Source of the DNA: Meloidogyne chitwoodi
Taxonomy: Eukaryota; Nematoda; Chromadorea; Rhabditida; Meloidogynidae
Direction of reading: 5' to 3'
DNA length: 64,000 nucleotides
NCBI GenBank assembly: GCA_015183035.1
Contig: JACZZP010000019.1
Location: forward strand, 806,001-870,000
Part shown: one piece after another, positions 1-64,000 of the stretch
How the letters are laid out: each line of letters starts with the position of its first letter
How positions within the stretch are numbered: position 1 is the first letter of the stretch
Notes under the pieces: generated by a model
Seen by the model: the letters and a program-made list of their open reading frames with translations, nothing else
What the model was told of the DNA's origin: nothing
The model's database searches: none
Made by a program: the position numbers and the translations under genes

Positions 1-609
1 TTCTTCAGTATTTAGTTCTCTCTTAACAGCAAAAGATGTTAAAGGTATATTTTCAATAATTGCATTAGTTTTTTTCTTAGTTTTATTTTTCTTTGATATT
101 TTAATATTTGAAGAAGATGGTTGAAGTTGAGGAGGAGGATGTGGTGGTGGAGAGCTTTTTTTAATTTTTTTATAACGTTTCTTGAAAGATGAAGATGAAG
201 ATATTGAAGGTATAGAAGGTGGAGGAGGTCGTTTTGGAGTTTTAAAATTAATGAAAGGTTCTATATCTTTAGGTTGACTTGGATATGAAGGAAGAGAAAT
301 ATCGTCAGTTGTTAATAATTCATCGTCATCATCTTCAGTTATATTTGTAGAAGGTCTTGTACTCATAATTGCTCCTTGAGGATTAGCTACCATTTCAACT
401 TTGACTGGTCTATTCTGTTGTTCATTTCTCATTTGCAAATACCGTCTCAGTTCCTGGTTATATCGTATATTTTTAACATTTGGAGTATCTTTTTTCTTTA
501 TTATTTTTTCTAAATCTTTTTTAATTGAGTCAATATTTGGATCTCCTGTATCATAGGTAGTTAAACCTTTATAAATTTCTTCAGGAACTAAAATAAATTT
601 GTTTGCCAT
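1..609 (-). CDS. Polinton/Maverick structural-type ORF, C-terminus outside window
   Basis: Open frame from an ATG at 609 to the window edge (203 codons, no stop), so the protein is truncated by the window, not by mutation. It begins MANKFILVPEEIYKGLTTYD, an N-terminus that recalls, from memory, a small ORF that recurs in animal Polinton/Maverick elements. The rest is low complexity: a charged first half, an acidic stretch, then Pro runs and a Lys-rich segment, suggesting a flexible virion or DNA-associated protein. It starts 20 bases after the stop of the preceding gene at 629, on the same strand, so it belongs to the same cluster as the packaging ATPase. The exact function is not known to me; family assignment is by resemblance only. 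Confidence 0.6.
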   Translation of the reverse strand, partial: MANKFILVPEEIYKGLTTYDTGDPNIDSIKKDLEKIIKKKDTPNVKNIRYNQELRRYLQMRNEQQNRPVKVEMVANPQGAIMSTRPSTNITEDDDDELLTTDDISLPSYPSQPKDIEPFINFKTPKRPPPPSIPSISSSSSFKKRYKKIKKSSPPPHPPPQLQPSSSNIKISKKNKTKKKTNAIIENIPLTSFAVKRELNTEE

Positions 610-628
610 TTTTTTTAAATTTAATAAA

Positions 629-985
629 TTATTCGTTGCTTTTTATAGAATTTCCAAGTGATTTTGCCAAATCTAAAAGAACAGGTGTTAAGAGAGCAGC
701 AAACATGCCTATACCTTCACCTTTTTGATCTAAAATTTTTCTTGCTCCTCGTTCACTTCTTATACGACTCATTTGCCGTAAGAAATCTGCATGAGGGATT
801 AATCGTTTCTTTTGGGCATTTGTGAGATTAAAACGTGATTTTAAAATATTTAAACAAATTTCTGATAGAGATAATAATTGATTTGTATTTGCAAGTCTTA
901 ATAAACGACGTATTTTCTGTTGAGATTTTGTTCGAGCTAGAACATTTAAAAATTGTTTGTTATCTTGAACAAGTTGACTAACCAT
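629..985 (-). CDS. small pX-like protein of Polinton/adenovirus-type elements
   Basis: 118 codons from an ATG at 985. The N-terminal two thirds are basic and helical, with a motif around residues 64-80 (LIPHADFLRQMSRIRS) followed by a Gly-containing hydrophobic tail (GEGIGMFAALLTPVLLDLA). This order, 'LIP-x-x-x-x-LR ... basic ... Gly-rich hydrophobic tail', matches the small ORF found next to the packaging ATPase in many metazoan Polintons and adintovirus-like elements, compared with the adenovirus pX core peptide or a membrane-active minor capsid peptide. It begins 7 bases below the ATPase stop at 992. The frame is intact. Role in the virion is inferred from position and composition. Confidence 0.6.
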   Translation of the reverse strand: MVSQLVQDNKQFLNVLARTKSQQKIRRLLRLANTNQLLSLSEICLNILKSRFNLTNAQKKRLIPHADFLRQMSRIRSERGARKILDQKGEGIGMFAALLTPVLLDLAKSLGNSIKSNE

Positions 986-991
986 ATTTTT

Positions 992-1651
992 TTATACTTG
1001 ACCGTTTTTTGGAATAAAAATTATTTTTTCTTCGTCGTCTTTAAATATACTTGTACGAAGACGTAACTCAGGATCTGATGAAGCATGCATATCAATAACC
1101 AAATAACCATAAGGTTTATTTGTTGCTTGTCTATACGCATCAATGAAATAATCAAGTTTTCTTGGAAATAATTGTACTCCAATGTTTCGTACAGCTAAAA
1201 CAGAGTTTGGAGAACGCATTATTATAATATATTGAGCATTTTGTCTAGCAACTTTTATTTTACGTTCAAATAAATTTTGTGTTACAAAAACTATAGCAAA
1301 ATTTTGATGATGAGATTTTTTTGTAAATAATTCTGACAAATATTTTTCATCAATTGAAAGAAGCAAGTCGTCAAAAATTAAAAGTAAAGGTTTTTGATAT
1401 TTCTTAATATAATCTTCAGGAGGAACACCCGAAAAAACACTAATTCCAGATTTTTGAAGAATAGGTACAATATTACTCATCTCACCAAAACAATAAAGAA
1501 TACTTTTAGGTTTAGGGTCAATTAAGTCTGTTGCTTCAGAAATAAATTTTAATAAAAATGTACTTTTACCACTGGAACTAGGTCCAGAAATAATCATACC
1601 AAAAGGAAGTTTGAATTTTAAATCTTTATCTTTGAATATTAATGATTCCAT
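992..1651 (-). CDS. FtsK/HerA-type DNA-packaging ATPase (Polinton, A32-like)
   Basis: 219 codons from an ATG at 1651. A P-loop NTPase: Walker A is GPSSSGKST at residues 22-30 and Walker B is LLLIFDD at about residues 89-95, followed by a Gln-containing sensor-like strand (FAIVFVTQN, about 117-125). Length and motif spacing fit the compact genome-packaging ATPases of Polintons, virophages and adenovirus-like elements (A32 family), which pump element DNA into a capsid. The catalytic motifs are all present and the frame is intact, so this copy may be recently active or recently inserted. Neighbours on both sides are same-strand virus-like ORFs. No polymerase B, integrase or major capsid gene is in the window; they would lie left of base 1. 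Confidence 0.8.
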   Translation of the reverse strand: MESLIFKDKDLKFKLPFGMIISGPSSSGKSTFLLKFISEATDLIDPKPKSILYCFGEMSNIVPILQKSGISVFSGVPPEDYIKKYQKPLLLIFDDLLLSIDEKYLSELFTKKSHHQNFAIVFVTQNLFERKIKVARQNAQYIIIMRSPNSVLAVRNIGVQLFPRKLDYFIDAYRQATNKPYGYLVIDMHASSDPELRLRTSIFKDDEEKIIFIPKNGQV

Positions 1652-1699
1652 TTTTAAAATAAGAGAAAAAATAATAATGAAAGTTTAAATACGAAAAAA

Positions 1700-1996
1700 T
1701 CAATGAGGTATATTATATAATGCTTCAATAGCTGTCATTTCTTCTTGTTCTTTTGCTGCTTGATTTTTTAAATTTTTTAATTGTTCAGTTTGATGAATTC
1801 CTGTTGTAGCAACATTTAAATTATCAAAAAATTCATTTAATATTTCATTTTCTTTATTATCATCATTTTTTGTAGATTTTTGTTGGTTAGCAGGTTGTTT
1901 TAATTGTTTTAGTTTTTCTTGTTTATTTTGAACTTGTTGTTTTGGAGGCAAAGGTTGGGGAGTTGATACTGGTACAGAGCTATGTGGAATATTAAA
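1700..1996 (-). CDS. small Gln/Lys-rich ORF in the Polinton cluster, start unclear
   Basis: Open frame of up to about 98 codons ending at 1700. It is rich in Gln, Lys and Asn with a C-terminal acidic helix (EEMTAIEALYNIPH). No ATG is present in this frame downstream of the last upstream stop; a TTG at 1951 or a spliced upstream exon (a TTTAAATTTAAG acceptor-like tract sits near 1997) could supply the start. Interestingly INPH-like NIPH occurs both near the open upstream end (VFNIPHSS) and at the C-terminus. Same strand and spacing as its neighbours, so it is treated as a cluster member. Function unknown. Confidence 0.4.
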   Translation of the reverse strand, partial: FNIPHSSVPVSTPQPLPPKQQVQNKQEKLKQLKQPANQQKSTKNDDNKENEILNEFFDNLNVATTGIHQTEQLKNLKNQAAKEQEEMTAIEALYNIPH

Positions 1997-2050
1997 AACA
2001 CGTCCTTTATTTTTAATCTTAAATTTAAAATATTATTTTTTTAAACTTTT

Positions 2051-2350
2051 TTAAATATGTACCCGAAAGAAACAAATTCCTGGTAAATCATAAGTTTGGT
2101 CAAAAGGTACAAAACGTGTTCCAGAGATACGAGTACAATAAATTGTAATTCCATCTTTTGTTATTACATAATCAACTTCAACTTCTGTACTTTTACATTC
2201 ACGACATTTGCCTCCTTGTTCAAAAGAAACAAAACGTGAAGGATTTAAACGGTCACTTGAAATAGTTATACCATTTAAATTAATATTTATTTCTACTTCA
2301 GGTAAAATTTGTCGAGTAAGAAGTTTTTTGTTATTTGTATTAAGAGCCAT
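2051..2350 (-). CDS. hypothetical Polinton-cluster protein with a twofold internal repeat
   Basis: About 99 codons from the ATG at 2350 (MALNTNNKKLLTRQ); the open frame extends further upstream only from a TTG. The protein contains the same motif twice: GITISSDRLNPSRFVSFEQ and GITIYCTRISGTRFVPFDQ, separated by a CxxC-containing linker (KCRECKSTEVEVDY). The pattern 'GITI - about 8 residues - RFV-x-F-(D/E)-Q' suggests two copies of a beta-rich unit. No family was recognised. It lies between the 170-residue ORF and the small Gln/Lys-rich ORF, all on the minus strand. Confidence 0.5.
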   Translation of the reverse strand: MALNTNNKKLLTRQILPEVEININLNGITISSDRLNPSRFVSFEQGGKCRECKSTEVEVDYVITKDGITIYCTRISGTRFVPFDQTYDLPGICFFRVHI

Positions 2351-2439
2351 TGCAACAAAAATTTTAAAAATAAACAAATGAATGATTTTCAAAATTTTGA
2401 TGATCTGCTTTTATACAACAAATTAAGCCACGCCCACTT

Positions 2440-2952
2440 TTATTTAAATAATGAATTAAAGAAGTTTCCAATAGATGAGAAAAATTTATTTATAAAACCC
2501 AAACTTAAACCATTTCCTTTTGAAGAAACAGTTGTAGTTGCTAAAGTAATTGATTTCTGTTTTGTAATAGGTATATCACTTGATCTCCACATATGTAATT
2601 TTTTAATAGTATTTGGTGAAGGTGTCACAATCCATTTTGAAAATTGTTTACGGATTGTTTCTATTTCTTTAAAATCAGGATTATATGGTCTAACATATAC
2701 TCTTGGTATTTGTTTATTAATTAAGTCTAATCTTTTTTCATCCAACATTTTGTCTATATGTTTAATTACAAAAAAACCGTTTGAATTATTTGTATTAGCA
2801 CCTCCTTTTTGAGGTATTCTTCTAAACATTGTTATTTTAGCTTCTTCTCTCTTCCAAGGTTTATCATCTAAATGATCTCTCTCAGAATTATTAAAAATAT
2901 TAGAATAAACATTATAAAATAAAAACGAAATTAAAATTATTATTAAATGCAT
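2440..2952 (-). CDS. hypothetical Polinton-cluster protein with hydrophobic N-terminus
   Basis: 170 codons from an ATG at 2952. Residues 1-18 (MHLIIILISFLFYNVYS) form a signal peptide or membrane anchor; the C-terminus (SLGFINKFFSSIGNFFNSL) is a second amphipathic, Phe-rich helix. The middle is basic and contains a QKGGA stretch reminiscent of a virion-maturation cleavage region, though that is a guess. This is the first gene of the visible minus-strand cluster; upstream lies 150 bases of A/T-only sequence that could hold the promoter. An open plus-strand frame over the same bases (2309-2812) is a shadow. Confidence 0.5.
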   Translation of the reverse strand: MHLIIILISFLFYNVYSNIFNNSERDHLDDKPWKREEAKITMFRRIPQKGGANTNNSNGFFVIKHIDKMLDEKRLDLINKQIPRVYVRPYNPDFKEIETIRKQFSKWIVTPSPNTIKKLHMWRSSDIPITKQKSITLATTTVSSKGNGLSLGFINKFFSSIGNFFNSLFK

Positions 2953-3300
2953 TTTTAATTTAATATTAACTTCTTTTTTTTTTTACTTATATACTAATAT
3001 TTTTTATTGTTTTTTTTAGTATAGTTAAAAAAAAACAATTTTTAAAAATTCACACCTTTTATTTTTTAAAAAATTTACTTTTTTTTTAAAATAAAAAATA
3101 AATTATTTTTTAAAAAAAGGGCGGAGCCTCTAGGATGTCAGCAAACATAAAAAGAAAAACATGAAATGTAAAGGTTGAAACATCCCAAACCCTTAGGTTG
3201 TCGACAAATATCAAAATAATTCTTCTACAAAATATATGGGCGTGTCCTTCAATACCCACAGGAAAGTGCGGTAAAAAAAGGGAATTTCTCCTTAGGGCTA
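2953..3300. other. A/T tract and unplaced repeat-like sequence, no gene
   Basis: 2953-3118 is almost pure A/T with long homopolymers. 3119-3300 is GC-richer with no ORF of useful length. It may be the right end of the Polinton, but no terminal inverted repeat can be shown because the left end is outside the window. Confidence 0.4.
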
Positions 3301-3525
3301 ACTACTAGTTCTTTTTCGGAACTTTATTTTTAATTTTTATTGTTCCAGTTCCAGTGCTGGAACTATTGTGGGGTTAGGAACTAGTCCCGGGCCAGTCTAG
3401 TTCAGGAACTAGTTCCGGAACTAGTTCCAATAAACAACGATTTCCATAGTTCCAGTTCCAAACCAGTTCCATAAATTTGGTAGTTCCATAGTTCCAGTTC
3501 CGGAACTTGAACTTTCCCAGCTTGC
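3301..3525. mobile_element. GTTCC/GGAAC fold-back element (MITE family 1), copy 1
   Basis: A dense run of the palindromic words AGTTCCGGAACT and GGAACTAGTTCC, interrupted by a central 'TATTGTGGGGT(T)AGGAACTAG' box. The same arrangement recurs at 26342, 26673, 28692, 34555, 40105, 44062, 48680 and 54445. The best copies end in CAGTGATCGGCAAGTTCC and its reverse complement. This copy abuts a coding exon on its right side. Confidence 0.7.
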
Positions 3526-3530
3526 CAGTA

Positions 3531-3737
3531 CTCAAAAGGTCTCATCTCACAAAAAATGCCATCCATCTTGTTTAAATAAATTCTTAAAAAATATACCTTA
3601 AATCTAACTAAATCTATAAGAGTAGATACAGTACATCCTTGATGTATTTCAACCTCACAACGGTCTTCACTGACTTTTCCATATTTTGGCAAATAAATGG
3701 TGTTAATTATGACCCTCACTTTAGGGCCAAATGCCAT
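3531..3737 (-). CDS. unknown 5' coding exon(s), interrupted by a MITE
   Basis: ATG at 3737 opens a frame reading MAFGPKVRVIINTIYLPKYG, then an acidic/beta-like stretch ending DLVRFK at about 3597, where AAG|GTATAT is a good splice donor. The strand pattern (hydrophobic strand, loop, acidic strand, helix) resembles a ubiquitin-like beta-grasp domain, but no family was recognised. The frame can also read on, or resume after a 30-base intron, into MDGIFCEMRPFEYWQ before running straight into the fold-back element at 3301-3525. Either the remaining exons lie further left or the gene has been cut by the insertion. Direction and start are plausible only. Confidence 0.35.
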
Positions 3738-4866
3738 TATTCGAAGTTAAATAAAAAATAATAAAAAAATTTAAAATTTTTTTCAATCAATTTTATCCAA
3801 ATTTCAAGAAAAAATAAAATTAATAAATAGAAAAAATAAAATTAAAAAAAAAAAAGATTATATAAAGAAAAATAATATGTTTTTTAATATATTTGAAAGA
3901 CAGACATTTTTTATTTTTTCTTTACAATTAAAAAAAAATATTTTTTATTTTTTTCTTTGTTCTATTTTTATTAAACATAAGAGCAGCTTTTTCATAGAAA
4001 CAATTGATTAAGCAAAGAAGATATCGCAACTTTTTTTCCTTCAATTGAATTTTAAAAATAAAAATATTAAATTAAAAAAATTAAAAAGATATTTTATAAT
4101 AATTAATATAAATATTTATTAAAATAAATTAAAATATAATTAAAAATAAATTTAAAAAAGTAAATTTAAAAAATTAAATTAAGCGATTTTCTAATAAATT
4201 ATTAAAATAAAAATGTAGAAAATTATGGATTTAGAAATTAAATAATAAGATTAAAAATAAAATTTATGTTTCTTTAATTAGTAATTGCCATTTAATATAA
4301 ATAAATCATTTAAATGAAAAGTGTGTCTTTAATGTAAATTGGGAAAAATTTGACAATTAAATTTTTTAATTTACTGTCAGAAATAAAATTAAAAAATTAA
4401 ATACAAAATAAAATTTATAATCTTTTTTAATTAACTAATAAATAATTATTTAAATTAAAATTAAGTCTTTAATGCTAATATTTCAATTATAAAAGAGCCT
4501 TCCAAGTCGTCCACATCTCAAATTCCTCCACCAATTAAGTTCATGATGAAAGCGCCTTTTCCTTTTATACTAATACTTATTTTTTCTATTTTAAAAGTTA
4601 TAAGAGAGTAGCTCCATTTTAAATCATCTAACAAATATTTATTAAATTTAAAAAATAAAAACAAATATTTAATTAAAAAAAATAAACAAATATTTAATTA
4701 AAAAAAATAAAAACAAATATTATTTAAAAATAAAAACAAATATTTAATTAAAAAAACAAAAACAAATATTTAAATTAAAAAATAAAAACAAATATTAAAT
4801 TTAAAAAATAAATAAAAAAAATATTTATTTAAAAAATAAAAACAAATATTTAATTAAAAAAAAATT
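3738..4866. other. AT-rich intergenic region with an A/T tandem repeat
   Basis: No coding signal. 4630-4860 carries about ten imperfect copies of a 25-base unit built on AAAACAAATATTTAATTAAA, which lies just downstream of the CDK10 stop. Confidence 0.6.
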
Positions 4867-6829
4867 TTAAGTACTACTATTTTTAATTCTTTTCCTTTTT
4901 CTTGTCAAACCACTCAACGAAGGCATCATCGAAGGGTCACAAGGTAAAGGAGATCGTCTAAAATATTCATTATTCAAACATTGTTCTGCAGTTACTCGAC
5001 GTCTTAAATATTTAAAAACAATTTAAAAATTAAAAAATAAAATTTACTTTGGATCATAAACAAACAAAGAATTTAAAAGTTTTAAACATTCTGGTGCTCT
5101 TTCTGCAAAAACTGCTTTAATATTATTATAAGGTTGCTTCATTAATTGCATTTTTTCAAGTATTGGAAGTTTTGACATTCCTGGCCAAATTTTTTCTGTT
5201 GGAGTACCCAAAAGGCTTATTATAAGACGAATCTTAACAATTTATTTTAAAAATTTTTAAAAATATAAACCTGATCAATTTCATCTTTTCCAGGTAATAA
5301 AGGCTTATGTAAAATTAATTCACCCATTATACTAAATAAAAAGAATAAAATATTTTTTAAAATTAATAGAAATGATAATTTAAACAAATATATAATCGAA
5401 ATAAGTCAAAATAAAAATATATAGACACAGCTGGATTCGAACCCACAACCTAAAAATTAGTGAAAATTCAACTACTCCACTAGACCACAAACTCATTTAT
5501 AGTTAAATCGAAGTTATTCTTCTATTTTTATGGACTTATTCTTCTATATTTCTATGAAGAATTATAGAAAGTTTTAAAGAAAAAATATCTCAAAATTAAA
5601 TAAAAATATTTAAAAAATTCTAACCATCCACATGCCCATATATCAATAGCAGGAGATTGAAATTTACTTCCAAATAGCAATTCAGGAGAACGATACCAAA
5701 GAGTAACAACTCTGGGTGTCATTTCAGTGGGTGGATCACCATAAAGCCTAGCCAATCCAAAATCAGCAATTTTTAATATTCCTTGACTTGTTAATAATAA
5801 ATTGGAAACCTAAAAAAAAGAAAAAAATGTTGAAAATAAAAAACAAAAAATACTTTAATATCTCTATGAATGAAAAAACGACTGTGTAAATATGCAACAC
5901 CTCTAAATAATTGAAGCAAAATACATTTTACTTGTGATTCGCTAAATGGAGTTTGCATATTGTCAAGAAGAGAGGCTAGATCCTAAAAAATAAATGAAAA
6001 CTAAAAACAGTAATTTTTTAAAAATTCTGAAAAAACGGCAGGCCGAAACTTGCGGAAAGAAAACCTTGCGGACCAAAGCTTCTGGACTCAAACTTCTGGT
6101 CCAAAACTTGGATATAGATTTAGTACCATGCTACAAATTTGTTAAATAAATTATTGTACCAATTGGTCCTTTAAAAGGAAAATAAACTAATTCCTTTGTA
6201 AGCTTTAGTGGGCGTCCGCAAAGTTCAGTCCGCAAGTTTCGCTCTACCGAAAAACATGGAATTAAAGCGAAACGGTTTTTAAAAAAAATAAAACCTGATC
6301 ACAATATTCCATAACCAAAAATATTTGATCAATTCTTCTCCCAACAACCACATCAAACAATCGAACAATATTTTCATGTTCAATGTCCATTAAAGATTGA
6401 ATTTCTCGCATGACAGAAATTGATACACCTTCTTTTTTTAAGTCTAAGCGAACTTTTTTAAGTGCAACCTAAAAATTAAAAAATTTTAAAAATTTATTAT
6501 AATAATGTTGAGAAAAAAACTTAAAGTTTTTCCACTTTTTTTGTCTTTTCCTTCGTAAACAATCCCATAAGTGCCAGCACCTAGTTGTCTAATTTTTTCA
6601 AATTCGTTGACAGAACGACATGCTCCATTACCAATTAATTCCTTTAAATTTATAAAATATACTTGGCCAAATCCTAAAATAAAGGGGAGACGCATGATGT
6701 CCGCAATTGCGAAAATTGTCCGCAAAAATTTATAAATAAATTTTTTACCAAAGGTAGTTTGAGTTGTTTAAGTGTCGCAATAGAAACATAACAAAGATAT
6801 TTTCCACCTTCATCAGGTTTAGAAGTCAT
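4867..6829 (-). CDS. cdk-10: cyclin-dependent kinase 10
   Basis: Ser/Thr kinase of the CDK10 type, which with cyclin M phosphorylates transcription and signalling factors. Exons read (minus): 6829-6749, 6641-~6509, 6468-6295, 5982-5854, 5809-5625, 5331-5271, 5232-5048, 5002-4867. Visible features: glycine loop [16 protein letters not shown] lysine, cyclin-binding helix VSISVMREI (replacing PSTAIRE), catalytic [23 protein letters not shown] activation segment, WACGCIMGEL, and the CDK10-specific tail [13 protein letters not shown]. The last six exons join in phase with canonical GT/AG sites. The first two junctions do not: no GT donor near 6509 gives the frame needed at 6468, and exon 1 joins exon 2 in frame only with a poor acceptor. 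Either one homopolymer is misread or the N-terminus needs another model. Total about 360 residues, as in human CDK10. Confidence 0.85.
5423..5494 (-). ncRNA. tRNA-like sequence (pol III A and B boxes), probably a tRNA pseudogene or SINE head
   Basis: Inside the 5332-5624 CDK10 intron. Reading the minus strand, TGGTCTAGTGG (5487-5477) is a perfect A box and GGTTCGAATCC (5443-5433) a perfect B box, at the usual distance. A TTTTCAC loop between them would give anticodon UUC (Glu). However the acceptor-stem arms do not pair and the anticodon stem is weak, so a working tRNA is unlikely. Being on the same strand as CDK10, it would be transcribed as part of the pre-mRNA too. Confidence 0.4.
6033..6250. 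repeat. dispersed repeat in CDK10 intron, inverted copy at 57545-57690
   Basis: Shares long blocks (GGACCAATTGG-like, CTTACAAAGAAATTAGTTTATTT-like and 'GCAGGCCGAAAC') with the reverse complement of 57545-57690 in the SPOC gene. Its ends, GGCAGGCCGAAACTTGCGGA and TCCGCAAGTTTCGCTCTACC, are inverted repeats, so it is probably a small DNA transposon. Confidence 0.5.
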
Positions 6830-6934
6830 TAAATTAATTTTTAGAAAGGTAATTAATTCTTTTAAATATATGTATATTTTTCTAAAATAAAAAAAGTTAA
6901 ATAAAAATAAATTAGAAAAAAAATATTAAAAAAT

Positions 6935-7078
6935 GGGGGACACGCCCGATTAGTCGCCGGCCGACTGGCCGCATGTAGTCTCTAGTTTCCACTTTATCTC
7001 TAATTCTCTTTGTTTCACATACTATTGCGCGGCCAATCGGCCCGCTACAAATCGGCCGGCGACTAATCGGGCTGTACC
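6935..7078. mobile_element. short fold-back element
   Basis: Inverted ends CCCGATTAGTCGCCGGCCGA and TCGGCCGGCGACTAATCGGG, with a loop containing TTCCACTTTATCTC. Markedly GC-rich arms in an AT-rich setting. It lies immediately upstream of CDK10. Confidence 0.65.
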
Positions 7079-7103
7079 CAAAAAATGGTCATCACTCGTT
7101 TTC

Positions 7104-7359
7104 GGGTACACCTCAACTGAGTCCGCACAACTGAGTCCCGGCTCAACTGAGTCCTGGCACAACTGAGTACGCTTTGTTCACAGTCAACCAAATTAATTTA
7201 TTTTTATCTCATTCGACTCAGCTCGAAGAGCTCTTTCAAATGAGCTATCATTTGTATTTTTTTATAATTCGTATATAGGAAAAAATTTGAGTTAAACTTT
7301 AAAACGGTTACTCAGTTGAGCCGGGACTCAGTTGTGCCGGACTTAGTTGAACTGCTCCC
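7104..7359. mobile_element. hAT-type MITE with 8-bp target duplication (family 2)
   Basis: Ends GGGTACACCTCAACTGAGTC and the reverse complement of GGGAGCAGTTCAACTAAGTC are inverted repeats; the arms repeat CAACTGAGTCC several times. It is flanked by the direct repeat CTCGTTTT at 7096-7103 and 7360-7367. The paralogous segment at 12931-12960 has the uninterrupted site CACTCGTTTCCATT, which confirms insertion. An 8-bp duplication points to hAT. A related copy is at 29774-30141. Confidence 0.8.
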
Positions 7360-9505
7360 CTCGTTTTCCATTATGTCAATTTTAAATGGAAGAGAAAAAG
7401 AAAGAGACAGTGAAAGAGAAAGAAATATTTTAAAAGAGAGTTAATAACACTAGGTTAGACTAGTGCTATTTATTGCAAAATTAAACAAAAATAAATAAAT
7501 AAATTTTTATTTATTTATTTTTGTTTAATGATTAATTTATTTCATAAAAATTTAAATAATCAATATTTACTAATTCAACTTTATTAAATAATATTTACAA
7601 AATAAATATGTTAAAAAAATTATTTACGTACTACAATTAATTCTAAACATTATAAAAAATAATATTAAAAAAAAATTATTAAAAAATTTAAATTAAAATG
7701 AAAAATATTATCAATGATGCAACAGTAACCAGAGACGCTACTAAACAGAACAAAAAATAATTTTAAAAAATTTTTAATTTTTTAAATTTATTACAATTAA
7801 ATTAATTTTATTTTTAATAATATAACAATTTTTAATTATAACAACGTATTAAATTTATAAAAAAATTTTCTACAAAGCCGAAATAATTAGAATCGTTGGC
7901 ATAAATATAAAAATAAAAAAATTTAATATTAACGGACCATTTTAAAATTATAAAAAATGTATATTTTTAAATTAATTTATGGGAGAGGACGATGAATAAC
8001 TCGAGAATTAAAAAATCAAATTTTAATATAAAAAATTAATTTAATAAATTTAAAGAGATGGTAATTTTCATTAAATTAATATTTTAAAAATTAAAATACT
8101 ATTTAATAAATTAACATTCTATCTCTCAGCTCTACAAAATTTACGTTATTTTACCCATTAATTTATTTAATTTAAAATATAAAATTATTTTTATAAAATA
8201 TTAAAAAAAACAATATTTATTGTTTAGCTAATTTTAATTTTTTAAAGAATTGTTTAAACGAAAGTCTTATCATTATAAAAAAATAAAGTGATTTGTTGTA
8301 GTTAATAGCATTCAAAATAATTATAATTAGCGACGAGCTCAATCAAATTGTTAAAAGTTCTTTTTGACTTTTAAAAAAATTATTTAATTATTTAAAATTA
8401 AAAATATAATTTTTTTACAAAATTATATTTAAAATTTAAACTAATTTGTGCATAATTAAATTTAATTTGGAAAAACTTGTTCATAGCGTCCAAGCTCCAA
8501 TCTGAATGATCCATATGTCATTCGAAAGAGCTCGTCGAGTTGAGTCGAATGACATCAAAAAAAGTTTTGGGTCTCAATTTTGGGCCGAGATATAGGTCCC
8601 TGAAATTCGAAAAACCATAGGGGGGAGTAAGCTCTTTTCGGGGTGAAAAATTCGAATAAGAGTATGATAGCTCATTCGAAAGAGCTCTTCGAGACCTATC
8701 GAATGAGACCAAAATTGTCGTGATTGGACGATTTTGAACAAAGTTATGAAAGATCTAAGTTTGCTGGAAACACGCCAAACGGACCTATTGGGAGTGTTTT
8801 ATGACTTCTTCATTTGGGAGCTCATCTCTCGTTGGCTTTTTGGTACATGCGTTATTCTACGGCGCAAATTACAACAAAATAATTAATTCAGTGAAAATAA
8901 TTTAAGTGCAGCCGCGGTAATCACTTTGAAGAGCTTACTCCCCCATATGGTTTTTCAAGTTTCAGGGACCTGTATCTCGGCCCAGAATTGAGACCCAAAA
9001 CTTTTTTTGATGTCATTCGACTCAACTCGATGAGCTCTTTCGAATGACATATGGATCATTCAGATTGGAGGTTGGACGCTATGAACAAGTTTTACCTTTA
9101 ATTTTTGCAATTTAAACGAAAATATCCTTAATTAGTCCTGAAACAATTTTCTAATTTAAATAATTTTATAAAATATTATTTTTTATTAAATTAATTTTAA
9201 ACAAATAACTTTAATATTAAAAATTGTACTGAAGAATTTAGATAATTTGCCGAACTTACCACTAAGCAGCATAAAAAATTTAAATTAATTATTTAAAAAT
9301 GTTTTCTTCAAATTTAATTAAAAACTACACATATTTAATTTAAAATAATTTTACTAAATATTAAAATTATTTATTTAATTAATTTTATTTTTAATATTAA
9401 AAATTGTGCTTAAAACACCGCGTGGGCATATCCCAAACAGTCCTCTTCTTAACATAAAATTTATTTTTATTTTTAAAAATATTCTTATAATTTATTTACC
9501 ATTAA
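7360..9505. repeat. segmental duplication, copy 1
   Basis: Aligns by eye with 12931-14328: shared landmarks are the GAGAAAGAAATATTTTAAAAG block followed by ACACTAGGTTAGACTAGTGC, the GGGAGAGGACGATGAATAAC block, and TGGGCATATCCCAAACAGTC near the right end. No ORF with coding character. This copy carries two extra insertions (7104-7359 at its edge, 8463-9094 inside) that copy 2 lacks. Confidence 0.75.
8463..9094. mobile_element. 632-base fold-back element (family 3)
   Basis: About 165-base inverted arms: the left arm begins AAAACTTGTTCATAGCGTCC, the right arm ends with its near-perfect complement. The arms hold GTCATTCGAAAGAGCTC and CAGGGACCT boxes. The loop includes GCTGGAAACACGCCAAAC. Copy 2 of the segmental duplication (around 13920) runs uninterrupted through this site. 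A related element with different outer arms is at 35106-35700, and fragments at 21800-22000 and 38060-38290. Confidence 0.8.
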
Positions 9506-9624
9506 GACAGTATGAAAAATACATATTTAATTAATAGATAATATTATTATATATATAATTAGTTTTAAAGTAGATAATAAAAATAATTGGGATATTTTGT
9601 GGAATAAAAATAAACAAATACCCA

Positions 9625-10778
9625 CTAAATCTCTTCCTCTTCCTCATCGCCTATATAATCAGCAGCTTCAAGTTCAGTAAGACCTCTTTCTGCCATTGTT
9701 GTTTGAAGAAAGGAACCTATCTCTGGATCTACTGCCACATCAATAGGAAGTTTGCCTTGAGAATTCTTTATATGTAAGTTAGCACCTGCATCAACAAGTA
9801 ATCGGACACAATCAATTCGACTTTTGGAAGAAGCTGCATGTAGGGGAGTATCACCCAATTTGTTCTGAGAGTTAAAAAACGATATTAATACAAAAAAATA
9901 ATTTTGGGAATCTGCAACCTTTATATTAATTTAATAACCTGCGCAGAAACTGCAACATTCGAAACAGTTAATAAATTCTCTATAATTTCAGTTTGCCCTG
10001 TATAAGCAGCCCAATGTAATGCCGTAGAGGAAGAACGATCAAGAGCATTTACAGACACCTAAATATTTACCAATTTTGTGTCTATTAAAAAAAATAACCT
10101 TATTTTCGAGGCATTCTCGTAAAAAGTTACAATCACCCATTTTGGCAGCTTCATGTAGAGGAAATTCAATAAGTTCCAAGTTTGTTTGAATAGTTTTTTT
10201 ATTATAAAGTTCTGATAAAGAGCTTTTTTGTGGGCATTTTAATTCGTAATCGTCTCCTTTTTTTTCACGTAAATAAACAATATCATCAACAGTTAATGAT
10301 AGAAGATTATGCTGGAAAAAGACTTGATATTTATTTTCACTAATAAGTAGAGTCCGAAATTTTAGGTCTTAAAAAATGTTAACTAACCATAGCTGACCAC
10401 TGTCTCTCCGAAGGTTAACTTAATCTCTCGTTTGTTAGAGACGTAGAAAAGTAGTGGTTAGCAGAGAAAATTGTATAAAATGAAAAGGAATTGCACAAAA
10501 GGAATTTTAAATATTTTCTCTGCTGACCACTACTTTTCTACGTCTCTTGCAAACGAGAGATTAAGTTAACCTTCGGAGAGACAGTGGTCAGCTATGGTTA
10601 GTTAACATTTTTTAAGACCTAAAATTTCGGACTCTACTAATAAGCTATAGAATTAAAAAATTATCTTGCTGCGCACTAAAAAGAGAAAAATAAAAAAAAC
10701 CTCATCATGATTAAACTCATTAATGACTCGATAAACAAGTATTCGACCAGGTTTTGGTGGTGGTGCAATCAATGGCAT
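9625..10778 (-). CDS. ostf-1: osteoclast-stimulating factor 1 (SH3-ankyrin adaptor)
   Basis: Four exons (minus): 10778-10701, 10311-10099, 10058-9939, 9864-9625; together 217 codons, 216 residues, against 214 in human OSTF1. Order: Pro-rich start (APPPKPG), degenerate SH3 region (about 14-75), then ankyrin repeats beginning [40 protein letters not shown] and [11 protein letters not shown], and the acidic tail [16 protein letters not shown] that matches the family's AEDYLDDED tail. All junctions are GT/AG and in phase. OSTF1 is a cytoplasmic adaptor linked to Src-type signalling and motility. Oddity: the SH3 lacks the ALYDY motif and the Trp-Trp pair needed for PxxP binding. The first intron contains a 289-base hAT-type MITE. 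Confidence 0.9.
10348..10636. mobile_element. hAT-type MITE (family 4), copy 1, in OSTF1 intron 1
   Basis: Inverted ends TAGAGTCCGAAATTTTAGG and its complement, arms of about 125 bases that are nearly identical, flanked by the perfect 8-bp duplication CTAATAAG (10340-10347 and 10637-10644). The second copy is at 27249-27539. The arms share the word GACCACTGTCTCTCCGA. Confidence 0.9.
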
Positions 10779-11082
10779 ATTTCTTAAATTTAATTAAAAT
10801 ATTAAGAACCTGCAAACTAATTTTTGAAAAACAAAATTTTAAAAATATAGACAGAAAGAACATTATTCTAAAATGTTTTTGCTATATAAATTTATTTTTA
10901 AAAATGAAGGAATGTTAAAAAGTGAAATATAGTAATAAAAGAACATTTTTAAATAAATTGTTATACTATAGTCTTAAAATTAAATAAGGAAGAAAATTCC
11001 AAATTTTATTAACGAAAATTTGTTATATTTTAAGTTTATGTACATATAAATGTAATACATAAAAAATGGAATTAAAGATGTC

Positions 11083-11352
11083 GGATCACCCCTATAGGCC
11101 GAAACCCTATTGATCGAATTTGCCAATTGGTCAAATCCCTTAAATGGTAAAGTAATAAAACACTCCCTGTAGGTCCAAGTTTGTACGAAAACCAACTGGC
11201 CATGGGCTCCAAAATGGAGAAGTAATAAAACACTCCCTGTATGTCCAAATTTGAATGGGTCAAATTGTTTTAAGAGATTTGACCGAATTGGCAATTGGAC
11301 AAATTGGTTAATTTCTATCTATAGGGTTTCGATCTATAGAGGTGGACCCTAA
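11083..11352. mobile_element. fold-back element (family 5), copy 1
   Basis: Ends GGATCACCCCTATAGGCCGA and the complement of GGGTCCACCTCTATAGATCG; the inside has AGTAATAAAACACTCCCTGTA twice. A full copy in the other orientation is at 37108-37365, a fragment at 30600-30690 and a shorter relative at 57410-57550. Lies between OSTF1 and BORCS5. Confidence 0.75.
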
Positions 11353-11649
11353 AGATGCTAATTTATTTTTTTAAATAATTAAGCGAAAGTTAAGAATCAA
11401 AAAAATTGCTAATGTAATGGCTAAACTTTATGAAGTAATTTTATATGACGCAAAAAACTGAAACGAAAAGAATAAGACTAGAGAACATTAATAAAAGGAA
11501 TAAAAATATATTTAGTATTAACTGAGTGTCCGACAGAATTTTATTCCGACAAGAATCATAGCTGACATAAAGTAAATAAATTAAAATTCTTTAAACAAAA
11601 TTGTCAATCACCCGTAAAGCTTCTGTGACAACCCTAGTATTTTTAATTG

Positions 11650-12766
11650 TTAAGAAAAATCACTGTCCACAACTCGACATTCACTAACGCTTCCTGCCAA
11701 AAAACTCCTTCCTTCATCATCCCTTGTCCAACCCAATTCATCATCTGTTTGAGTTTTTCCAGCTTTATGCTTTTCATCTAAAATCGGTATAAAAGCAACA
11801 GATAGAGGAGCCATTTGCTCTTCAATTGGTAATAATTGATTTAATGATTCTGCACATCGAGATAATTCATTAAAGAGAACCTGGAATGAATATAAATAAA
11901 ATTGAAAATATTTTTTCGTATCCTAAATTCCTTAAAAAACAATTAAGAACAAGTTTATAAACCTGTGCAGTGTCAATTTGTTCAGAAAGACCGACAACTT
12001 TCTTCAATTCATTACTCAAAAAATCTAGCTTTTTATTGCAATTTGTTGTTTTCTTTACCAACGACAAAGCTAATTGGTCAATCTTTTTTTTAGTAATTTT
12101 TAGAAGAAATAAACCAAAAAAACCTCAACAATATGTGCAAAAATCCGTCCTTGTTCTGTCGTAACAGTTTCAGTACAATCTCTAAAATGTTGTTGTAATC
12201 GATGGAGAAATCTATAAATTGGTCGAGGATCAATTTTCAAAAGCACCTCGGGTAAATCTCTATACCCAGGCAAAACGCCTTGCATCAGTGGAAGAAAATG
12301 AGGTATCTCCTGAAAAATTAAATTTAATTAAAGTTAAAATAAGAATCCACAAAAGGATCGTATTGGGAAAAAGCTTTCAATTGAGTTAATTAAAAGTTAT
12401 GTTGGAAAAATACCTAAAACTAAAAATATATTTATCAAAACCTTAATTCGTCTTAAATCCAATTCAGCGTTAATATCACCAACTGAAGCTGATGTTGATG
12501 CGCCATCATTAACAACCACAATGTTGGTTGATAATAAACTTTTTGTAGAATTTCCTGAATTGAAAATATTATTTATAAATTTGTTGAAATATTTAGAATA
12601 ATCAACGTAAAAAATCAAATTTTATTTTAAAAAATTTAATAAAAAATTCCAAACGTTTTCTAGTCAAAAACGAGAAAGAAGCGGGTACACCCATTGAAAT
12701 TGTAGGTGAATTTAACTCTTTACTGCCTTGACTTCGACTGCGTCCACCACTCTGATCATTACCCAT
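11650..12766 (-). CDS. sam-4: BORC complex subunit 5 (myrlysin; nematode SAM-4)
   Basis: Five exons (minus): 12766-12655, 12554-12442, 12309-12124, 12082-11963, 11880-11650; 762 bases, 253 residues, all junctions GT/AG and in phase. Starts MGNDQSGGRSRSQG, with Gly2 as an N-myristoylation site like human MGSEQSS. Conserved blocks in order: NIVVVNDGAST, LRRIKEIPHFLPLMQGVLPG, a heptad-rich region (RFLHRLQQHFRDCTETVTTE), then coiled coil to LNQLLPIEEQMAPLSVAF, matching LNSMLPEGERLEPFSM. The protein anchors the eight-subunit BORC complex on lysosomes or synaptic-vesicle precursors and recruits ARL-8 for kinesin transport. The C-terminal about 45 residues (to CRVVDSDFS) are longer than in human and unlike it. 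Confidence 0.9.
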
Positions 12767-12930
12767 GGCTTAAAATTAAAAAACAATCAATTAAAAAAAA
12801 TTTTAAAAAATTTAAATAAAAATGGTGCAATTCGGGTAGGCACATTCCATATAGGCGCATAATAGTATATCAAATGAAGAGAATTAGAGATAAAAAGGAA
12901 ATAAAAATAAATTAGAAAAAATATAAAAAA

Positions 12931-14328
12931 ATAGTCATCACTCGTTTCCATTATGTCAATATATAATTTTTTAAATGAAAGAGAAAAAGAAAGTTAGACA
13001 GTGAAAGAGAAAGAAATATTTTAAAAGAGAGTTAATAACACTAGGTTAGACTAGTGCTATTTATTGCAAAATTAAACAAAAATAAATAAATAAATTTTTA
13101 TTTATTTCTACATATTTAATGATTAATTTATTTCATAAAAATTTAAATGATCAATATTTACTAATTCAACTTTATTAAATAATATTTACAAAATAAAATA
13201 AATTTATTAAAAAATAATATTAATAAATAAAAAATTTTTAAATTAAAATTAAAAATATTATCAGATTCAACTGCAACAAGAGACGCTACTAAACAGATAA
13301 AAAATAATCTTAAAAGCTAAAAATAAAATTTTTAAATTTATTACAATTAGTTTAATTTTATTTTGGACAACCTGAAGCACGTGCGGATGACTATAACAAT
13401 TTTTAATTAGTATAACAACGTATTAAATTTATAAAAAAATTTTCTACAAAACCGAAATAATTAGAATCGTTGGCATAAATATAAAAATAAAAAAATTTAA
13501 TATTAACGAACCATTTCAAAATTATAAAAATGTATATTTTTAAATTAATTTATGGGAGAGGACGATGAATAACTCGAGAATTAAAAAATCAAATTTTAAT
13601 ATAAAAAATTAATTTAAATAAATTTAATTTATTAAAGGGGTAATTTTCATAAAATTAATATTTTAAAATTTAAAATACTAATAGGTAAATTAACACTTTA
13701 TCTCAGCTTTAAAAAATGTATCTTATTTTACTCATTAATTAATTTTTAAAATATAAGATTATTTTTATAAAATATTTTTTTTAAAACAATATTTATTGTT
13801 TAGTTAATTTAAATTTTTGAACCATTTTACTGCTTTTTGACTTTTAAAAGAATTTATTTAATTATTTAAAATAAAAATATTTTTACAAAATTATATTTAA
13901 AACCTAAACTAATTTGTGCATAATTAAATTTAATTTTTATAAAATATCCTTAATTAGTCCTAAAACACTTACCTACTTTAAAATAATTTAATAAAATATT
14001 ATTTTTTATTTAATTAATTTTAAATAAATAAATTTAATTTAAAAATTGTGCTTAAGATATTTGAACAATATGCAACTTGTAGCGATAATGAGCATAAAAA
14101 ATTATTTAATTATTCAAAAATATTTTTATAAAATTAAAAATGCATGCATTTAAAATAGTTTTCAATAATATTATTTTCATTTAATTAATTTTAAATAAAT
14201 TAATTTAATATTAAAAATTGTGCTTAAAAAACACCGGGTGGGCATATCCCAAACAGTCCTCTTCTTAACATAAAATTTATTTTAATTTTTAAAAATATTC
14301 TTATAAATTTATTTAACATTAAGACGAT
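12931..14328. repeat. segmental duplication, copy 2
   Basis: Paralogue of 7360-9505, about 1.4 kb because it lacks the fold-back insertions. Good agreement over the GAGAAAGAAATATTTT, ACTAGTGC, GAGGACGATGAATAACTC and CATATCCCAAACAGTCC landmarks; several small A/T indels. A 30-base segment near 13365 (GACAACCTGAAGCACGTGCGG) is present only here. Confidence 0.75.
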
Positions 14329-17300
14329 TAAATAATGAATTAAAAATTATTAAAAACGTTTTTTTTAATTTTATATAAATGAATAAATAAAAAAATTTTT
14401 TTTAACTACATGGGAAAATCTACATTCTATTCCTTTGATAACATAAAAAATTAATTTTATTATTTAAAAATATTATTATTATAAAAGGCACTAAAACGAA
14501 TAAGAAATGCAGCAAATTACTATTACTTTCTTCATCACTTACAAGTTATTATTATTAAATTTTAATTGACATAAATGTCGCATCTTGATTAAGAATGTTA
14601 AAATATATTTAAATTAAATAAAGAAATATATATTAAAAATAAAAAATAATTTAAAAAGAAAGGTCAAAGTCATTAATGTGGATTTACGACTTTATTTATA
14701 ATTCTGTTTTTAAATAAATTTAATTTAGAAATTTAATTTGCTATACCCCATACTTTCTCTATTTATCCCAAAAAATGTGTTTACTATGTTTGTTTTTTAT
14801 TCTTTTCAATTTTATAGATAAAAATATTAAAATTTTTTATATTGAATTCCTTAAATCAACATTAATTAAAGTGATATTTTTAATTTAAATTGTTATTTAA
14901 TTATAAATGGATGTAAATTCTTATAACAAATTAAATAGATAAACGTTTAAATTTTCAACTTAAACCGATAAAACACAATTAAATTAAATATATACTACAA
15001 TTTATTTAATTGAATATCTAATCAAAATATGCAACAATTTATTTGTTAAATTAATTTAAAAATTATAAAACATATAAGGAAGTGTTGTTATTTAGTCTAT
15101 CGAATCTAAAAAAAATCTGATAAGTCTGAAGAAAGAAAAATAAAGTTAGAGTCGTGCTTCAAATTTATATGGTATACTTTATTCATTATTAAGGCGTCAT
15201 GTGTCAAAATTTCAATTTTAGCATTATTTTATTCAATAAAACCATTTATCCGAACAGTACAATGTATTTATTAAAAAAATATTTTTTAAATTTAATTTAG
15301 GCCCCTACTGTGCCCAACCCAATTCTACTAAAAGCATGAATGACCACTTTAGAACGCCAAAATGCAATTACAAAAAATATTAAAGTCAAAATGGTTTGTT
15401 AAAAATATTCAAGCATTTATCCAAAAAATCTTAATTTTGATAATATTATGTAACCAAAAATTCAACTTTTAAATGATATTGTAACCCAAAAGGAAGAGGA
15501 ATTGTTTACTTGATACGACGAAAGAGCATGGATTAAAATGCCACTAAATCAAGCGCTCCCCAAAAAAGCTTCTCTTAATATTATTTAAAATTTGTAATAA
15601 ATTTCCAAGCTTCAGAATCAATAAAGAAAAATTTTTTAAAGTCTTAAGAATAATAAAAATTTTTATTTTCAATTCAAGCAACATGTTGTGGCCAGATAAT
15701 AAAAACTTACAATACAACATTTTTTAATTAAAAGGAATATTAATATAATTTTCTCAAAAAATACAAACAAAAGATAAAATAAATATGTAAAATAAAATAA
15801 AATCGTTTGCTCAATTAATTAAAAATTTTCAATTTATTAAAAAATACGATAAAAAAATTGTCCTATTTATAGCGATATTTTAATCTTCGATGCAAAATTT
15901 AATTAATTAAATTTATAAATAATTATTTAATTTATTTATCTAAAATTAATTTAGCTAGACGAGGAAAAAGAATCTATGGAGAATTATTTACAATTTTTTA
16001 ATAAAATAAATATTTAAAAAAATTTTTATTTTATTATGCTGCTTCTAATTTGTGAATTATCAAACCAGACCAATGTAAAAAATAAAATTTAATCACGATA
16101 ACGCAGCAGCATATTGCAAGAATTAAAATTATTGTGCTCAAAATTAACTTTCATAATTAAAAAAATTAATTTATGTACAAATTTAAAAGTTTCTATAAAA
16201 CTAAACAATTATAATATTTTAAAAAATTATTATTTATATTATTATCGATTAATTATGATTAAAATTTTTATAAAATAAATTCGTATTTATTGATTAACAA
16301 ATTTTTCTCCACTTGCTTTTCAAGAGTAACGATCTGACGATACTTTACAAGCGCTTGGCTTTCCAAACGTTAAATTCTCATCGCAAAATTTAACTAAAAA
16401 GATTTACTTAATAATGTAAAATAAAAATTAAAAATATAACCATTTTGAAATCGATGTCTGTAAGTAGTGTTTCTTCATTAAATGCCTTTCTTTTTGCTGG
16501 TTCACTGAAGCACCTGCTCTATAACTTTTTTTGTTCAAATATCTAAAAGATAAAGTCAAGTGTAAAAAATTACTAAGTGTTAAAAAAGGTAAGAGAAAAC
16601 GAAAAAGATTTAAATTATATGCTTTTATATAACTACTTTACCAAAAATACTGAACGACAAAAATGAAATCTACTGAAAATTTAAATTAAACTATTTGATT
16701 TAGTCCTTTCAACGCCGACAAATAAAAATGCATTAAATTATTAAAAACGTTAAACTTCATTTACAAATTATAATTATTAAACTATAAACAAGTTAATTAA
16801 AACAATAGTTTGATATTTAATTATAAGTAACTACTGAAGATTTTTTTTTAATTATATATAGTACTCTACTTTTTTAGCAAGAGCAGCAGCAAATGAGAAA
16901 AAAAAATTTTTTTAATACACACAAAGAATTAAATGATTTTATTAAAAAAAATGTAATTTACTTGATAAAAAAGAAACTAAAAAATTAGGTACTGGTAACA
17001 GTATGTGAATTCTTAGGACAAGTAAAATAGTTAAACGTTTAAAATTTCAACTCAACCTGACGAAAACACAATAACATTAAATATAGACAACAATTTTATT
17101 TTAATTTTGTAATATTCTATTAAAATATACTACAATTATATTTTTAGTAATTTTATTTTCCATATAATTAAAATAAAAACGAAAATATTTCAGTTTGAAG
17201 GAATTACCTGTCCTTAAAATGGTGGTCCCACGCGGATAATAAAATTAAAATAAAAATAAAGATTAAATTTTTAATATTTAAATACACAAAATTAATATAC

Positions 17301-18565
17301 TAATTTAAATTATTTTTGTGTGCAATATCCCTAGGAGGTAAATAATGATAAATACAATTTAATAATAATTTGAATAAATTAATATAAAATAATTAAAATG
17401 AAAAATTCATCGTAATTTCGCAGAATGTGTGCATAAAATCCATTTTGATTGTTTCATCTTTTAAAGAATATAATTAATTAAATATTATGATTTAAATCAT
17501 CACAAATCAAAATGTTTATTTTAGATTTTATTTTATTTTGATTTATTGGATTATATTGAGTATAATTTAATTATTTAAAAAAAAACAACTATTCACGAGT
17601 ATGTGAACTTAATTAAAAAAAGTAAAATAAAAATAAATTAAAAATTTAATAATTATTACGAAAAAAATTAAAATTGAACCAATAATCAAAAAATTAAAAA
17701 TTGAACCATTAATCAAATTAATGTTATGGATAGAATTTTGGTTGTGAATTTGTTCATATAAACACTTATTTTTTTAAAATTCCATTTTAATTTTATAATT
17801 AGCTTCCATGTTTTTTTATTAAAATAATGTTCAAATAGCTATGCCTAATTTAAAAATAAATATTTAAAATAGTTACCAACCCCTAATTAGCAAAACGATT
17901 TTGGAGAAGACTCTTCAGTACTCAAGAATACGAACTAGCAAAAATTAAATATTTATTTTAAAATATTTATTTATTAAAAATTTAATTATAAAAAATTTTC
18001 CGTTATTGAAGAACTTTTACGTCAGAAGAATTATTTGAGAACCACAAAGGATTGAAATAATAAAGAAATTTTGAAATTTTGTTAAAGAATATCCTTCAAA
18101 AAAATTGTTAATTAATTAAATTAAAAAAAAAAGTTTAATTAAAAAATACCAAGAATTAATCTTTAAATGAAGTATTTTATATGATAAAATAAAAAATAAA
18201 AAAATTAAATTTTAATTTAAAGAAGTAAAAAAACTAAAATTTAACAAGTGGCATGTAAAGGAATTTTATTTAATCTTAACTTGAATACTATTTTTAAGAA
18301 GCAAAGAAATAAATATAACCTTACAGTATGTTAGGGTGTAATTATTGAGTACAATAAAATAATTAATTTAGTTGGAAATAATAAAAAATATATTTTAAAT
18401 TCTTTATTTAATAAAAAAAATTAAATAAATTAATTAAAAAAAATCTAATTAATTATAAATTTATATATTATTTAATTAATAAGTTAAAGTATTTAAGGGC
18501 ATATTTTAACATCACTGGTGCCAGTGGAATTCTTCCGAGCCTTGAGCTCCGACAACGACGATTGC
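14329..18565. other. gene-poor, very AT-rich region
   Basis: No ORF with coding character, no RNA gene and no clear fold-back element was seen. Scattered GC-richer words (for example around 16320-16390) do not connect into exons. Confidence 0.5.
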
Positions 18566-18828
18566 ATATTTTTTAATTTAATTAATTAATTAAATTTATT
18601 TTTTAATTAATTAAAATTAAATTTATTTTTTAATTAATTAATTAATTAAATTTATTTTTTAATTTAATTAATTAATTAAATTTATTTTTTAATTAATTAA
18701 AATTAAATTTATTTTTTAATTAATTAATTAATTAAATTTATTTTTTAATTTAATTAATTAATTAAATTTATTTTTTAATTAATTAAAATTAAATTTATTT
18801 TTTAATTAATTAAAATTAAATTTTAAAC
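18566..18828. repeat. AT-only minisatellite
   Basis: About three copies of a unit of some 90 bases built only from TTTTTTAATTTAATTAA and TTTATTTTTTAATTAATT blocks. It directly precedes the GC-richer ORF at 18829 and follows another GC-richer patch (18510-18560). Confidence 0.8.
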
Positions 18829-19032
18829 AACATCCGACGGATTAAGGATTCTAAGGTTTTTTGTAATGCCTTTCGAACTGAAGGAATCCGTCTCGAGGAG
18901 GTTCTAGGCTATGAGGTGCTGATAGATAAGCGTTGTCCTTCTCAGCCTTCAGACCTTCGACAACTGCGAAGATGCAATACAAGAATTAATCAAATAATTA
19001 AAGAAATATTTAATGTTGAAAATACATTTTAA
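18829..19032 (+). pseudogene. isolated GC-richer reading frame, identity unknown
   Basis: 67 codons without a start, ending TAA at 19030: it reads NIRRIKDSKVFCNAFRTEGI, then RLEEVLGYEVLIDKRCPS and QPSDLRQLRRCNTRINQIIK. Base use is far from the 85% A+T surroundings, so it is either an exon or a fragment of a transposed gene. The patch just left of the minisatellite (18508-18562) ends with the similar string LPSLELRQRRLHIF in a plus frame, suggesting two diverged copies of one segment. No family recognised. Confidence 0.35.
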
Positions 19033-22000
19033 AAAGCAGTTAAATATTATGAATTTAATAAATAATTATTTTTAAAATTTAAAATGATGGATAAAATCGC
19101 TATTCTATTTGAGGAATTAACATATAAAATTGGTAAAATTCTAATAAAAAATTTAATATTAAATAATTATTAAAAATTGACGAATACATAATTTCAAAGA
19201 ACAGAACAATATTGTAAGTCGTAGTGTTACCAAAATTGTTACAACTAAAAGAAATATATCATCAGCTAATTTAGAGAAATATTTTTTTTATAAATTAGTA
19301 TAAAAGTAAAGTTATTTGTTCTAAAAAGGGCCTTCATCCCATGACTTTCCTCGAAAACTACGGTATTGACGTAAAATTACAAATATTAAAAATATAAATT
19401 AAACAAAATTATCTTCAATATAATCATAAATAATATTTAATTGTAGTCACAAATCGTTTAAAAAATGTTTTTAAATTCAACTATATACTATTTAGGTGCT
19501 GGAACAAAAAATATTGTTGACACCTACCAGAAAAGCGATCTCATTATCGCAAATGAAAAATACATTTTATTAAATTAATTCATTATTATTATCAAGAATA
19601 TTATATTTTTATTGGAAAACATAGGTTAGAGAGTTGGATAAACAGCATGAATTTAAAAAAAAATAAAATATACAGTACACGCAGTTCCAAGCCCAAAAAA
19701 CGATATAATCACAGAGATTGAAATTAATAATTTAATAATACATTAATTTAATAATAATATAATTATAAACTAGACTACAATGTCAACTTGGATAACCTGT
19801 CAAGTAATCTCATTAAGCAAAAAATTATAAGCGAAGAATGTTATGGTTCAGTGAAAAGATGTCCTGCGCAGGGTACATGTAAAGCTGGAAGATGCCAGCA
19901 TATTTAATCTAAGGAAGACGTTGTCATTTCTTGAATGACGAAAATAAATAATTTAAAATAAATTCATGATTCACTTTTAAAAGATAATAAAATGTTTTTG
20001 TTAATTTTGGTATTATTATTCTTCATTAACATTATGTTAAAATAAATTATATTATAATATTTTTATTGGAAAAATTTTATTAATTATTCTTACATCCTTA
20101 TTGAAGAGTTTAAATAAATATTAAAGTTTTTTCTCTTCATAAGAGTAGCGACCGAATATCAGTATAAATTAGAATGCTGGGAAAACAGTGACAAAACTTG
20201 ATTAAAAAATTCTAACAAATATTATATTTTTAAAAAAATTAAATTGAATTTCATTAATTAATTATGGCCTAATTTAAATATTTAATGAAAATAATTCTAT
20301 AAAAATTAAGATAAATTAAATAGATAATGGATAACTGAAATGTTTAATAACGTACTGCACAATATTTGATTAAAAAAAATTTTTTAATATCTAAATAAAT
20401 ACAAAAAAACTAAAAAATGGTTGGTAAAATTTATTTCCCTATGAACGAGTTAACAAAGATTTAGTTGGAGCTAAAAAATATTTAATTATCTAAATTATAT
20501 TTTAAAATTAATATATGCAAAATTTTTATCAATTTCGCGAAAAAGGAAATTAGTGATTTAAAGTATCAGGTAAGAATCATTAAATTAATATAAAATTTTA
20601 TAAATGAAAATTATAAGTAATAAATATACCTATAATAAATAATCATAAAAATATTAAAAAACAAATTATTTTATATAAAAACAAAAATTTATGCTGATCA
20701 TAAATATTTATTCCTAAAAAATCTTAAATTGTGATATTTCAACTTCATTTAAATAAAATAAAAAAATTATTAAATTAAACAAAATTATGTAAATAAATAA
20801 AAAATTATTTGTTTAACATTTCTTAACATATTTTAACTGAAATTTCGAGAAACCAAACAAAATATTTAAACCAGAATAAATTCTGAATAATCAAAGAAAA
20901 TCTGAGGAATTTATCGAAATAAAAATTGTTTATTCAACATTAAAAAAAACGATGTATTTGACTTAAAAATTGCAACAGATTCATACGGCGGTACATCAAA
21001 ATTTGGATCTTATAAACGAAAATGATGTCAAAAATAACTAATTTACCTCAACATATATTTTTTATTTAATTTTTTAATAAAAATTAAACTATTTTTTTAG
21101 TTTTTATAATAATTTTTCCCTGGATGATACTGTATTAAAATCAACTACGTTCTTAAGCCAACTTCAATAAATTCACGTACAAGTTAATATAATAAATAAA
21201 AATAAATAATTGAAAGATTAAATTTAAATAGTAAAATAATTTAATGAATCATACTCTATTTAAGGTACATATAATTTAATTTATTTAATAATAAATTTTT
21301 TACCTTGTTTTTGACAAGAAACGTTAATTTATGGATTTAATCAAAAAATAAATTAACTTTATTAAATTTAAAAAATTTTATAAATAAAGAAAAGTTTCAT
21401 TGATGCGCTTAATGGTCAGCCAGAAAGCCATCCTTTTGACTTCATACAATTCTACAAACATCTCTGAGAGATGACACTCAAAATCACCCAGCATCCAAGT
21501 GTCTCTATTTGAGTGACTTTCGCACTCAAACAGCTTAATTAAAAAGGAACGGCTTACTGCTGTCTTTCATTTTTAACCACTCTATTTTTAAGAGGCAAAT
21601 GTCCCGGAAAATCCGCTTTGTTGTCTGTTTGGCTTGGGTTTGAAGAACACAGCTCTTCTCTTATTTATTTATTACTTTCATTTAAATTTTTATTTATTGA
21701 GAAATTTTTTACTTTGACGATAGCATGGTCTTTATGTTGATGTTTCGGTACTTTTATGCTTTAGGTCCTTTATTTATTTTTAATTTTGATTTTTTTAGAA
21801 ATGTACATATGATAGTTCATTTGAAAGAGCTCGTATAGATGAGTCTAATAAGACCAAAATTAACGAATTTGGTTTTCAATGAACAAGTTTATGAACGATT
21901 AAAGATAACTGATTACCGCGGCTGCTCTTTAGTTTCTGGGTTTCAATCGTTCATAACTTTGTTCAAAGCCAACCAAATTTAGTGATTTTAGTCTTATTCG

Positions 22001-22179
22001 ACTCAGTTTAACGAGTTCTTTCAAATAAAATTAATTCAAATTTTAAATTTTCAGAGCAATTTTGAATAAACTTTAAAAAATTTGTTTATTTTAAATAAAA
22101 TTTGATCGTTTTTGACTTATTTTTTTCGGCCATAAAGGATCAAAAAACCTAACAACAACATAAATTTTTTTCATTAAAA
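19033..22179. other. gene-poor AT-rich region with a GC-richer island
   Basis: Mostly featureless. 21400-21660 is GC-richer and contains an open stretch (ALNGQPESHPFDFIQFYKHL) followed by stops; it may be an exon remnant. 21800-22060 contains fold-back family 3 words (GAAAGAGCTCGT, TGATTACCGCGGCTGCTC). Confidence 0.45.
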
Positions 22180-25075
22180 ATGGCCGAAAGACAGACTCAA
22201 TACAAACATGCTGGAGAAGATAGCGAACCTTTTCATGAAAGCCGTACTGAAAAGGCTGTGTCAATTCAAAAAGAGAAACTTGATGATATGAGTTCAAAGA
22301 GGCACGATATTCCAATTGATGTGTATGTAAAACAACTGAAATATGTAACACTACTTTTCTCTTATAGATTATGCATTGAGGATAATGGAAATGATGGTTG
22401 TGACGATTTTCAAGTAAAAGAATTGGATTTGAAGAGTCAACGATCTGCTCCTATCATTTTGGACATTCATGCTCTCGAACGAGCAATGAAACGTCATCAA
22501 CCCGATAATGGTGAAAATCAAAACTTATAGTAAATTTTATAAATTTGTATTTAAGATTTACTCCAACAACAGTTTATTCCAAATTTAGAATCAATATTAC
22601 AAGGTAAATATCTCTTGTCTCGTCTACGATCTTTCTTTGGCTCAGTTACAAACGTACAACGACGTGGAGAAAATGGAAAACTTTATTTACCGGCTAAAGA
22701 ATTTAATTGGTCATCTCTGCATGGAAATTTAACGATCACCTTCAAATGGTGAGATTTTAATCGTTTTGTTTATTTCGTGCTAGGAAAATTGGGCAGAGTG
22801 AAGAAACAGTACAAAAACTTGCAAGAAAAATACAAAAATACAAGAAAAATACAAAAATACTGAAAAATACAAAAATATCTGAAAAATACATAAAAACACA
22901 AACAAATCAGTAACACAACATTTTTTAAGTGTTTTTGTATTTTTCCTGTATTTTTGTATTTTTGTATTTTCTTGCAAGTTGTTGTACTGTTTCTTCACTG
23001 CCCAATTTTCCGGGAGCCGTTTATTTTACACGCATTTTAATCATACTATTTTTTCTGAATTTTGTTTTCTAGCTATCCAATACTAATTAACGGCAGTGGA
23101 AACAGTGATAATATAAGTATCCCTCAAACTACATCTCATCTTATTCGAATGCAGTTTTTGTCCAAAGAATTTTAGATTGATAACAAAATTGGAATATTGT
23201 ATTGCTTTTTAAAGTAGTAAAAATAAAGTTATTTTGAATAGCTGGACAAGATTGCCCTGTTGAATCAGATGTACGCATTTTTGAGAGATACTTTGCCTCT
23301 CAAGTTGCACCACTGGACAATGAAATGGCCGTTCTTTCTTTTATCAGTTTATGTCGTCTTTCTTCACAACAAATATTTTCTTCATTAGCACAGCTTATGC
23401 TTGTACAAATGGTAAATTTTTAATTCCGAAAATACAAAAATCAGAATTAAAAAATACAAAAATCAGAATTATAAGAAATACAAAAATCAGAACTTAAAAA
23501 ATAACAAAAATCAGAATTATAAAAAATACAAAAATCAGATTATAAAATAAAAAAATCAGAATTTTGAAAGGACATAAATCAGAATTATAAAGTATACAAA
23601 AATCAGAATTATAAAAAAATACAAAAATCAGAATTATAAAAAAATACAAAAATCAGAATTATAAAGTATACAAAAATCAGAATTATAAAAAATACAAAAA
23701 TCAGAATTATAAAAAAATACAAAAATCAGAATTTAAAATAAAAAAAATCAGAATTTTAAAAGGTCATAAATCAGAATTTTAAAAGGTCATAAATCAGAAT
23801 TATTAAAAAATACAAAAATCATAATTATTAAAAAATATAAAAATCAGAATTATTAAAAAATACAAAAATCAGAATTATATAAAATTTATTTAATTAGGAG
23901 CCCGGAGATTATCCTTGGCGTATGGACCTTGAACTTTTACATACTGCTGATGAGCAACGACAAAATCCCTCTATTAACATTCAACAACGTACAAACTCTG
24001 GACAAATTTTAAAAAATGTTTTACAAAGTGTTATGGTCTGCTTTATAAAATTATTTCTAAATAAAAGTTTTTTGGTAAATAGATCACCGAGGATCACTCA
24101 AAATTTCTATTTATTATATATTTATATCCAAATAATGTTGGAAGAATTAATGTGTCGGCGGATCGGCGTCGAATAGTCCTTTGCTACCACATTGAATCGT
24201 AAATAATTTTTTGGGACCTGTACATTTCGTCGCACAAAATTGCACGACATTTTGCCTCTACGGTAAAAAAATTACATTTCGTTTACCAGAGCCCACGATT
24301 TTTTACCGTTGGGACGAAATGTCGTGCAATTTCTGTCGACGAAATGTCTGGACACGAATTTTTTCTTAAAAAATATTTTAAAATTTGATTTAATTACAGT
24401 AATGAATTAACTTTGTGGCATACTTCGACTAGTCAACAGCCGAATGAATTTGACCAACGCATTGCTGATACCATAAAATTTGTATTTTTTGAATTATAAA
24501 AATACAAGAATCAGAATTTAAAAAATACAAAAATAAGAATTTAAAAACAAAAATCAGAATTATAAAAATACAAAAATCAGAATTAAAAAATAACAAAAAT
24601 CAGATTTAAAAAATAAAAAATCAGAATTATAAAAATACAAAAATCAGAATTAAAAAATAACAAAAATCAGATTTAAAAAATAAAAAATCAGAATTTAAAA
24701 ATACAAAAATCAGAATTTAAAAAATACAAAAATAAGAATTTAAAAACAAAAATCAGAATTATAAAAATACAAAAATCAGAATTAAAAAATAACAAAAATC
24801 AGATTTAAAAAATAAAAAATCAGAATTATAAAAATACAAAAATCAGAATTATAAAAATACAAAAATCAGAATTATAAAAATACAAAAATCAGAATTAAAA
24901 AATACAAGAATCAGAATTTAAAAAGAATTATAATAAATTAGAATTTTTTTTTATTTTAATTCAGACTCAGTCAGAAGTACTAAGTAAACAGAATGAAGAA
25001 GGTTCTTCCTTCCAACGGCAACAATGTGTTATATGGCCATGTATAAGAGCTTTACTTGAAGGAAAACATCAATAA
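22180..25075 (+). CDS. Mediator subunit 14, C-terminal part only; possibly broken
   Basis: Exons read (plus): 22180-22322, 22368-22510, 22556-22748, 23073-~23170, 23242-23411, 23898-24035, 24400-24481, 24965-25075. The C-terminal half matches MED14, the backbone subunit of Mediator: LLQQQFIPNLESIL..SRLRSFFGSV, then PQTTSHLIRMQFLS, DVRIFERYFASQVAPLDNEM, LMLVQMEPGDYPWRMDLELL and the last block RQQCVIWPCIRALLEG (family ECTIFAAVRDLMANL). The roughly 1000-residue N-terminal part is absent: the ATG at 22180 opens a charged, unrecognised start (MAERQTQYKHAGEDS). Exons 1-3 join in phase. After exon 4 no GT donor matches the phase at 23242, and exon 6 to 7 (ATG|TAATGAA) also mismatches. It may be a truncated duplicate or decaying gene, or my exon limits may be wrong. 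Confidence 0.6.
22781..23014. mobile_element. fold-back MITE (family 6), copy 1, in MED14 intron
   Basis: Ends GGAAAATTGGGCAGAGTGAA and its complement; arms continue with GAAACAGTACAAAAACTTGC. Further copies: 34817-35787 (split by a nested insertion) and 45768-46078. Confidence 0.8.
23420..23885. repeat. 23-base minisatellite, block 1
   Basis: About 20 imperfect copies of a unit containing ATACAAAAATCAGAATTAT fill the intron between 23411 and 23898. Confidence 0.9.
24214..24357. mobile_element. short fold-back element (family 7), copy 1
   Basis: Arms ACATTTCGTCGCACAAAATTGCACGACAT-type against CGAAATGTCGTGCAATTTCT and a second inner pair around ACGGTAAAAAAAT / ATTTTTTACCGT. A relative is at 58060-58145 in the SPOC gene. 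Confidence 0.65.
24490..24930. repeat. 23-base minisatellite, block 2
   Basis: Same CAAAAATCAGAATT unit as block 1, about 19 copies, in the last MED14 intron. Larger periods of three to four units are visible (a TAACAAAAATCAGATTTAAA variant recurs at regular steps), showing higher-order duplication. Confidence 0.9.
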
Positions 25076-25189
25076 TAAAATTAAAAGATTCAATTTAGAA
25101 ATTTTAATTTTTTACTCTTGACATACAGTTGCTCAAGCTTTTTTTCGTTTAACATTTAAGCGCGTCTTATGTAAATAGGAATTAGACAA

Positions 25190-25615
25190 TCCTTCGGAAT
25201 TGTGGTCCCGATAAAAAATAATTCTGAAAACATGTTTATAGGGGTAATTTGGGACGCTGATCACGAATCTGATGTCAGATTTTGTCTATCACTTGATTTT
25301 ATCTATGATTTTTAATCAAGTACTTGATTTTCGCTGAAAAATTATTTTTCAGCGAAAAAAGAAAGATTATTCGATTCGTGTTATCGAGATGATTCGAATA
25401 GTACCACTTATGTTTATAGAAATGAATATGGACCGAATTACAGCGATAAAAATATCGTAAATCATATCCATGATTAACTAAAAATTGGTAAAATCAAGTG
25501 TTACACAAAATCTGAATTCAGATTCGTGAAAATTACTCCTAGAAACAAGTTTTCATTATTTTTAGATTTTTTTTCGTGGGCCACGATTCCAACCGGAATT
25601 TTTTTTTTGATTCTC
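25190..25615. mobile_element. diverged fold-back element
   Basis: The left part (CGAATCTGATGTCAGATTTTG, ATCACTTGATTTT) pairs with the right part (AAAATCAAGTG, CAAAATCTGAATTCAGATTCG) across an AT-rich loop. Ends are not sharp. Lies downstream of the MED14 stop. Confidence 0.55.
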
Positions 25616-26040
25616 ATAAACTCGACGTTTGGATTTCAGTAAACAATTTTTAAAGTTTAAATATTTAAAACACAACCTAATTTTTTATTTTAATATTTAA
25701 TTTAATAAAAAATTTTGCAAGAAATTTATTAGTAGCTTTTAAATTATTTCTTCCTCTCATTAATTTCCGCTTGCAAGGGAGAGAATAAAGAAATGTAGTT
25801 TGATAGGAGAGAAAAGCAATCAGCTGATAACTGCATGCTTGAGTGAAACGGGTCAAATGAATTTTTCTTTTCTTCATTTAATTTTATTATTCATTAATTC
25901 ATTTTAAAAAATTTTTTTAAAAAATGATTTCTTTCATTGAGTTTCTTCTAAAATTTTTTATTAAATTTTTTTGTAAGTTTGGGCTTCTTTTTGTCAGTTT
26001 TCCTCACACACGAATAAATAAAAAATTTTAAGGTTAAAAA
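25616..26040. promoter_or_regulatory. upstream region of the secreted-protein gene
   Basis: No ORF of its own. The base before ATG 26041 reads TTTTAAGGTTAAAAATG. A TTTAAG or TTTTTGTCAGT tract near 25995 could be a trans-splice acceptor; this is only a possibility. Confidence 0.3.
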
Positions 26041-28260
26041 ATGAAAATATTTTTGACGAAAATCTTAATTCTCCAATGCTTGACAATTTTGTCGATTACA
26101 ATTTTGGTCAATTCTGGATTCGGCTCTGATGATGAGACTCATCAAATGAGTGAAACAAGTGAGAATCCGAGAATTGAACATGAAGGTGTAGTCTTAAGCA
26201 GAGAGGAAAAGTTAAAACGAAAAATGAAAGCAAGCGGAAGCGCAAGTAGATCATTTAATCTACAAAGACTTAGTCAAAAGTCTATGGGAGAAAGACCAAA
26301 CGGTATTAATATTTCTATTTACCTAAGATTAAGGAGTTCACCAGTGATCGGCAAGTTCCAGTTCCGGAACTGGAACTACATTTTTCTGGAACTGGTTCGG
26401 AACTGGAACCATGGAACTACCAAATTTTTGGAACTGGCTCTGAAACTAGTTCCGTAACTGGAACTGGCCCGGAACTAGTTCCTTACCCCACAATAGTTCC
26501 GGAACTGGAACTATGAAAATTAAAAATGCAGTTCTGGAACTGAACTAGTTCCGTTGAAATTTTGGAACTTGCCGATCACTGGAGTTTACATTCTATTTTC
26601 TCTTTTAATGATCTTTAAAACTAGCAAAGCGTTTTGAATTGCTATTATATCTATCGGGATAAATCTGATCACAGTGATGCAAAATTTCAAAATTTCCACG
26701 GAACTAGTTCCAGTTCAGGAACTGCATTTTTAATTTTTCATTCTCCAGTTCCGGAACTAATGTGGGGTGAGGAACTAGTTCAGGACCAGTTCTATTTCCG
26801 GAACTATTTCCGGAAATAGTTCACAGTCCAAAATTTGGTAGTTCCAGTTCCGGAACTGGAAATTTTGCATCAGTGTTCCAATAAGATAAAAATATTTATA
26901 TATATTTTTTAAATTTAGCCAAAATTATCAAGAATTTGGAATATTACTATAAAATTTTGACTTCGATTTTAAACAAAAAATCGGATTTAAATGAAATTTC
27001 TAAAGTGATTAATGAGATCAATCATCTAAATCCAGAAATTAAAAACTTCTTTTCAAGTGTTAAACGTTATAAAAAATTTTTAGAATTTTTTAAATATAAT
27101 AATAAAAATATAAAAAAGAGACAGGTAAATTTATTTAATTTTAAATTTATTGTTGTTCATTCAATCAAACCTTTTATTTATTTAAAAATTGATGCTTGTA
27201 AGGCGGAATTCTAACTCTGCGCCTAAATGGCTATACACCAGTGATGAGTAAAGACCGGATTTTTAGGAGAGAAAAAAGTGTCAACTGACCTTAGCTGACC
27301 ACTGTCTCTCCGACGGTTAACTTTATCACTCGTTTGTAAGAGACGTAGAAAAGTAGTGGTCAGCAGAGATAATATTTAAAATTCCTTTTGTAAAATTCCT
27401 TTTTATTTTATACAATTTTCTCTACTTACCACTACTTTTCTACGTCTCTTACAAACGAGTGATTAAGTTAACCGTCGGAGAGACAGTGGTCAGCTATGGT
27501 CAGTTGACACTTTTTTCTCACTTAAAAATCCGGTCTTTAGTGATGAGCAAAATTGAAAAATAAAATAAGAAATCGGAAACAAAATGTAAAAAAATAAAAA
27601 CCGAAATCCAAAATAAAAATGACCTAAAAACCCGAAATTTCCGAAATAGAAATCTGAAACACCCAAAAAATCTTTAAAATTTTTTTAGAAATTTTAAAGA
27701 TTTTTATCCAAAACTATGCAGGAATACAAGAGCGAAATCTCAAAAAACCCGCGCATATCTCCCGCAACGGACTCTAATTATTTCAAATAAAAAAAAAAAT
27801 ATATTTAAAAATTTAGGAATTTGTCAAACTAATTAATTTGTTAGAAGGGCATAAATTTATTGAAATATTGGAAGTTTTAGAATTTTATTATAATTCGTCT
27901 AAAAGTCACGAGAATAAAAAAATTTATGAAATTTTTAATATAAATTGTGATAAATTGAAAACAAAGATGGAAGCTATTGGTGTTATTATAAAAGGAGAAA
28001 CAGAAACTGATGAACAAATTAATCTAGAAATTAATCAATTTTTTGGAAACGCGGGGAATAAAGGAAAAAGTGTGCTAAAAAATTTTAGTTCTTTCAATTG
28101 CATTAATTCCGGGGGATATGAAGAGATTGGTGAAGGAGAATCTGAGAAAGAGGAGGAAATTGAAGGAAGTAAAAAATCAAAGTTGATGAAAAAGTTTAAT
28201 TCTTTCAATTGTTCTAATCCCATGGGATATGAGGAAATTGATAATGATGAAGAGGATTAA
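26041..28260 (+). CDS. secreted acidic/basic protein with a C-terminal repeat, effector-like
   Basis: Three exons: 26041-26302, 26919-27124, 27817-28260; 912 bases, 303 residues, both introns GT/AG and in phase (phase 1, then 0). Residues 1-28 are a signal peptide (MKIFLTKILILQCLTILSIT...), with no later membrane segment. Then an acidic stretch, a helical middle region (NLEYYYKILTSILNKKSDLN; LLEGHKFIEILEVLEFYYN) and an acidic C-terminus that contains one unit twice: LKNFSSFNCINSGGYEEI and MKKFNSFNCSNPMGYEEI. No family recognised. Intron 1 holds two family 1 MITEs, intron 2 a hAT-type MITE. Its 3' end is duplicated at 41155-41255. The profile (secreted, small, lineage-specific) suits a parasite effector, which is inference. 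Confidence 0.75.
26342..26581. mobile_element. MITE family 1, best copy, with 8-bp duplication
   Basis: Terminal inverted repeats CAGTGATCGGCAAGTTCC and complement; flanks GAGTTCAC (26334-26341) and GAGTTTAC (26582-26589) differ at one base. Start CAGTG and 8-bp duplication fit hAT. Internal GTTCC/GGAAC palindromes. Confidence 0.85.
26673..26880. mobile_element. MITE family 1, variant copy
   Basis: Ends CAGTGATGCAAAATTTC and the complement of CACTGATGCAAAATTTCC around the same GTTCCGGAAC core. Confidence 0.8.
27249..27539. mobile_element. hAT-type MITE (family 4), copy 2
   Basis: Ends TAAAGACCGG and CCGGTCTTTA; arms share GCTGACCACTGTCTCTCCG with 10348-10636. Perfect 8-bp duplication GTGATGAG at 27241-27248 and 27540-27547. 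Located in intron 2 of the secreted-protein gene. Confidence 0.9.
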
Positions 28261-28992
28261 GAAAATGAAAAAGTCGAAAAGAAATTGAACAAAACAAATT
28301 AACTCAAAGAAAAATTTTTTTTAATTTTTAACAAACAGTCGGCGTCAAAAATAAGCTAAAAAAGTAAATGGGAGAATGGGGAATTTTTTTTTTTGGAAAT
28401 TCCCAATTCTTTCGAAAACGTGGAAATTTGTTTTTTTTTGGAAATTCCCAATTCCCCCGAAAATGGAAATTCATATTTTGCGGTAAATCAGTAGATCCAT
28501 GTTAAGCTGGAAACAAAGCTTTTTAGTATTAAATTTTCAAAATTATTAAAATATTTGTGACACGACTGTATTTCTCTTAGTGAGACACTGTTATTCATGC
28601 ATTTCATAACTGCATAAAAAATTTATTCAATTTTTAATATTTATTCTCAGTATAAAAATACCTTATTTCATAAAATAAAGCCCTGTGAGATCAGTGATGG
28701 GAAAGTTCCAATTCCGGAACTACATAGTTCTGGAACTATGAAAATAAAAAATGCAGTTCCGGAACTGGAACTAGTTCCGTTGAAATTTTGGAACTTTTGC
28801 ATCACTGCTTGGGATCCATTTTTCTTTCATCCTATACATTCATATAATCAAGAATAACTTACTCTTAGGTATGTTTGTATTGTTATCACGTATTCTTTTA
28901 TTTTGAAGAAATCACTTCCTTCCATTGGTGAAATTAGCACAAATTTCTGACAGTTTTCCCTGAATCATTTTATTTTTTAAAAGAGAAAATAT
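28261..28992. other. 3' region and repeats without a gene
   Basis: 28372-28470 holds a GGAAATTCCCAATTC inverted pair. 28692-28806 is a short family 1 MITE (CAGTGATGGGAAAGTTCC at the left end, GCATCACTG at the right). The rest is AT-rich. Confidence 0.6.
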
Positions 28993-29244
28993 TTAAAAGA
29001 AAAAGTATATAAAAGAAAAAATCAATCCAATGGCCAATATTTTCCCCAAGCGATATAATTTCTTCAAAAATGTCTCCTTCACCAATAATTTTCCTCCACA
29101 TAAATTCTGCAAAATAACTGTCCAAATGGTGGCATGCTGTTCCCCAATGTTTCTTATTACGCCTCTAGTTTTGTGTAGAAGACCTCGATCTTGTAAAAAT
29201 TCGATGGCATCTTTTTCAGTTGTTGGCAAATCCCAAATTTTCAT
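28993..29244 (-). pseudogene. N-terminal fragment of a Merlin/ISXO2-like transposase
   Basis: 83 codons. It begins MKIWDLPTTEKDAIEFLQDR and GLLHKTR, which resembles the N-terminal region that precedes the zinc-ribbon in eukaryotic Merlin (IS1595/ISXO2-like) transposases. The expected Cys and His ligands are missing or shifted (GVIRNIGEQHATIW) and the DDE core is absent, so it is a decayed fragment. Recognition is by pattern memory. Confidence 0.45.
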
Positions 29245-29773
29245 TATAAAGTAAATAGAATAATAAAATCAAAATAATAGACTGAAACTAAATAAAATAT
29301 CAAATTTAAAAAAATAAATTTTAAAATAGAATACAATAAAATGTACTTTTTTATTTATTCTTGTCTTTTTATATATTAATAAATTTTGTCCGCAAAAAAA
29401 AAAGTCCGCAAAAGTGCGCAGGGATAACGTAAAAGTACCCAAATTTAAAGTTTATATGTTTAAAATATAACCCTAATATTTTAAAATTATGGAAATTAAA
29501 TAATTAAAGAAATTAAAGAGAAAAAATGTGGGAAGAAAAGGATTAAGGAAATTAGAAGTTAAAAATAGAAACAAACTTGACTAGTTGACCATTGCATAAC
29601 CTTATGTTGTGTATTTATTACAACACGTTTACGAATCGAATAAAAGATTTATTAAATAAAATAAAAATTAATATTTGGTCTTTAAGAATTGCAATAAATG
29701 AAGCAGTGAATAATAATCAAAAGTAACCAACTGACAACTAAAGGGAATGGGGACTGAACTTATATAGACAACC

Positions 29774-30141
29774 AGGAGCAGTTCAAGTGAGTCCGCACAA
29801 GTGAGTCCCGACACAACTGAGTCCCCGTTTTAAATACTAGAGAGAGAGGCAAAATCACATTTTCGGGATCCCGATCCGGGATTTTTTTCAACAGTGATCG
29901 GGAGGGATTTTTCTGAATTAATCTCGGAAAATCCCGAATCCCGAAAAATCCCAACAATTCAAAAAACCGGGATTTCTGGACCAGGATCCCGGTAAATCCC
30001 GACCGGAATCCCTCACGTGCCGGTCTCTAGTCTTTACAACGGGGACTCAGTTATGCCGGGACTCAGTTATGCCGGGACTCAGTTATGCCGGGACTCAGTT
30101 GTGCGGACTCAGTTGTGCCGGGACTCAGTTGAGGTGTACCC
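29774..30141. mobile_element. MITE family 2, second copy, with 28-base flanking repeat
   Basis: Ends GGAGCAGTTCAAGTGAGTCC and the complement of GGGTACACCTCAACTGAGTC, as at 7104. The right arm has four tandem TGCCGGGACTCAGTT units. A second nested palindrome (29860-30010) is built of CGGGATCCCG words. Flanks repeat AATGGGGACTGAACTTATAT and continue for 28 bases (29746-29773 and 30142-30169). Confidence 0.75.
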
Positions 30142-30361
30142 AATGGGGACTGAACTTATATAGGCAACCTAGTGGGAAGACAGAGAAATAGCATAATGCC
30201 AAAAAGGGTCAATTTAAATTAAGTCATTTGAGTATCTCTAACACCTTACATGTTTCTAAAACAATTAGACAAACTAAAAATGTTACAGTTAAAAATAATT
30301 AATATAAGACACTAAATTTTAAAAAAATGTCTTAAGACAAAAAAATTTAAATAAAATGTCT

Positions 30362-30969
30362 TAAGAGTGCTGGGTCGAAATTTCGAAGTTCGAGATTTCG
30401 GGGTTTTTATTTCGAGTCCCGGAATTTTGGGCTCTGGAAAGTTGGGCTCTAAGATTTTTCGGAAAGTTGGGCTCCAACTTTTCGGAATTTTGGGCTCAAT
30501 TGGAAAGTTGGGCTCTAACTGAAAAAAAGTGAAAAAGCGGAATTTTGGGCTCTAGAATTTTGGGCTCCGGAGGAATTTTGGGCTCTAAGTGAATAAATAC
30601 CTATCCATTTTAGGGCCCATGGCCGGTTGGTCTTCGCGCAAACTTGGATCTATTGATAGTGTTTTATCACTTATCCATTTTTCAGTCGTTCCGCTCGACA
30701 TTTACTCTAATATATATAAGTTATATGACAACGTTTATTCACTTAGAGCCAAAATTCCTCCGGAGCCCAAAATTCTAGAGCCCAAAATTCCGCTTTTTTC
30801 ACTTTTTTTCAGTTAGAGCCCAACTTTCCGAAAAATCTAGAGCCCAACTTTCCAGAGCCCAAAATTCCGGACACCTTTTATTTCGAATAATTTCGATTTA
30901 GCGAAATTATAAAATTTCGATTTCGAAAGAATTTTATTTCGACTTTTTCCCAATTTCGACCCAGCCCTG
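30362..30969. mobile_element. long fold-back element with nested fragment
   Basis: Arms of about 240 bases: TGCTGGGTCGAAATT...against AATTTCGACCCAGCCCTGG, with AATTTTGGGCTCT and AAAGTTGGGCTCT repeated in each. The loop holds a fragment of family 5 (CCCATGGCCGGTTGG). Confidence 0.8.
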
Positions 30970-31299
30970 GTCTTAAGACACTAAATTTAAAAGAAAGGTC
31001 TCGAGACATAAAATTTTTATAAATGTATATGTTGCTTTAACGACAAATTTACTATTCAATAAGAGAATTTTTATAGCCTCTAATTAAATCAATCTGTCAT
31101 TCATTTACCTTTTTTAGCCCTCTTTTTTTTAAATTTTTTTTAAATATTTTATGTAATTTTAAATTTATTAAATTTTATTTTATTTACATATTATTAATAA
31201 GTTAAATAAAACCTATATAATACAATAAGTATAACCTAAATTTAATCAGTTAAATTTAGAAAAAATTATTTAACGATTCCAAAAGTTTTAAAATTAAAA

Positions 31300-32245
31300 A
31301 TGAATTGTTTAAAAACTTTTGTACTCACACTGCTAGTAATTCTGATTATTTACGAAATTCAAATTCTTGATGCGTGCTTGACTGGATGCGGTGGGGCATC
31401 GGATGTACATGGTAAATATTTTTTAAAGTTTTCTTCTAGAGAATAGAAAAGAAAATCATTTATTTAAAATAATTAAATGAAATATTCAGAACCAAGACCA
31501 CCCGTCCATCTTCGTAGACAACAATTTTCACATCCTATGTCTTTACCAACAGAAGGTCAAACTTTACCTATACCACCGCCAGGTGAATGTTTGAATTTTT
31601 TAAACTAAAAAATTTTTTTTATAAAATTTTACCAAGTGAAAATAAATATAGAAAGTAAATATTAATTAGGGTTTTTGTCTCAACAGTTTTTCGACTTTAT
31701 TAAATTCTATATTAAAAATAGGTAATTTAAAACGGCTCATCGAACCAAATAACTTTTCTGTAGAGTAAATTTTTAATCTAAAAATGAGTTTTCGATCACC
31801 CTCTGAGTAAATTTCTAAAAATATTTTCTTATAAAAAAGGATCAAGTGTTAGACCTGAACGAAGACATGATGTTCTACCTCAACCAGTAGGTGGTATGTT
31901 TAATTTTATTTTTTATTTGTGTAAAAATATACAACATTAAGAAAATATTAGGTTTTGATTTTCGATAAAGTTAGGCATCGTTAGTGCAAGAGATCGGACA
32001 AGACCTAGATCTGGATTTTTCTTGGATCCAAAGTCCAGTTCAATAAATTTAATCAGATCAAATATTTAAAATTCCGATTTCTAGTTGACACAATAAAATT
32101 AAAATAACTCTTACTTATTATTTTTTAATAAAAAAATTTCCTCTTATGATTACACTCTGTGTAGTTTTGAACTAATTTATATATTTAAGGCACCCCTCCG
32201 CTTCGAGAATCTCGTTCTTATCGTGTCAGTTATCATCACGACTAG
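31300..32245 (+). CDS. secreted mosaic Pro-rich protein, array copy A (intact)
   Basis: Four exons: 31300-31411, 31490-31582, 31840-31893, 32190-32245; 315 bases, 104 residues, all GT/AG, all introns phase 1. Exon 1 encodes the array's signal peptide (MNCLKTFVLTLLVILIIYEI..., cleavage likely after ILDA) and a Cys/Gly linker (CLTGCGGASDVH). Exon 2: EPRPPVHLRRQQFSHPMSLP then TEGQTLPIPPPG. Exon 3: SSVRPERRHDVLPQPVGG. Exon 4: TPPLRESRSYRVSYHHD and stop. After processing this would give short Pro/Arg/His-rich peptides outside the cell. No known family; the build resembles nematode secreted peptide effectors. It is the shortest and cleanest of four copies. Confidence 0.75.
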
Positions 32246-32399
32246 AGCAAGTGATGCACACCTTACAAATATTATTTGAAGATGAAATATTATTTTTGCA
32301 AAAAAAAAATGGAATGGATACCTAAAGTATACAAGTTGCTTGACGTTTCTATGTTAAAAAACTTTAAAAAATTATTTTAAAAACTAAAATTTAAAGTTT

Positions 32400-32700
32400 T
32401 TTCCATAATTATTAGAGCTTGAGAAATTTTCTTCTAAAATTTTGTATTAATTTAAATTTTTTTCAGTTTAATCCAAGCTCTAATAAGCAACACTATTTTG
32501 TAAATTTAACCAATTTTTCCATTTATCTAGCTTTGTAGACAAAAATCCGATATTGTTGACCCTCGGATTTATTATTCTAATCGGCATTTATTCCCCCGAT
32601 TATGATAAAGGATTTTTTGAATTTTTTTAATATTGTTTGAATAATACAAGTAAAAATTTAGTCACCGAACAGGTTTCGAACCTGCAACCTCCCTAAAGGG
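32400..32700. repeat. array 3' block, copy A
   Basis: A conserved block that follows every array gene: a long hairpin whose feet are TTATTAGAGCTTGAGAAA and TCCAAGCTCTAATAA, then AAAAATCCGATATTGTTGAC with CCTCGGATTTATT (a second small hairpin), then CATTTATTCCCCCGATTATG, ending with a tRNA-T-arm-like GGTTTCGAACCTGCAACC. Other copies: 40740-41030, 44470-44720, 48415-48675. Confidence 0.75.
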
Positions 32701-33039
32701 CAAGCCGAAATTTTTGGACCAGAACTTCGGGACTTTCGCTTCGAATTTTAAATTTCTCTCCAACACTTGAATTTAGAATTAACTTCATTTTTAAGTATTT
32801 TTTAATAAATTATTGAACAGTTAGGGTCTTTTGGAAAGGCGAATAAACCAATTTTGTTAAAAATTAAGCGCCAGTCTCGAAGCTTCGGTAGCTCACCTCT
32901 TAAGTGTATTCTCACACAAATAGATGTCTAAGAGCTAAAAAATATCGAAAATTAAAAAATATTAAAATCGAAAACTTTTTCAAATAATGTTGGATATGAA
33001 CGTTGGTCTTTTATAGACACCTTCACCACAAGGCGGCCA
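32701..33039. repeat. degraded repeat sequence incl. an LTR fragment
   Basis: 32705-32770 resembles the GACCAGAACTTCGGGACTT text seen at 44725. 32990-33025 (TGTTGGATATGAACGTTGGT then CTTTTATAGACACC) is the end of the LTR-like element of 46995-47245 in inverse orientation. Confidence 0.5.
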
Positions 33040-33640
33040 AATGACATTTCCCGAATCCTCCGAGAACATATTACCTAATAAAACTTTTTTTGGTCAATCA
33101 GGAATCCTTGTCGGAGGATTAAATTGAAATTTGTTAAATCCGTTTCAGCTCTCAAGCATAAAAAAAAAATTTTTTTTAATTTTTTAAAGTTTTAATTATC
33201 GAAGGATTATGTATTTTAGGTAGAAGTCATATGCTAGGGAATTTTTTATTGAGGAAACTCACATGATCATTGACAAAATTTCTAAATTTTTTATTGGGAC
33301 CCTAACATGATCAGTGCCATTTCTTCGAACGTCTTATTATCGTCGACAAACGACTCCTCTTTTTAAAGGCAATGAGGTTAAGACATCTATGGGCAAGACA
33401 ACAAAAATTAATTTATTCATGTGACAGATCTTTAGATGTATAAAAAAGGAAGAAAATGCTCTAAAACGCACGCGCATAAATACCAATTTATTTGATTTTG
33501 ATGGGGAATTTTAATTAAGACCTTCACATTGTGAAGAGCAGTATCATTTCTCCGAATGTCTTAATTCGCTTCGAAAAACTCCTCCTCGTTTTAATGCAAT
33601 AAAAGAAAAGAATTTATGGACTTTCCATTTCTCTTAGATT
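33040..33640 (+). pseudogene. decayed gene of a second, interleaved family, copy 1
   Basis: Shares with 42045-42940 a series of exon-like pieces: GGCCAAATGACATTTCCCGA (reads PNDISRILREHI in copy 2, stop here), FFGQSGILVG, and two related Cys modules. The better module here reads LRPSHCEEQYHFSECLNSLR then KTPPRFNAIKEKNLWTFHFS and stop (33509-33640). Frames are cut by stops (TTTTAATTAAG at 33509), so no full protein remains. The family is unknown; the HxxxQYHFSEC pattern suggests a small Cys-rich secreted domain. Confidence 0.5.
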
Positions 33641-33832
33641 TACCCTTTTTAGTCTCTTCTTTTTTAACTAAATTTTTTAAATTTTTATATAAAATATATT
33701 CTTTTATATTTTTTTAAATTTTATTTTATTATTAAATCGTTAAATAAAATTTATAATACAAAAACTAGAACCTAAATTTAATTAAGTTTTTAGAAAAAAT
33801 TATTTAACGATTCAAAAGTTTTAAAATTAAAA

Positions 33833-36800
33833 ATGAATTGTTTAAAAACTTTTGTACTCACACTGCTAGTAATTCTGATTATTTACGAAATTCAAATTAT
33901 TGATGCGTGCTTGACTGGATGCGGTGGCGGTGGGGCATCGGATGTAATTGGTAAATATTTTTAAAGTTTGCTTCTAGAGAAAAGAATAGAAAATTATTTA
34001 TTTAAAATAATTGAAAAAATATTCAGAACCAACAACAGCCGTTCATCGTCCTAGACTAAATCAACAACCTCCTCGAGCTGTACCTCTACCTGGTAAAATT
34101 GTTTAAATTTAAAAATTATTTCATAAGTTTGATTCTTAAGATAGAAAAAAGTATTTATTTATTTAAAATAATAAAATTAAATATTCAGAACCAACAACAA
34201 TACATCACAGTCCGAGTCGAACTAATCCTCCTCCAACTTTACCTGGTAAAATTGTTTGAATTTTTAAAGTTAAAAATTATTTTATAAGTTTGATTCTAAC
34301 ATAAGGGTAGAAAAAATATTTATTTCAAATAATAAAATTTAAACTTTTATTTAAGTAAAATATTCCGCATTAAACAAATATACCTACCTATATTAGGTTT
34401 GAGTTAAGATGAAGTTCCGCATTTGTTATTTAGCAAATACTAATTTAAAATTATTTAGTAAAAATATTGCCACAACAAACTAAAATATTACTTAATTTCA
34501 TATTATTTATTAGATATGAAAAATAATTTCCGTATATATTTAACCAGTGATCGGAAATTTCAGTTCCGGAACTGGAACCATGGAACTACTAAATTTCTGG
34601 AACAGGTTTGGAAATGAACTGTGAAATCAATTGATGCCTGGAACTTGTTCCGGAACTAGAACCATTCCGAACTAGTTCCTAACCCCACAATAGTTCCAGA
34701 ACTGGAACTGAACTTATAAAAATGCAGTTCCGGAACTGGAACCGGTTCCAGTGGAAATTTTGGAACTTTCCTATTTATTTAAAATAATAGAATAAATATT
34801 CAGTACCCGTTTATCGGGCTCTCGGATTGGGCAGTGGAAAATTGGGCAGTGAAGAAACAGTACAAAAACTTGCAAGAAAATACAAAAATACATGAAAAAT
34901 ACAAAAACATAAAAAAATTTTGTGTTACTGATGTATTTGTGTTTTTATGTATTTTTGTAATGTATTTTTGTTTTTTCATATATAATTGGTAAAAACAAAA
35001 ATGTATTTTTTATGTAAAAAACACAAAATACATGAAAAATACATAAATCTTTTTATGTATTTTTGTGCTTCACATATGTTTTTATATTTGGGGTCGCTTT
35101 AGTATATCGGGTCCGAGCTAGAAACATGTACTATATATCAATCGATTCCCCTCGTCGAGCTGAGCACGAATATTTAAGAATTTCTTGACAGAGACGAATA
35201 CTCGCTGAGATACAGGTCCCTGAAACTTGAAAAACCATAGGGGGGACCAAGCTCTTTTCGGGGTGAAAAATTCGAATATGAGTATGATAGCTCATTCGAA
35301 AGAGCTCTTCGAGACCTATCGAATGAGACCAAAATTGTCGTGATTGGACGATTTTGACAATGTTATGAAAGATCGAATTTTGCTGGAAACACGCCAAACT
35401 TGGACCTATTGGGAGTGTTTTATGACTTCTTCATTTGGAGCCCATCTCTCGTTGGCTTTTTGGTACATGCGTTATTCTACGGCGCAAATTACAACAAAAT
35501 AATTAATTCAGTGAAAATAATTTATGTGCAGCCGCGGAAATCACTTTGAAGAGCTTACTCCCCCCTATGGTTTTTCAGGTTTCAGGGACCTGTATCTCAG
35601 CGAGTATTCGTCTCCGGCAAGAAATTCTTATATATTCGTGCTCAGCTCGACGAGGGGAATCGATTGATATATAGTACATGTTTCTAGCTCGGACCCGATA
35701 TACTAAAGAACAGCTTTTTATTTTCTTGCAAGTTTTTGTACTGTTTCTTCACTGCCCAATTTTCCACTGCCCAATTTTCCTAACACGGTCTATCGTCCTA
35801 GACAACGATTTTCACAGCTTCTACCTTTACCAGCTACGGGAAGTAAAATATTTAAAATATTTTACTATTAAAAATATTTTTATAATATTTGATTTTAGAG
35901 GATAGAAAAGAATTGTTTATTTAAAATAATTAATAAAATTACAATATTAAGATTCACCCAATCGTTCTCCACCACATCAAGGTAAAATTTTGAATTTTAA
36001 AAATTAAACCAAATTTTTATAATATTTTACCCAATTGAAAATATAAAAAACAGTAAAAATACATTTTGGTTTTTTGTCCGCAACGGCTTTTAAAAGTTAA
36101 TAAATTACTCTTTAAAAATAATTTAATTCGGCTCACCTAACTAAATAACTTTTCTATTGAGTATAACTTTTAATTTAAAAATTAGTTTCCGATCCCCCCT
36201 CTATGTGTAATTTTGCTAAAATATCTAATTATATAATTGAGAATGTTTGTCTGTTTGTTTGTTTGTCCGGTTTTTATAGACAAGTGATTGGGGGAAGTGA
36301 AAATGGGGGGTTTTTATAGTAGGGTTTGCAACTTGAAATAAGGTTTAAGTTTGAAATTAAAACATGAAAATAAACTTAGAACTTAAAACTTGAATATAAA
36401 CTTGAAATTAAAACTTGAAAATAAACTTAAAACTTGGATACTATAAAAACCCTGTATTTTTATCAGTCTTTAACACCACTACATTTCAACACTACAAACA
36501 TAAACAACGCTCTTTGCTGGATTTACTTCAATATGGACGCCGACGAACCTTACTGCTCCAGTGACGCCATAAGAAAAGAAGCCGTGCTGAGGAGTCTGAG
36601 TCAGAGATGCTTGTGTTAGAGACGCTTGAGTAGAGACGTTTGAGACAGAGACGCTTGACTCAAAGACGCTTGAGTCAGAGACGCTTGAGTCTTAAGCTGA
36701 GAAACATGAGTAAGAGAAACGTGATTTTGAATAAGTGATAGTTGAGTCTGAGTAAGAAGCACTTAAGTGAGACACTGAGTCTGACAATGAGTGAGAGACA

Positions 36801-39800
36801 TTTGATTCTGAATAAGAGACACTTGAGTCAGAAACATTTGAGTCTCAGTATTTATGTGTTTTTTCTTTTAAAAAGTTTATAAGTGTAAATGTTTTTATTG
36901 TCAAGATATTTTAAGTTTATTGTTTTTGCTAGCGGAGAAGGACGCCCGAAGGGCGTCCTTCTCCGCTAGTTTTTTATAAAAAAAGATCAACGCGAAGAAC
37001 AATGGCAAGATTATCTATCTAAAGCAACGCCACATGCTCTACCTAATCCATATGGTAAATTTATTTGATTTTATAACTTATTTATTTAAAAATAGTATCA
37101 TTAATGGGTCCACCCCTATAGATCGAAACCCTATAGATCGAATGAACCAATTTGTCCAATTGCCAATTCGGTCAAATCACTTCAAACAATTTGGCCCTTT
37201 CAAACTGTTTTATTACTTCTCCATTTTAGAGCCCATGGCCAGTTGGTTTTTTTGCAAACTTGGACCTATTGGGAGTGTTTTATTACTTTACCATTTAAGG
37301 GATTTGACCAATTGGCAAATTCGATCAATAGGGTTTCGGCCTATAGGGGTGATCCGTCATTAATCTATGAGTAATTTTATAAATATTTTTTTATAAAAAA
37401 GGTGGAAGCGGTCAACAAGGGTTAACTTTTCAAGAAGGAGACCCTCGACATCCTCCACCATTTGGTAAATTTATTTGATTTTATAACTTTTATTTATTTA
37501 AAAATATGTATCATTAATCTATGAGTAATTTTATAAATATTTTTTTATAAAAAACGTGGAAGAGGTAAACGAAGGTAAAAACCTTTACCATCATCATCTG
37601 GTAAAATTATTTGATTTTATAACTTATTTATGTAAAATATTCCTCATTAAACAAAATAGCAACGGCTTTTAAAATTTAATAAATTACTCTTTAAAAATAA
37701 TTTAATTCGGCTCACCTAACTAAATAACTTTTCTATTGAGTATAACTTTTAATTTAAAAATTAGTTTCCGATCCCCTCTCTATGTGTAATTTTGCTAAAA
37801 TATTTTTTATAAAAAAAGATCAACGCGAAGAACAATGGCAAGATTATCTATCTCAAGCAACGCAACATCATCTACCTAATCCACCTGGTAAAATTATTTG
37901 ATTTTATAACTTATATTTATGTAAAATATGTATCATTAAACAAATATACATATATTACCTAGGTTTGATTTAAGATAAATTTCCGCATAATTACTAGCAA
38001 TAAATTTAAAATGGAACTTGTGTATAGTTTAGGTAGACACTCCATATATTCGCAGAAAATGGGTGGAAATGGTTGATTTATATATCATTAGAAAGAGCTC
38101 GTATAGCTTAGTCCAATAACACAAAATTAGTCCGTTGTCTTAATTTCAGCCCTTGATACAGGTCCCTGAAAATCAAAAAACCATAGGAGGGAGTAAGTCC
38201 TCTAAGTGATTACCGCGGCTGCTCGCACAAACCTGGATCTATTGTGAGTCTTTTATAACGAAAAATTAATTCGGCTGAAATAATTTAAGAGCAGACGCGA
38301 TAATGCCGTGGCTACACAAAAAACGCTTAGCGTCTTGCGGCTAAAAAGAGTATGGAAAAGAAGAGATTTTCTCTAACGGCGTCTTTGTCTCTCTTCATTT
38401 TCCATTCTCTTTTTAGCCGCAAGACGCTAAGCGTTTTTTGTGTAGCCACGGTATAATCACTTAAAAGGGAACATAGTTTACTGTAAGTGCGAATTTGATA
38501 TTAATTTGGGTACCAATGGATAAAGCAACCCCGACTTTCTATTGCGAGGTGAGTTTCTTTTCTTGCAAAATGACTTTAAACCGAGCTACAGCAGTTCAAA
38601 GTTTCAGTCTTTGGGAGCAGACGTGTGCGAAACGTTTCGTTTCGTTTCGTAGTTTCGTCAGTTTCATGACTTTTTTCAGCTTAGTTTCGTTTCGTAACGA
38701 AACAGAATTTAAAATGTTTCGTTTCGTTTCGTTACGAAACACTCATCTTTGTCACGAAACAATACGAAACAAAATTTATTGAAAATTTCCAGTTTTGGGT
38801 AAAATTTTTGAACTTTTTACTACAAATGGCAATAATTTTTCAAAATTTTCGCCTGCGGCGCTAAAAAAATTTTATGAAAGTTACCCTACCCGAATATTTT
38901 ATTAAATCCGGAACAACCCTGTTTGAATACTTTTCTCCGCAGAGAAAAAAATTAATTTCAAAAATTTTAAGAGTTTTCTTGCATAAAAATATCCCCTACA
39001 AAATATAGATCAAGGATTTAGAAAAATCCTTGATCTGGATTCTGGATCTTGATTTTTTTATTGACCTGGACTGGATTCTGGATCTGGAGTCAAGGAAAAA
39101 CCAGTTCCATGAAAAATCCAGAATGTCCAAAAATGCCTTGATCTGGACTCTGGATCCAGGAAAAATCCAGGCCTGGATTCAGATCCAGCTCGATATCTAC
39201 TCCAAAACCTCTTTGATTTGACCATTTTGAAATTTTTTTGACCATTTTGAGAAAAAACGGATATATCCGTGGATTCCCGCAGACCTATATAGCAATTTGA
39301 AGACGGATATAAAACGGATATGGATATAGAGCCCAACTTTCCGGTCAGGTCATTTTGTGACCGCAAAAAGGCCGGTCAGGAGAACACTGGCTCTAAATTC
39401 AAAAATTCTTGCCTGCTGCACAATTTATTTTAAAATATTGTAATGTATCGCACAAAAATGTGTTTAACATTGAAAATTTAAAGAAATACCGTATTTTTTA
39501 TAATTTTAATGTTTAGTTTAGTTTCGTTTCGTTTCGTAAAAATTTGGCTGTTTCGTTTCGTAACGAAACAATTTTAAAAAATTTTTGTTTCGTTTCGTTT
39601 CGTTGGAAAAAATTTTGGTGTTTCGCACAGGTCTGGTCCGAGTCGAACTAATCCCCCTCCAACTTTACCTGGTAAAATTGTTTGAATTTTTAATTTTAAA
39701 ATTTATTTCATAACTGAAGAACATCCACTTCATCCGTCTCAACGTACACCAACGAGAGGTAAGATAGCCTGAATTATTTAAAATTAAACACAATTTTTAT

Positions 39801-40666
39801 GATTTTCCCTCTCTATTAATAAATATTTTCTTATAAATAAGGTCAACAAAGTCAATTTCGGCAGCCATTGAATTCTCTACCTCGTCCTCCAGCTGGTAAA
39901 ATTATTTGATTTTATTACTTTTATTTATGTAAAATAGTCCTTATTAACCAAATAGGTATGTTTGTTTTACGATTTTTCCGCATTTGTTATTTAGCAATAT
40001 AAATTTAAAATTATTTAGTAACAATATTGCCACAACAAACTGAAATAACTTCATTTCATATTAATCATATTTGAAAAATAATTTCCTTATTTATAACAAT
40101 TGATCGGAAAGTTCCAAAATTTCCACGGAACTAGTTCCAGTTCCGGAACTTGTTTTTGAATTTTTGCAGTTCCAGTTCCGGAACTGCATTTTTAATTTTC
40201 ATAGTTTCAGTTCCTGAACTATTGTGGGGTAAGGAACTAGTTCCGGGCCAGTTCCAGTTCCAGAAATTTGATAGTTCCATAGTTCCAGTTCCGAACCAGT
40301 TCCAGAAATTTGATAGTTACATAGTTCCAGTTCCGAACCAGTTCCAAAAATTTGGTAGTTCCAGTTCCTGAACTGGAACTTTCCGATCACTGATCGGAAT
40401 TTTTGGTTCCTGAACTGGAATTACCAAATTTCTGGAACTGGTTTAAAACTAAACTATGAAACTAGTTTATGCTTGGAACCTAACCTCACGCCGTTCCAGA
40501 AATGGAACTATGAAAATTAAAAATGCAGTCCCGGAACTGGAGCCGATTCCAGTTAAAATATTGGAACATTCTGATATCTGATTATAACACTTTACTTTGT
40601 TAAACTAATATTATTACTATTAAAGGTTACTATGTCGAGCAACCAAACGAGGAACCAAATGAATAA
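33833..40666 (+). CDS. secreted mosaic Pro-rich protein, array copy B (long, heavily inserted)
   Basis: Exons supported by AG/GT and phase 1: 33833-33950 (signal peptide, CLTGCGGGGASDVI), 34027-34092 (EPTTAVHRPRLNQQPPRAVP..), 34189-34245 (EPTTIHHSPSRTNPPPTLPG), 34804-34816 + 35796-35838 (VPVYRPRQRFSQLLPLPAT, split by an insertion), 35952-35981 (NSPNRSPPHQ), 36986-37054 (DQREEQWQDYLSKATPHALP..), 37402-37464 (GSGQQGLTFQEGDPRHPPPF), 37819-37887 (DQREEQWQDYLSQATQHHLP..), 39720-39758 (EHPLHPSQRTPTR), 39842-39895 (QQSQFRQPLNSLPRPPA), 40626-40666 (YYVEQPNEEPNE, stop). An exon remnant at 37560-37600 has lost its acceptor and 39641-39671 has lost its 5' half. The order and use of exons in mRNA are inference; exons 36986 and 37819 are near-duplicates. 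Introns hold a Helitron and several fold-backs. Confidence 0.6.
34555..34775. mobile_element. MITE family 1 copy in array gene B
   Basis: Starts CCAGTGATCGGAAATTTCAG and contains the GTTCCGGAACTGG core and TAACCCCACAATAGTTCC box; the right terminus is eroded (ends GGAACTTTCCTATTTA). Confidence 0.75.
34817..35787. mobile_element. MITE family 6 copy carrying a nested fold-back, inserted in an exon
   Basis: Outer ends GGAAAATTGGGCAGTGAAGA and its complement; flanks GTTTATCG (34809-34816) and GTCTATCG (35788-35795) are an 8-bp duplication with one change, lying inside a coding exon of array gene B. Inner element about 35106-35700 has its own arms (TATCGGGTCCGAGCTAGAAA and complement) and the family 3 core (CAGGGACCT, GGAAACACGCCAAAC). 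Confidence 0.85.
36224..36969 (+). mobile_element. non-autonomous Helitron with clean empty site
   Basis: Begins TCTAATTATATAATTGAGAA followed by TGTTTGTCTGTTTGTTTG, ends with a perfect 17-18 bp GC hairpin (GCGGAGAAGGACGCCC GAA GGGCGTCCTTCTCCGC) and CTAG. It sits exactly between A and T with no target duplication. The duplicated intron at about 37795-37812 shows the uninterrupted sequence CTAAAATATTTTTTATAAAA. These are all Helitron hallmarks. Inside: a TATAAAA box at about 36440, a small ORF (MDADEPYCSSDAIRKEAVLR, 36530-36619) and a GAGTCAGAGACGCTT minisatellite. No Rep/helicase, so it needs a partner. Confidence 0.9.
37108..37365. mobile_element. MITE family 5, copy 2
   Basis: Ends GGGTCCACCCCTATAGATCG and CCTATAGGGGTGATCCG; same internal TATTGGGAGTGTTTTATTAC box as 11083-11352, opposite orientation. 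In an intron of array gene B. Confidence 0.8.
38030..39640. mobile_element. cluster of nested insertions in array gene B
   Basis: Contains a family 3 fragment (38060-38290), a perfect fold-back with arms CCGTGGCTACACAAAAAACG and complement (38296-38451), the left arm of the 47688 element (38467-38625, GGGAACATAGTTTACTGT), an outer repeat of TTTCGTTTCG words with ends GTGCGAAAC and GTTTCGCAC (38622-39634), and inside it a GGATCTGGATT-type repeat (39000-39200) and a CCGGTCAGG fragment (39340-39380). The insertion removed the 5' half of one array exon (39641). Confidence 0.65.
40105..40575. mobile_element. two MITE family 1 copies side by side
   Basis: The first (40105-40392) ends GGAACTTTCCGATCACTG; the second (40393-40575) begins TCGGAATTTTTGGTTCCTGA. 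Internal AGTTCCATAGTTCCAGTTCC is tandemly repeated three times in the first. Located in the last intron of array gene B. Confidence 0.75.
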
Positions 40667-40739
40667 AAACATTATTGTAGGCTATGATTTGATGATGAGA
40701 AGATGTATTTTAAAAACTGAAATTTCGATTTTCACATTA

Positions 40740-41030
40740 TTATTTATTAGAGCCTGAGAAATTTTCTTTTAAATTTTTTTTATTAATTTTAATCTTTTTT
40801 CAGTTTAATCCAAGCTCTAACAAACAACACTCTTTTGTAAATTTAACCAATTTTTCATCTATCTAGTTTTGTAGACAAAAATCCGATATTGTTGACCCTC
40901 GGATTTATTTTTCTAATCGGCATTTATTCCCCCGATTATGATAAAAGATTTTTTCAATTTTGTTTTTAATATTGTTTGAATAAGAGAAGAAAAATTTAGT
41001 AACCGTACATGGTTCAATTATAGGGCATTT
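40740..41030. repeat. array 3' block, copy B
   Basis: Same hairpin (TTAGAGCCTGAGAAATTTTC and TCCAAGCTCTAA), AATCCGATATTGTTGACC block and CCCCCGATTATGATAAA as after copy A; the T-arm-like end is altered (CATGGTTCAATTATAGG). Confidence 0.75.
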
Positions 41031-41154
41031 TAAATTAATTATTTTTATATAACGAACATCAAAAATACAACAAAAATGCGGATTATAATTCAAATATTAA
41101 TTCATTAAAAGTTTTTAATTCTTTTATTGATAAAATTACCCCCAAAGAAAATTG

Positions 41155-41255
41155 AGGAAGAAGATTAAGAAAATGAAAAAGTCGAAAAGAAATTGAACAA
41201 AACAAATTTCCTCAAAGAAATTTTTTTTTAATTTTTAACAAACAGTTCTCCCCTT
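41155..41255 (+). repeat. transposed copy of the 3' end of the 26-kb secreted gene
   Basis: GAAGAAGATTAAGAAAATGA and the following 80 bases match 28245-28345 (last codons, stop and 3' UTR of the secreted gene) almost base for base, including AAAAAGTCGAAAAGAAATTG. Confidence 0.75.
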
Positions 41256-41419
41256 ATCCACTTGAGTTTTTAAAAAGTAGTTTAAATAGATTTGTGATAT
41301 TACTTTTATCTTTTTCTCTAAATATTTATATATTTTCTTATTTAGTTGATAAATGCTTTTTAGTTTAAATTATTTTAAAAAATTTTAATATTTCCTATAG
41401 ATAAGAGTTAAATGATTTA

Positions 41420-41527
41420 TAAAAGAGATCGCGCCGACCCGATTCCCGAAAATCGGGAATTTAAATTTTCGGGAATTCCCGATTCACGAAAATCGGGAAT
41501 TTAAATTTTTTTCGGCGCGATCCCTGA
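41420..41527. mobile_element. short palindrome of CGGGAATTCCCG words
   Basis: Ends GATCGCGCC and GGCGCGATC enclose repeated AATCGGGAATTTAAATTTTC. Similar Gs/Cs-rich 'CCCGAT/ATCGGG' patches occur at 29850-30020, 49140-49310 and 56780-56880. Confidence 0.6.
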
Positions 41528-42044
41528 ATTATATGTATAAAAAATGTTTTTATTGAAGAAACCGCTTTCCTCTCTCATAAATACTTAATAAAATTGAATG
41601 GACTGAATAATTTTAATTTTTTTAAACTTTTTTCCGTCGTACAGATTTAGACCGACCTAATCAATTTATCCGCGTTATCTCATTTGATCTTGATCTTCAT
41701 AAAAAAAGCTGAAATATGTCAAATGAGATAGAGTTTTAGCTTTCAAATCGTTATGGCTTGTGAAAATCGGACGAAAATTTGAAGAGTTTAATTGGATTTT
41801 TAATAGTTTAATATTATCGATTATTAATTATTTAAATTAAATTTTATTTAATTTAAATAATTTTTTATGAAAATAAAACAAAGGAGTTGAATGAAATGAG
41901 AGAAATTGATATTTAACAGGAAAAAAACTGTTTTTGTGATGGAGACTATGTTCTCTTCGCTCTTCTCTATGGAGCGAAGAGAACATACTACACTAAATGG
42001 TAGTGTTTAACTGCGGTTATTTTCTCTTCGCCTCGAGGTGGCCT

Positions 42045-42940
42045 AATGACATTTCCCGAATCCTCCGAGAACATATTAATAACACTTTCTTTGGTCAATC
42101 AGGAATCCTTGTCGGAGAATTAAATTGAAGTTTGTTTAAATCCGTTTCAGCTCTCAAACATAACAAAATAATTTTTTTTATATTTTTTAAAGTTTTAATT
42201 ATCGAAGGATTATGTATTTTAAATGCGAGTCATTTGACATTCGTAGGGAATTTTTTTACTGAGAAACTCACATGATCAGTGCCATTTCTTCGAATGTCTT
42301 TATTCATGTCGACAAACGCCTCTTCATTTTAAAAGCACTGAAGTTAAGACATCTATGGGCAAGACACAAAAATTAATTTATTATGTAAGTGCTTTATTGA
42401 TTTAAATGTATAAAAAGGGAAGAAAATGCTCTAAAACGCACGCGTATAAATACCAATTTATTTGATTTTCGTAGGGAATTTTTTATTGAGACCCTCACAT
42501 TGTGAAGATCAGTACCATTTCTCCGAATGTCTCAATTCGCTTCGAAAAACGCCTCCTCGTTTTCGTGTCGGGGCAAAATACATTATAGACAAAATACATT
42601 ATGACCAAAATACATTATTTTATTTTGGCGCATTAATTTTTTGGCGTTGGTTTATAAAATAGTCGAACGTTAGTCAAATTTTAACGGTAAAAAAATTAAT
42701 ATATAACAATTAAACATGTTAAAAAATTTAAAATAATGAAAAGATTTCTTCAAAATTTTATAAATTTAACAAAGTTGACTATATGATAAACCAACGCCAA
42801 AAAATTAATGCGCCAAAATAAAATAATGTATAATGGTAATAATATATTTTGCCCCTTACCCCTCGTTTTAAAAGTGCAATAAAAGATAAACATTTATGGA
42901 CTCTGCTTTTTCTCTCAGATTTACACTTTTTAGTCCCTTC
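42045..42940 (+). pseudogene. decayed gene of the second interleaved family, copy 2
   Basis: Better preserved than 33040-33640. Pieces in order: PNDISRILREHINNTFFGQS then GILVGELN and stop (42052-42127); HDQCHFFECLYSCRQTPLHF (42268-42340); FLLRPSHCEDQYHFSECLNS then LRKTPPRF (42475-42560); and SAIKDKHLWTLLFLSDLHF (42862-42925) after a fold-back insertion. The two Cys modules are diverged duplicates of each other (HxxxQxHFxEC..S.R.TP..F). Frame breaks and the insertion make an intact product unlikely; the family is unrecognised. Confidence 0.5.
42561..42858. mobile_element. fold-back element inserted in the second-family copy
   Basis: Ends GGGGCAAAATACATTAT and complement-like ATAATATATTTTGCCCC; inner arms TTTTGGCGCATTAATTTTTT and complement. 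The flanks share CCTCGTTTT (42550s and about 42862), while the paralogue at 33588 reads straight through CCTCCTCGTTTTAATGCAAT. Confidence 0.75.
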
Positions 42941-43149
42941 TTTTTTATCTAAATTTTTTAAATTTTTATATAAATATATTCTTTTAATTTTATTAAATTT
43001 TATTTTATTATTGATAAATAATTTAAATAAAACTTATAATAGAAGAAATAAAGCCTAAATTTAATTAATAGAAGATCCAGAACCTAAATTTAATTAATTT
43101 AAATTTAGAAAAAATTATTTAACGATTCAATCAAGTTTTAAAATTAAAA

Positions 43150-44374
43150 ATGAATTGTTTAAAAACTTTTGTTGTCCCGCTGCTAGTAATTCTGATTATT
43201 TACGAAATTCAAATTCTGGATGCGGGAAGATGGAGTTGGTCATCGTGGTTTTTTGGATGTAAAGTGGCAGTATATCGTAATTATTTTATAAGTTTGATTC
43301 TAAGGATAGAAAAAAAAATTATTTATTTAAAATAAAAGAATAAAATATTCAGACCTAGAACCAATAAGAAGAACACCCGATCATCATATGCAACAAGATA
43401 ACTAATTTTTCGCCTCCACATAGACCAACAATAGATAAGATCGCCTAAATTATTTAAAATTAAACAAAATTTTTTAAGATTTTACCCAATGAAAATATAA
43501 ATAAACAGTAAATTTTATTTTTGGTTTTTGTCCGCAACGGCTTTTCAAATTTATTAATTTACGACTTTAAACATAATTCATTGAACTATATAACTTTTTT
43601 GTACTTTTTAATTTAAAAATCAGTTTCCAATACTCCATCTATTTGTAATTTTCAAAAAATATTTTCTTAAAAAAAGGTCAACCTCTGCCAGAACCATCAC
43701 CACCATCATCACCACCATCATCAACACGATCATCACTACCATCACCACCATCACTACCATCACTACCACGATCACCAACACCATCACCCCCATCATCACC
43801 ACCACGATCACCACCATCACTACCATCACTACCACGATCACAAACACCATCACCACCACGACAAGGTAAAATTATTTGATTTTATAACTTTTATTTAGAT
43901 AAAATATTCCTCATTAAACAAATATATATATTAGGTTAGAGTTAAGATAAATTTCCGCATAATTATTTAGCAATATAAATTTAAAATTATTTACTAAAAA
44001 TATTGCTACAACAAACTAAAATAACTTAATTTCAAATAAAAAATAATTTCCGCATATTATAAGTGATCGGAAAGTTCAGTTCAAGAACTGGAACCATGGA
44101 ACCAACAAATTTCTGGAACAGGTTTGGAACTGGAACCATGAAACTAGTTGATGCCTGGAACTTGTTCCGGACTAGAACGGGTCCGAACTAGTTCCTAACT
44201 CCACAATAGTTCCAGAACTGTAACTGAAACTATGAAAATTAAAAATGCGGTCCCGGAACTGGAACTAGTTCCAATGGAAATTTTGAACTTTCGATCACTG
44301 ATTATAACACTATTTAAGTTTGTTAAACTAATATTATTACTTTAGTTTTCAATGTCATTGAACCCGAGGAATAA
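43150..44374 (+). CDS. secreted mosaic Pro-rich protein, array copy C with Ser-Pro exon
   Basis: Exon 1 43150-43276: same signal peptide, then GRWSWSSWFFGCKVAVY. Candidate exon 2 (43353 on) reads LEPIRRTPDHHMQQDN then a stop; beside it a further exon has lost its donor (ATAG|ATAAGA instead of GTAAGA). Exon 43677-43865 (189 bases, phase 1 both ends) encodes a 60-residue Ser/Pro repeat, QPLPEPSPPSSPP then SLPSPPSLPSLPRSPTPSPP, like extensin-type SPP tracts. The last exon 44346-44374 reads VFNVIEPEE and stop. Joining exon 1 directly to 43677 stays in frame, so an mRNA that skips exon 2 would encode signal peptide, Ser-Pro domain and acidic tail. The minus-strand Val/Met-rich frame here is a shadow. 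Confidence 0.6.
44062..44305. mobile_element. MITE family 1 copy in array gene C
   Basis: Ends AGTGATCGGAAAGTTCAG and CTTTCGATCACTG, with ATTATA on both flanks; core GTTCCGGAC and CCACAATAGTTCC. Confidence 0.8.
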
Positions 44375-44469
44375 TATTAACATGAATGTAGGCTATTATT
44401 ATTTGATGATGAGAAGATGTTTATAAAAACTTTAAAAAATGATTTTAAAAACTGAAATTTCGATTTTTT

Positions 44470-44720
44470 CCATTATTATTTATCAGAGCCTGAGAAATTT
44501 TCTTCAAATTTTTTTATTAATTTCGAACTTTTTTCAGTTTAATCTAAGCTCTGATAGACAACACTATTTTGTAAATTTACCTATTTTTCCATCTATCTAG
44601 CTTTGTAGACAAAAATCCGATATTGTTGACCCTCGGATTTATTTTTCTAATCGGCATTTATTCCCCGATTATGATAAATGATTTTTTAATTCGAACCTGC
44701 AACCTCTCTTAAGGACAGAC
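44470..44720. repeat. array 3' block, copy C
   Basis: Hairpin feet TATCAGAGCCTGAGAAA and TCTAAGCTCTGATA have compensating changes relative to the other copies (GAGCTTG/CAAGCTC versus GAGCCTG...AAGCTCTGA), then the AATCCGATATTGTTGACC block and TTCGAACCTGCAACC. Confidence 0.75.
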
Positions 44721-45399
44721 CGAAATTTCCGAACCAAATCTTCGGGATTGAGGCTTCGAATTTTGAGTCCCGGAAAATTCCTCTCCGGAAAATTCCTCTC
44801 CGGAAAATTCCTCTCCGGTGAATTTCTCTCCAGACTATCGGAAAATTCTTCTTTTAGTGGAAATAATCCGAGATAAATGTTGAAAAATTTAAAGTTATTT
44901 TAGATCATTTTAATATTATTATTCTAACATAGTATAATACAGTTTTTTAAGCGATCCAAAATCCTTTTAATAATAATTTAGGAAGGATTTTTCTTTTAAA
45001 AGAGGTATTTTACAGAGAGAATACTTACGCTTGGAGAGGAATTCTCCGAGAGGAATTTTCGGACACCTCGGATTTTAAATTTCCTTCAAACACCTAAATT
45101 CGAATTAACTTCAGGTTTTAAGAATTTTTAAATAAATGATTGAATATGATTTAAAAAAAGTACATGAGACAATGAAATTTAAATAAAAGTTCACGAGACA
45201 TTAGCATATATAAATGATTATATATAAAGATAAATTTACCATTCAATCAAATATTAATTTTTATAGCCTTTAATTAAATCAATCAGTCATTCACTTATCT
45301 TTATTAGTCTTTCATCTTTTTAAAAAATTTTAAATATTTATATAAAATATATTTTTTTTTATTTATTATTGCTTAATAAGCAGTGCTTGGAAGGTCATA

Positions 45400-45545
45400 C
45401 CAAAATCATGCTCATACCTCATACTCATACCTCGGTATGAAGTATGATGTATGAGACCTAAAAAAGGTCGGTATGATGTATGATAAAATTAGCAGGTATG
45501 AAGTATGAGTATGAACAAAATCGAAAATTCCAAGCACTGTTAATA
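45400..45545. mobile_element. short fold-back of CATACCTCATACT words
   Basis: Ends GTGCTTGGAAGGTCATACC and complement-like TCGAAAATTCCAAGCAC; inside, TATGAAGTATGA and TCATACCTCATACTC alternate. Lies in the promoter region of array gene D. Confidence 0.7.
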
Positions 45546-45634
45546 AGTTACAAAAACTATTATAAACAGAGCCTATATTTAATCATTTAAATTTAGTAAA
45601 AATTATTTAAAGATTCAAAAGTTTAAAATTAAAA

Positions 45635-47342
45635 ATGAATTGTTTAAAAACTTTTGTACTTCCATTGCTAGTAATTCTGATAATTAACGAAATTCAAATT
45701 ATTGATGCATGGTGCAATAACAAATCGAGTGTACAGGGTAAATATTTTTATACATGTTTTATTCTAGCTCCCGAAAAGTGGGTCAGTGGAAAATTGGTCA
45801 GTAAAAAAAGTACATAAAGTCAAATAAAAAATAAAAATATATGAAAAACACAAAAATAAATGAAAATTTTTTTGTTTTTGATGTTTTTGTTGCATGTTTG
45901 TGTTGTTTTTTGTTGTTAATATACATTTTGGAAAAACACGAAAATGTATTTTTGAGTAAAATAGAAAAAATAATGAACAATACACAAATACTTTTATTTA
46001 TTTTTGTGCTTTACATGTTTTTGTGTTTTTCCTTTATATACTGTTTTTTCACTGTTTTTTCACTGCCCAATTTTCCTAGCACATTTATTCTAGAGGATAG
46101 AAAAGAAAATTAATTAAAATAATAGAATTAAATATTCAGTATCACAACAAACCGTTCGTCGTCCTAGACCACAATCTTCACAGCCTCAACGTTTACCAGA
46201 ACCTCGAGGAACGGGAAGTAAAATTTTTGAAATTTTTAAAATTATACAACATTTTTATAATATTTATTTTATTTTAGAGGATAAAAAAGAATTATTAATT
46301 TAAAATAATTAATATAATTACAATATTAAGATCCACACGATCGTTCTAGAGATCAAGTTGGTCAAACTTTACCTACACCACCGCGAGATTATCGTTTGAA
46401 TTTTTTTAAATTAAAGCAAATTTTTATAAGATTTTACCCAAGTGAAAATATACATAGTAAATATTAATTAGGGTTTTCATAACTTTAATCTAAAAATTAT
46501 TTTCCGATCACCCTTATGTGTAATTTTGAAAAAAAATATTTTTTTATAAAAAAGGTCGACGCCCTCAACGTAGGCCAAATGTTCAATCTGAACTAAAACA
46601 TTACGTGTCAGGGCCACATCCTCTACAGCCTCCACCATCTGGTAAAATAAGTTTATTTTATAACTTATTTTTTTAAATATTCCTCTTTAAACAAATTATA
46701 TGCATTACAATTTTATTTACGACAAATTTCCGCATCATTATTTAACAATACTAATTTAAAATAATTTAGTAAAAACATTTCCACAAAAAATAAAATACTT
46801 AACTTAATTTCATATTAGTTAAATGTTGCAACTTAAGTATTATAACTTAAGTGTGTCCGAGATTAACGTGGTCGATCAAAAAAGCAAAGGTTTATCCAAA
46901 GGGAAATAAAGTAAGAGTGAAGGTAGAGAAATAGGGAGAAGTGGCGAGCGTTGACTGATTTATAATTGGTGCTTATATAGTACTTGTTGTATCTCAAGTT
47001 TCCTACTTAAGTACAACTTGTGTGTCCGAGATACTGAAGAGTAGTCGAGCAACAAGCAAACAGTTTATCACGTTGAAATACAATGAAAGTAGAGAATAGG
47101 AAGTGTAGTTGTAGGCGATGATACAGGTTGCGATAAGATTTGGTCGAGGGTTAACTCCCAGACTGGTTATTTACTGGTGCTTATATATTATATTGACTAG
47201 ACCGTTAAAGGTGTCTATAAAAGACCACCAATATACAACATTAGTATATATAAAAAATAATTTCCGCATATTATTACGCTATTTTGTTTAACTAATTTAT
47301 ATTACTATTAAAGGTTACTTTGTCACAGAAACTGATGATTAA
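45635..47342 (+). CDS. secreted mosaic Pro-rich protein, array copy D
   Basis: Exons: 45635-45737 (signal peptide ending IQIIDA, then WCNNKSSVQ), 46140-46217 (SQQTVRRPRPQSSQPQRLPE..), 46331-46387 (PHDRSRDQVGQTLPTPPR; its donor has changed from GTGAAT in copy A to ATTATC, so it may be skipped), 46555-46641 (RRPQRRPNVQSELKHYVSGP then HPLQPPPSG), 47314-47342 (YFVTETDD, stop). Introns are phase 1 throughout. The first intron carries a family 6 MITE and the last an LTR-like pair. The fourth exon contains a string, HYVSGPHPLQP, that loosely resembles plant CLE peptides (V-P-S-G-P-N-P-L-H). Exon usage is inferred. Confidence 0.65.
45768..46078. mobile_element. MITE family 6, copy 3
   Basis: GTGGAAAATTGGTCAGTAAA at the left and CACTGCCCAATTTTCC at the right, CAAAAATACA-type arms; in intron 1 of array gene D. 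Confidence 0.75.
46823..47245. mobile_element. two adjacent solo-LTR-like units
   Basis: 46823-46994 and 46995-47245 both start near TGTTG, share CTTAAGT..GTGTGTCCGAGAT, and the second ends TATAAAAGACCACCAATATA then CAACA. The TG...CA ends, a TATAAAAG box and the match to 63759-63972 suggest LTRs left after recombination. A diverged inverse copy is at 51975-52195. Confidence 0.6.
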
Positions 47343-47399
47343 TAATAATCATGATTGTAAGTTCATCTTTATATTCTGAAAAATTTTTAAATTATTATA

Positions 47400-47680
47400 C
47401 CGTATTCATTCTAATATAGTCGCATCACGCCTTTTCGTTTTCCGATACTAATGTCTCTTCAGAGAGCCTGTGTAAAGGCTACTCCATGTGAAAAAGACGC
47501 AGGAACTGTGTATGGAAAAGAGTAGGTCATTTGATTTTCTCTGACCTCAGCCATCTGGTCAGTTTTTCTTTCTTTTCCACACGAGAGAGTAGACTTTAGC
47601 ACAAGTATTCTGAAGAGAAATGTAGTATCGGAAAACGAAAAGGCGTGATACGACTATATTAGAATAAATACGGTAATATA
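47400..47680. mobile_element. fold-back element with near-perfect arms
   Basis: TACCGTATTCATTCTAATAT and CGCATCACGCCTTTTCGTTT at the left; complements at the right (AAACGAAAAGGCGTGATACG). Located between the last exon of gene D and its 3' block. Confidence 0.8.
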
Positions 47681-47687
47681 ACTAACA

Positions 47688-48286
47688 AGGGAACATTGTT
47701 TACTGTGAGTACGAATTTGATAATTTTTTTTGTACCATTGGATAGAGAAATCTCGACTTTCTATTGTGAAGTAAGTTTCTTTTTCTTGCAAAATGACTTT
47801 AAACCGAGATATAGCCGTTCAAAGTTTCAGTCTTTAGGAGCGCTAGAGTAAAGAGAAGAAAGAGGGAAAAGAAGAGAGAGGACAAGGCAGACCTTTTTAT
47901 AACATCTAATGCTTTTGACCATTTTTAAACATTTCACGCTGCCTACCCTTTTTTCCTTCTCTTCTTTTAAATTGAAAACGGATGGCTGACTGTCTACCGT
48001 CTCTCCGACACTAACCTCACTATTTTCGCTTATAAGGAAGCAAAGAGAGATTAGAGAAAGAAAAAGCAAAGAGAGACAAGAGTAAAATCGCTCTCTTCTT
48101 TTCTTTCCTTTTACCAAATACTCTAGCGCTCCTAAAGACTTAAACTTTGAACGGCTATATCTCGGTTTAAAGTCATTTTGCAAGAAAAAGAAACTTACTT
48201 CACAATAGAAAATCGAGGTTTCTCTATCCAATGGTACAAAAAAAATTATCAAATTCGTACTCACAGTAAACAATGTTCCCTTGTAA
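47688..48286. mobile_element. 599-base fold-back element
   Basis: About 175-base arms: GGGAACATTGTTTACTGTGA and complement, containing CCGAGATATAGCCGTTCAAA. A single diverged arm of the same family is at 38467-38625. Confidence 0.8.
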
Positions 48287-48414
48287 GTAAAAACGTTACA
48301 TAACTAAAATTTATTTTTAGTTGTTGGCTATGATTTGATGATATGATGAGAACTTGTATATAAAAACTTTAAAAAATGATTTTTTTATTCAGAAAAAAGA
48401 ATTTAAATTTTTTC

Positions 48415-48675
48415 CATAATTATTAGAGCTTGAGAAATTTTTTTCTAAATTTTTATTAATTTAAAACTTTTCAGTTTAATCTAAGCTCTAATAGACAAAA
48501 CATTTTGTAAATTTAACCAATATTCGATTATTTAGATTTGATATAAATCCGAGTTGACTCTCGGATTTATTTTTCTAATCGGCATTTATTCCCCCGATCA
48601 GATAAATGATTTTTTCAATTTTTGTTATAATTGTTTGAATAATATTAGCAAAAATTTAGACACGGATAGGCTTGA
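48415..48675. repeat. array 3' block, copy D, displaced by insertions
   Basis: TTATTAGAGCTTGAGAAATT and TCTAAGCTCTAATA hairpin, then the AATCCGAGTTGACTCTCGGATT hairpin region and CCCCCGATCAGATAAATG. It belongs to gene D; the two fold-backs at 47400-48286 moved it about 900 bases away. Confidence 0.7.
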
Positions 48676-49440
48676 ACCAGTGATTGGAAAGTTCAAATCA
48701 ACTAGTTCAGTTCCGGAACGCATTTTTAATTTCCATTGTTCCAGTTCCGGAACTATTGTGTGGTGAAGATCGGACCGGTTCTAGTTCCGGAACAAGTTCC
48801 AGTTCCAGAAATTTAAAGTTCCGGAACTGAAAATTTCCCATCACTGCCCACAAACCATTCTTATATTAAACCTTTTAGAGATAGCAAAACGACCAAGTCA
48901 TTTCGGCGCTTTCTGACACTCGCACCAAAAAGGTCTTTTTCCAGACTTAAAGTACAAGAATGTTACAAACTTTCAGACCTTTCCCATTTTATCCCTTTTG
49001 GCGCTAGACTTTTTACTATTGAAACTAAGTTTCTATGTATGATGGTATATTTATAACAGAAAAAATGAAAGCATATTGATAAAAATATACCCAAAGAATA
49101 ATTCAATTTTTGGATTAAAAAATATATATATTAGAGCTAGGCGCGGGACGGGATCCCACGCGGGATTTTGCGGTATACCGCTCCCGCAATCCCGCACTTT
49201 TTAGGATTTGCGGGATTTTCTGGAATGCGGCACAGGATTAGTTCCGCAGATCCCGTCCCACACAATTTTTTATAAATACTCCCGCTCCCCGCAATCCCGC
49301 AAATGAGATTTAGCCTACTCTAATTTAATAAATATATTTTTTTGAATAAAAAAATAAATTTGAAATTCTCATAGTATAATTTATATAAAACCTAAAAAAT
49401 AAATTAAAAAAAATAAATTTTATTTTTATTACAATATTTT
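48676..49440. other. repeats without a gene
   Basis: 48678-48847 is a family 1 MITE (CCAGTGATTGGAAAGTTC to TTTCCCATCACTG). 48890-49020 is GC-richer with an inverted CGCTTT pair but no ORF. 49140-49310 is a CGGGATCCCG-rich patch. No coding evidence. Confidence 0.6.
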
Positions 49441-49443
49441 TTC

Positions 49444-52400
49444 TTAGTCTTCCCATCTTTGTTTATTAGAAAAAAAACTTGTAGGTAAACCAAAATCAAC
49501 GGGAATTTCCAATTCTTCAGTAAAATAATCAACTTCTTCTTCTTCTCTTACTACCTTTTTATCCTTTAAGAAATTTTTTTGATGAGAGGTAAAAGAATTA
49601 TTTTGCTGAAATTGTTTTTGTTGAGGAAGAATTGGTATACGTTGTGCTGACAAATTTTTTGTAAATGATGATTGGGAGATACTTTGCTGAAGGAAAAAAA
49701 TTATTTACTGTAATTTTAAATAAAAAAATAAATTTGGTAACACTATTGGAACTTTCGTTTAAAACATCCCATTTAATCGCAAGAGACATCCCATTTAATC
49801 GCAGGAGATATCCCATTTAATCGCAATAGACATCCCATTTAATCGCAATAGACATCCCATTTAATCGCAAGAGACATCCCATTTAATCGCAAGAGACATC
49901 CCATTTAATCGCAAGAGACATCCCATTTAATCGCAAGAGACATCCCATTTAATCGCAAGAGACATCCCATTTAATCGCAAGAGACATCCCATTTAATCGC
50001 AAGAGACATCCCATTTAATCGCAAGAGACATCCCATTTAATCGCAAGGAAGTATTTTATTAAGCTATTTTAGATCTAATTTTTGTTGCGAATAAATGGGG
50101 TGTGACCTAAATTTGTGATAAGTTCCCAAAATTCTCACCTCATTTAATGCAGGTGTAAATCTATTGTCAATTGCAACAGATTTTAATGGCTTTGGATGAC
50201 TTCCAGTCAAAGACAATTTGTTTAATGGAGTTGATGATGGTGGTGTTTGTAATGGTTGAGGAACAGTAGAACGTAAAGGTAAAGGATTTGAATTTTGATG
50301 TCCAGAAGGACTTTGAAACAAATTTAGAGGAGCTTAAAAGAATTTAATTTAATTAAAAAAATTTTTTTTTATTTTACCATTTTGACGAAAACGATTTAAC
50401 GGTTGTGCTCCAGGAAAACGAGGATTTAAAGGCAGTGAAGACATCATTGGATTACTCGAATCTTGTGGTGATGGTGGTAGAAACATGCGAGGAGTAGAAA
50501 GACGATTGCCCAGAGGAATTCGATTTGAAGCAGTTGCTGTTGGATGAGCGATGATTGGCGGCCTAGTAGCAGTAGAAGTAGGAGGAGTTGAAAATCTCTG
50601 CATTGGTGTATTAGGTAGAAATGGCGGTCTAATAGGAGGAAGAGGCCGTCTTATTGCAGATTGGACTGAAAAAGAAATTTAATTAAATTAAAAACTTATT
50701 AAGTTTAAGTAACCACCCCATTTAATCGCAAGAAAATAACCAAAAAATAAAAATAGAATTAACGAATAAATATACACCCCATTTAATCGCAACAAATATT
50801 TTACACCTAAAAATGAATTTAAGAAAAATTATTTTCTTGCGAATAGATGGGGTGTCTACATAAATGTTTCAAAATTAAATTATTTAAATTTATCTCTTAC
50901 TGGGCATTCTATTCTGCATTTCCAAAGGTGAAGATAATGATTGATATGTTGGTGGTTGTTGTTGTTGAAATAAATTTAATCTAACATTACCACTACTACT
51001 ATTAGGGGTATTTTGAATAAAATTTCCAGGCGGATAAATATTTTTTTGTTGTTGATTTATTATAGGTTGTCGTTGTTTTGTTTGTTTTGCATGTTGGAAT
51101 TGATGAAGTTTAGTCATTGAATCAAAATTGTCCTTTAAAAATTTTAAAAAAAAAATAACGGATTTTTACTCCCGGAGAATTTCACCCCAATCTTTCGGAT
51201 AATTCCTCTATGAAAAAAATAAAGAATAATTTTATAATAATTTTGGATCATTTTAATAATTAATTGTGGAGGTTTTCTCAAGAGAAGAATGTCCAATAAG
51301 TTTGCTCGGAGAAAAATTCCCCGCTAAAACTGGAATTTTCCGAAAATCCGTCAAGAGGAATTGTCCGGAGAGGAATACAGTACACCCTCAATTTTATTCT
51401 AGTTTTGCCCATAAAAAAGAAGGGAAGAAGGGGTTATGGAACATGAGAAGGGGATATGGAACATTAAAAATAAAAAATATTTTCAATTAAAAAATTATAT
51501 TTTACCAGATCAATGTCATCACAAAAACTAGCATCACCAGTATTATCTCCTTCTAATTCACCATCTTCAATCACCAAATTAGTTGAATTTATTACTTCAT
51601 TTTCTCTAATAATATTAACAGCAAGTGTAGGAGGTGGAGGGGGCGGAGGCAATAATAAACACGTTGAAATTAATTCAAGTTGTTGAAGAGGAGGAAGAGG
51701 AGCGGGAGGAAACGTATTAGTAGTTGTAATTGCCGGTGGAGGAGGTTGTTGTAATACAGCAGCAGAAGAAATTGTTTCATTATTGACCTTAAAAATAAAT
51801 TTATAAAAATGTTTTTTGGAAAATTTTAATTTTATTCGAAAGTGTTAAAGGGACCGGACCGCCGCGGCTGTTAATAACTGATTCAGTTTAACAAAAAACT
51901 GTAACAGCTGGGAAATGAAATTATTTGAAACAGTTTTTATACGGTCGTTTATTTTGCAGAAATGTTTCCAAGTACCTATGTTGTATATGAGTGTTGGTAT
52001 TTTATAGACCTTTAAAAGTCTAGTATAAATACTATATAAGCACCAAGTATAAACCAGTCAACGCTCGCCAGACTACACATTTATCTATTTCTCTACCTTC
52101 ACTCTTATTGTATTTCCCTTTGGATAAACCTTTGCTTTGTTAGTCGGCTATGCAATCATCAGACACAATTAAGTTAGAGTAACCTCATAATTTTTTACTT
52201 TTTAACTACTGAGATACTTGAAACAGGATTAACCCACAATATCGAAACCCTATACGTGGTACCAAGATATTATGTTCTTGCGAATAAATGGGGTGTGTAC
52301 TTAAACTTAATTTTTTGTTGCTTTTTTTAATTTATTTTTAACCACGACAGTTCGGTCACTGTAATTACTTAAAACTATTTTAAAAACTCAAATGTTTAAA

Positions 52401-55400
52401 TTCTTAATTACCAATTTCTAAAAATCTCTTTAATATTTTTTAAAACAAAAAAATTTAAAAAAAAATTTTTTTACTGTTGAAACTGTAGTAGATGTTTGTG
52501 AAGGTGGTGGAGGAGGTGGTGGCGGAGGTTGCGGTGAATCCAATAAAGATGGAGAAAGAGGAGGAGGAGGCGGTGGTGGCGGCGTTTGTTGCCTATCATC
52601 AACAACATTTTTTGATTTTTCAGTGTTGTTATCGTTGTTGCCAAAAGCATCATTTGACAATGTTGAACATGTCTCCTCCTGTCTTCTCTGTTGAATTGAC
52701 AAAGCATTTTGAATTTTTTTATTAATATTTGTTGTTTCCAATAAAGCTGAAGGAAAAGGAAAAGGCGGTGGTAGTACTGGTCTAGGCTCCTTTTAAAAAA
52801 TTAAATTAAAAAATTAATTTTTTTACTAATACTGTAGTAGAAGATAGAGAAGTTTGTTCGTCTTCTTGGCTATCAACAATATGATCACTTGGGGAATAAG
52901 GTCGAAGTAACTAAAAAAAAATAATTTGAGAATATAAAAATTGTTTATAAAAAAATTAGGAATAGTATGTCTACTTTAGGTACCCACCCCATTTATCCGC
53001 AATACCAAAATATAACAAAGAGAATTATAGAACAATATACACCCCATTTATTCGCAAGAAAATATTTTATATAGTACAAATTATTTTAAAAATAAATTTC
53101 TTGCGAATAAATGGGGCGTGTATAACCAAATAAGATGTTTTGAAATTTTTAATTCCAAGTATAAGTTTAATTTAAATTTATTAAAAATAATTTTAAATTT
53201 ACATCATTATTTGCTTGTTGCGTCTCTTCTTCTACTGCTATTGTTGTTTTTTTGTTAGAAGTCGTTAGTTGTTGCTCTTCTAAAGAATTTTCCAACTCCC
53301 CTTCTTCAACAACAACATTTGTATTTTCATTATTAAAATTTGTATTTACTTCAATTGTATTATTTAAATTTTTTGTTGTATTTTCATTATTATTATTTGT
53401 TTTATTTTGTTCTGCAGCAATTCTTTGACGAACAGCGAAAGAGATATTCATTTTTTCATATGGCGTTAAATCTGGATGCGCTTGTAAAAATTTACCGACA
53501 AGTATGACTATATTTTCTGAAAAATATAAAAAAATTATAGAAATTTTTTTTAACATTATCCCAAGCTTTTTCAACTATCTTCACTATTAAAGGTCTTTTC
53601 TGCACTATACTACTTATACAGGCTTTTTCCATAACCTTTACTGATTTGTTCCATAATCTTTAGCAGCTTGTTCCTAACCTCTACTGGTTTGTTCCATAAC
53701 TACTGGCTTGTTCATAACCTTTACTGGCTTGTTCCATAACCTCTACTAGCTTGTTCCATAACCTTTACTGGCATGTTCCATAACCTTTACTGGCTTGTTC
53801 CATAACCTCTACTAGCTTGTTCCATAACCTCTATTGGCTTGTTCCATAACCTCTACTGTCTTGTTCCATAACCTCTACTGACTTGTTCCATAACCTCTAC
53901 TGGCTTGTTCCATAAGCTCTACTAGCTTGTTCCATAACCTCTATTGGCTTGTTCCATAATCTCTACTGGCTTGTTCTATAATCTCTACTGGCTTGTTCCA
54001 TAACCTATACTGGCTTGTTCTATAACCTCAACCCTTACTCTCATAACCTCAACCCTTATCAGCTTTCCTTCCATATTCTCCATCTACCGAGTGTTCTACT
54101 ATTCCCCCCAGCCCCATCTAATTTTAAAGTTCACAAGAGTAAAATTTTTAATATTCTTCCAAATTATACCTGGAGTTTCCAAATTTTGTATTACTCCCAA
54201 TAATTCTTGCACAGTTTCAATATTTGGTGGTTGATCATCTCTTTCTTGAATATTTATTTGCATATTATTGCTAGAACCATTATTTGAATTATTTCGTAAA
54301 TTAATCTGCTCTGGTAGATTAGATCGATAGTCAGAATCTGGTTCAATTGTTTGTGAAGTAACGGGCTAAAAAAATATTTTTTAAAGAATTTACCCATATC
54401 AGTTAAATAATTTGAACTTGTAAACACCCCATTTAATCGCAAATATAGTTCCAGTTCCAGAACTTGTTTTTGAATTTTTGAAGTTCCAGTTCCGGAACTG
54501 CATTTTTAATTTTCATAGTTCCAGTTCCGGAACTATCGTGGGGTAAGGAACTAGTTACGGGCCAGTTCCAGTTCCGGAACTAGTTCCAGAACCAGTTCCA
54601 GTTCCAAAAATTTGGTAATTCCATGGTTCCAGAAATTTGTAGTTCTGTAGTTCCAGTTCCGGAACTGGAACTACATAGTTCCGGAATTGGAACTACATAG
54701 TTCCGGAATTGGAACTGGAACTTGCCGAACACTGTTTGCTTGGACTCATAAAAGCTCATTGGACTCATAAACTGGACCAGGGCCCAAAAAATAACTAATT
54801 CAAAACTAATTTCAAATTTACCCCATCACGAGGAGGCCAAATTGGAAGTAAATTAGCATTACTTTCCACAGTTGTTGTTGACAATAAAGACTCATTTGTA
54901 ACACTTGATGGTTTTCTCCACATTGATAAATCTGTGTTATTCCGATAAAAACTTTGTAAATTTAATTCATGTTGTTTTTGACGCTCAATTCCTTCATTTT
55001 CTATATTATTAAAGGATGAATGCGTCGTCGTCGTCGTACGTTGTTGACGCCAATTCTCATCATCTTGTTTCCGCCAAAGCTTATCTTCGCGGTCCATACG
55101 GCGAACCTAAAAAAAAGGAGAAAAGTTAAAGAAAAGATTTTTTTAATTTCGGGAATTTATCCTCAAGTTTAGGTAACACCCCATTTATTCGCAAAAAAAT
55201 TTTTATCTTAAAGTCATCTTTTGATGTAAAATATATTCTTGCGAATAAATGGAGTGTTCAACTAACTGGATAAATTCAAAAGTTTGCAACTTGTCTGCTT
55301 TAGGTACACACTCCCATTTATTCGCAAGAAAATATTTTGTCCAAACCATTTTTAAGTGAACAATTTTTTCTTGCGTATAGATGGGGTGTTTACCTAAACT

Positions 55401-58400
55401 GGAAAGTTGCAAATTTTAAATTAAGCAAAAATTCTCTCATCTCTTACCAGCATTAAAATCATACAGCCTCGAGTTCTACACCATTCGGGTAAACCAGGGC
55501 CATCCAAAGGATAAAGAACACCTTTAATAAATTAAAAATAATACGGTACAATTACGGTAATTAAAAAAATTTTTTTTACTTGGTAACGAATTCCCAGGTC
55601 CAAGTGTAAAAACATAACCATCTTTAATTTGTTCATTATTACCCAAATCCAAAACTATAATTTGTTGATTATCACAGCTACTAACTTTATCGAAACAACG
55701 CAAATACAAATCATATTGACGTGAATCTACAAATAAATTTTTTTAATTAAAATTAAAAGATTAGAGGTTTAAGTAAAAGTGAAATTTCAGAAAAATAAAA
55801 AGTGAGACTCCCAAAAATAATTTTTTAAAAAAAATAAAGGTAAAAGGGGCGCTTGTTCCTCCCACACCTTTCAGTTTTTTTTAATAAAAAAATTTTTTTT
55901 ATAAATATATAATAGGCTCATCGTCACAGTTTATATAAAAAAATAATAATTTTTTTTAATTAAATATTAATTCAGAAAAAAATTTTAAGCAGGCAAAAAT
56001 AGCCAAATTTATTTAAAAAAAAGTGCGACTATATTATTTACCCAATATTTAATATATTAAATAAAATTATGTTAAAATAAACTCTCATCTTTCATTTTAA
56101 TATTTTTAAATAATTAAAAAAATATATTAAATAAACTAAATGTTACTTTAAAAAAAACGGAATTTGTTTATAATTTAGGTAGACACCCCATTTATTCGCA
56201 AGAAAATATTTTACATCCAAATATAATTTTAAGATAAAATAATTTCTTGCGAATAAATGGGGTGTTTTCCGAATTTTAAAATAAGATTTTAAATTCTTTT
56301 GGGTACACACCCCATTTATTCGCAAGAAAATATTTTATTATTCAAGCCAATTTTTGTTTCAAATATTTTATTGCGAATAAATGGAGTGTCTACACAAATT
56401 CTATAAAAAATTAAAAATAAATTTCAAACAAAATGACAAAAATACAAAACACCAAAAAACATGAAAAAACACCAAAATAAAAAAACACCACTAACCTTTT
56501 GGCTGTTCAACCAACAAAAGAATAACTTGTTTATCCCAACTATCAGTTAAACGTCCAATATAATGCCAAACACCATTAGCTTCTGATCTGCCAATAACTG
56601 AAAGTGCTTGAGGTAATTCTCGACCTGCTTTGAAAGCTCCTCGATTGCTTATAGCAGTTAATTTACAATCAAACGAAATAAAACTGTTCCAAACAAACTT
56701 TCCGTTCCAAACTTGATGATGATGGCTTAATCTAGAAGAGAATAAATTCACAAAAAAAAAATAATGTGAAAATTAGAAATCAGCGCGGGGGTTATCCCGG
56801 GAGGAGTTTACGGGATCCCGCTCCCGAATTTTTTTTGAATTTTCGGGATTTTTCGGGTTTAGTACCGTCCCATCCCTTTTTAAAAATAATTCAGATAAAA
56901 GAAAAAGTTTAAATCCACCGTCCAGTTCAGTGCGAACTCTCAGTATTAAAAAATCATAGCTAATCTAATAGCTTTTGATTGGAAAATTATTCAAAAAACA
57001 AAAGGAAAAAAAATCGTCGTTCTGAAATGAGCTCACCAAACTGGCCAACACACTCAGTCCAAATGATACCCACAAAAATAATAGGTAATTAAAAAATCAT
57101 TCTTTTATTACCTTTGATTTAATTCTTCCGAATCATTTCGTTTCCAACTTTCATTTTTATCGCTACTAACACAAGTTGCAATTTCCATAGTCCTTGAATT
57201 TCCTCTGCTTTGTTCAAATGGAGGACGCTGGGGACAAATTTCATTATTATTTTTATTTTTTTCTCTTCTTGAAATTTCATCAACACGACGAGAATCAAAA
57301 TCGTCGGATTGTTGAGACGATGAACGAATCTGAAAGGAAAATTTAAAAAAAAATAAATTTGGAATAAATTCTTTACCCAAACATTTTTTTAAATTTTTTT
57401 TGCTTTTGAGAGGTGATCAACCCAGTAGATCGAAACCCTATAGATCGTATTCCTATTGATCGATCAAAATATCAACACTAACAAAAAAAGGAATTTAGTG
57501 TTGATATTTTGGTTTCGATTTATAGGGGTAAAGGGTAGATCGAAACTTCCGGACGCCCACAAAAGCTTACAAAGAAATTAGTTTATTTCCCTTTTTAAAG
57601 GACCAATTGGGGTACAATAATTTATTTAACAAGTTTGTAGCATTTGGACCAGAAGTTTCAAAGTTTCGGCCTGCCGGGTAAAGACTCATTTGAGAGAAAT
57701 TAGACTTTTTTCATTTAAATTAAACAAAAAAATGTGTTTTTGTAGTTTAATTTAAAGGGAAAAAGTCTAAAAAAAATTAGTAGTTTTTTTAAACTATCAA
57801 TTTAAAAAAATCGCTTGCAATTTTTTTAAAGTGGGAATTTTTACTTTTTATGGCCAATGCTTTTTTAAATTTTTATTTTAAAAAATTAAAAAAAAAATGA
57901 AATCTTTTAAAAGTTGAAGAAAACATTTTTTAAACTTGATAAACTGTGACGAAGAGCTCTATATATGTATATTTTTTTCCATAAAGTTGAAAAAAAAATA
58001 TAATAAATTCACCGAGGTATGAAACTGACTCCTATACATTTGTGCCACTCTATTATACGACATTTCGTCTCAACGGAAAAAATCTACATTTCGTTTACCC
58101 AAGCCCACAATTTTTTTCCGTTGGGCGAAATGTCGAGACACGATTAAACGAATTAATAATAATTAAAAAATAATAATTGAGGGCAGAGAACAGACAGCAG
58201 AACAGAGAAAATTATATTCTCTTCTCTCTACCCACATTAAGAGGAATCTTTTAACTCGACCAAAATAAATTTTTAATCATATATTTTTCGACATTCCGGA
58301 CTTACTATAATTTTTATTTTTTAATATATACTTACATTTATACTCGAATCTTGTTCAACAAAATTCGTCGGTTGTTGTTGTTGTGCCTCTGGCTCAAAAC

Positions 58401-61400
58401 AACCATCATTAAAATCACCAAAAAAAGCATCATTATCATCATCATCATTACAAACAGCTTCAAATGACGCATTATCTTCATCGTCATCATTTTGTTGTTC
58501 AGGAACAAGTTCATTTACTAATTCTAAACCTAAAGGATCGCGTGAATGACGTTCTGGATCCAGCTGGACATTATCGTTTATTCCAAGGCTTCCACCGACT
58601 AAAACGTTATTATCTCCTGTTATAGCAAAAGGAGGAGCAGAACGTTCAGTCTGAGTAAAAAAATTTTGAAATTTTAAAAAATTAATAAGACACTCGCGCC
58701 AAACTGGCCGAGGTGTAAAAAATTTCAAAAAAAGAAAATATTTCACAAACTAACCATGCTTCGATTAATTTTTTGTTTCAAAAGATCAAGTTCATTTGAA
58801 GCCATTTCAGTGCCACCATCTTCCAACATTGCAGCTTGAATTGAAGGATCCAAATTTGGAAAATTTAAATTACTGCTTTTTGCTTCTTCAGCTTTGCGCT
58901 GTTAAAATTTAAAGAATATTTTTTTAATTAATTTAATTTAGCGACAAAACGTCCGCAACTTTTTCTAAATATTATCCAAAATAATTTTAAAAAATAAAAG
59001 AATTTCGAAAAAAAATTGTAGACGTTTTGCCTTCAAAAAATTAAAAAAAATCCCCGAAAAAATTTCAAATTAAAAAAAAACCTTTTGTTCAAGTTTTGCT
59101 TCCAAACGTTCTAATCGTTCTTTTGCAGCAAATTTTTTCAGATTATTTTGCTTACAAACACCACAATTTGCGTCGTATAAGTGACTATGATGTAGATGAG
59201 TTGTGTCTTTGTTCATATCACCCAAAATGTCGTCAATTGCTGACTTAAAAAAATTTTTTTTGAATTTTTTTTCAAATTTTCTGGTAAATTTATTCAAAAT
59301 TTTTAAATTTTTTTTTTCAAATTTCAAAAATAAAATAATTTTTAAAAATTCCAAACCTTTGCTTTAGCTGTACTCAACGGCGTTTTTTTAACCATATTAT
59401 GACGGCTTGTTGTTGAGGCATTTTTATTGCGAGGAATAGTAAAAGTATGCACTTCGGAGCTTACAACATTTTCTAAAAATGCGAAAAAAAATTAAAATAA
59501 AAATGGAAAATGAGCCTAAACACACTCCTCTTGACTTATACACTTCTCTAAGTATTTGACACTCAAATAAGAGGTAACCCATTGACAAAAAAATTTACAA
59601 AAAATTTATTCAATTTAATTAAACCTTCAGGCATGTCAGAAATAGAAGTCGAATCGGCAGCAGCAACAGTAAAATTTGAAGTTGAAGCAACATTATCAGC
59701 AAGAGAAGAACAATTTTGATCGACTTGAGGTGTGGTAGAATTCATTTGATCAGCCGACAGTGTTACCAATTTTTTGACAGACACTTTGTCGCGGAGAACA
59801 TCGCGAAAAAATCCCTAAAATTAAAAAAAATTTTAAAAAAAATTAAAAAATCGCAAACGTTTTTCTCATCATTGACAACTGTAATAAAGACTTTAAACCA
59901 TTTACGATAGCGCAAATTAACGTCTTGATAAATTGAAAACAATGCGCGTTCAATTTCCATTCCCAAATCTTTGTAGCGTTTAAGTGAAAAATTCATGTTT
60001 GCAGCTTTGGATCTTTTAAATTTTATACAAATTAATAGACAAAAGTTGAAGCTGGTTTTTGGTCAAAGCTTGGGACTTTTCCTGTACTCAGAGACCGACT
60101 TGGGAATCTTTTGAGAATTTTAAGTTTTTTCCAGTGTCCGGGTTTTTATTGGATTTAGTTCCAGGCATTTTTAAAACTTGGATTATTTTTTTGAACTGGA
60201 TTTTACCAGAGTTCTTGTCCAAAATATTCCCAAAATTAAAAGCAAAGGTCCAGACCAAAATCATTTTTATTAAATTTAAACCTTTTTTGTAATGCTGTCT
60301 CGATGACTTTCCTTACATCAACGCGCATCGTCTCAACCTTTTTTTGGTACACAGGATCGAGCTCCTGACGATTCGCTTCTTCTAAAAGAAAAATTGAGAA
60401 AATAATAAAAATTAAAAAAATAATAAAAATAAAAAATCAACCAATCAATTTAGAGGCAAGCACTGGCTGATATGAAGGATTTGAAAGAAGAAATTCCTCC
60501 AAATTTTCAATTGTTGGATTTTGGGAGTGATTCATCATTGATCCTTTATGATCCATAACAAGAATGCGTTCACCTTCTTTTACACACTATAAAAAAATTT
60601 TTAAATTTTAAAGAGAGAAAATGTTGAATATTTGGTAATATGAAGTTAAGAAACAAATGTCCGCAAGTTTTGTCCGCAAAACTAAAATATTAATTTTCAC
60701 ACAATCAGCAGAGAAATGTATATTTTAGATAATTTCTGCACAAAAATAATTATTTCCAAAAAATAGGAAAAATAGAATATTAAAGATAACGGACAAAACT
60801 TGCTTCTTATCACACAACCAAAATGTACCAAAATTTTTTTTAGTAATTCAACAAAATTTAAAGTTTTCATTTTTCACTTTAGGGTTCCCAATTTTCACTT
60901 CTCCCCATTTTCTAGTTTTGCCGAGAAAATTAAAAAAAATAGAAATGGGGGAGAAGTAAAGAATTGGAACACCAAAGTTTACTATTGATTTTTTCTAGTT
61001 TTATTAAAAAATTAAAACCTTTTTCGCCTGATCCGCTTTTTTGGAAATACAAGCCTCAGAGCAAAACAGCGTATCACGACCACCAAAACGTTCTTTGCTT
61101 ACAATTAAATCACAAACACAGCATTGAACAACAGGTGCAAAGTTGCACTTTTGCGGGGGTTTTGCCCCATCTCGAACACTGCCAGAATAATTATTGCTCG
61201 ATGAATGCCTTCTTTTATGGTCTTTTTCTTTTTTACGTCCTTAAGTAAAAATAATGAAAAATATTCTATATAATAAAATAAATGAAACTTTTATTTTCTC
61301 GAGCATCTTTATCAGAGTCTGAGTCATCTCCAATTTTACAAATTTCTTTATTTTGTCGTCTTCGCTCTTCATTTTCCGCCATTCGTTTCTCGCGTTCTTC

Positions 61401-61960
61401 TCGCATTTTTCGCAACTTTAGGTCTTTGCGATCGCGTTGATGAACAGTCTCAAGACGTTCGCAAGGGATAAAGATTGGCTTAAACCCGTGACAGCGAAGA
61501 ATTCGTTCGTCCTCTTTCGCAAAAAAGTCGGCAATTCGAGCGAGAGCAAAACCACTGGCTAATGTTTGAGGCAGTGCGAGACTAACAGGATTGCTTGATG
61601 TTGGAGCGTCTTGGTTCTCGCAGGTGTTAGAAGTGGAGGGATCCATAACTTCAGCGTTAATTTGCTGAAATTTAAAAAATTAATTTTTTGGGAACGTAAA
61701 TCACCAAAAAATCATAAAAAATCCAAAGTGCTTAAAAGTAAATAAACCTCTGATTCATCAGCTTGAGTATCCATCGGCTCATCTTCCATCTGAATTTCTA
61801 AAGAAGGCTCATCCTCCATCTGTGTATTATTTGGCTCATTCTCCAATTGATTTTCTTCATTTTGCTGAGAAATGTCACATTCATTTGCCGATATTGTTGA
61901 TGTTTCGCCAATATCATTTTCTATATCCACAGCCAAAGAAGTCTTTTCTTGTTCTTCCAT
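49444..61960 (-). CDS. PHF3/DIDO-like SPOC-domain transcription elongation regulator
   Basis: 25 exons (minus): 61960-61748, 61664-61289, 61239-61019, 60586-60442, 60381-60282, 60012-59859, 59814-59625, 59472-59357, 59243-59082, 58898-58755, 58650-58336, 57329-57112, 56731-56496, 55726-55580, 55521-55448, 55106-54822, 54365-54170, 53516-53203, 52910-52827, 52789-52475, 51787-51506, 51132-50901, 50665-50378, 50332-50139, 49686-49444. All GT/AG, phases agree, total 5244 bases = 1747 residues. Acidic start; Cys pair module CCVCDLIVSKERFGG..LFCSEAC (about 225-255), as in DIDO1; TFIIS central domain about 320-420 (YKDLGMEIERALFSIYQDVN, GFFRDVLRDKVSVKKLVTLS); SPOC domain about 785-935 (VWNGKFVWNSF, ALSVIGRSEANGVWHYIGRL, YPLDGPGLPEWC); then a disordered Gln/Asn/Pro-rich tail with poly-Pro at about 1295-1325. 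SPOC proteins of this type bind the phosphorylated Pol II tail. No PHD finger is seen, unlike vertebrate members. Confidence 0.9.
49763..50048. repeat. 22-base minisatellite in the last SPOC-gene intron
   Basis: About 13 copies of a 22-base unit with core CCCATTTAATCGCAAGAG, the outer copies slightly diverged (AGGAGAT, AATAGAC). The unit is one arm of the intronic palindromes found in the same gene; an inverse arm (TTGCGAATAAATGGGGTG) follows at 50085. Confidence 0.95.
51965..52200. mobile_element. LTR-like element in a SPOC-gene intron, inverse orientation
   Basis: TGTTGTATATGAGTGTTGGT through TATAGACC, GCACCAAGTATAAACCAGTC, CTCTACCTTCACTCTTA to CCTTTGCTTTGTTAGTCG is the diverged reverse complement of 46823-47245. 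Confidence 0.55.
53613..54035. repeat. 22-base minisatellite in the exon 17/18 intron
   Basis: About 19 copies of a 22-base unit with core GTTCCATAACCTCTACTGG; variants TTACTGG, CTACTAG. The unrelated minisatellite at 49763 in the same gene has the same period. Confidence 0.95.
54445..54740. mobile_element. MITE family 1 copy in a SPOC-gene intron
   Basis: GTTCCAGTTCCGGAACTGC core, TATCGTGGGGTAAGGAACTAG box, right end GGAACTTGCCGAACACTG; the left end is fused to an intronic palindrome arm at 54425. Confidence 0.75.
57405..58150. repeat. repeat fragments in the SPOC-gene exon 11/12 intron
   Basis: 57410-57550: family 5 relative (AGATCGAAACCCTATAGATCG). 57545-57690: inverse copy of the CDK10-intron repeat. 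58060-58145: family 7 palindrome (ACATTTCGTCTCAACGGAAA). No coding signal between the exons. Confidence 0.6.
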
Positions 61961-62845
61961 GATAAAAGGAATTGACTAAAATAAAATTAACTAAATTAAA
62001 ATATAAAAAGGGCAGTTTATTATCAAATAATCATGAAATAAATAAAAAATGTTATTAAAAAAATAATCAATTAGCTTATTTAGAATTATTATTTATTGGC
62101 GTTTTGATTTTTTAAATGAGAGACTGTTTAAAACTAAATATAAAGATATAAAGAAAACGAAAGAGTATGCTATTTGTTTTTTTTCTTTTTTTCGTGTCCC
62201 GACATTTCGTCACAACAGGCAACCATTCATAAGAGTGAAAGAAGCGAAAGAAAAGGGGAAAAAATTAAATTACGTTCAATGACATTTGCCGATTTTCGGT
62301 CATATGACCGTTCAGTGACCTTTTGAATTTTCGGTCAAAAAATCTGACCTGACCTGACTTTTTGCGGTCACCAAAATGACCTTACCAGAGAGCTCGGTAA
62401 GGTCAGGTCACTTTTGGTTATGACTGAAACCCGGTCAGGAGATGTGTAAAAAATGAATAAGTGATATAAAAATAAATAAAAATTATATAAAAATAATAAA
62501 TGTGTAAAAAATGAATAAGGATCTCAAATGCTCAAATTTATGGCCTAAATTCTTTACATACTTACACCCGAAAATGTGCAAGTCCTGTTGAAGATTTACT
62601 TGAGGAATATATCAGAGTTAGCATAAAATTATATATAAATAACTAGAATATCTAGGATAATTCTATACGAGAAATAGAACATATTTGTCTGAAAATTGAC
62701 GAGATTGAATCTATTAAACATGAAATTAATTCATATCTAATGAGCCTCGTTTAACTATTGATTTATTTATTTTTTTGAAAACAAATTCTGATAAATGGCC
62801 ACGATTAACAAAAATGTTTAGGTAAATAGTAAATTATACTATAAT
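61961..62845. other. SPOC-gene upstream region and a fold-back element
   Basis: 61961-62190 AT-rich, likely promoter. 62280-62445 is an inverted repeat of GGTCATATGACC / TGACCTGACC words (CTTACCAGAGAGCTCGGTAAG is a perfect inner hairpin). 62560-62660 has a short open stretch (KCASPVEDLLEEYIRV) that may be part of the hAT relic to its right. Confidence 0.5.
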
Positions 62846-62995
62846 TCATTTTTAGAAATTATAACTGTGCCCCAGTTGGTTCGCAGGAGTCGGAACGTTT
62901 ATTTAGTAAAGCTGGAGCTGTGTTGAATGATTTACGCAACAGATTATCTTCTGATAACTTAGAGAAATTACTCTTTTACATCACAACCTTCCATT
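62846..62995 (+). pseudogene. hAT transposase C-terminal dimerisation domain, relic
   Basis: Reads NYNCAPVGSQESERLFSKAG then AVLNDLRNRLSSDNLEKLLF. The SER(L/V)FSKAG...RNRLSxxNLEKLLF pattern is the conserved hAT dimerisation motif. The frame continues into ITTFHYIIF without homology, and no DDE core or BED finger is in the window. It shows that hAT elements, the likely source of the 8-bp-duplication MITEs, have been present. Confidence 0.75.
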
Positions 62996-62999
62996 ATAT

Positions 63000-63758
63000 A
63001 ATTTTTCTTATTAAATTTATTCATTTTTTTTATAAAAAGTTGTTAATACTCATTATTATGGTGAAAAACCCGAAAACGAAAATTATGAAAATCTACCCGA
63101 CCCGAAACCCGACCCGACACTTGAGCTCAACCCGCGGCACCCTGGTGTATACGCGCTTTGCTTAAAGGAAAAAGCAATAAAAATAAATCTCTTGAATTTT
63201 TAATTTATAAAATTAATTTTAACATAATGTTTTTTAAATTATTATTTATTTCCTTCGTTAATTAAAATGTTTAAACATTTCTATCTATTTTGTGCGTTAG
63301 AGGAATCACTTAACGAATCGAGTTACTTGACTTTTTACGATGGAATATGTAAATTTAAAAAACGTCCACCTTACGCATGCATTAGTCAATGTAAAAAGTG
63401 GCATCGTTTTTCGTCTATCTCGAGGCAGTTGATTGTTAGAGTGCGCAATAAATTTTTTTTACGTTCAATAATGCTGTAGATGCTATAAAAAATAGTCGAG
63501 AGATGCCTAATTAAACGCACGCACAAAATATCCACCTGTTACTGATAGGCAAATAAAAGAGCAAGTCAATTAGACTTATCTTCATTTTTTTAAATTTTAC
63601 TACTTGCTTTAACTTTATGCTATTACATAATATTAAATGCCTAATTATATAGAGTTTTTTATATTAATACACCTCAAAAACTGTTTTTTAAAGGTTAAAA
63701 CCTTTGCCAATTTTTAATCTTTGAAGGACTTTTTCCTTTGATAAATGTTACGATCTTA
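63000..63758. other. no supported gene
   Basis: 63080-63130 is a run of ACCCGACCCGAAACCCGACC, low complexity. An open frame at 63267-63479 (MFKHFYLFCALEESLNESSY) has no recognisable domain and AT-skewed composition, and is not called. Confidence 0.4.
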
Positions 63759-63972
63759 AATGTCCTACTTAAGAGTAACAGTCTGTGTCCGAGGTTGAAC
63801 TGAGAGTCGACGAGCAAAACAACAAATGTTTATCACAATGTAAAGACAGTAGAAGTTGAAGGTAGAGATTGGTCGAGGGTTAACTCGAAGACTGGTTATT
63901 TACTGGTGCTTATATAGTCTGTTGATTATACCGTTAAAGGTGTCTATAAAAGATCACCACTCATATACAACA
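63759..63972. mobile_element. solo-LTR-like element
   Basis: About 214 bases, TGTCCTACTTAAGAG to ATATACAACA, containing GTGTCCGAGG, GGTCGAGGGTTAACTC, TGGTGCTTATATAG and GTCTATAAAAGATC, all in the same order as in 46995-47245. TG/CA ends and a TATAAAAG box fit an LTR. No clear target duplication. Confidence 0.6.
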
Positions 63973-64000
63973 ATAAATCAAATTAAAAATTAATTTGAAA

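What the first reader, a model, noticed from the sequence alone, without database searches (positions are those of the whole stretch)
31300..47342. Tandem array of four secreted, modular Pro-rich protein genes: a combinatorial peptide system
Seen: four plus-strand genes share a nearly identical signal-peptide exon and upstream sequence, but their middle exons differ in number and sequence (2 in A, about 9 in B, 1-2 in C, 3 in D). Every middle exon is 30-190 bases and encodes a Pro/Arg/His/Gln-rich peptide of 10-63 residues. The tails are short. Inference: fast-evolving secreted peptides, perhaps host-directed effectors of a plant-parasitic nematode. I know of no described family with this architecture.
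Basis: partly seen in the sequence, partly recalled or inferred. Interest (0 to 1): 0.88.

Follow-up and report, generated by a model that had tools for sequence, protein, structure and literature searches.

The report
Nematode genes built from exchangeable proline-rich exons
In what is very probably the potato pest nematode Meloidogyne chitwoodi, four neighbouring genes share one secretion-signal exon but carry different sets of small, in-frame, proline-rich exons, a build that lets secreted peptides diversify quickly; what the peptides do is not yet known.

Summary
Four plus-strand genes (ATGs 31300, 33833, 43150, 45635) share a signal exon found four times in the 47.5-Mb genome. They carry 2, 8, 1 and 2 intact middle exons of 30-189 nt, plus five broken ones, and a short tail exon. 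All 13 intact modules are divisible by three, follow phase-1 introns and are open in that frame; random placements averaged 3.2 of 13 open (maximum 8), and proline is 26.7% against 3.1%. Seven of 13 carry [LVI]PxP near their end (shuffle maximum 4). Intron edges stay alike while exons do not (9 of 11 pairs). Assembly size and contig number match M. chitwoodi Race 1. The signal exon found one homologue among 5.8 billion proteins, a 97-residue M. graminicola 'secreted protein' (70% identity) continuing into a proline-rich stretch ending LPLPPG. Best reading: a secreted, probably host-facing family that diversifies by duplicating, lengthening, recombining and losing symmetric exons. Transcription, alternative splicing, gland expression and host targets are unproven; the dorsal-gland motif gives no support. 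Closest in build: schistosome micro-exon genes, aphid bicycle genes, reniform-nematode CEPs; no sequence link to these was found.

The parts
31300..31411 (+). gene A signal exon
31490..31582 (+). A2 intact module, 93 nt, phase 1-1; found once in the genome
31840..31893 (+). A3 intact module, 54 nt, phase 1-1
32190..32245 (+). gene A tail exon with stop
32365..32620 (+). shared 3' block of gene A with hairpin element
33833..33950 (+). gene B signal exon
34027..34092 (+). B2 intact module, 66 nt
34189..34245 (+). B3 intact module, 57 nt
34804..35842 (+). B4 module, interrupted by a MITE-like insertion (outer arms 34826-34886 and 35715-35775, 98% complementary); described only, not joined
35952..35981 (+). 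B5 intact module, 30 nt
36986..37054 (+). B6 intact module, 69 nt
37402..37464 (+). B7 intact module, 63 nt
37556..37600 (+). B8 decayed module (AC in place of the acceptor AG, stop inside)
   Evidence: sequence read directly
37819..37887 (+). B9 intact module, 69 nt, duplicate of B6
39636..39671 (+). B10 truncated module, 35 of 36 nt identical to the end of B3
39720..39758 (+). B11 intact module, 39 nt
39842..39895 (+). B12 intact module, 54 nt
40626..40666 (+). gene B tail exon with stop
40700..40957 (+). shared 3' block of gene B
43150..43276 (+). gene C signal exon
43353..43405 (+). C2 module that runs into a stop
43677..43865 (+). C3 intact module, 189 nt, made of 9/12-nt tandem repeats
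44346..44374 (+). gene C tail exon with stop
44436..44690 (+). shared 3' block of gene C
45635..45737 (+). gene D signal exon
46140..46217 (+). D2 intact module, 78 nt
46331..46388 (+). D3 module without a donor (end approximate); 24 of 25 nt in its 3' part equal a stretch near the 3' end of A2
46555..46641 (+). D4 intact module, 87 nt; found once in the genome
47314..47342 (+). gene D tail exon with stop
48376..48612 (+). shared 3' block of gene D

Best explanation
The locus is a tandemly duplicated family of four small secreted-protein genes in (very probably) Meloidogyne chitwoodi. Each transcript joins a conserved signal exon to a variable set of symmetric (phase 1-1) exons that encode short, probably disordered, proline-rich modules, about half of them with an LPxP-type motif near the end, and closes with a short tail exon. 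Because every module begins and ends in the same phase, modules can be duplicated, lengthened by repeat slippage, recombined, skipped or lost without breaking the frame. Conserved intron edges act as the scaffold while the coding modules diverge. Shown by sequence: shared signal exon, phase symmetry, composition, motif, module duplication, sharing of module ends and decay, and a homologue in M. graminicola. Inferred: that the genes are transcribed and spliced so, that the product is secreted and extracellular, that it faces the plant host, and that the divergence reflects diversifying selection. Not shown: alternative splicing and molecular target.
For: Signal exon in four places of the genome. 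13 of 13 modules symmetric and open. [LVI]PxP within the last 9 residues in 7 of 13 modules, shuffles mean 0.54, maximum 4 in 2000 (the motif was chosen after looking at the modules). In 11 of 78 module pairs both intron flanks align at z>5, and in 9 of those 11 the exons align at z<3 at both ends. A versus B: signal exon 3 of 112 aligned sites differ, first intron 6 of 76, module A2/B2 16 of 66 (plus 27 gap columns); module vs intron p=0.0099, signal exon vs module p=1.2e-5. Module turnover: B6/B9 duplicate, D3 sharing its end part with A2, B10 truncated copy of B3, C3 repeats, insertion in B4. Homologue P0124 in M. graminicola: signal exon z 16-19 against 4 of 4, followed by 29 residues with 24% proline ending LPLPPG (such a motif in 171 of 20000 shuffles). 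Plant-parasite genome; assembly match to M. chitwoodi Race 1.
Against: No transcripts seen. Seven of the 11 acceptors listed end in AAAAAG or ATAAG, which is atypical (by recalled nematode consensus). Five of 18 modules are broken, so C and D may be decaying genes. None of the four ATGs has a + strand Mel-DOG motif within 1 kb. B6 vs B9: exon 6 of 69 vs introns 7 of 211 differences, p=0.09, and six of six changes nonsynonymous has chance 0.23, so of the two pairs tested by counts only A2/B2 is significant. The signal exon is not significantly slower than the intron (p=0.16). The module of the M. graminicola homologue resembles D4 (z 3.9) and weakly A2 (z 2.4); the other 11 of 13 stay below z 2, and 4 of 4 tail exons do not match (z<2). 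A first protein search with the signal exon frame found nothing.
Confidence: 0.68

Rival explanations
1. A micro-exon-like combinatorial system: alternative splicing of the symmetric modules gives each worm a pool of many secreted isoforms (gene B with 8 optional modules could give up to 256).
For: All 13 intact modules are symmetric, so any subset stays in frame; atypical acceptors could favour skipping; B, C and D would need to skip broken modules to reach their tail exons.
Against: No transcript data. Symmetry alone also results from exon duplication. In R. reniformis CEP genes with one intron per domain, no alternative splicing was found (PMC5103176, passages).
Confidence: 0.3
2. Ordinary fixed multi-exon secreted proteins with low-complexity proline-rich bodies (for example cuticle, duct or egg-matrix proteins), changing fast only because disordered sequence is weakly constrained.
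For: Repeat-built C3; no Pfam match for the 6 of 13 modules tested; only one of two pairs shows a significant excess of exon change.
Against: A2/B2 changed more than the neighbouring intron (p=0.0099), which relaxed constraint alone does not give; a motif near the module end in 7 of 13.
Confidence: 0.3
3. A mostly decayed array: gene A (and perhaps B) works, C and D are pseudogenes.
For: 5 of 18 modules broken: C2 has a stop, D3 lacks a donor, an insertion sits in B4.
Against: All four signal exons are open, and all four genes keep a tail exon and at least one intact module.
Confidence: 0.2
4. Mimics of plant proline-rich peptide hormones, each module a ligand.
For: Short Pro/Arg-rich secreted modules; nematodes make CLE, CEP, RALF, IDA and PSY mimics (PMC12825991, abstract start, passages).
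Against: No CEP core of the kind printed in PMC5103176 is seen in the 13 module translations. CLE and IDA motifs were compared only by eye from recall; no match is claimed.
Confidence: 0.1

Closest known systems
Schistosome micro-exon genes (MEGs)
   Same: Secreted host-interface proteins, most coding sequence in very small symmetric exons, mature part with higher dN/dS than the signal peptide (PMC4350168, passages).
   Different: Said there to appear restricted to platyhelminths and to use alternative splicing; here exons are 30-189 nt, Pro-rich, in a nematode, and splicing is untested.
Aphid bicycle genes
   Same: Putative gall effectors, secreted, with many small internal exons, almost all starting at codon position 2, as here (PMC9168663, passages).
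   Different: Average about 17 exons, minimum 5, with CYC motifs; saposin-like folds (PMC13041983, title in the listing). Here 3-10 intact coding exons and no cysteine in the modules.
Rotylenchulus reniformis CEP effectors
   Same: Secreted nematode peptides, variable number of domains, one intron per domain, two genes cloned in tandem (PMC5103176, passages).
   Different: Domains are highly similar CEP hormones; here the modules differ and carry no CEP core.
HYP effectors of Globodera
   Same: Modular hypervariable middle between conserved ends, secreted (PMC11228951 and PMC4177990, passages).
   Different: The whole variable domain is transcribed as a single exon and varies in the genome; here each module is its own predicted exon.
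Meloidogyne graminicola Mgra_00007624 (P0124)
   Same: Same signal exon (70% identity over 93%) followed by a Pro/Arg-rich stretch ending LPLPPG.
   Different: Only one module-like stretch, different tail; its gene structure was not available to me.
MAP-1 family of root-knot nematodes
   Same: Secreted, internal repeats vary in number and arrangement (PMC3377709, passages).
   Different: Repeats are highly conserved; that paper's table scores M. chitwoodi as negative.

Membership tests
Micro-exon genes | most coding sequence in very small symmetric exons | tested here: met
   13 of 13 intact modules symmetric, 30-189 nt; MEG exon sizes of a few to some tens of bases are recalled, so the size match is loose
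Micro-exon genes | signal peptide | tested here: met
   hydropathy only; no SignalP run
Micro-exon genes | isoforms by alternative splicing | not testable with these tools
   no transcripts
Micro-exon genes | sequence homology to a MEG family | tested here: inconclusive
   the only hit of the signal exon is from M. graminicola; modules were not searched in that database
Bicycle genes | internal exons start at codon position 2 | tested here: met
   13 of 13
Bicycle genes | CYC motif | tested here: not met
   no cysteine in the 13 modules
CEP effectors | CEP core sequence | tested here: not met
   13 module translations read by eye against the CEP peptides printed in PMC5103176
CEP effectors (R. 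reniformis) | one intron per domain | tested here: met
   each module is a separate predicted exon
HYP effectors | variable domain within a single exon | tested here: not met
   each module is a separate predicted exon
MAP-1 | conserved 13- and 58-residue repeats | not tested
   no sequence comparison made; paper table only
Mel-DOG dorsal-gland effectors | TGCMCTT within 1 kb upstream | tested here: inconclusive
   no + strand copy for 4 of 4 genes, one reverse copy at 42872 before C; the source establishes the motif for clade I species (PMC8158474, passages)
Gland effectors | expression in pharyngeal glands | not testable with these tools

The most novel reading that the evidence does not exclude
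A nematode counterpart of schistosome micro-exon genes: a single-locus system, confined to some Meloidogyne, in which conserved introns carry a replaceable stock of symmetric exons, and alternative splicing plus rapid exon turnover supply a changing pool of secreted proline-rich ligands to a gall-forming parasite, in parallel with the bicycle genes of gall aphids.
Probability: 0.25. Interest if true: 0.85.

Novelty: new variant of a known kind. Interest (0 to 1): 0.62.

Why it matters
If expressed in infection, this would put the symmetric small-exon build of schistosome MEGs and aphid bicycle genes into a further, unrelated parasite lineage, and a second gall former. It offers a clear test of how parasites make variable secreted peptides (splicing versus exon turnover). 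The locus can be compared between the sequenced races of M. chitwoodi. It also shows why homology searches may miss such genes: the signal exon is the part that is conserved, and it is too short for an ordinary search.

Tried and rejected
Rfam: no match at gathering cut-off in the window; for the 3' hairpin of gene C one sub-threshold match (Termite-leu, minus strand, 20.5 bits against a cut-off of 51), taken as chance. The hairpin folds of the four array copies are only modestly better than shuffles (z -1.3 to -3.3). Pfam: 0 of the 6 modules run matched; the other 7 were not run. PDB sequence search of D4: 0. Other copies of modules A2 and D4 in the genome: none; the other 11 modules were not searched as proteins. 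Intron and module DNA of B and C found matches only inside the array, apart from one 39-base match on C25. Descent of the array from the kinase-like array at C11:266-283 kb: the shared 3' element is real, but I found no other link, so it stays a side observation. Dorsal-gland regulation by Mel-DOG: no support. Simple pairwise identity of exons and flanks was uninformative because gaps inflate it; replaced by shuffle z-scores. Tail homology between gene A and the M. graminicola protein: rejected (z -0.14). That D3 begins like B5 is an impression by eye; one search lists no such match. A likeness of the A2/A3 junction to a plant abscission peptide, seen in reasoning, was judged too weak. Paper searches; none of the listings named this family, but the library lacks most subscription papers and I could not open supplements.
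Full report
What is there. Reading 30500-49000 and checking exon edges gives four plus-strand genes. Each has a signal exon, one or more intact internal exons, and a short last exon with a stop. The start regions are homologous and were found nowhere else in the genome: four matches for the DNA and four for the translated exon at E up to 10. The N termini are strongly hydrophobic, and all four signal exons have at least one cysteine after the hydrophobic stretch. Downstream of each gene lies a shared 3' block.

The modules. There are 13 intact internal exons: A2, A3, B2, B3, B5, B6, B7, B9, B11, B12, C3, D2 and D4. Five more are broken (B4, B8, B10, C2, D3), so 13 of 18 are intact. All 13 have lengths divisible by three and follow a phase-1 intron. 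In that frame 13 of 13 are open; the other five frames give 8, 5, 6, 1 and 0 of 13. Length-matched placements in the rest of the array gave 3.17 open on average and at most 8 in 1000 draws; proline is 26.7% against 3.1%, and GC 0.47 against 0.29. I chose the exons partly by openness, which inflates the contrast, and B6 and B9 are duplicates. A scan by splice-site motifs, written after I had seen the exons, gave 11 rows: 8 of the 13 modules, all 8 open with length divisible by three, and two tails and the stop-bearing C2. Seven of 13 modules carry [LVI]PxP in their last nine residues; 2000 shuffles never exceeded 4. That motif was chosen after looking.

How the modules evolve. For 78 module pairs I compared 60-base intron edges and exon ends with shuffled controls. 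Eleven pairs are alike on both intron sides (z>5); in 9 of the 11 the exons are not alike at either end (z<3), and in 1 of 11 they are (z>5). Between A and B the signal exon differs at 3 of 112 aligned sites, the first intron at 6 of 76 and the module A2/B2 at 16 of 66, with 27 gap columns. The contrast of module and intron has p=0.0099; that of signal exon and intron is not significant (p=0.16). B6 and B9 are recent duplicates: 6 of 69 exon sites and 7 of 211 intron sites differ (p=0.09); all six exon changes alter the protein, but the chance of that is 0.23. So diversifying selection is suggested, not proven. Turnover is direct: B10 is a truncated copy of B3, D3 shares 24 of 25 bases with the end part of A2, C3 consists of 9/12-base repeats, and a 950-base inverted-repeat element sits inside B4.

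Whose genome. The assembly holds 47,477,280 bases in 30 contigs. A meeting abstract gives 47.47 Mb and 30 contigs for Meloidogyne chitwoodi Race 1 (PMC9871597, passage), and a database paper gives 47.5 Mb and 30 contigs for the species (PMC10706385, table passage). Pectate lyase exons (34 matches, 33 over the cut-off) fit a plant parasite. I take the species as very probable; no marker sequence was compared.

Relatives. A first search with the 48-residue signal-exon frame found nothing; the tool admits only proteins of similar length. Padding the exon with X found one protein in 5.8 billion: P0124, Mgra_00007624, a 97-residue 'secreted protein' of Meloidogyne graminicola, E=4e-5, 70% identity over 93%. 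It aligns with 4 of 4 signal exons (z 16-19) and continues with 29 residues of 24% proline that end LPLPPG, the form seen at module ends; 171 of 20000 shuffles of its non-signal part hold such a motif. That stretch resembles D4 (z 3.9) and A2 (z 2.4); the other 11 modules score below z 2. Its tail matches none of the four. The same database holds annotated M. hapla proteins, as an actin control showed, yet no M. hapla relative appeared; the search needs shared five-residue words, so this is not proof of absence. The homologue supports the build from a second species: signal exon kept, module different. I had no access to the M. graminicola gene's DNA, so its exon structure is unknown.

Regulation and neighbours. 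None of the four genes has the Mel-DOG motif (PMC8158474, passages) on the + strand within 1 kb; one reverse copy lies 278 bases before C. The 3' hairpin core has eight genome matches with up to three mismatches, all on this contig and strand, none in the reversed control; with gene D, whose loop is shorter, there are nine. Three of the five distant copies follow genes of a second array, whose signal exon occurs four times in the genome. In two of those four genes an exon matches the protein kinase family (PF00069, E 3.8e-6 and 1.8e-5, below the curated cut-off). Two pieces of a third gave no match, and the fourth was not tested. In the two genes whose upstream DNA I read (L037, L039), TGCCCTT stands 47 and 45 bases before the ATG.

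How it may work. Shown: shared signal exon, symmetric modules, recurrent module birth, sharing and death, modules less alike than the intron edges around them. Inferred: transcription, secretion, and action outside the cell as flexible proline-rich chains. The most economical account is a secreted, probably host-facing family whose exon symmetry lets it change content without losing the frame. Alternative splicing would make it combinatorial, but this rests on possibility alone.

Comparison. Schistosome MEGs (PMC4350168, passages) and aphid bicycle genes (PMC9168663, passages) share the symmetric small-exon build; in bicycle genes almost all internal exons start at codon position 2, as here. 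R. reniformis CEPs (PMC5103176, passages) have one intron per domain and no known alternative splicing. HYP effectors vary within a single exon (PMC11228951, passages). I found no sequence link to any of them, though modules were not searched in the large protein database. The M. chitwoodi effector papers do not mention such a family in what I saw: PMC12614787 (abstract, sections 7 and 8, passages) and PMC8509085 (term counts and one passage from its reference list). Their gene tables are in supplements that I could not open. Hence: a new variant of a known kind.

Noticed in passing
window 32525-32620, 40861-40957, 44596-44690, 48525-48612; C11:126604, 161461, 269370, 278069, 282712: A roughly 90-base element with two predicted hairpins and a nearly constant 26-base core; nine copies, all on contig C11 and the same strand, downstream of the four array genes, of three genes of a second secreted family, and at two other places.
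   Followed up: partly
L037:6299, L038:422, L038:4666, L039:407 (C11:266-283 kb): A second array of four genes with a different signal exon; protein-kinase matches in exons of two of the four (L038); TGCCCTT 45-47 bases before the ATG in the two read (L037, L039).
   Followed up: partly
window 629-2982 (-): ORFs with a poxvirus A32-type ATPase match (PF04665, E 9.8e-6) next to other ORFs; looks like a Maverick/Polinton-like element (element name recalled).
   Followed up: no
window 34826-35775 and about 45775-46090: Inverted-repeat elements that look related by eye, one inside module B4 (arms measured) and one in the first intron of gene D (read only).
   Followed up: partly
window 26041-26457 (+): Open frame of 138 residues with a hydrophobic, secretion-type N terminus and no Pfam match.
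   Followed up: no
window about 38300-38455: A large palindrome seen by eye in a long intron of gene B, probably another inserted element.
   Followed up: no
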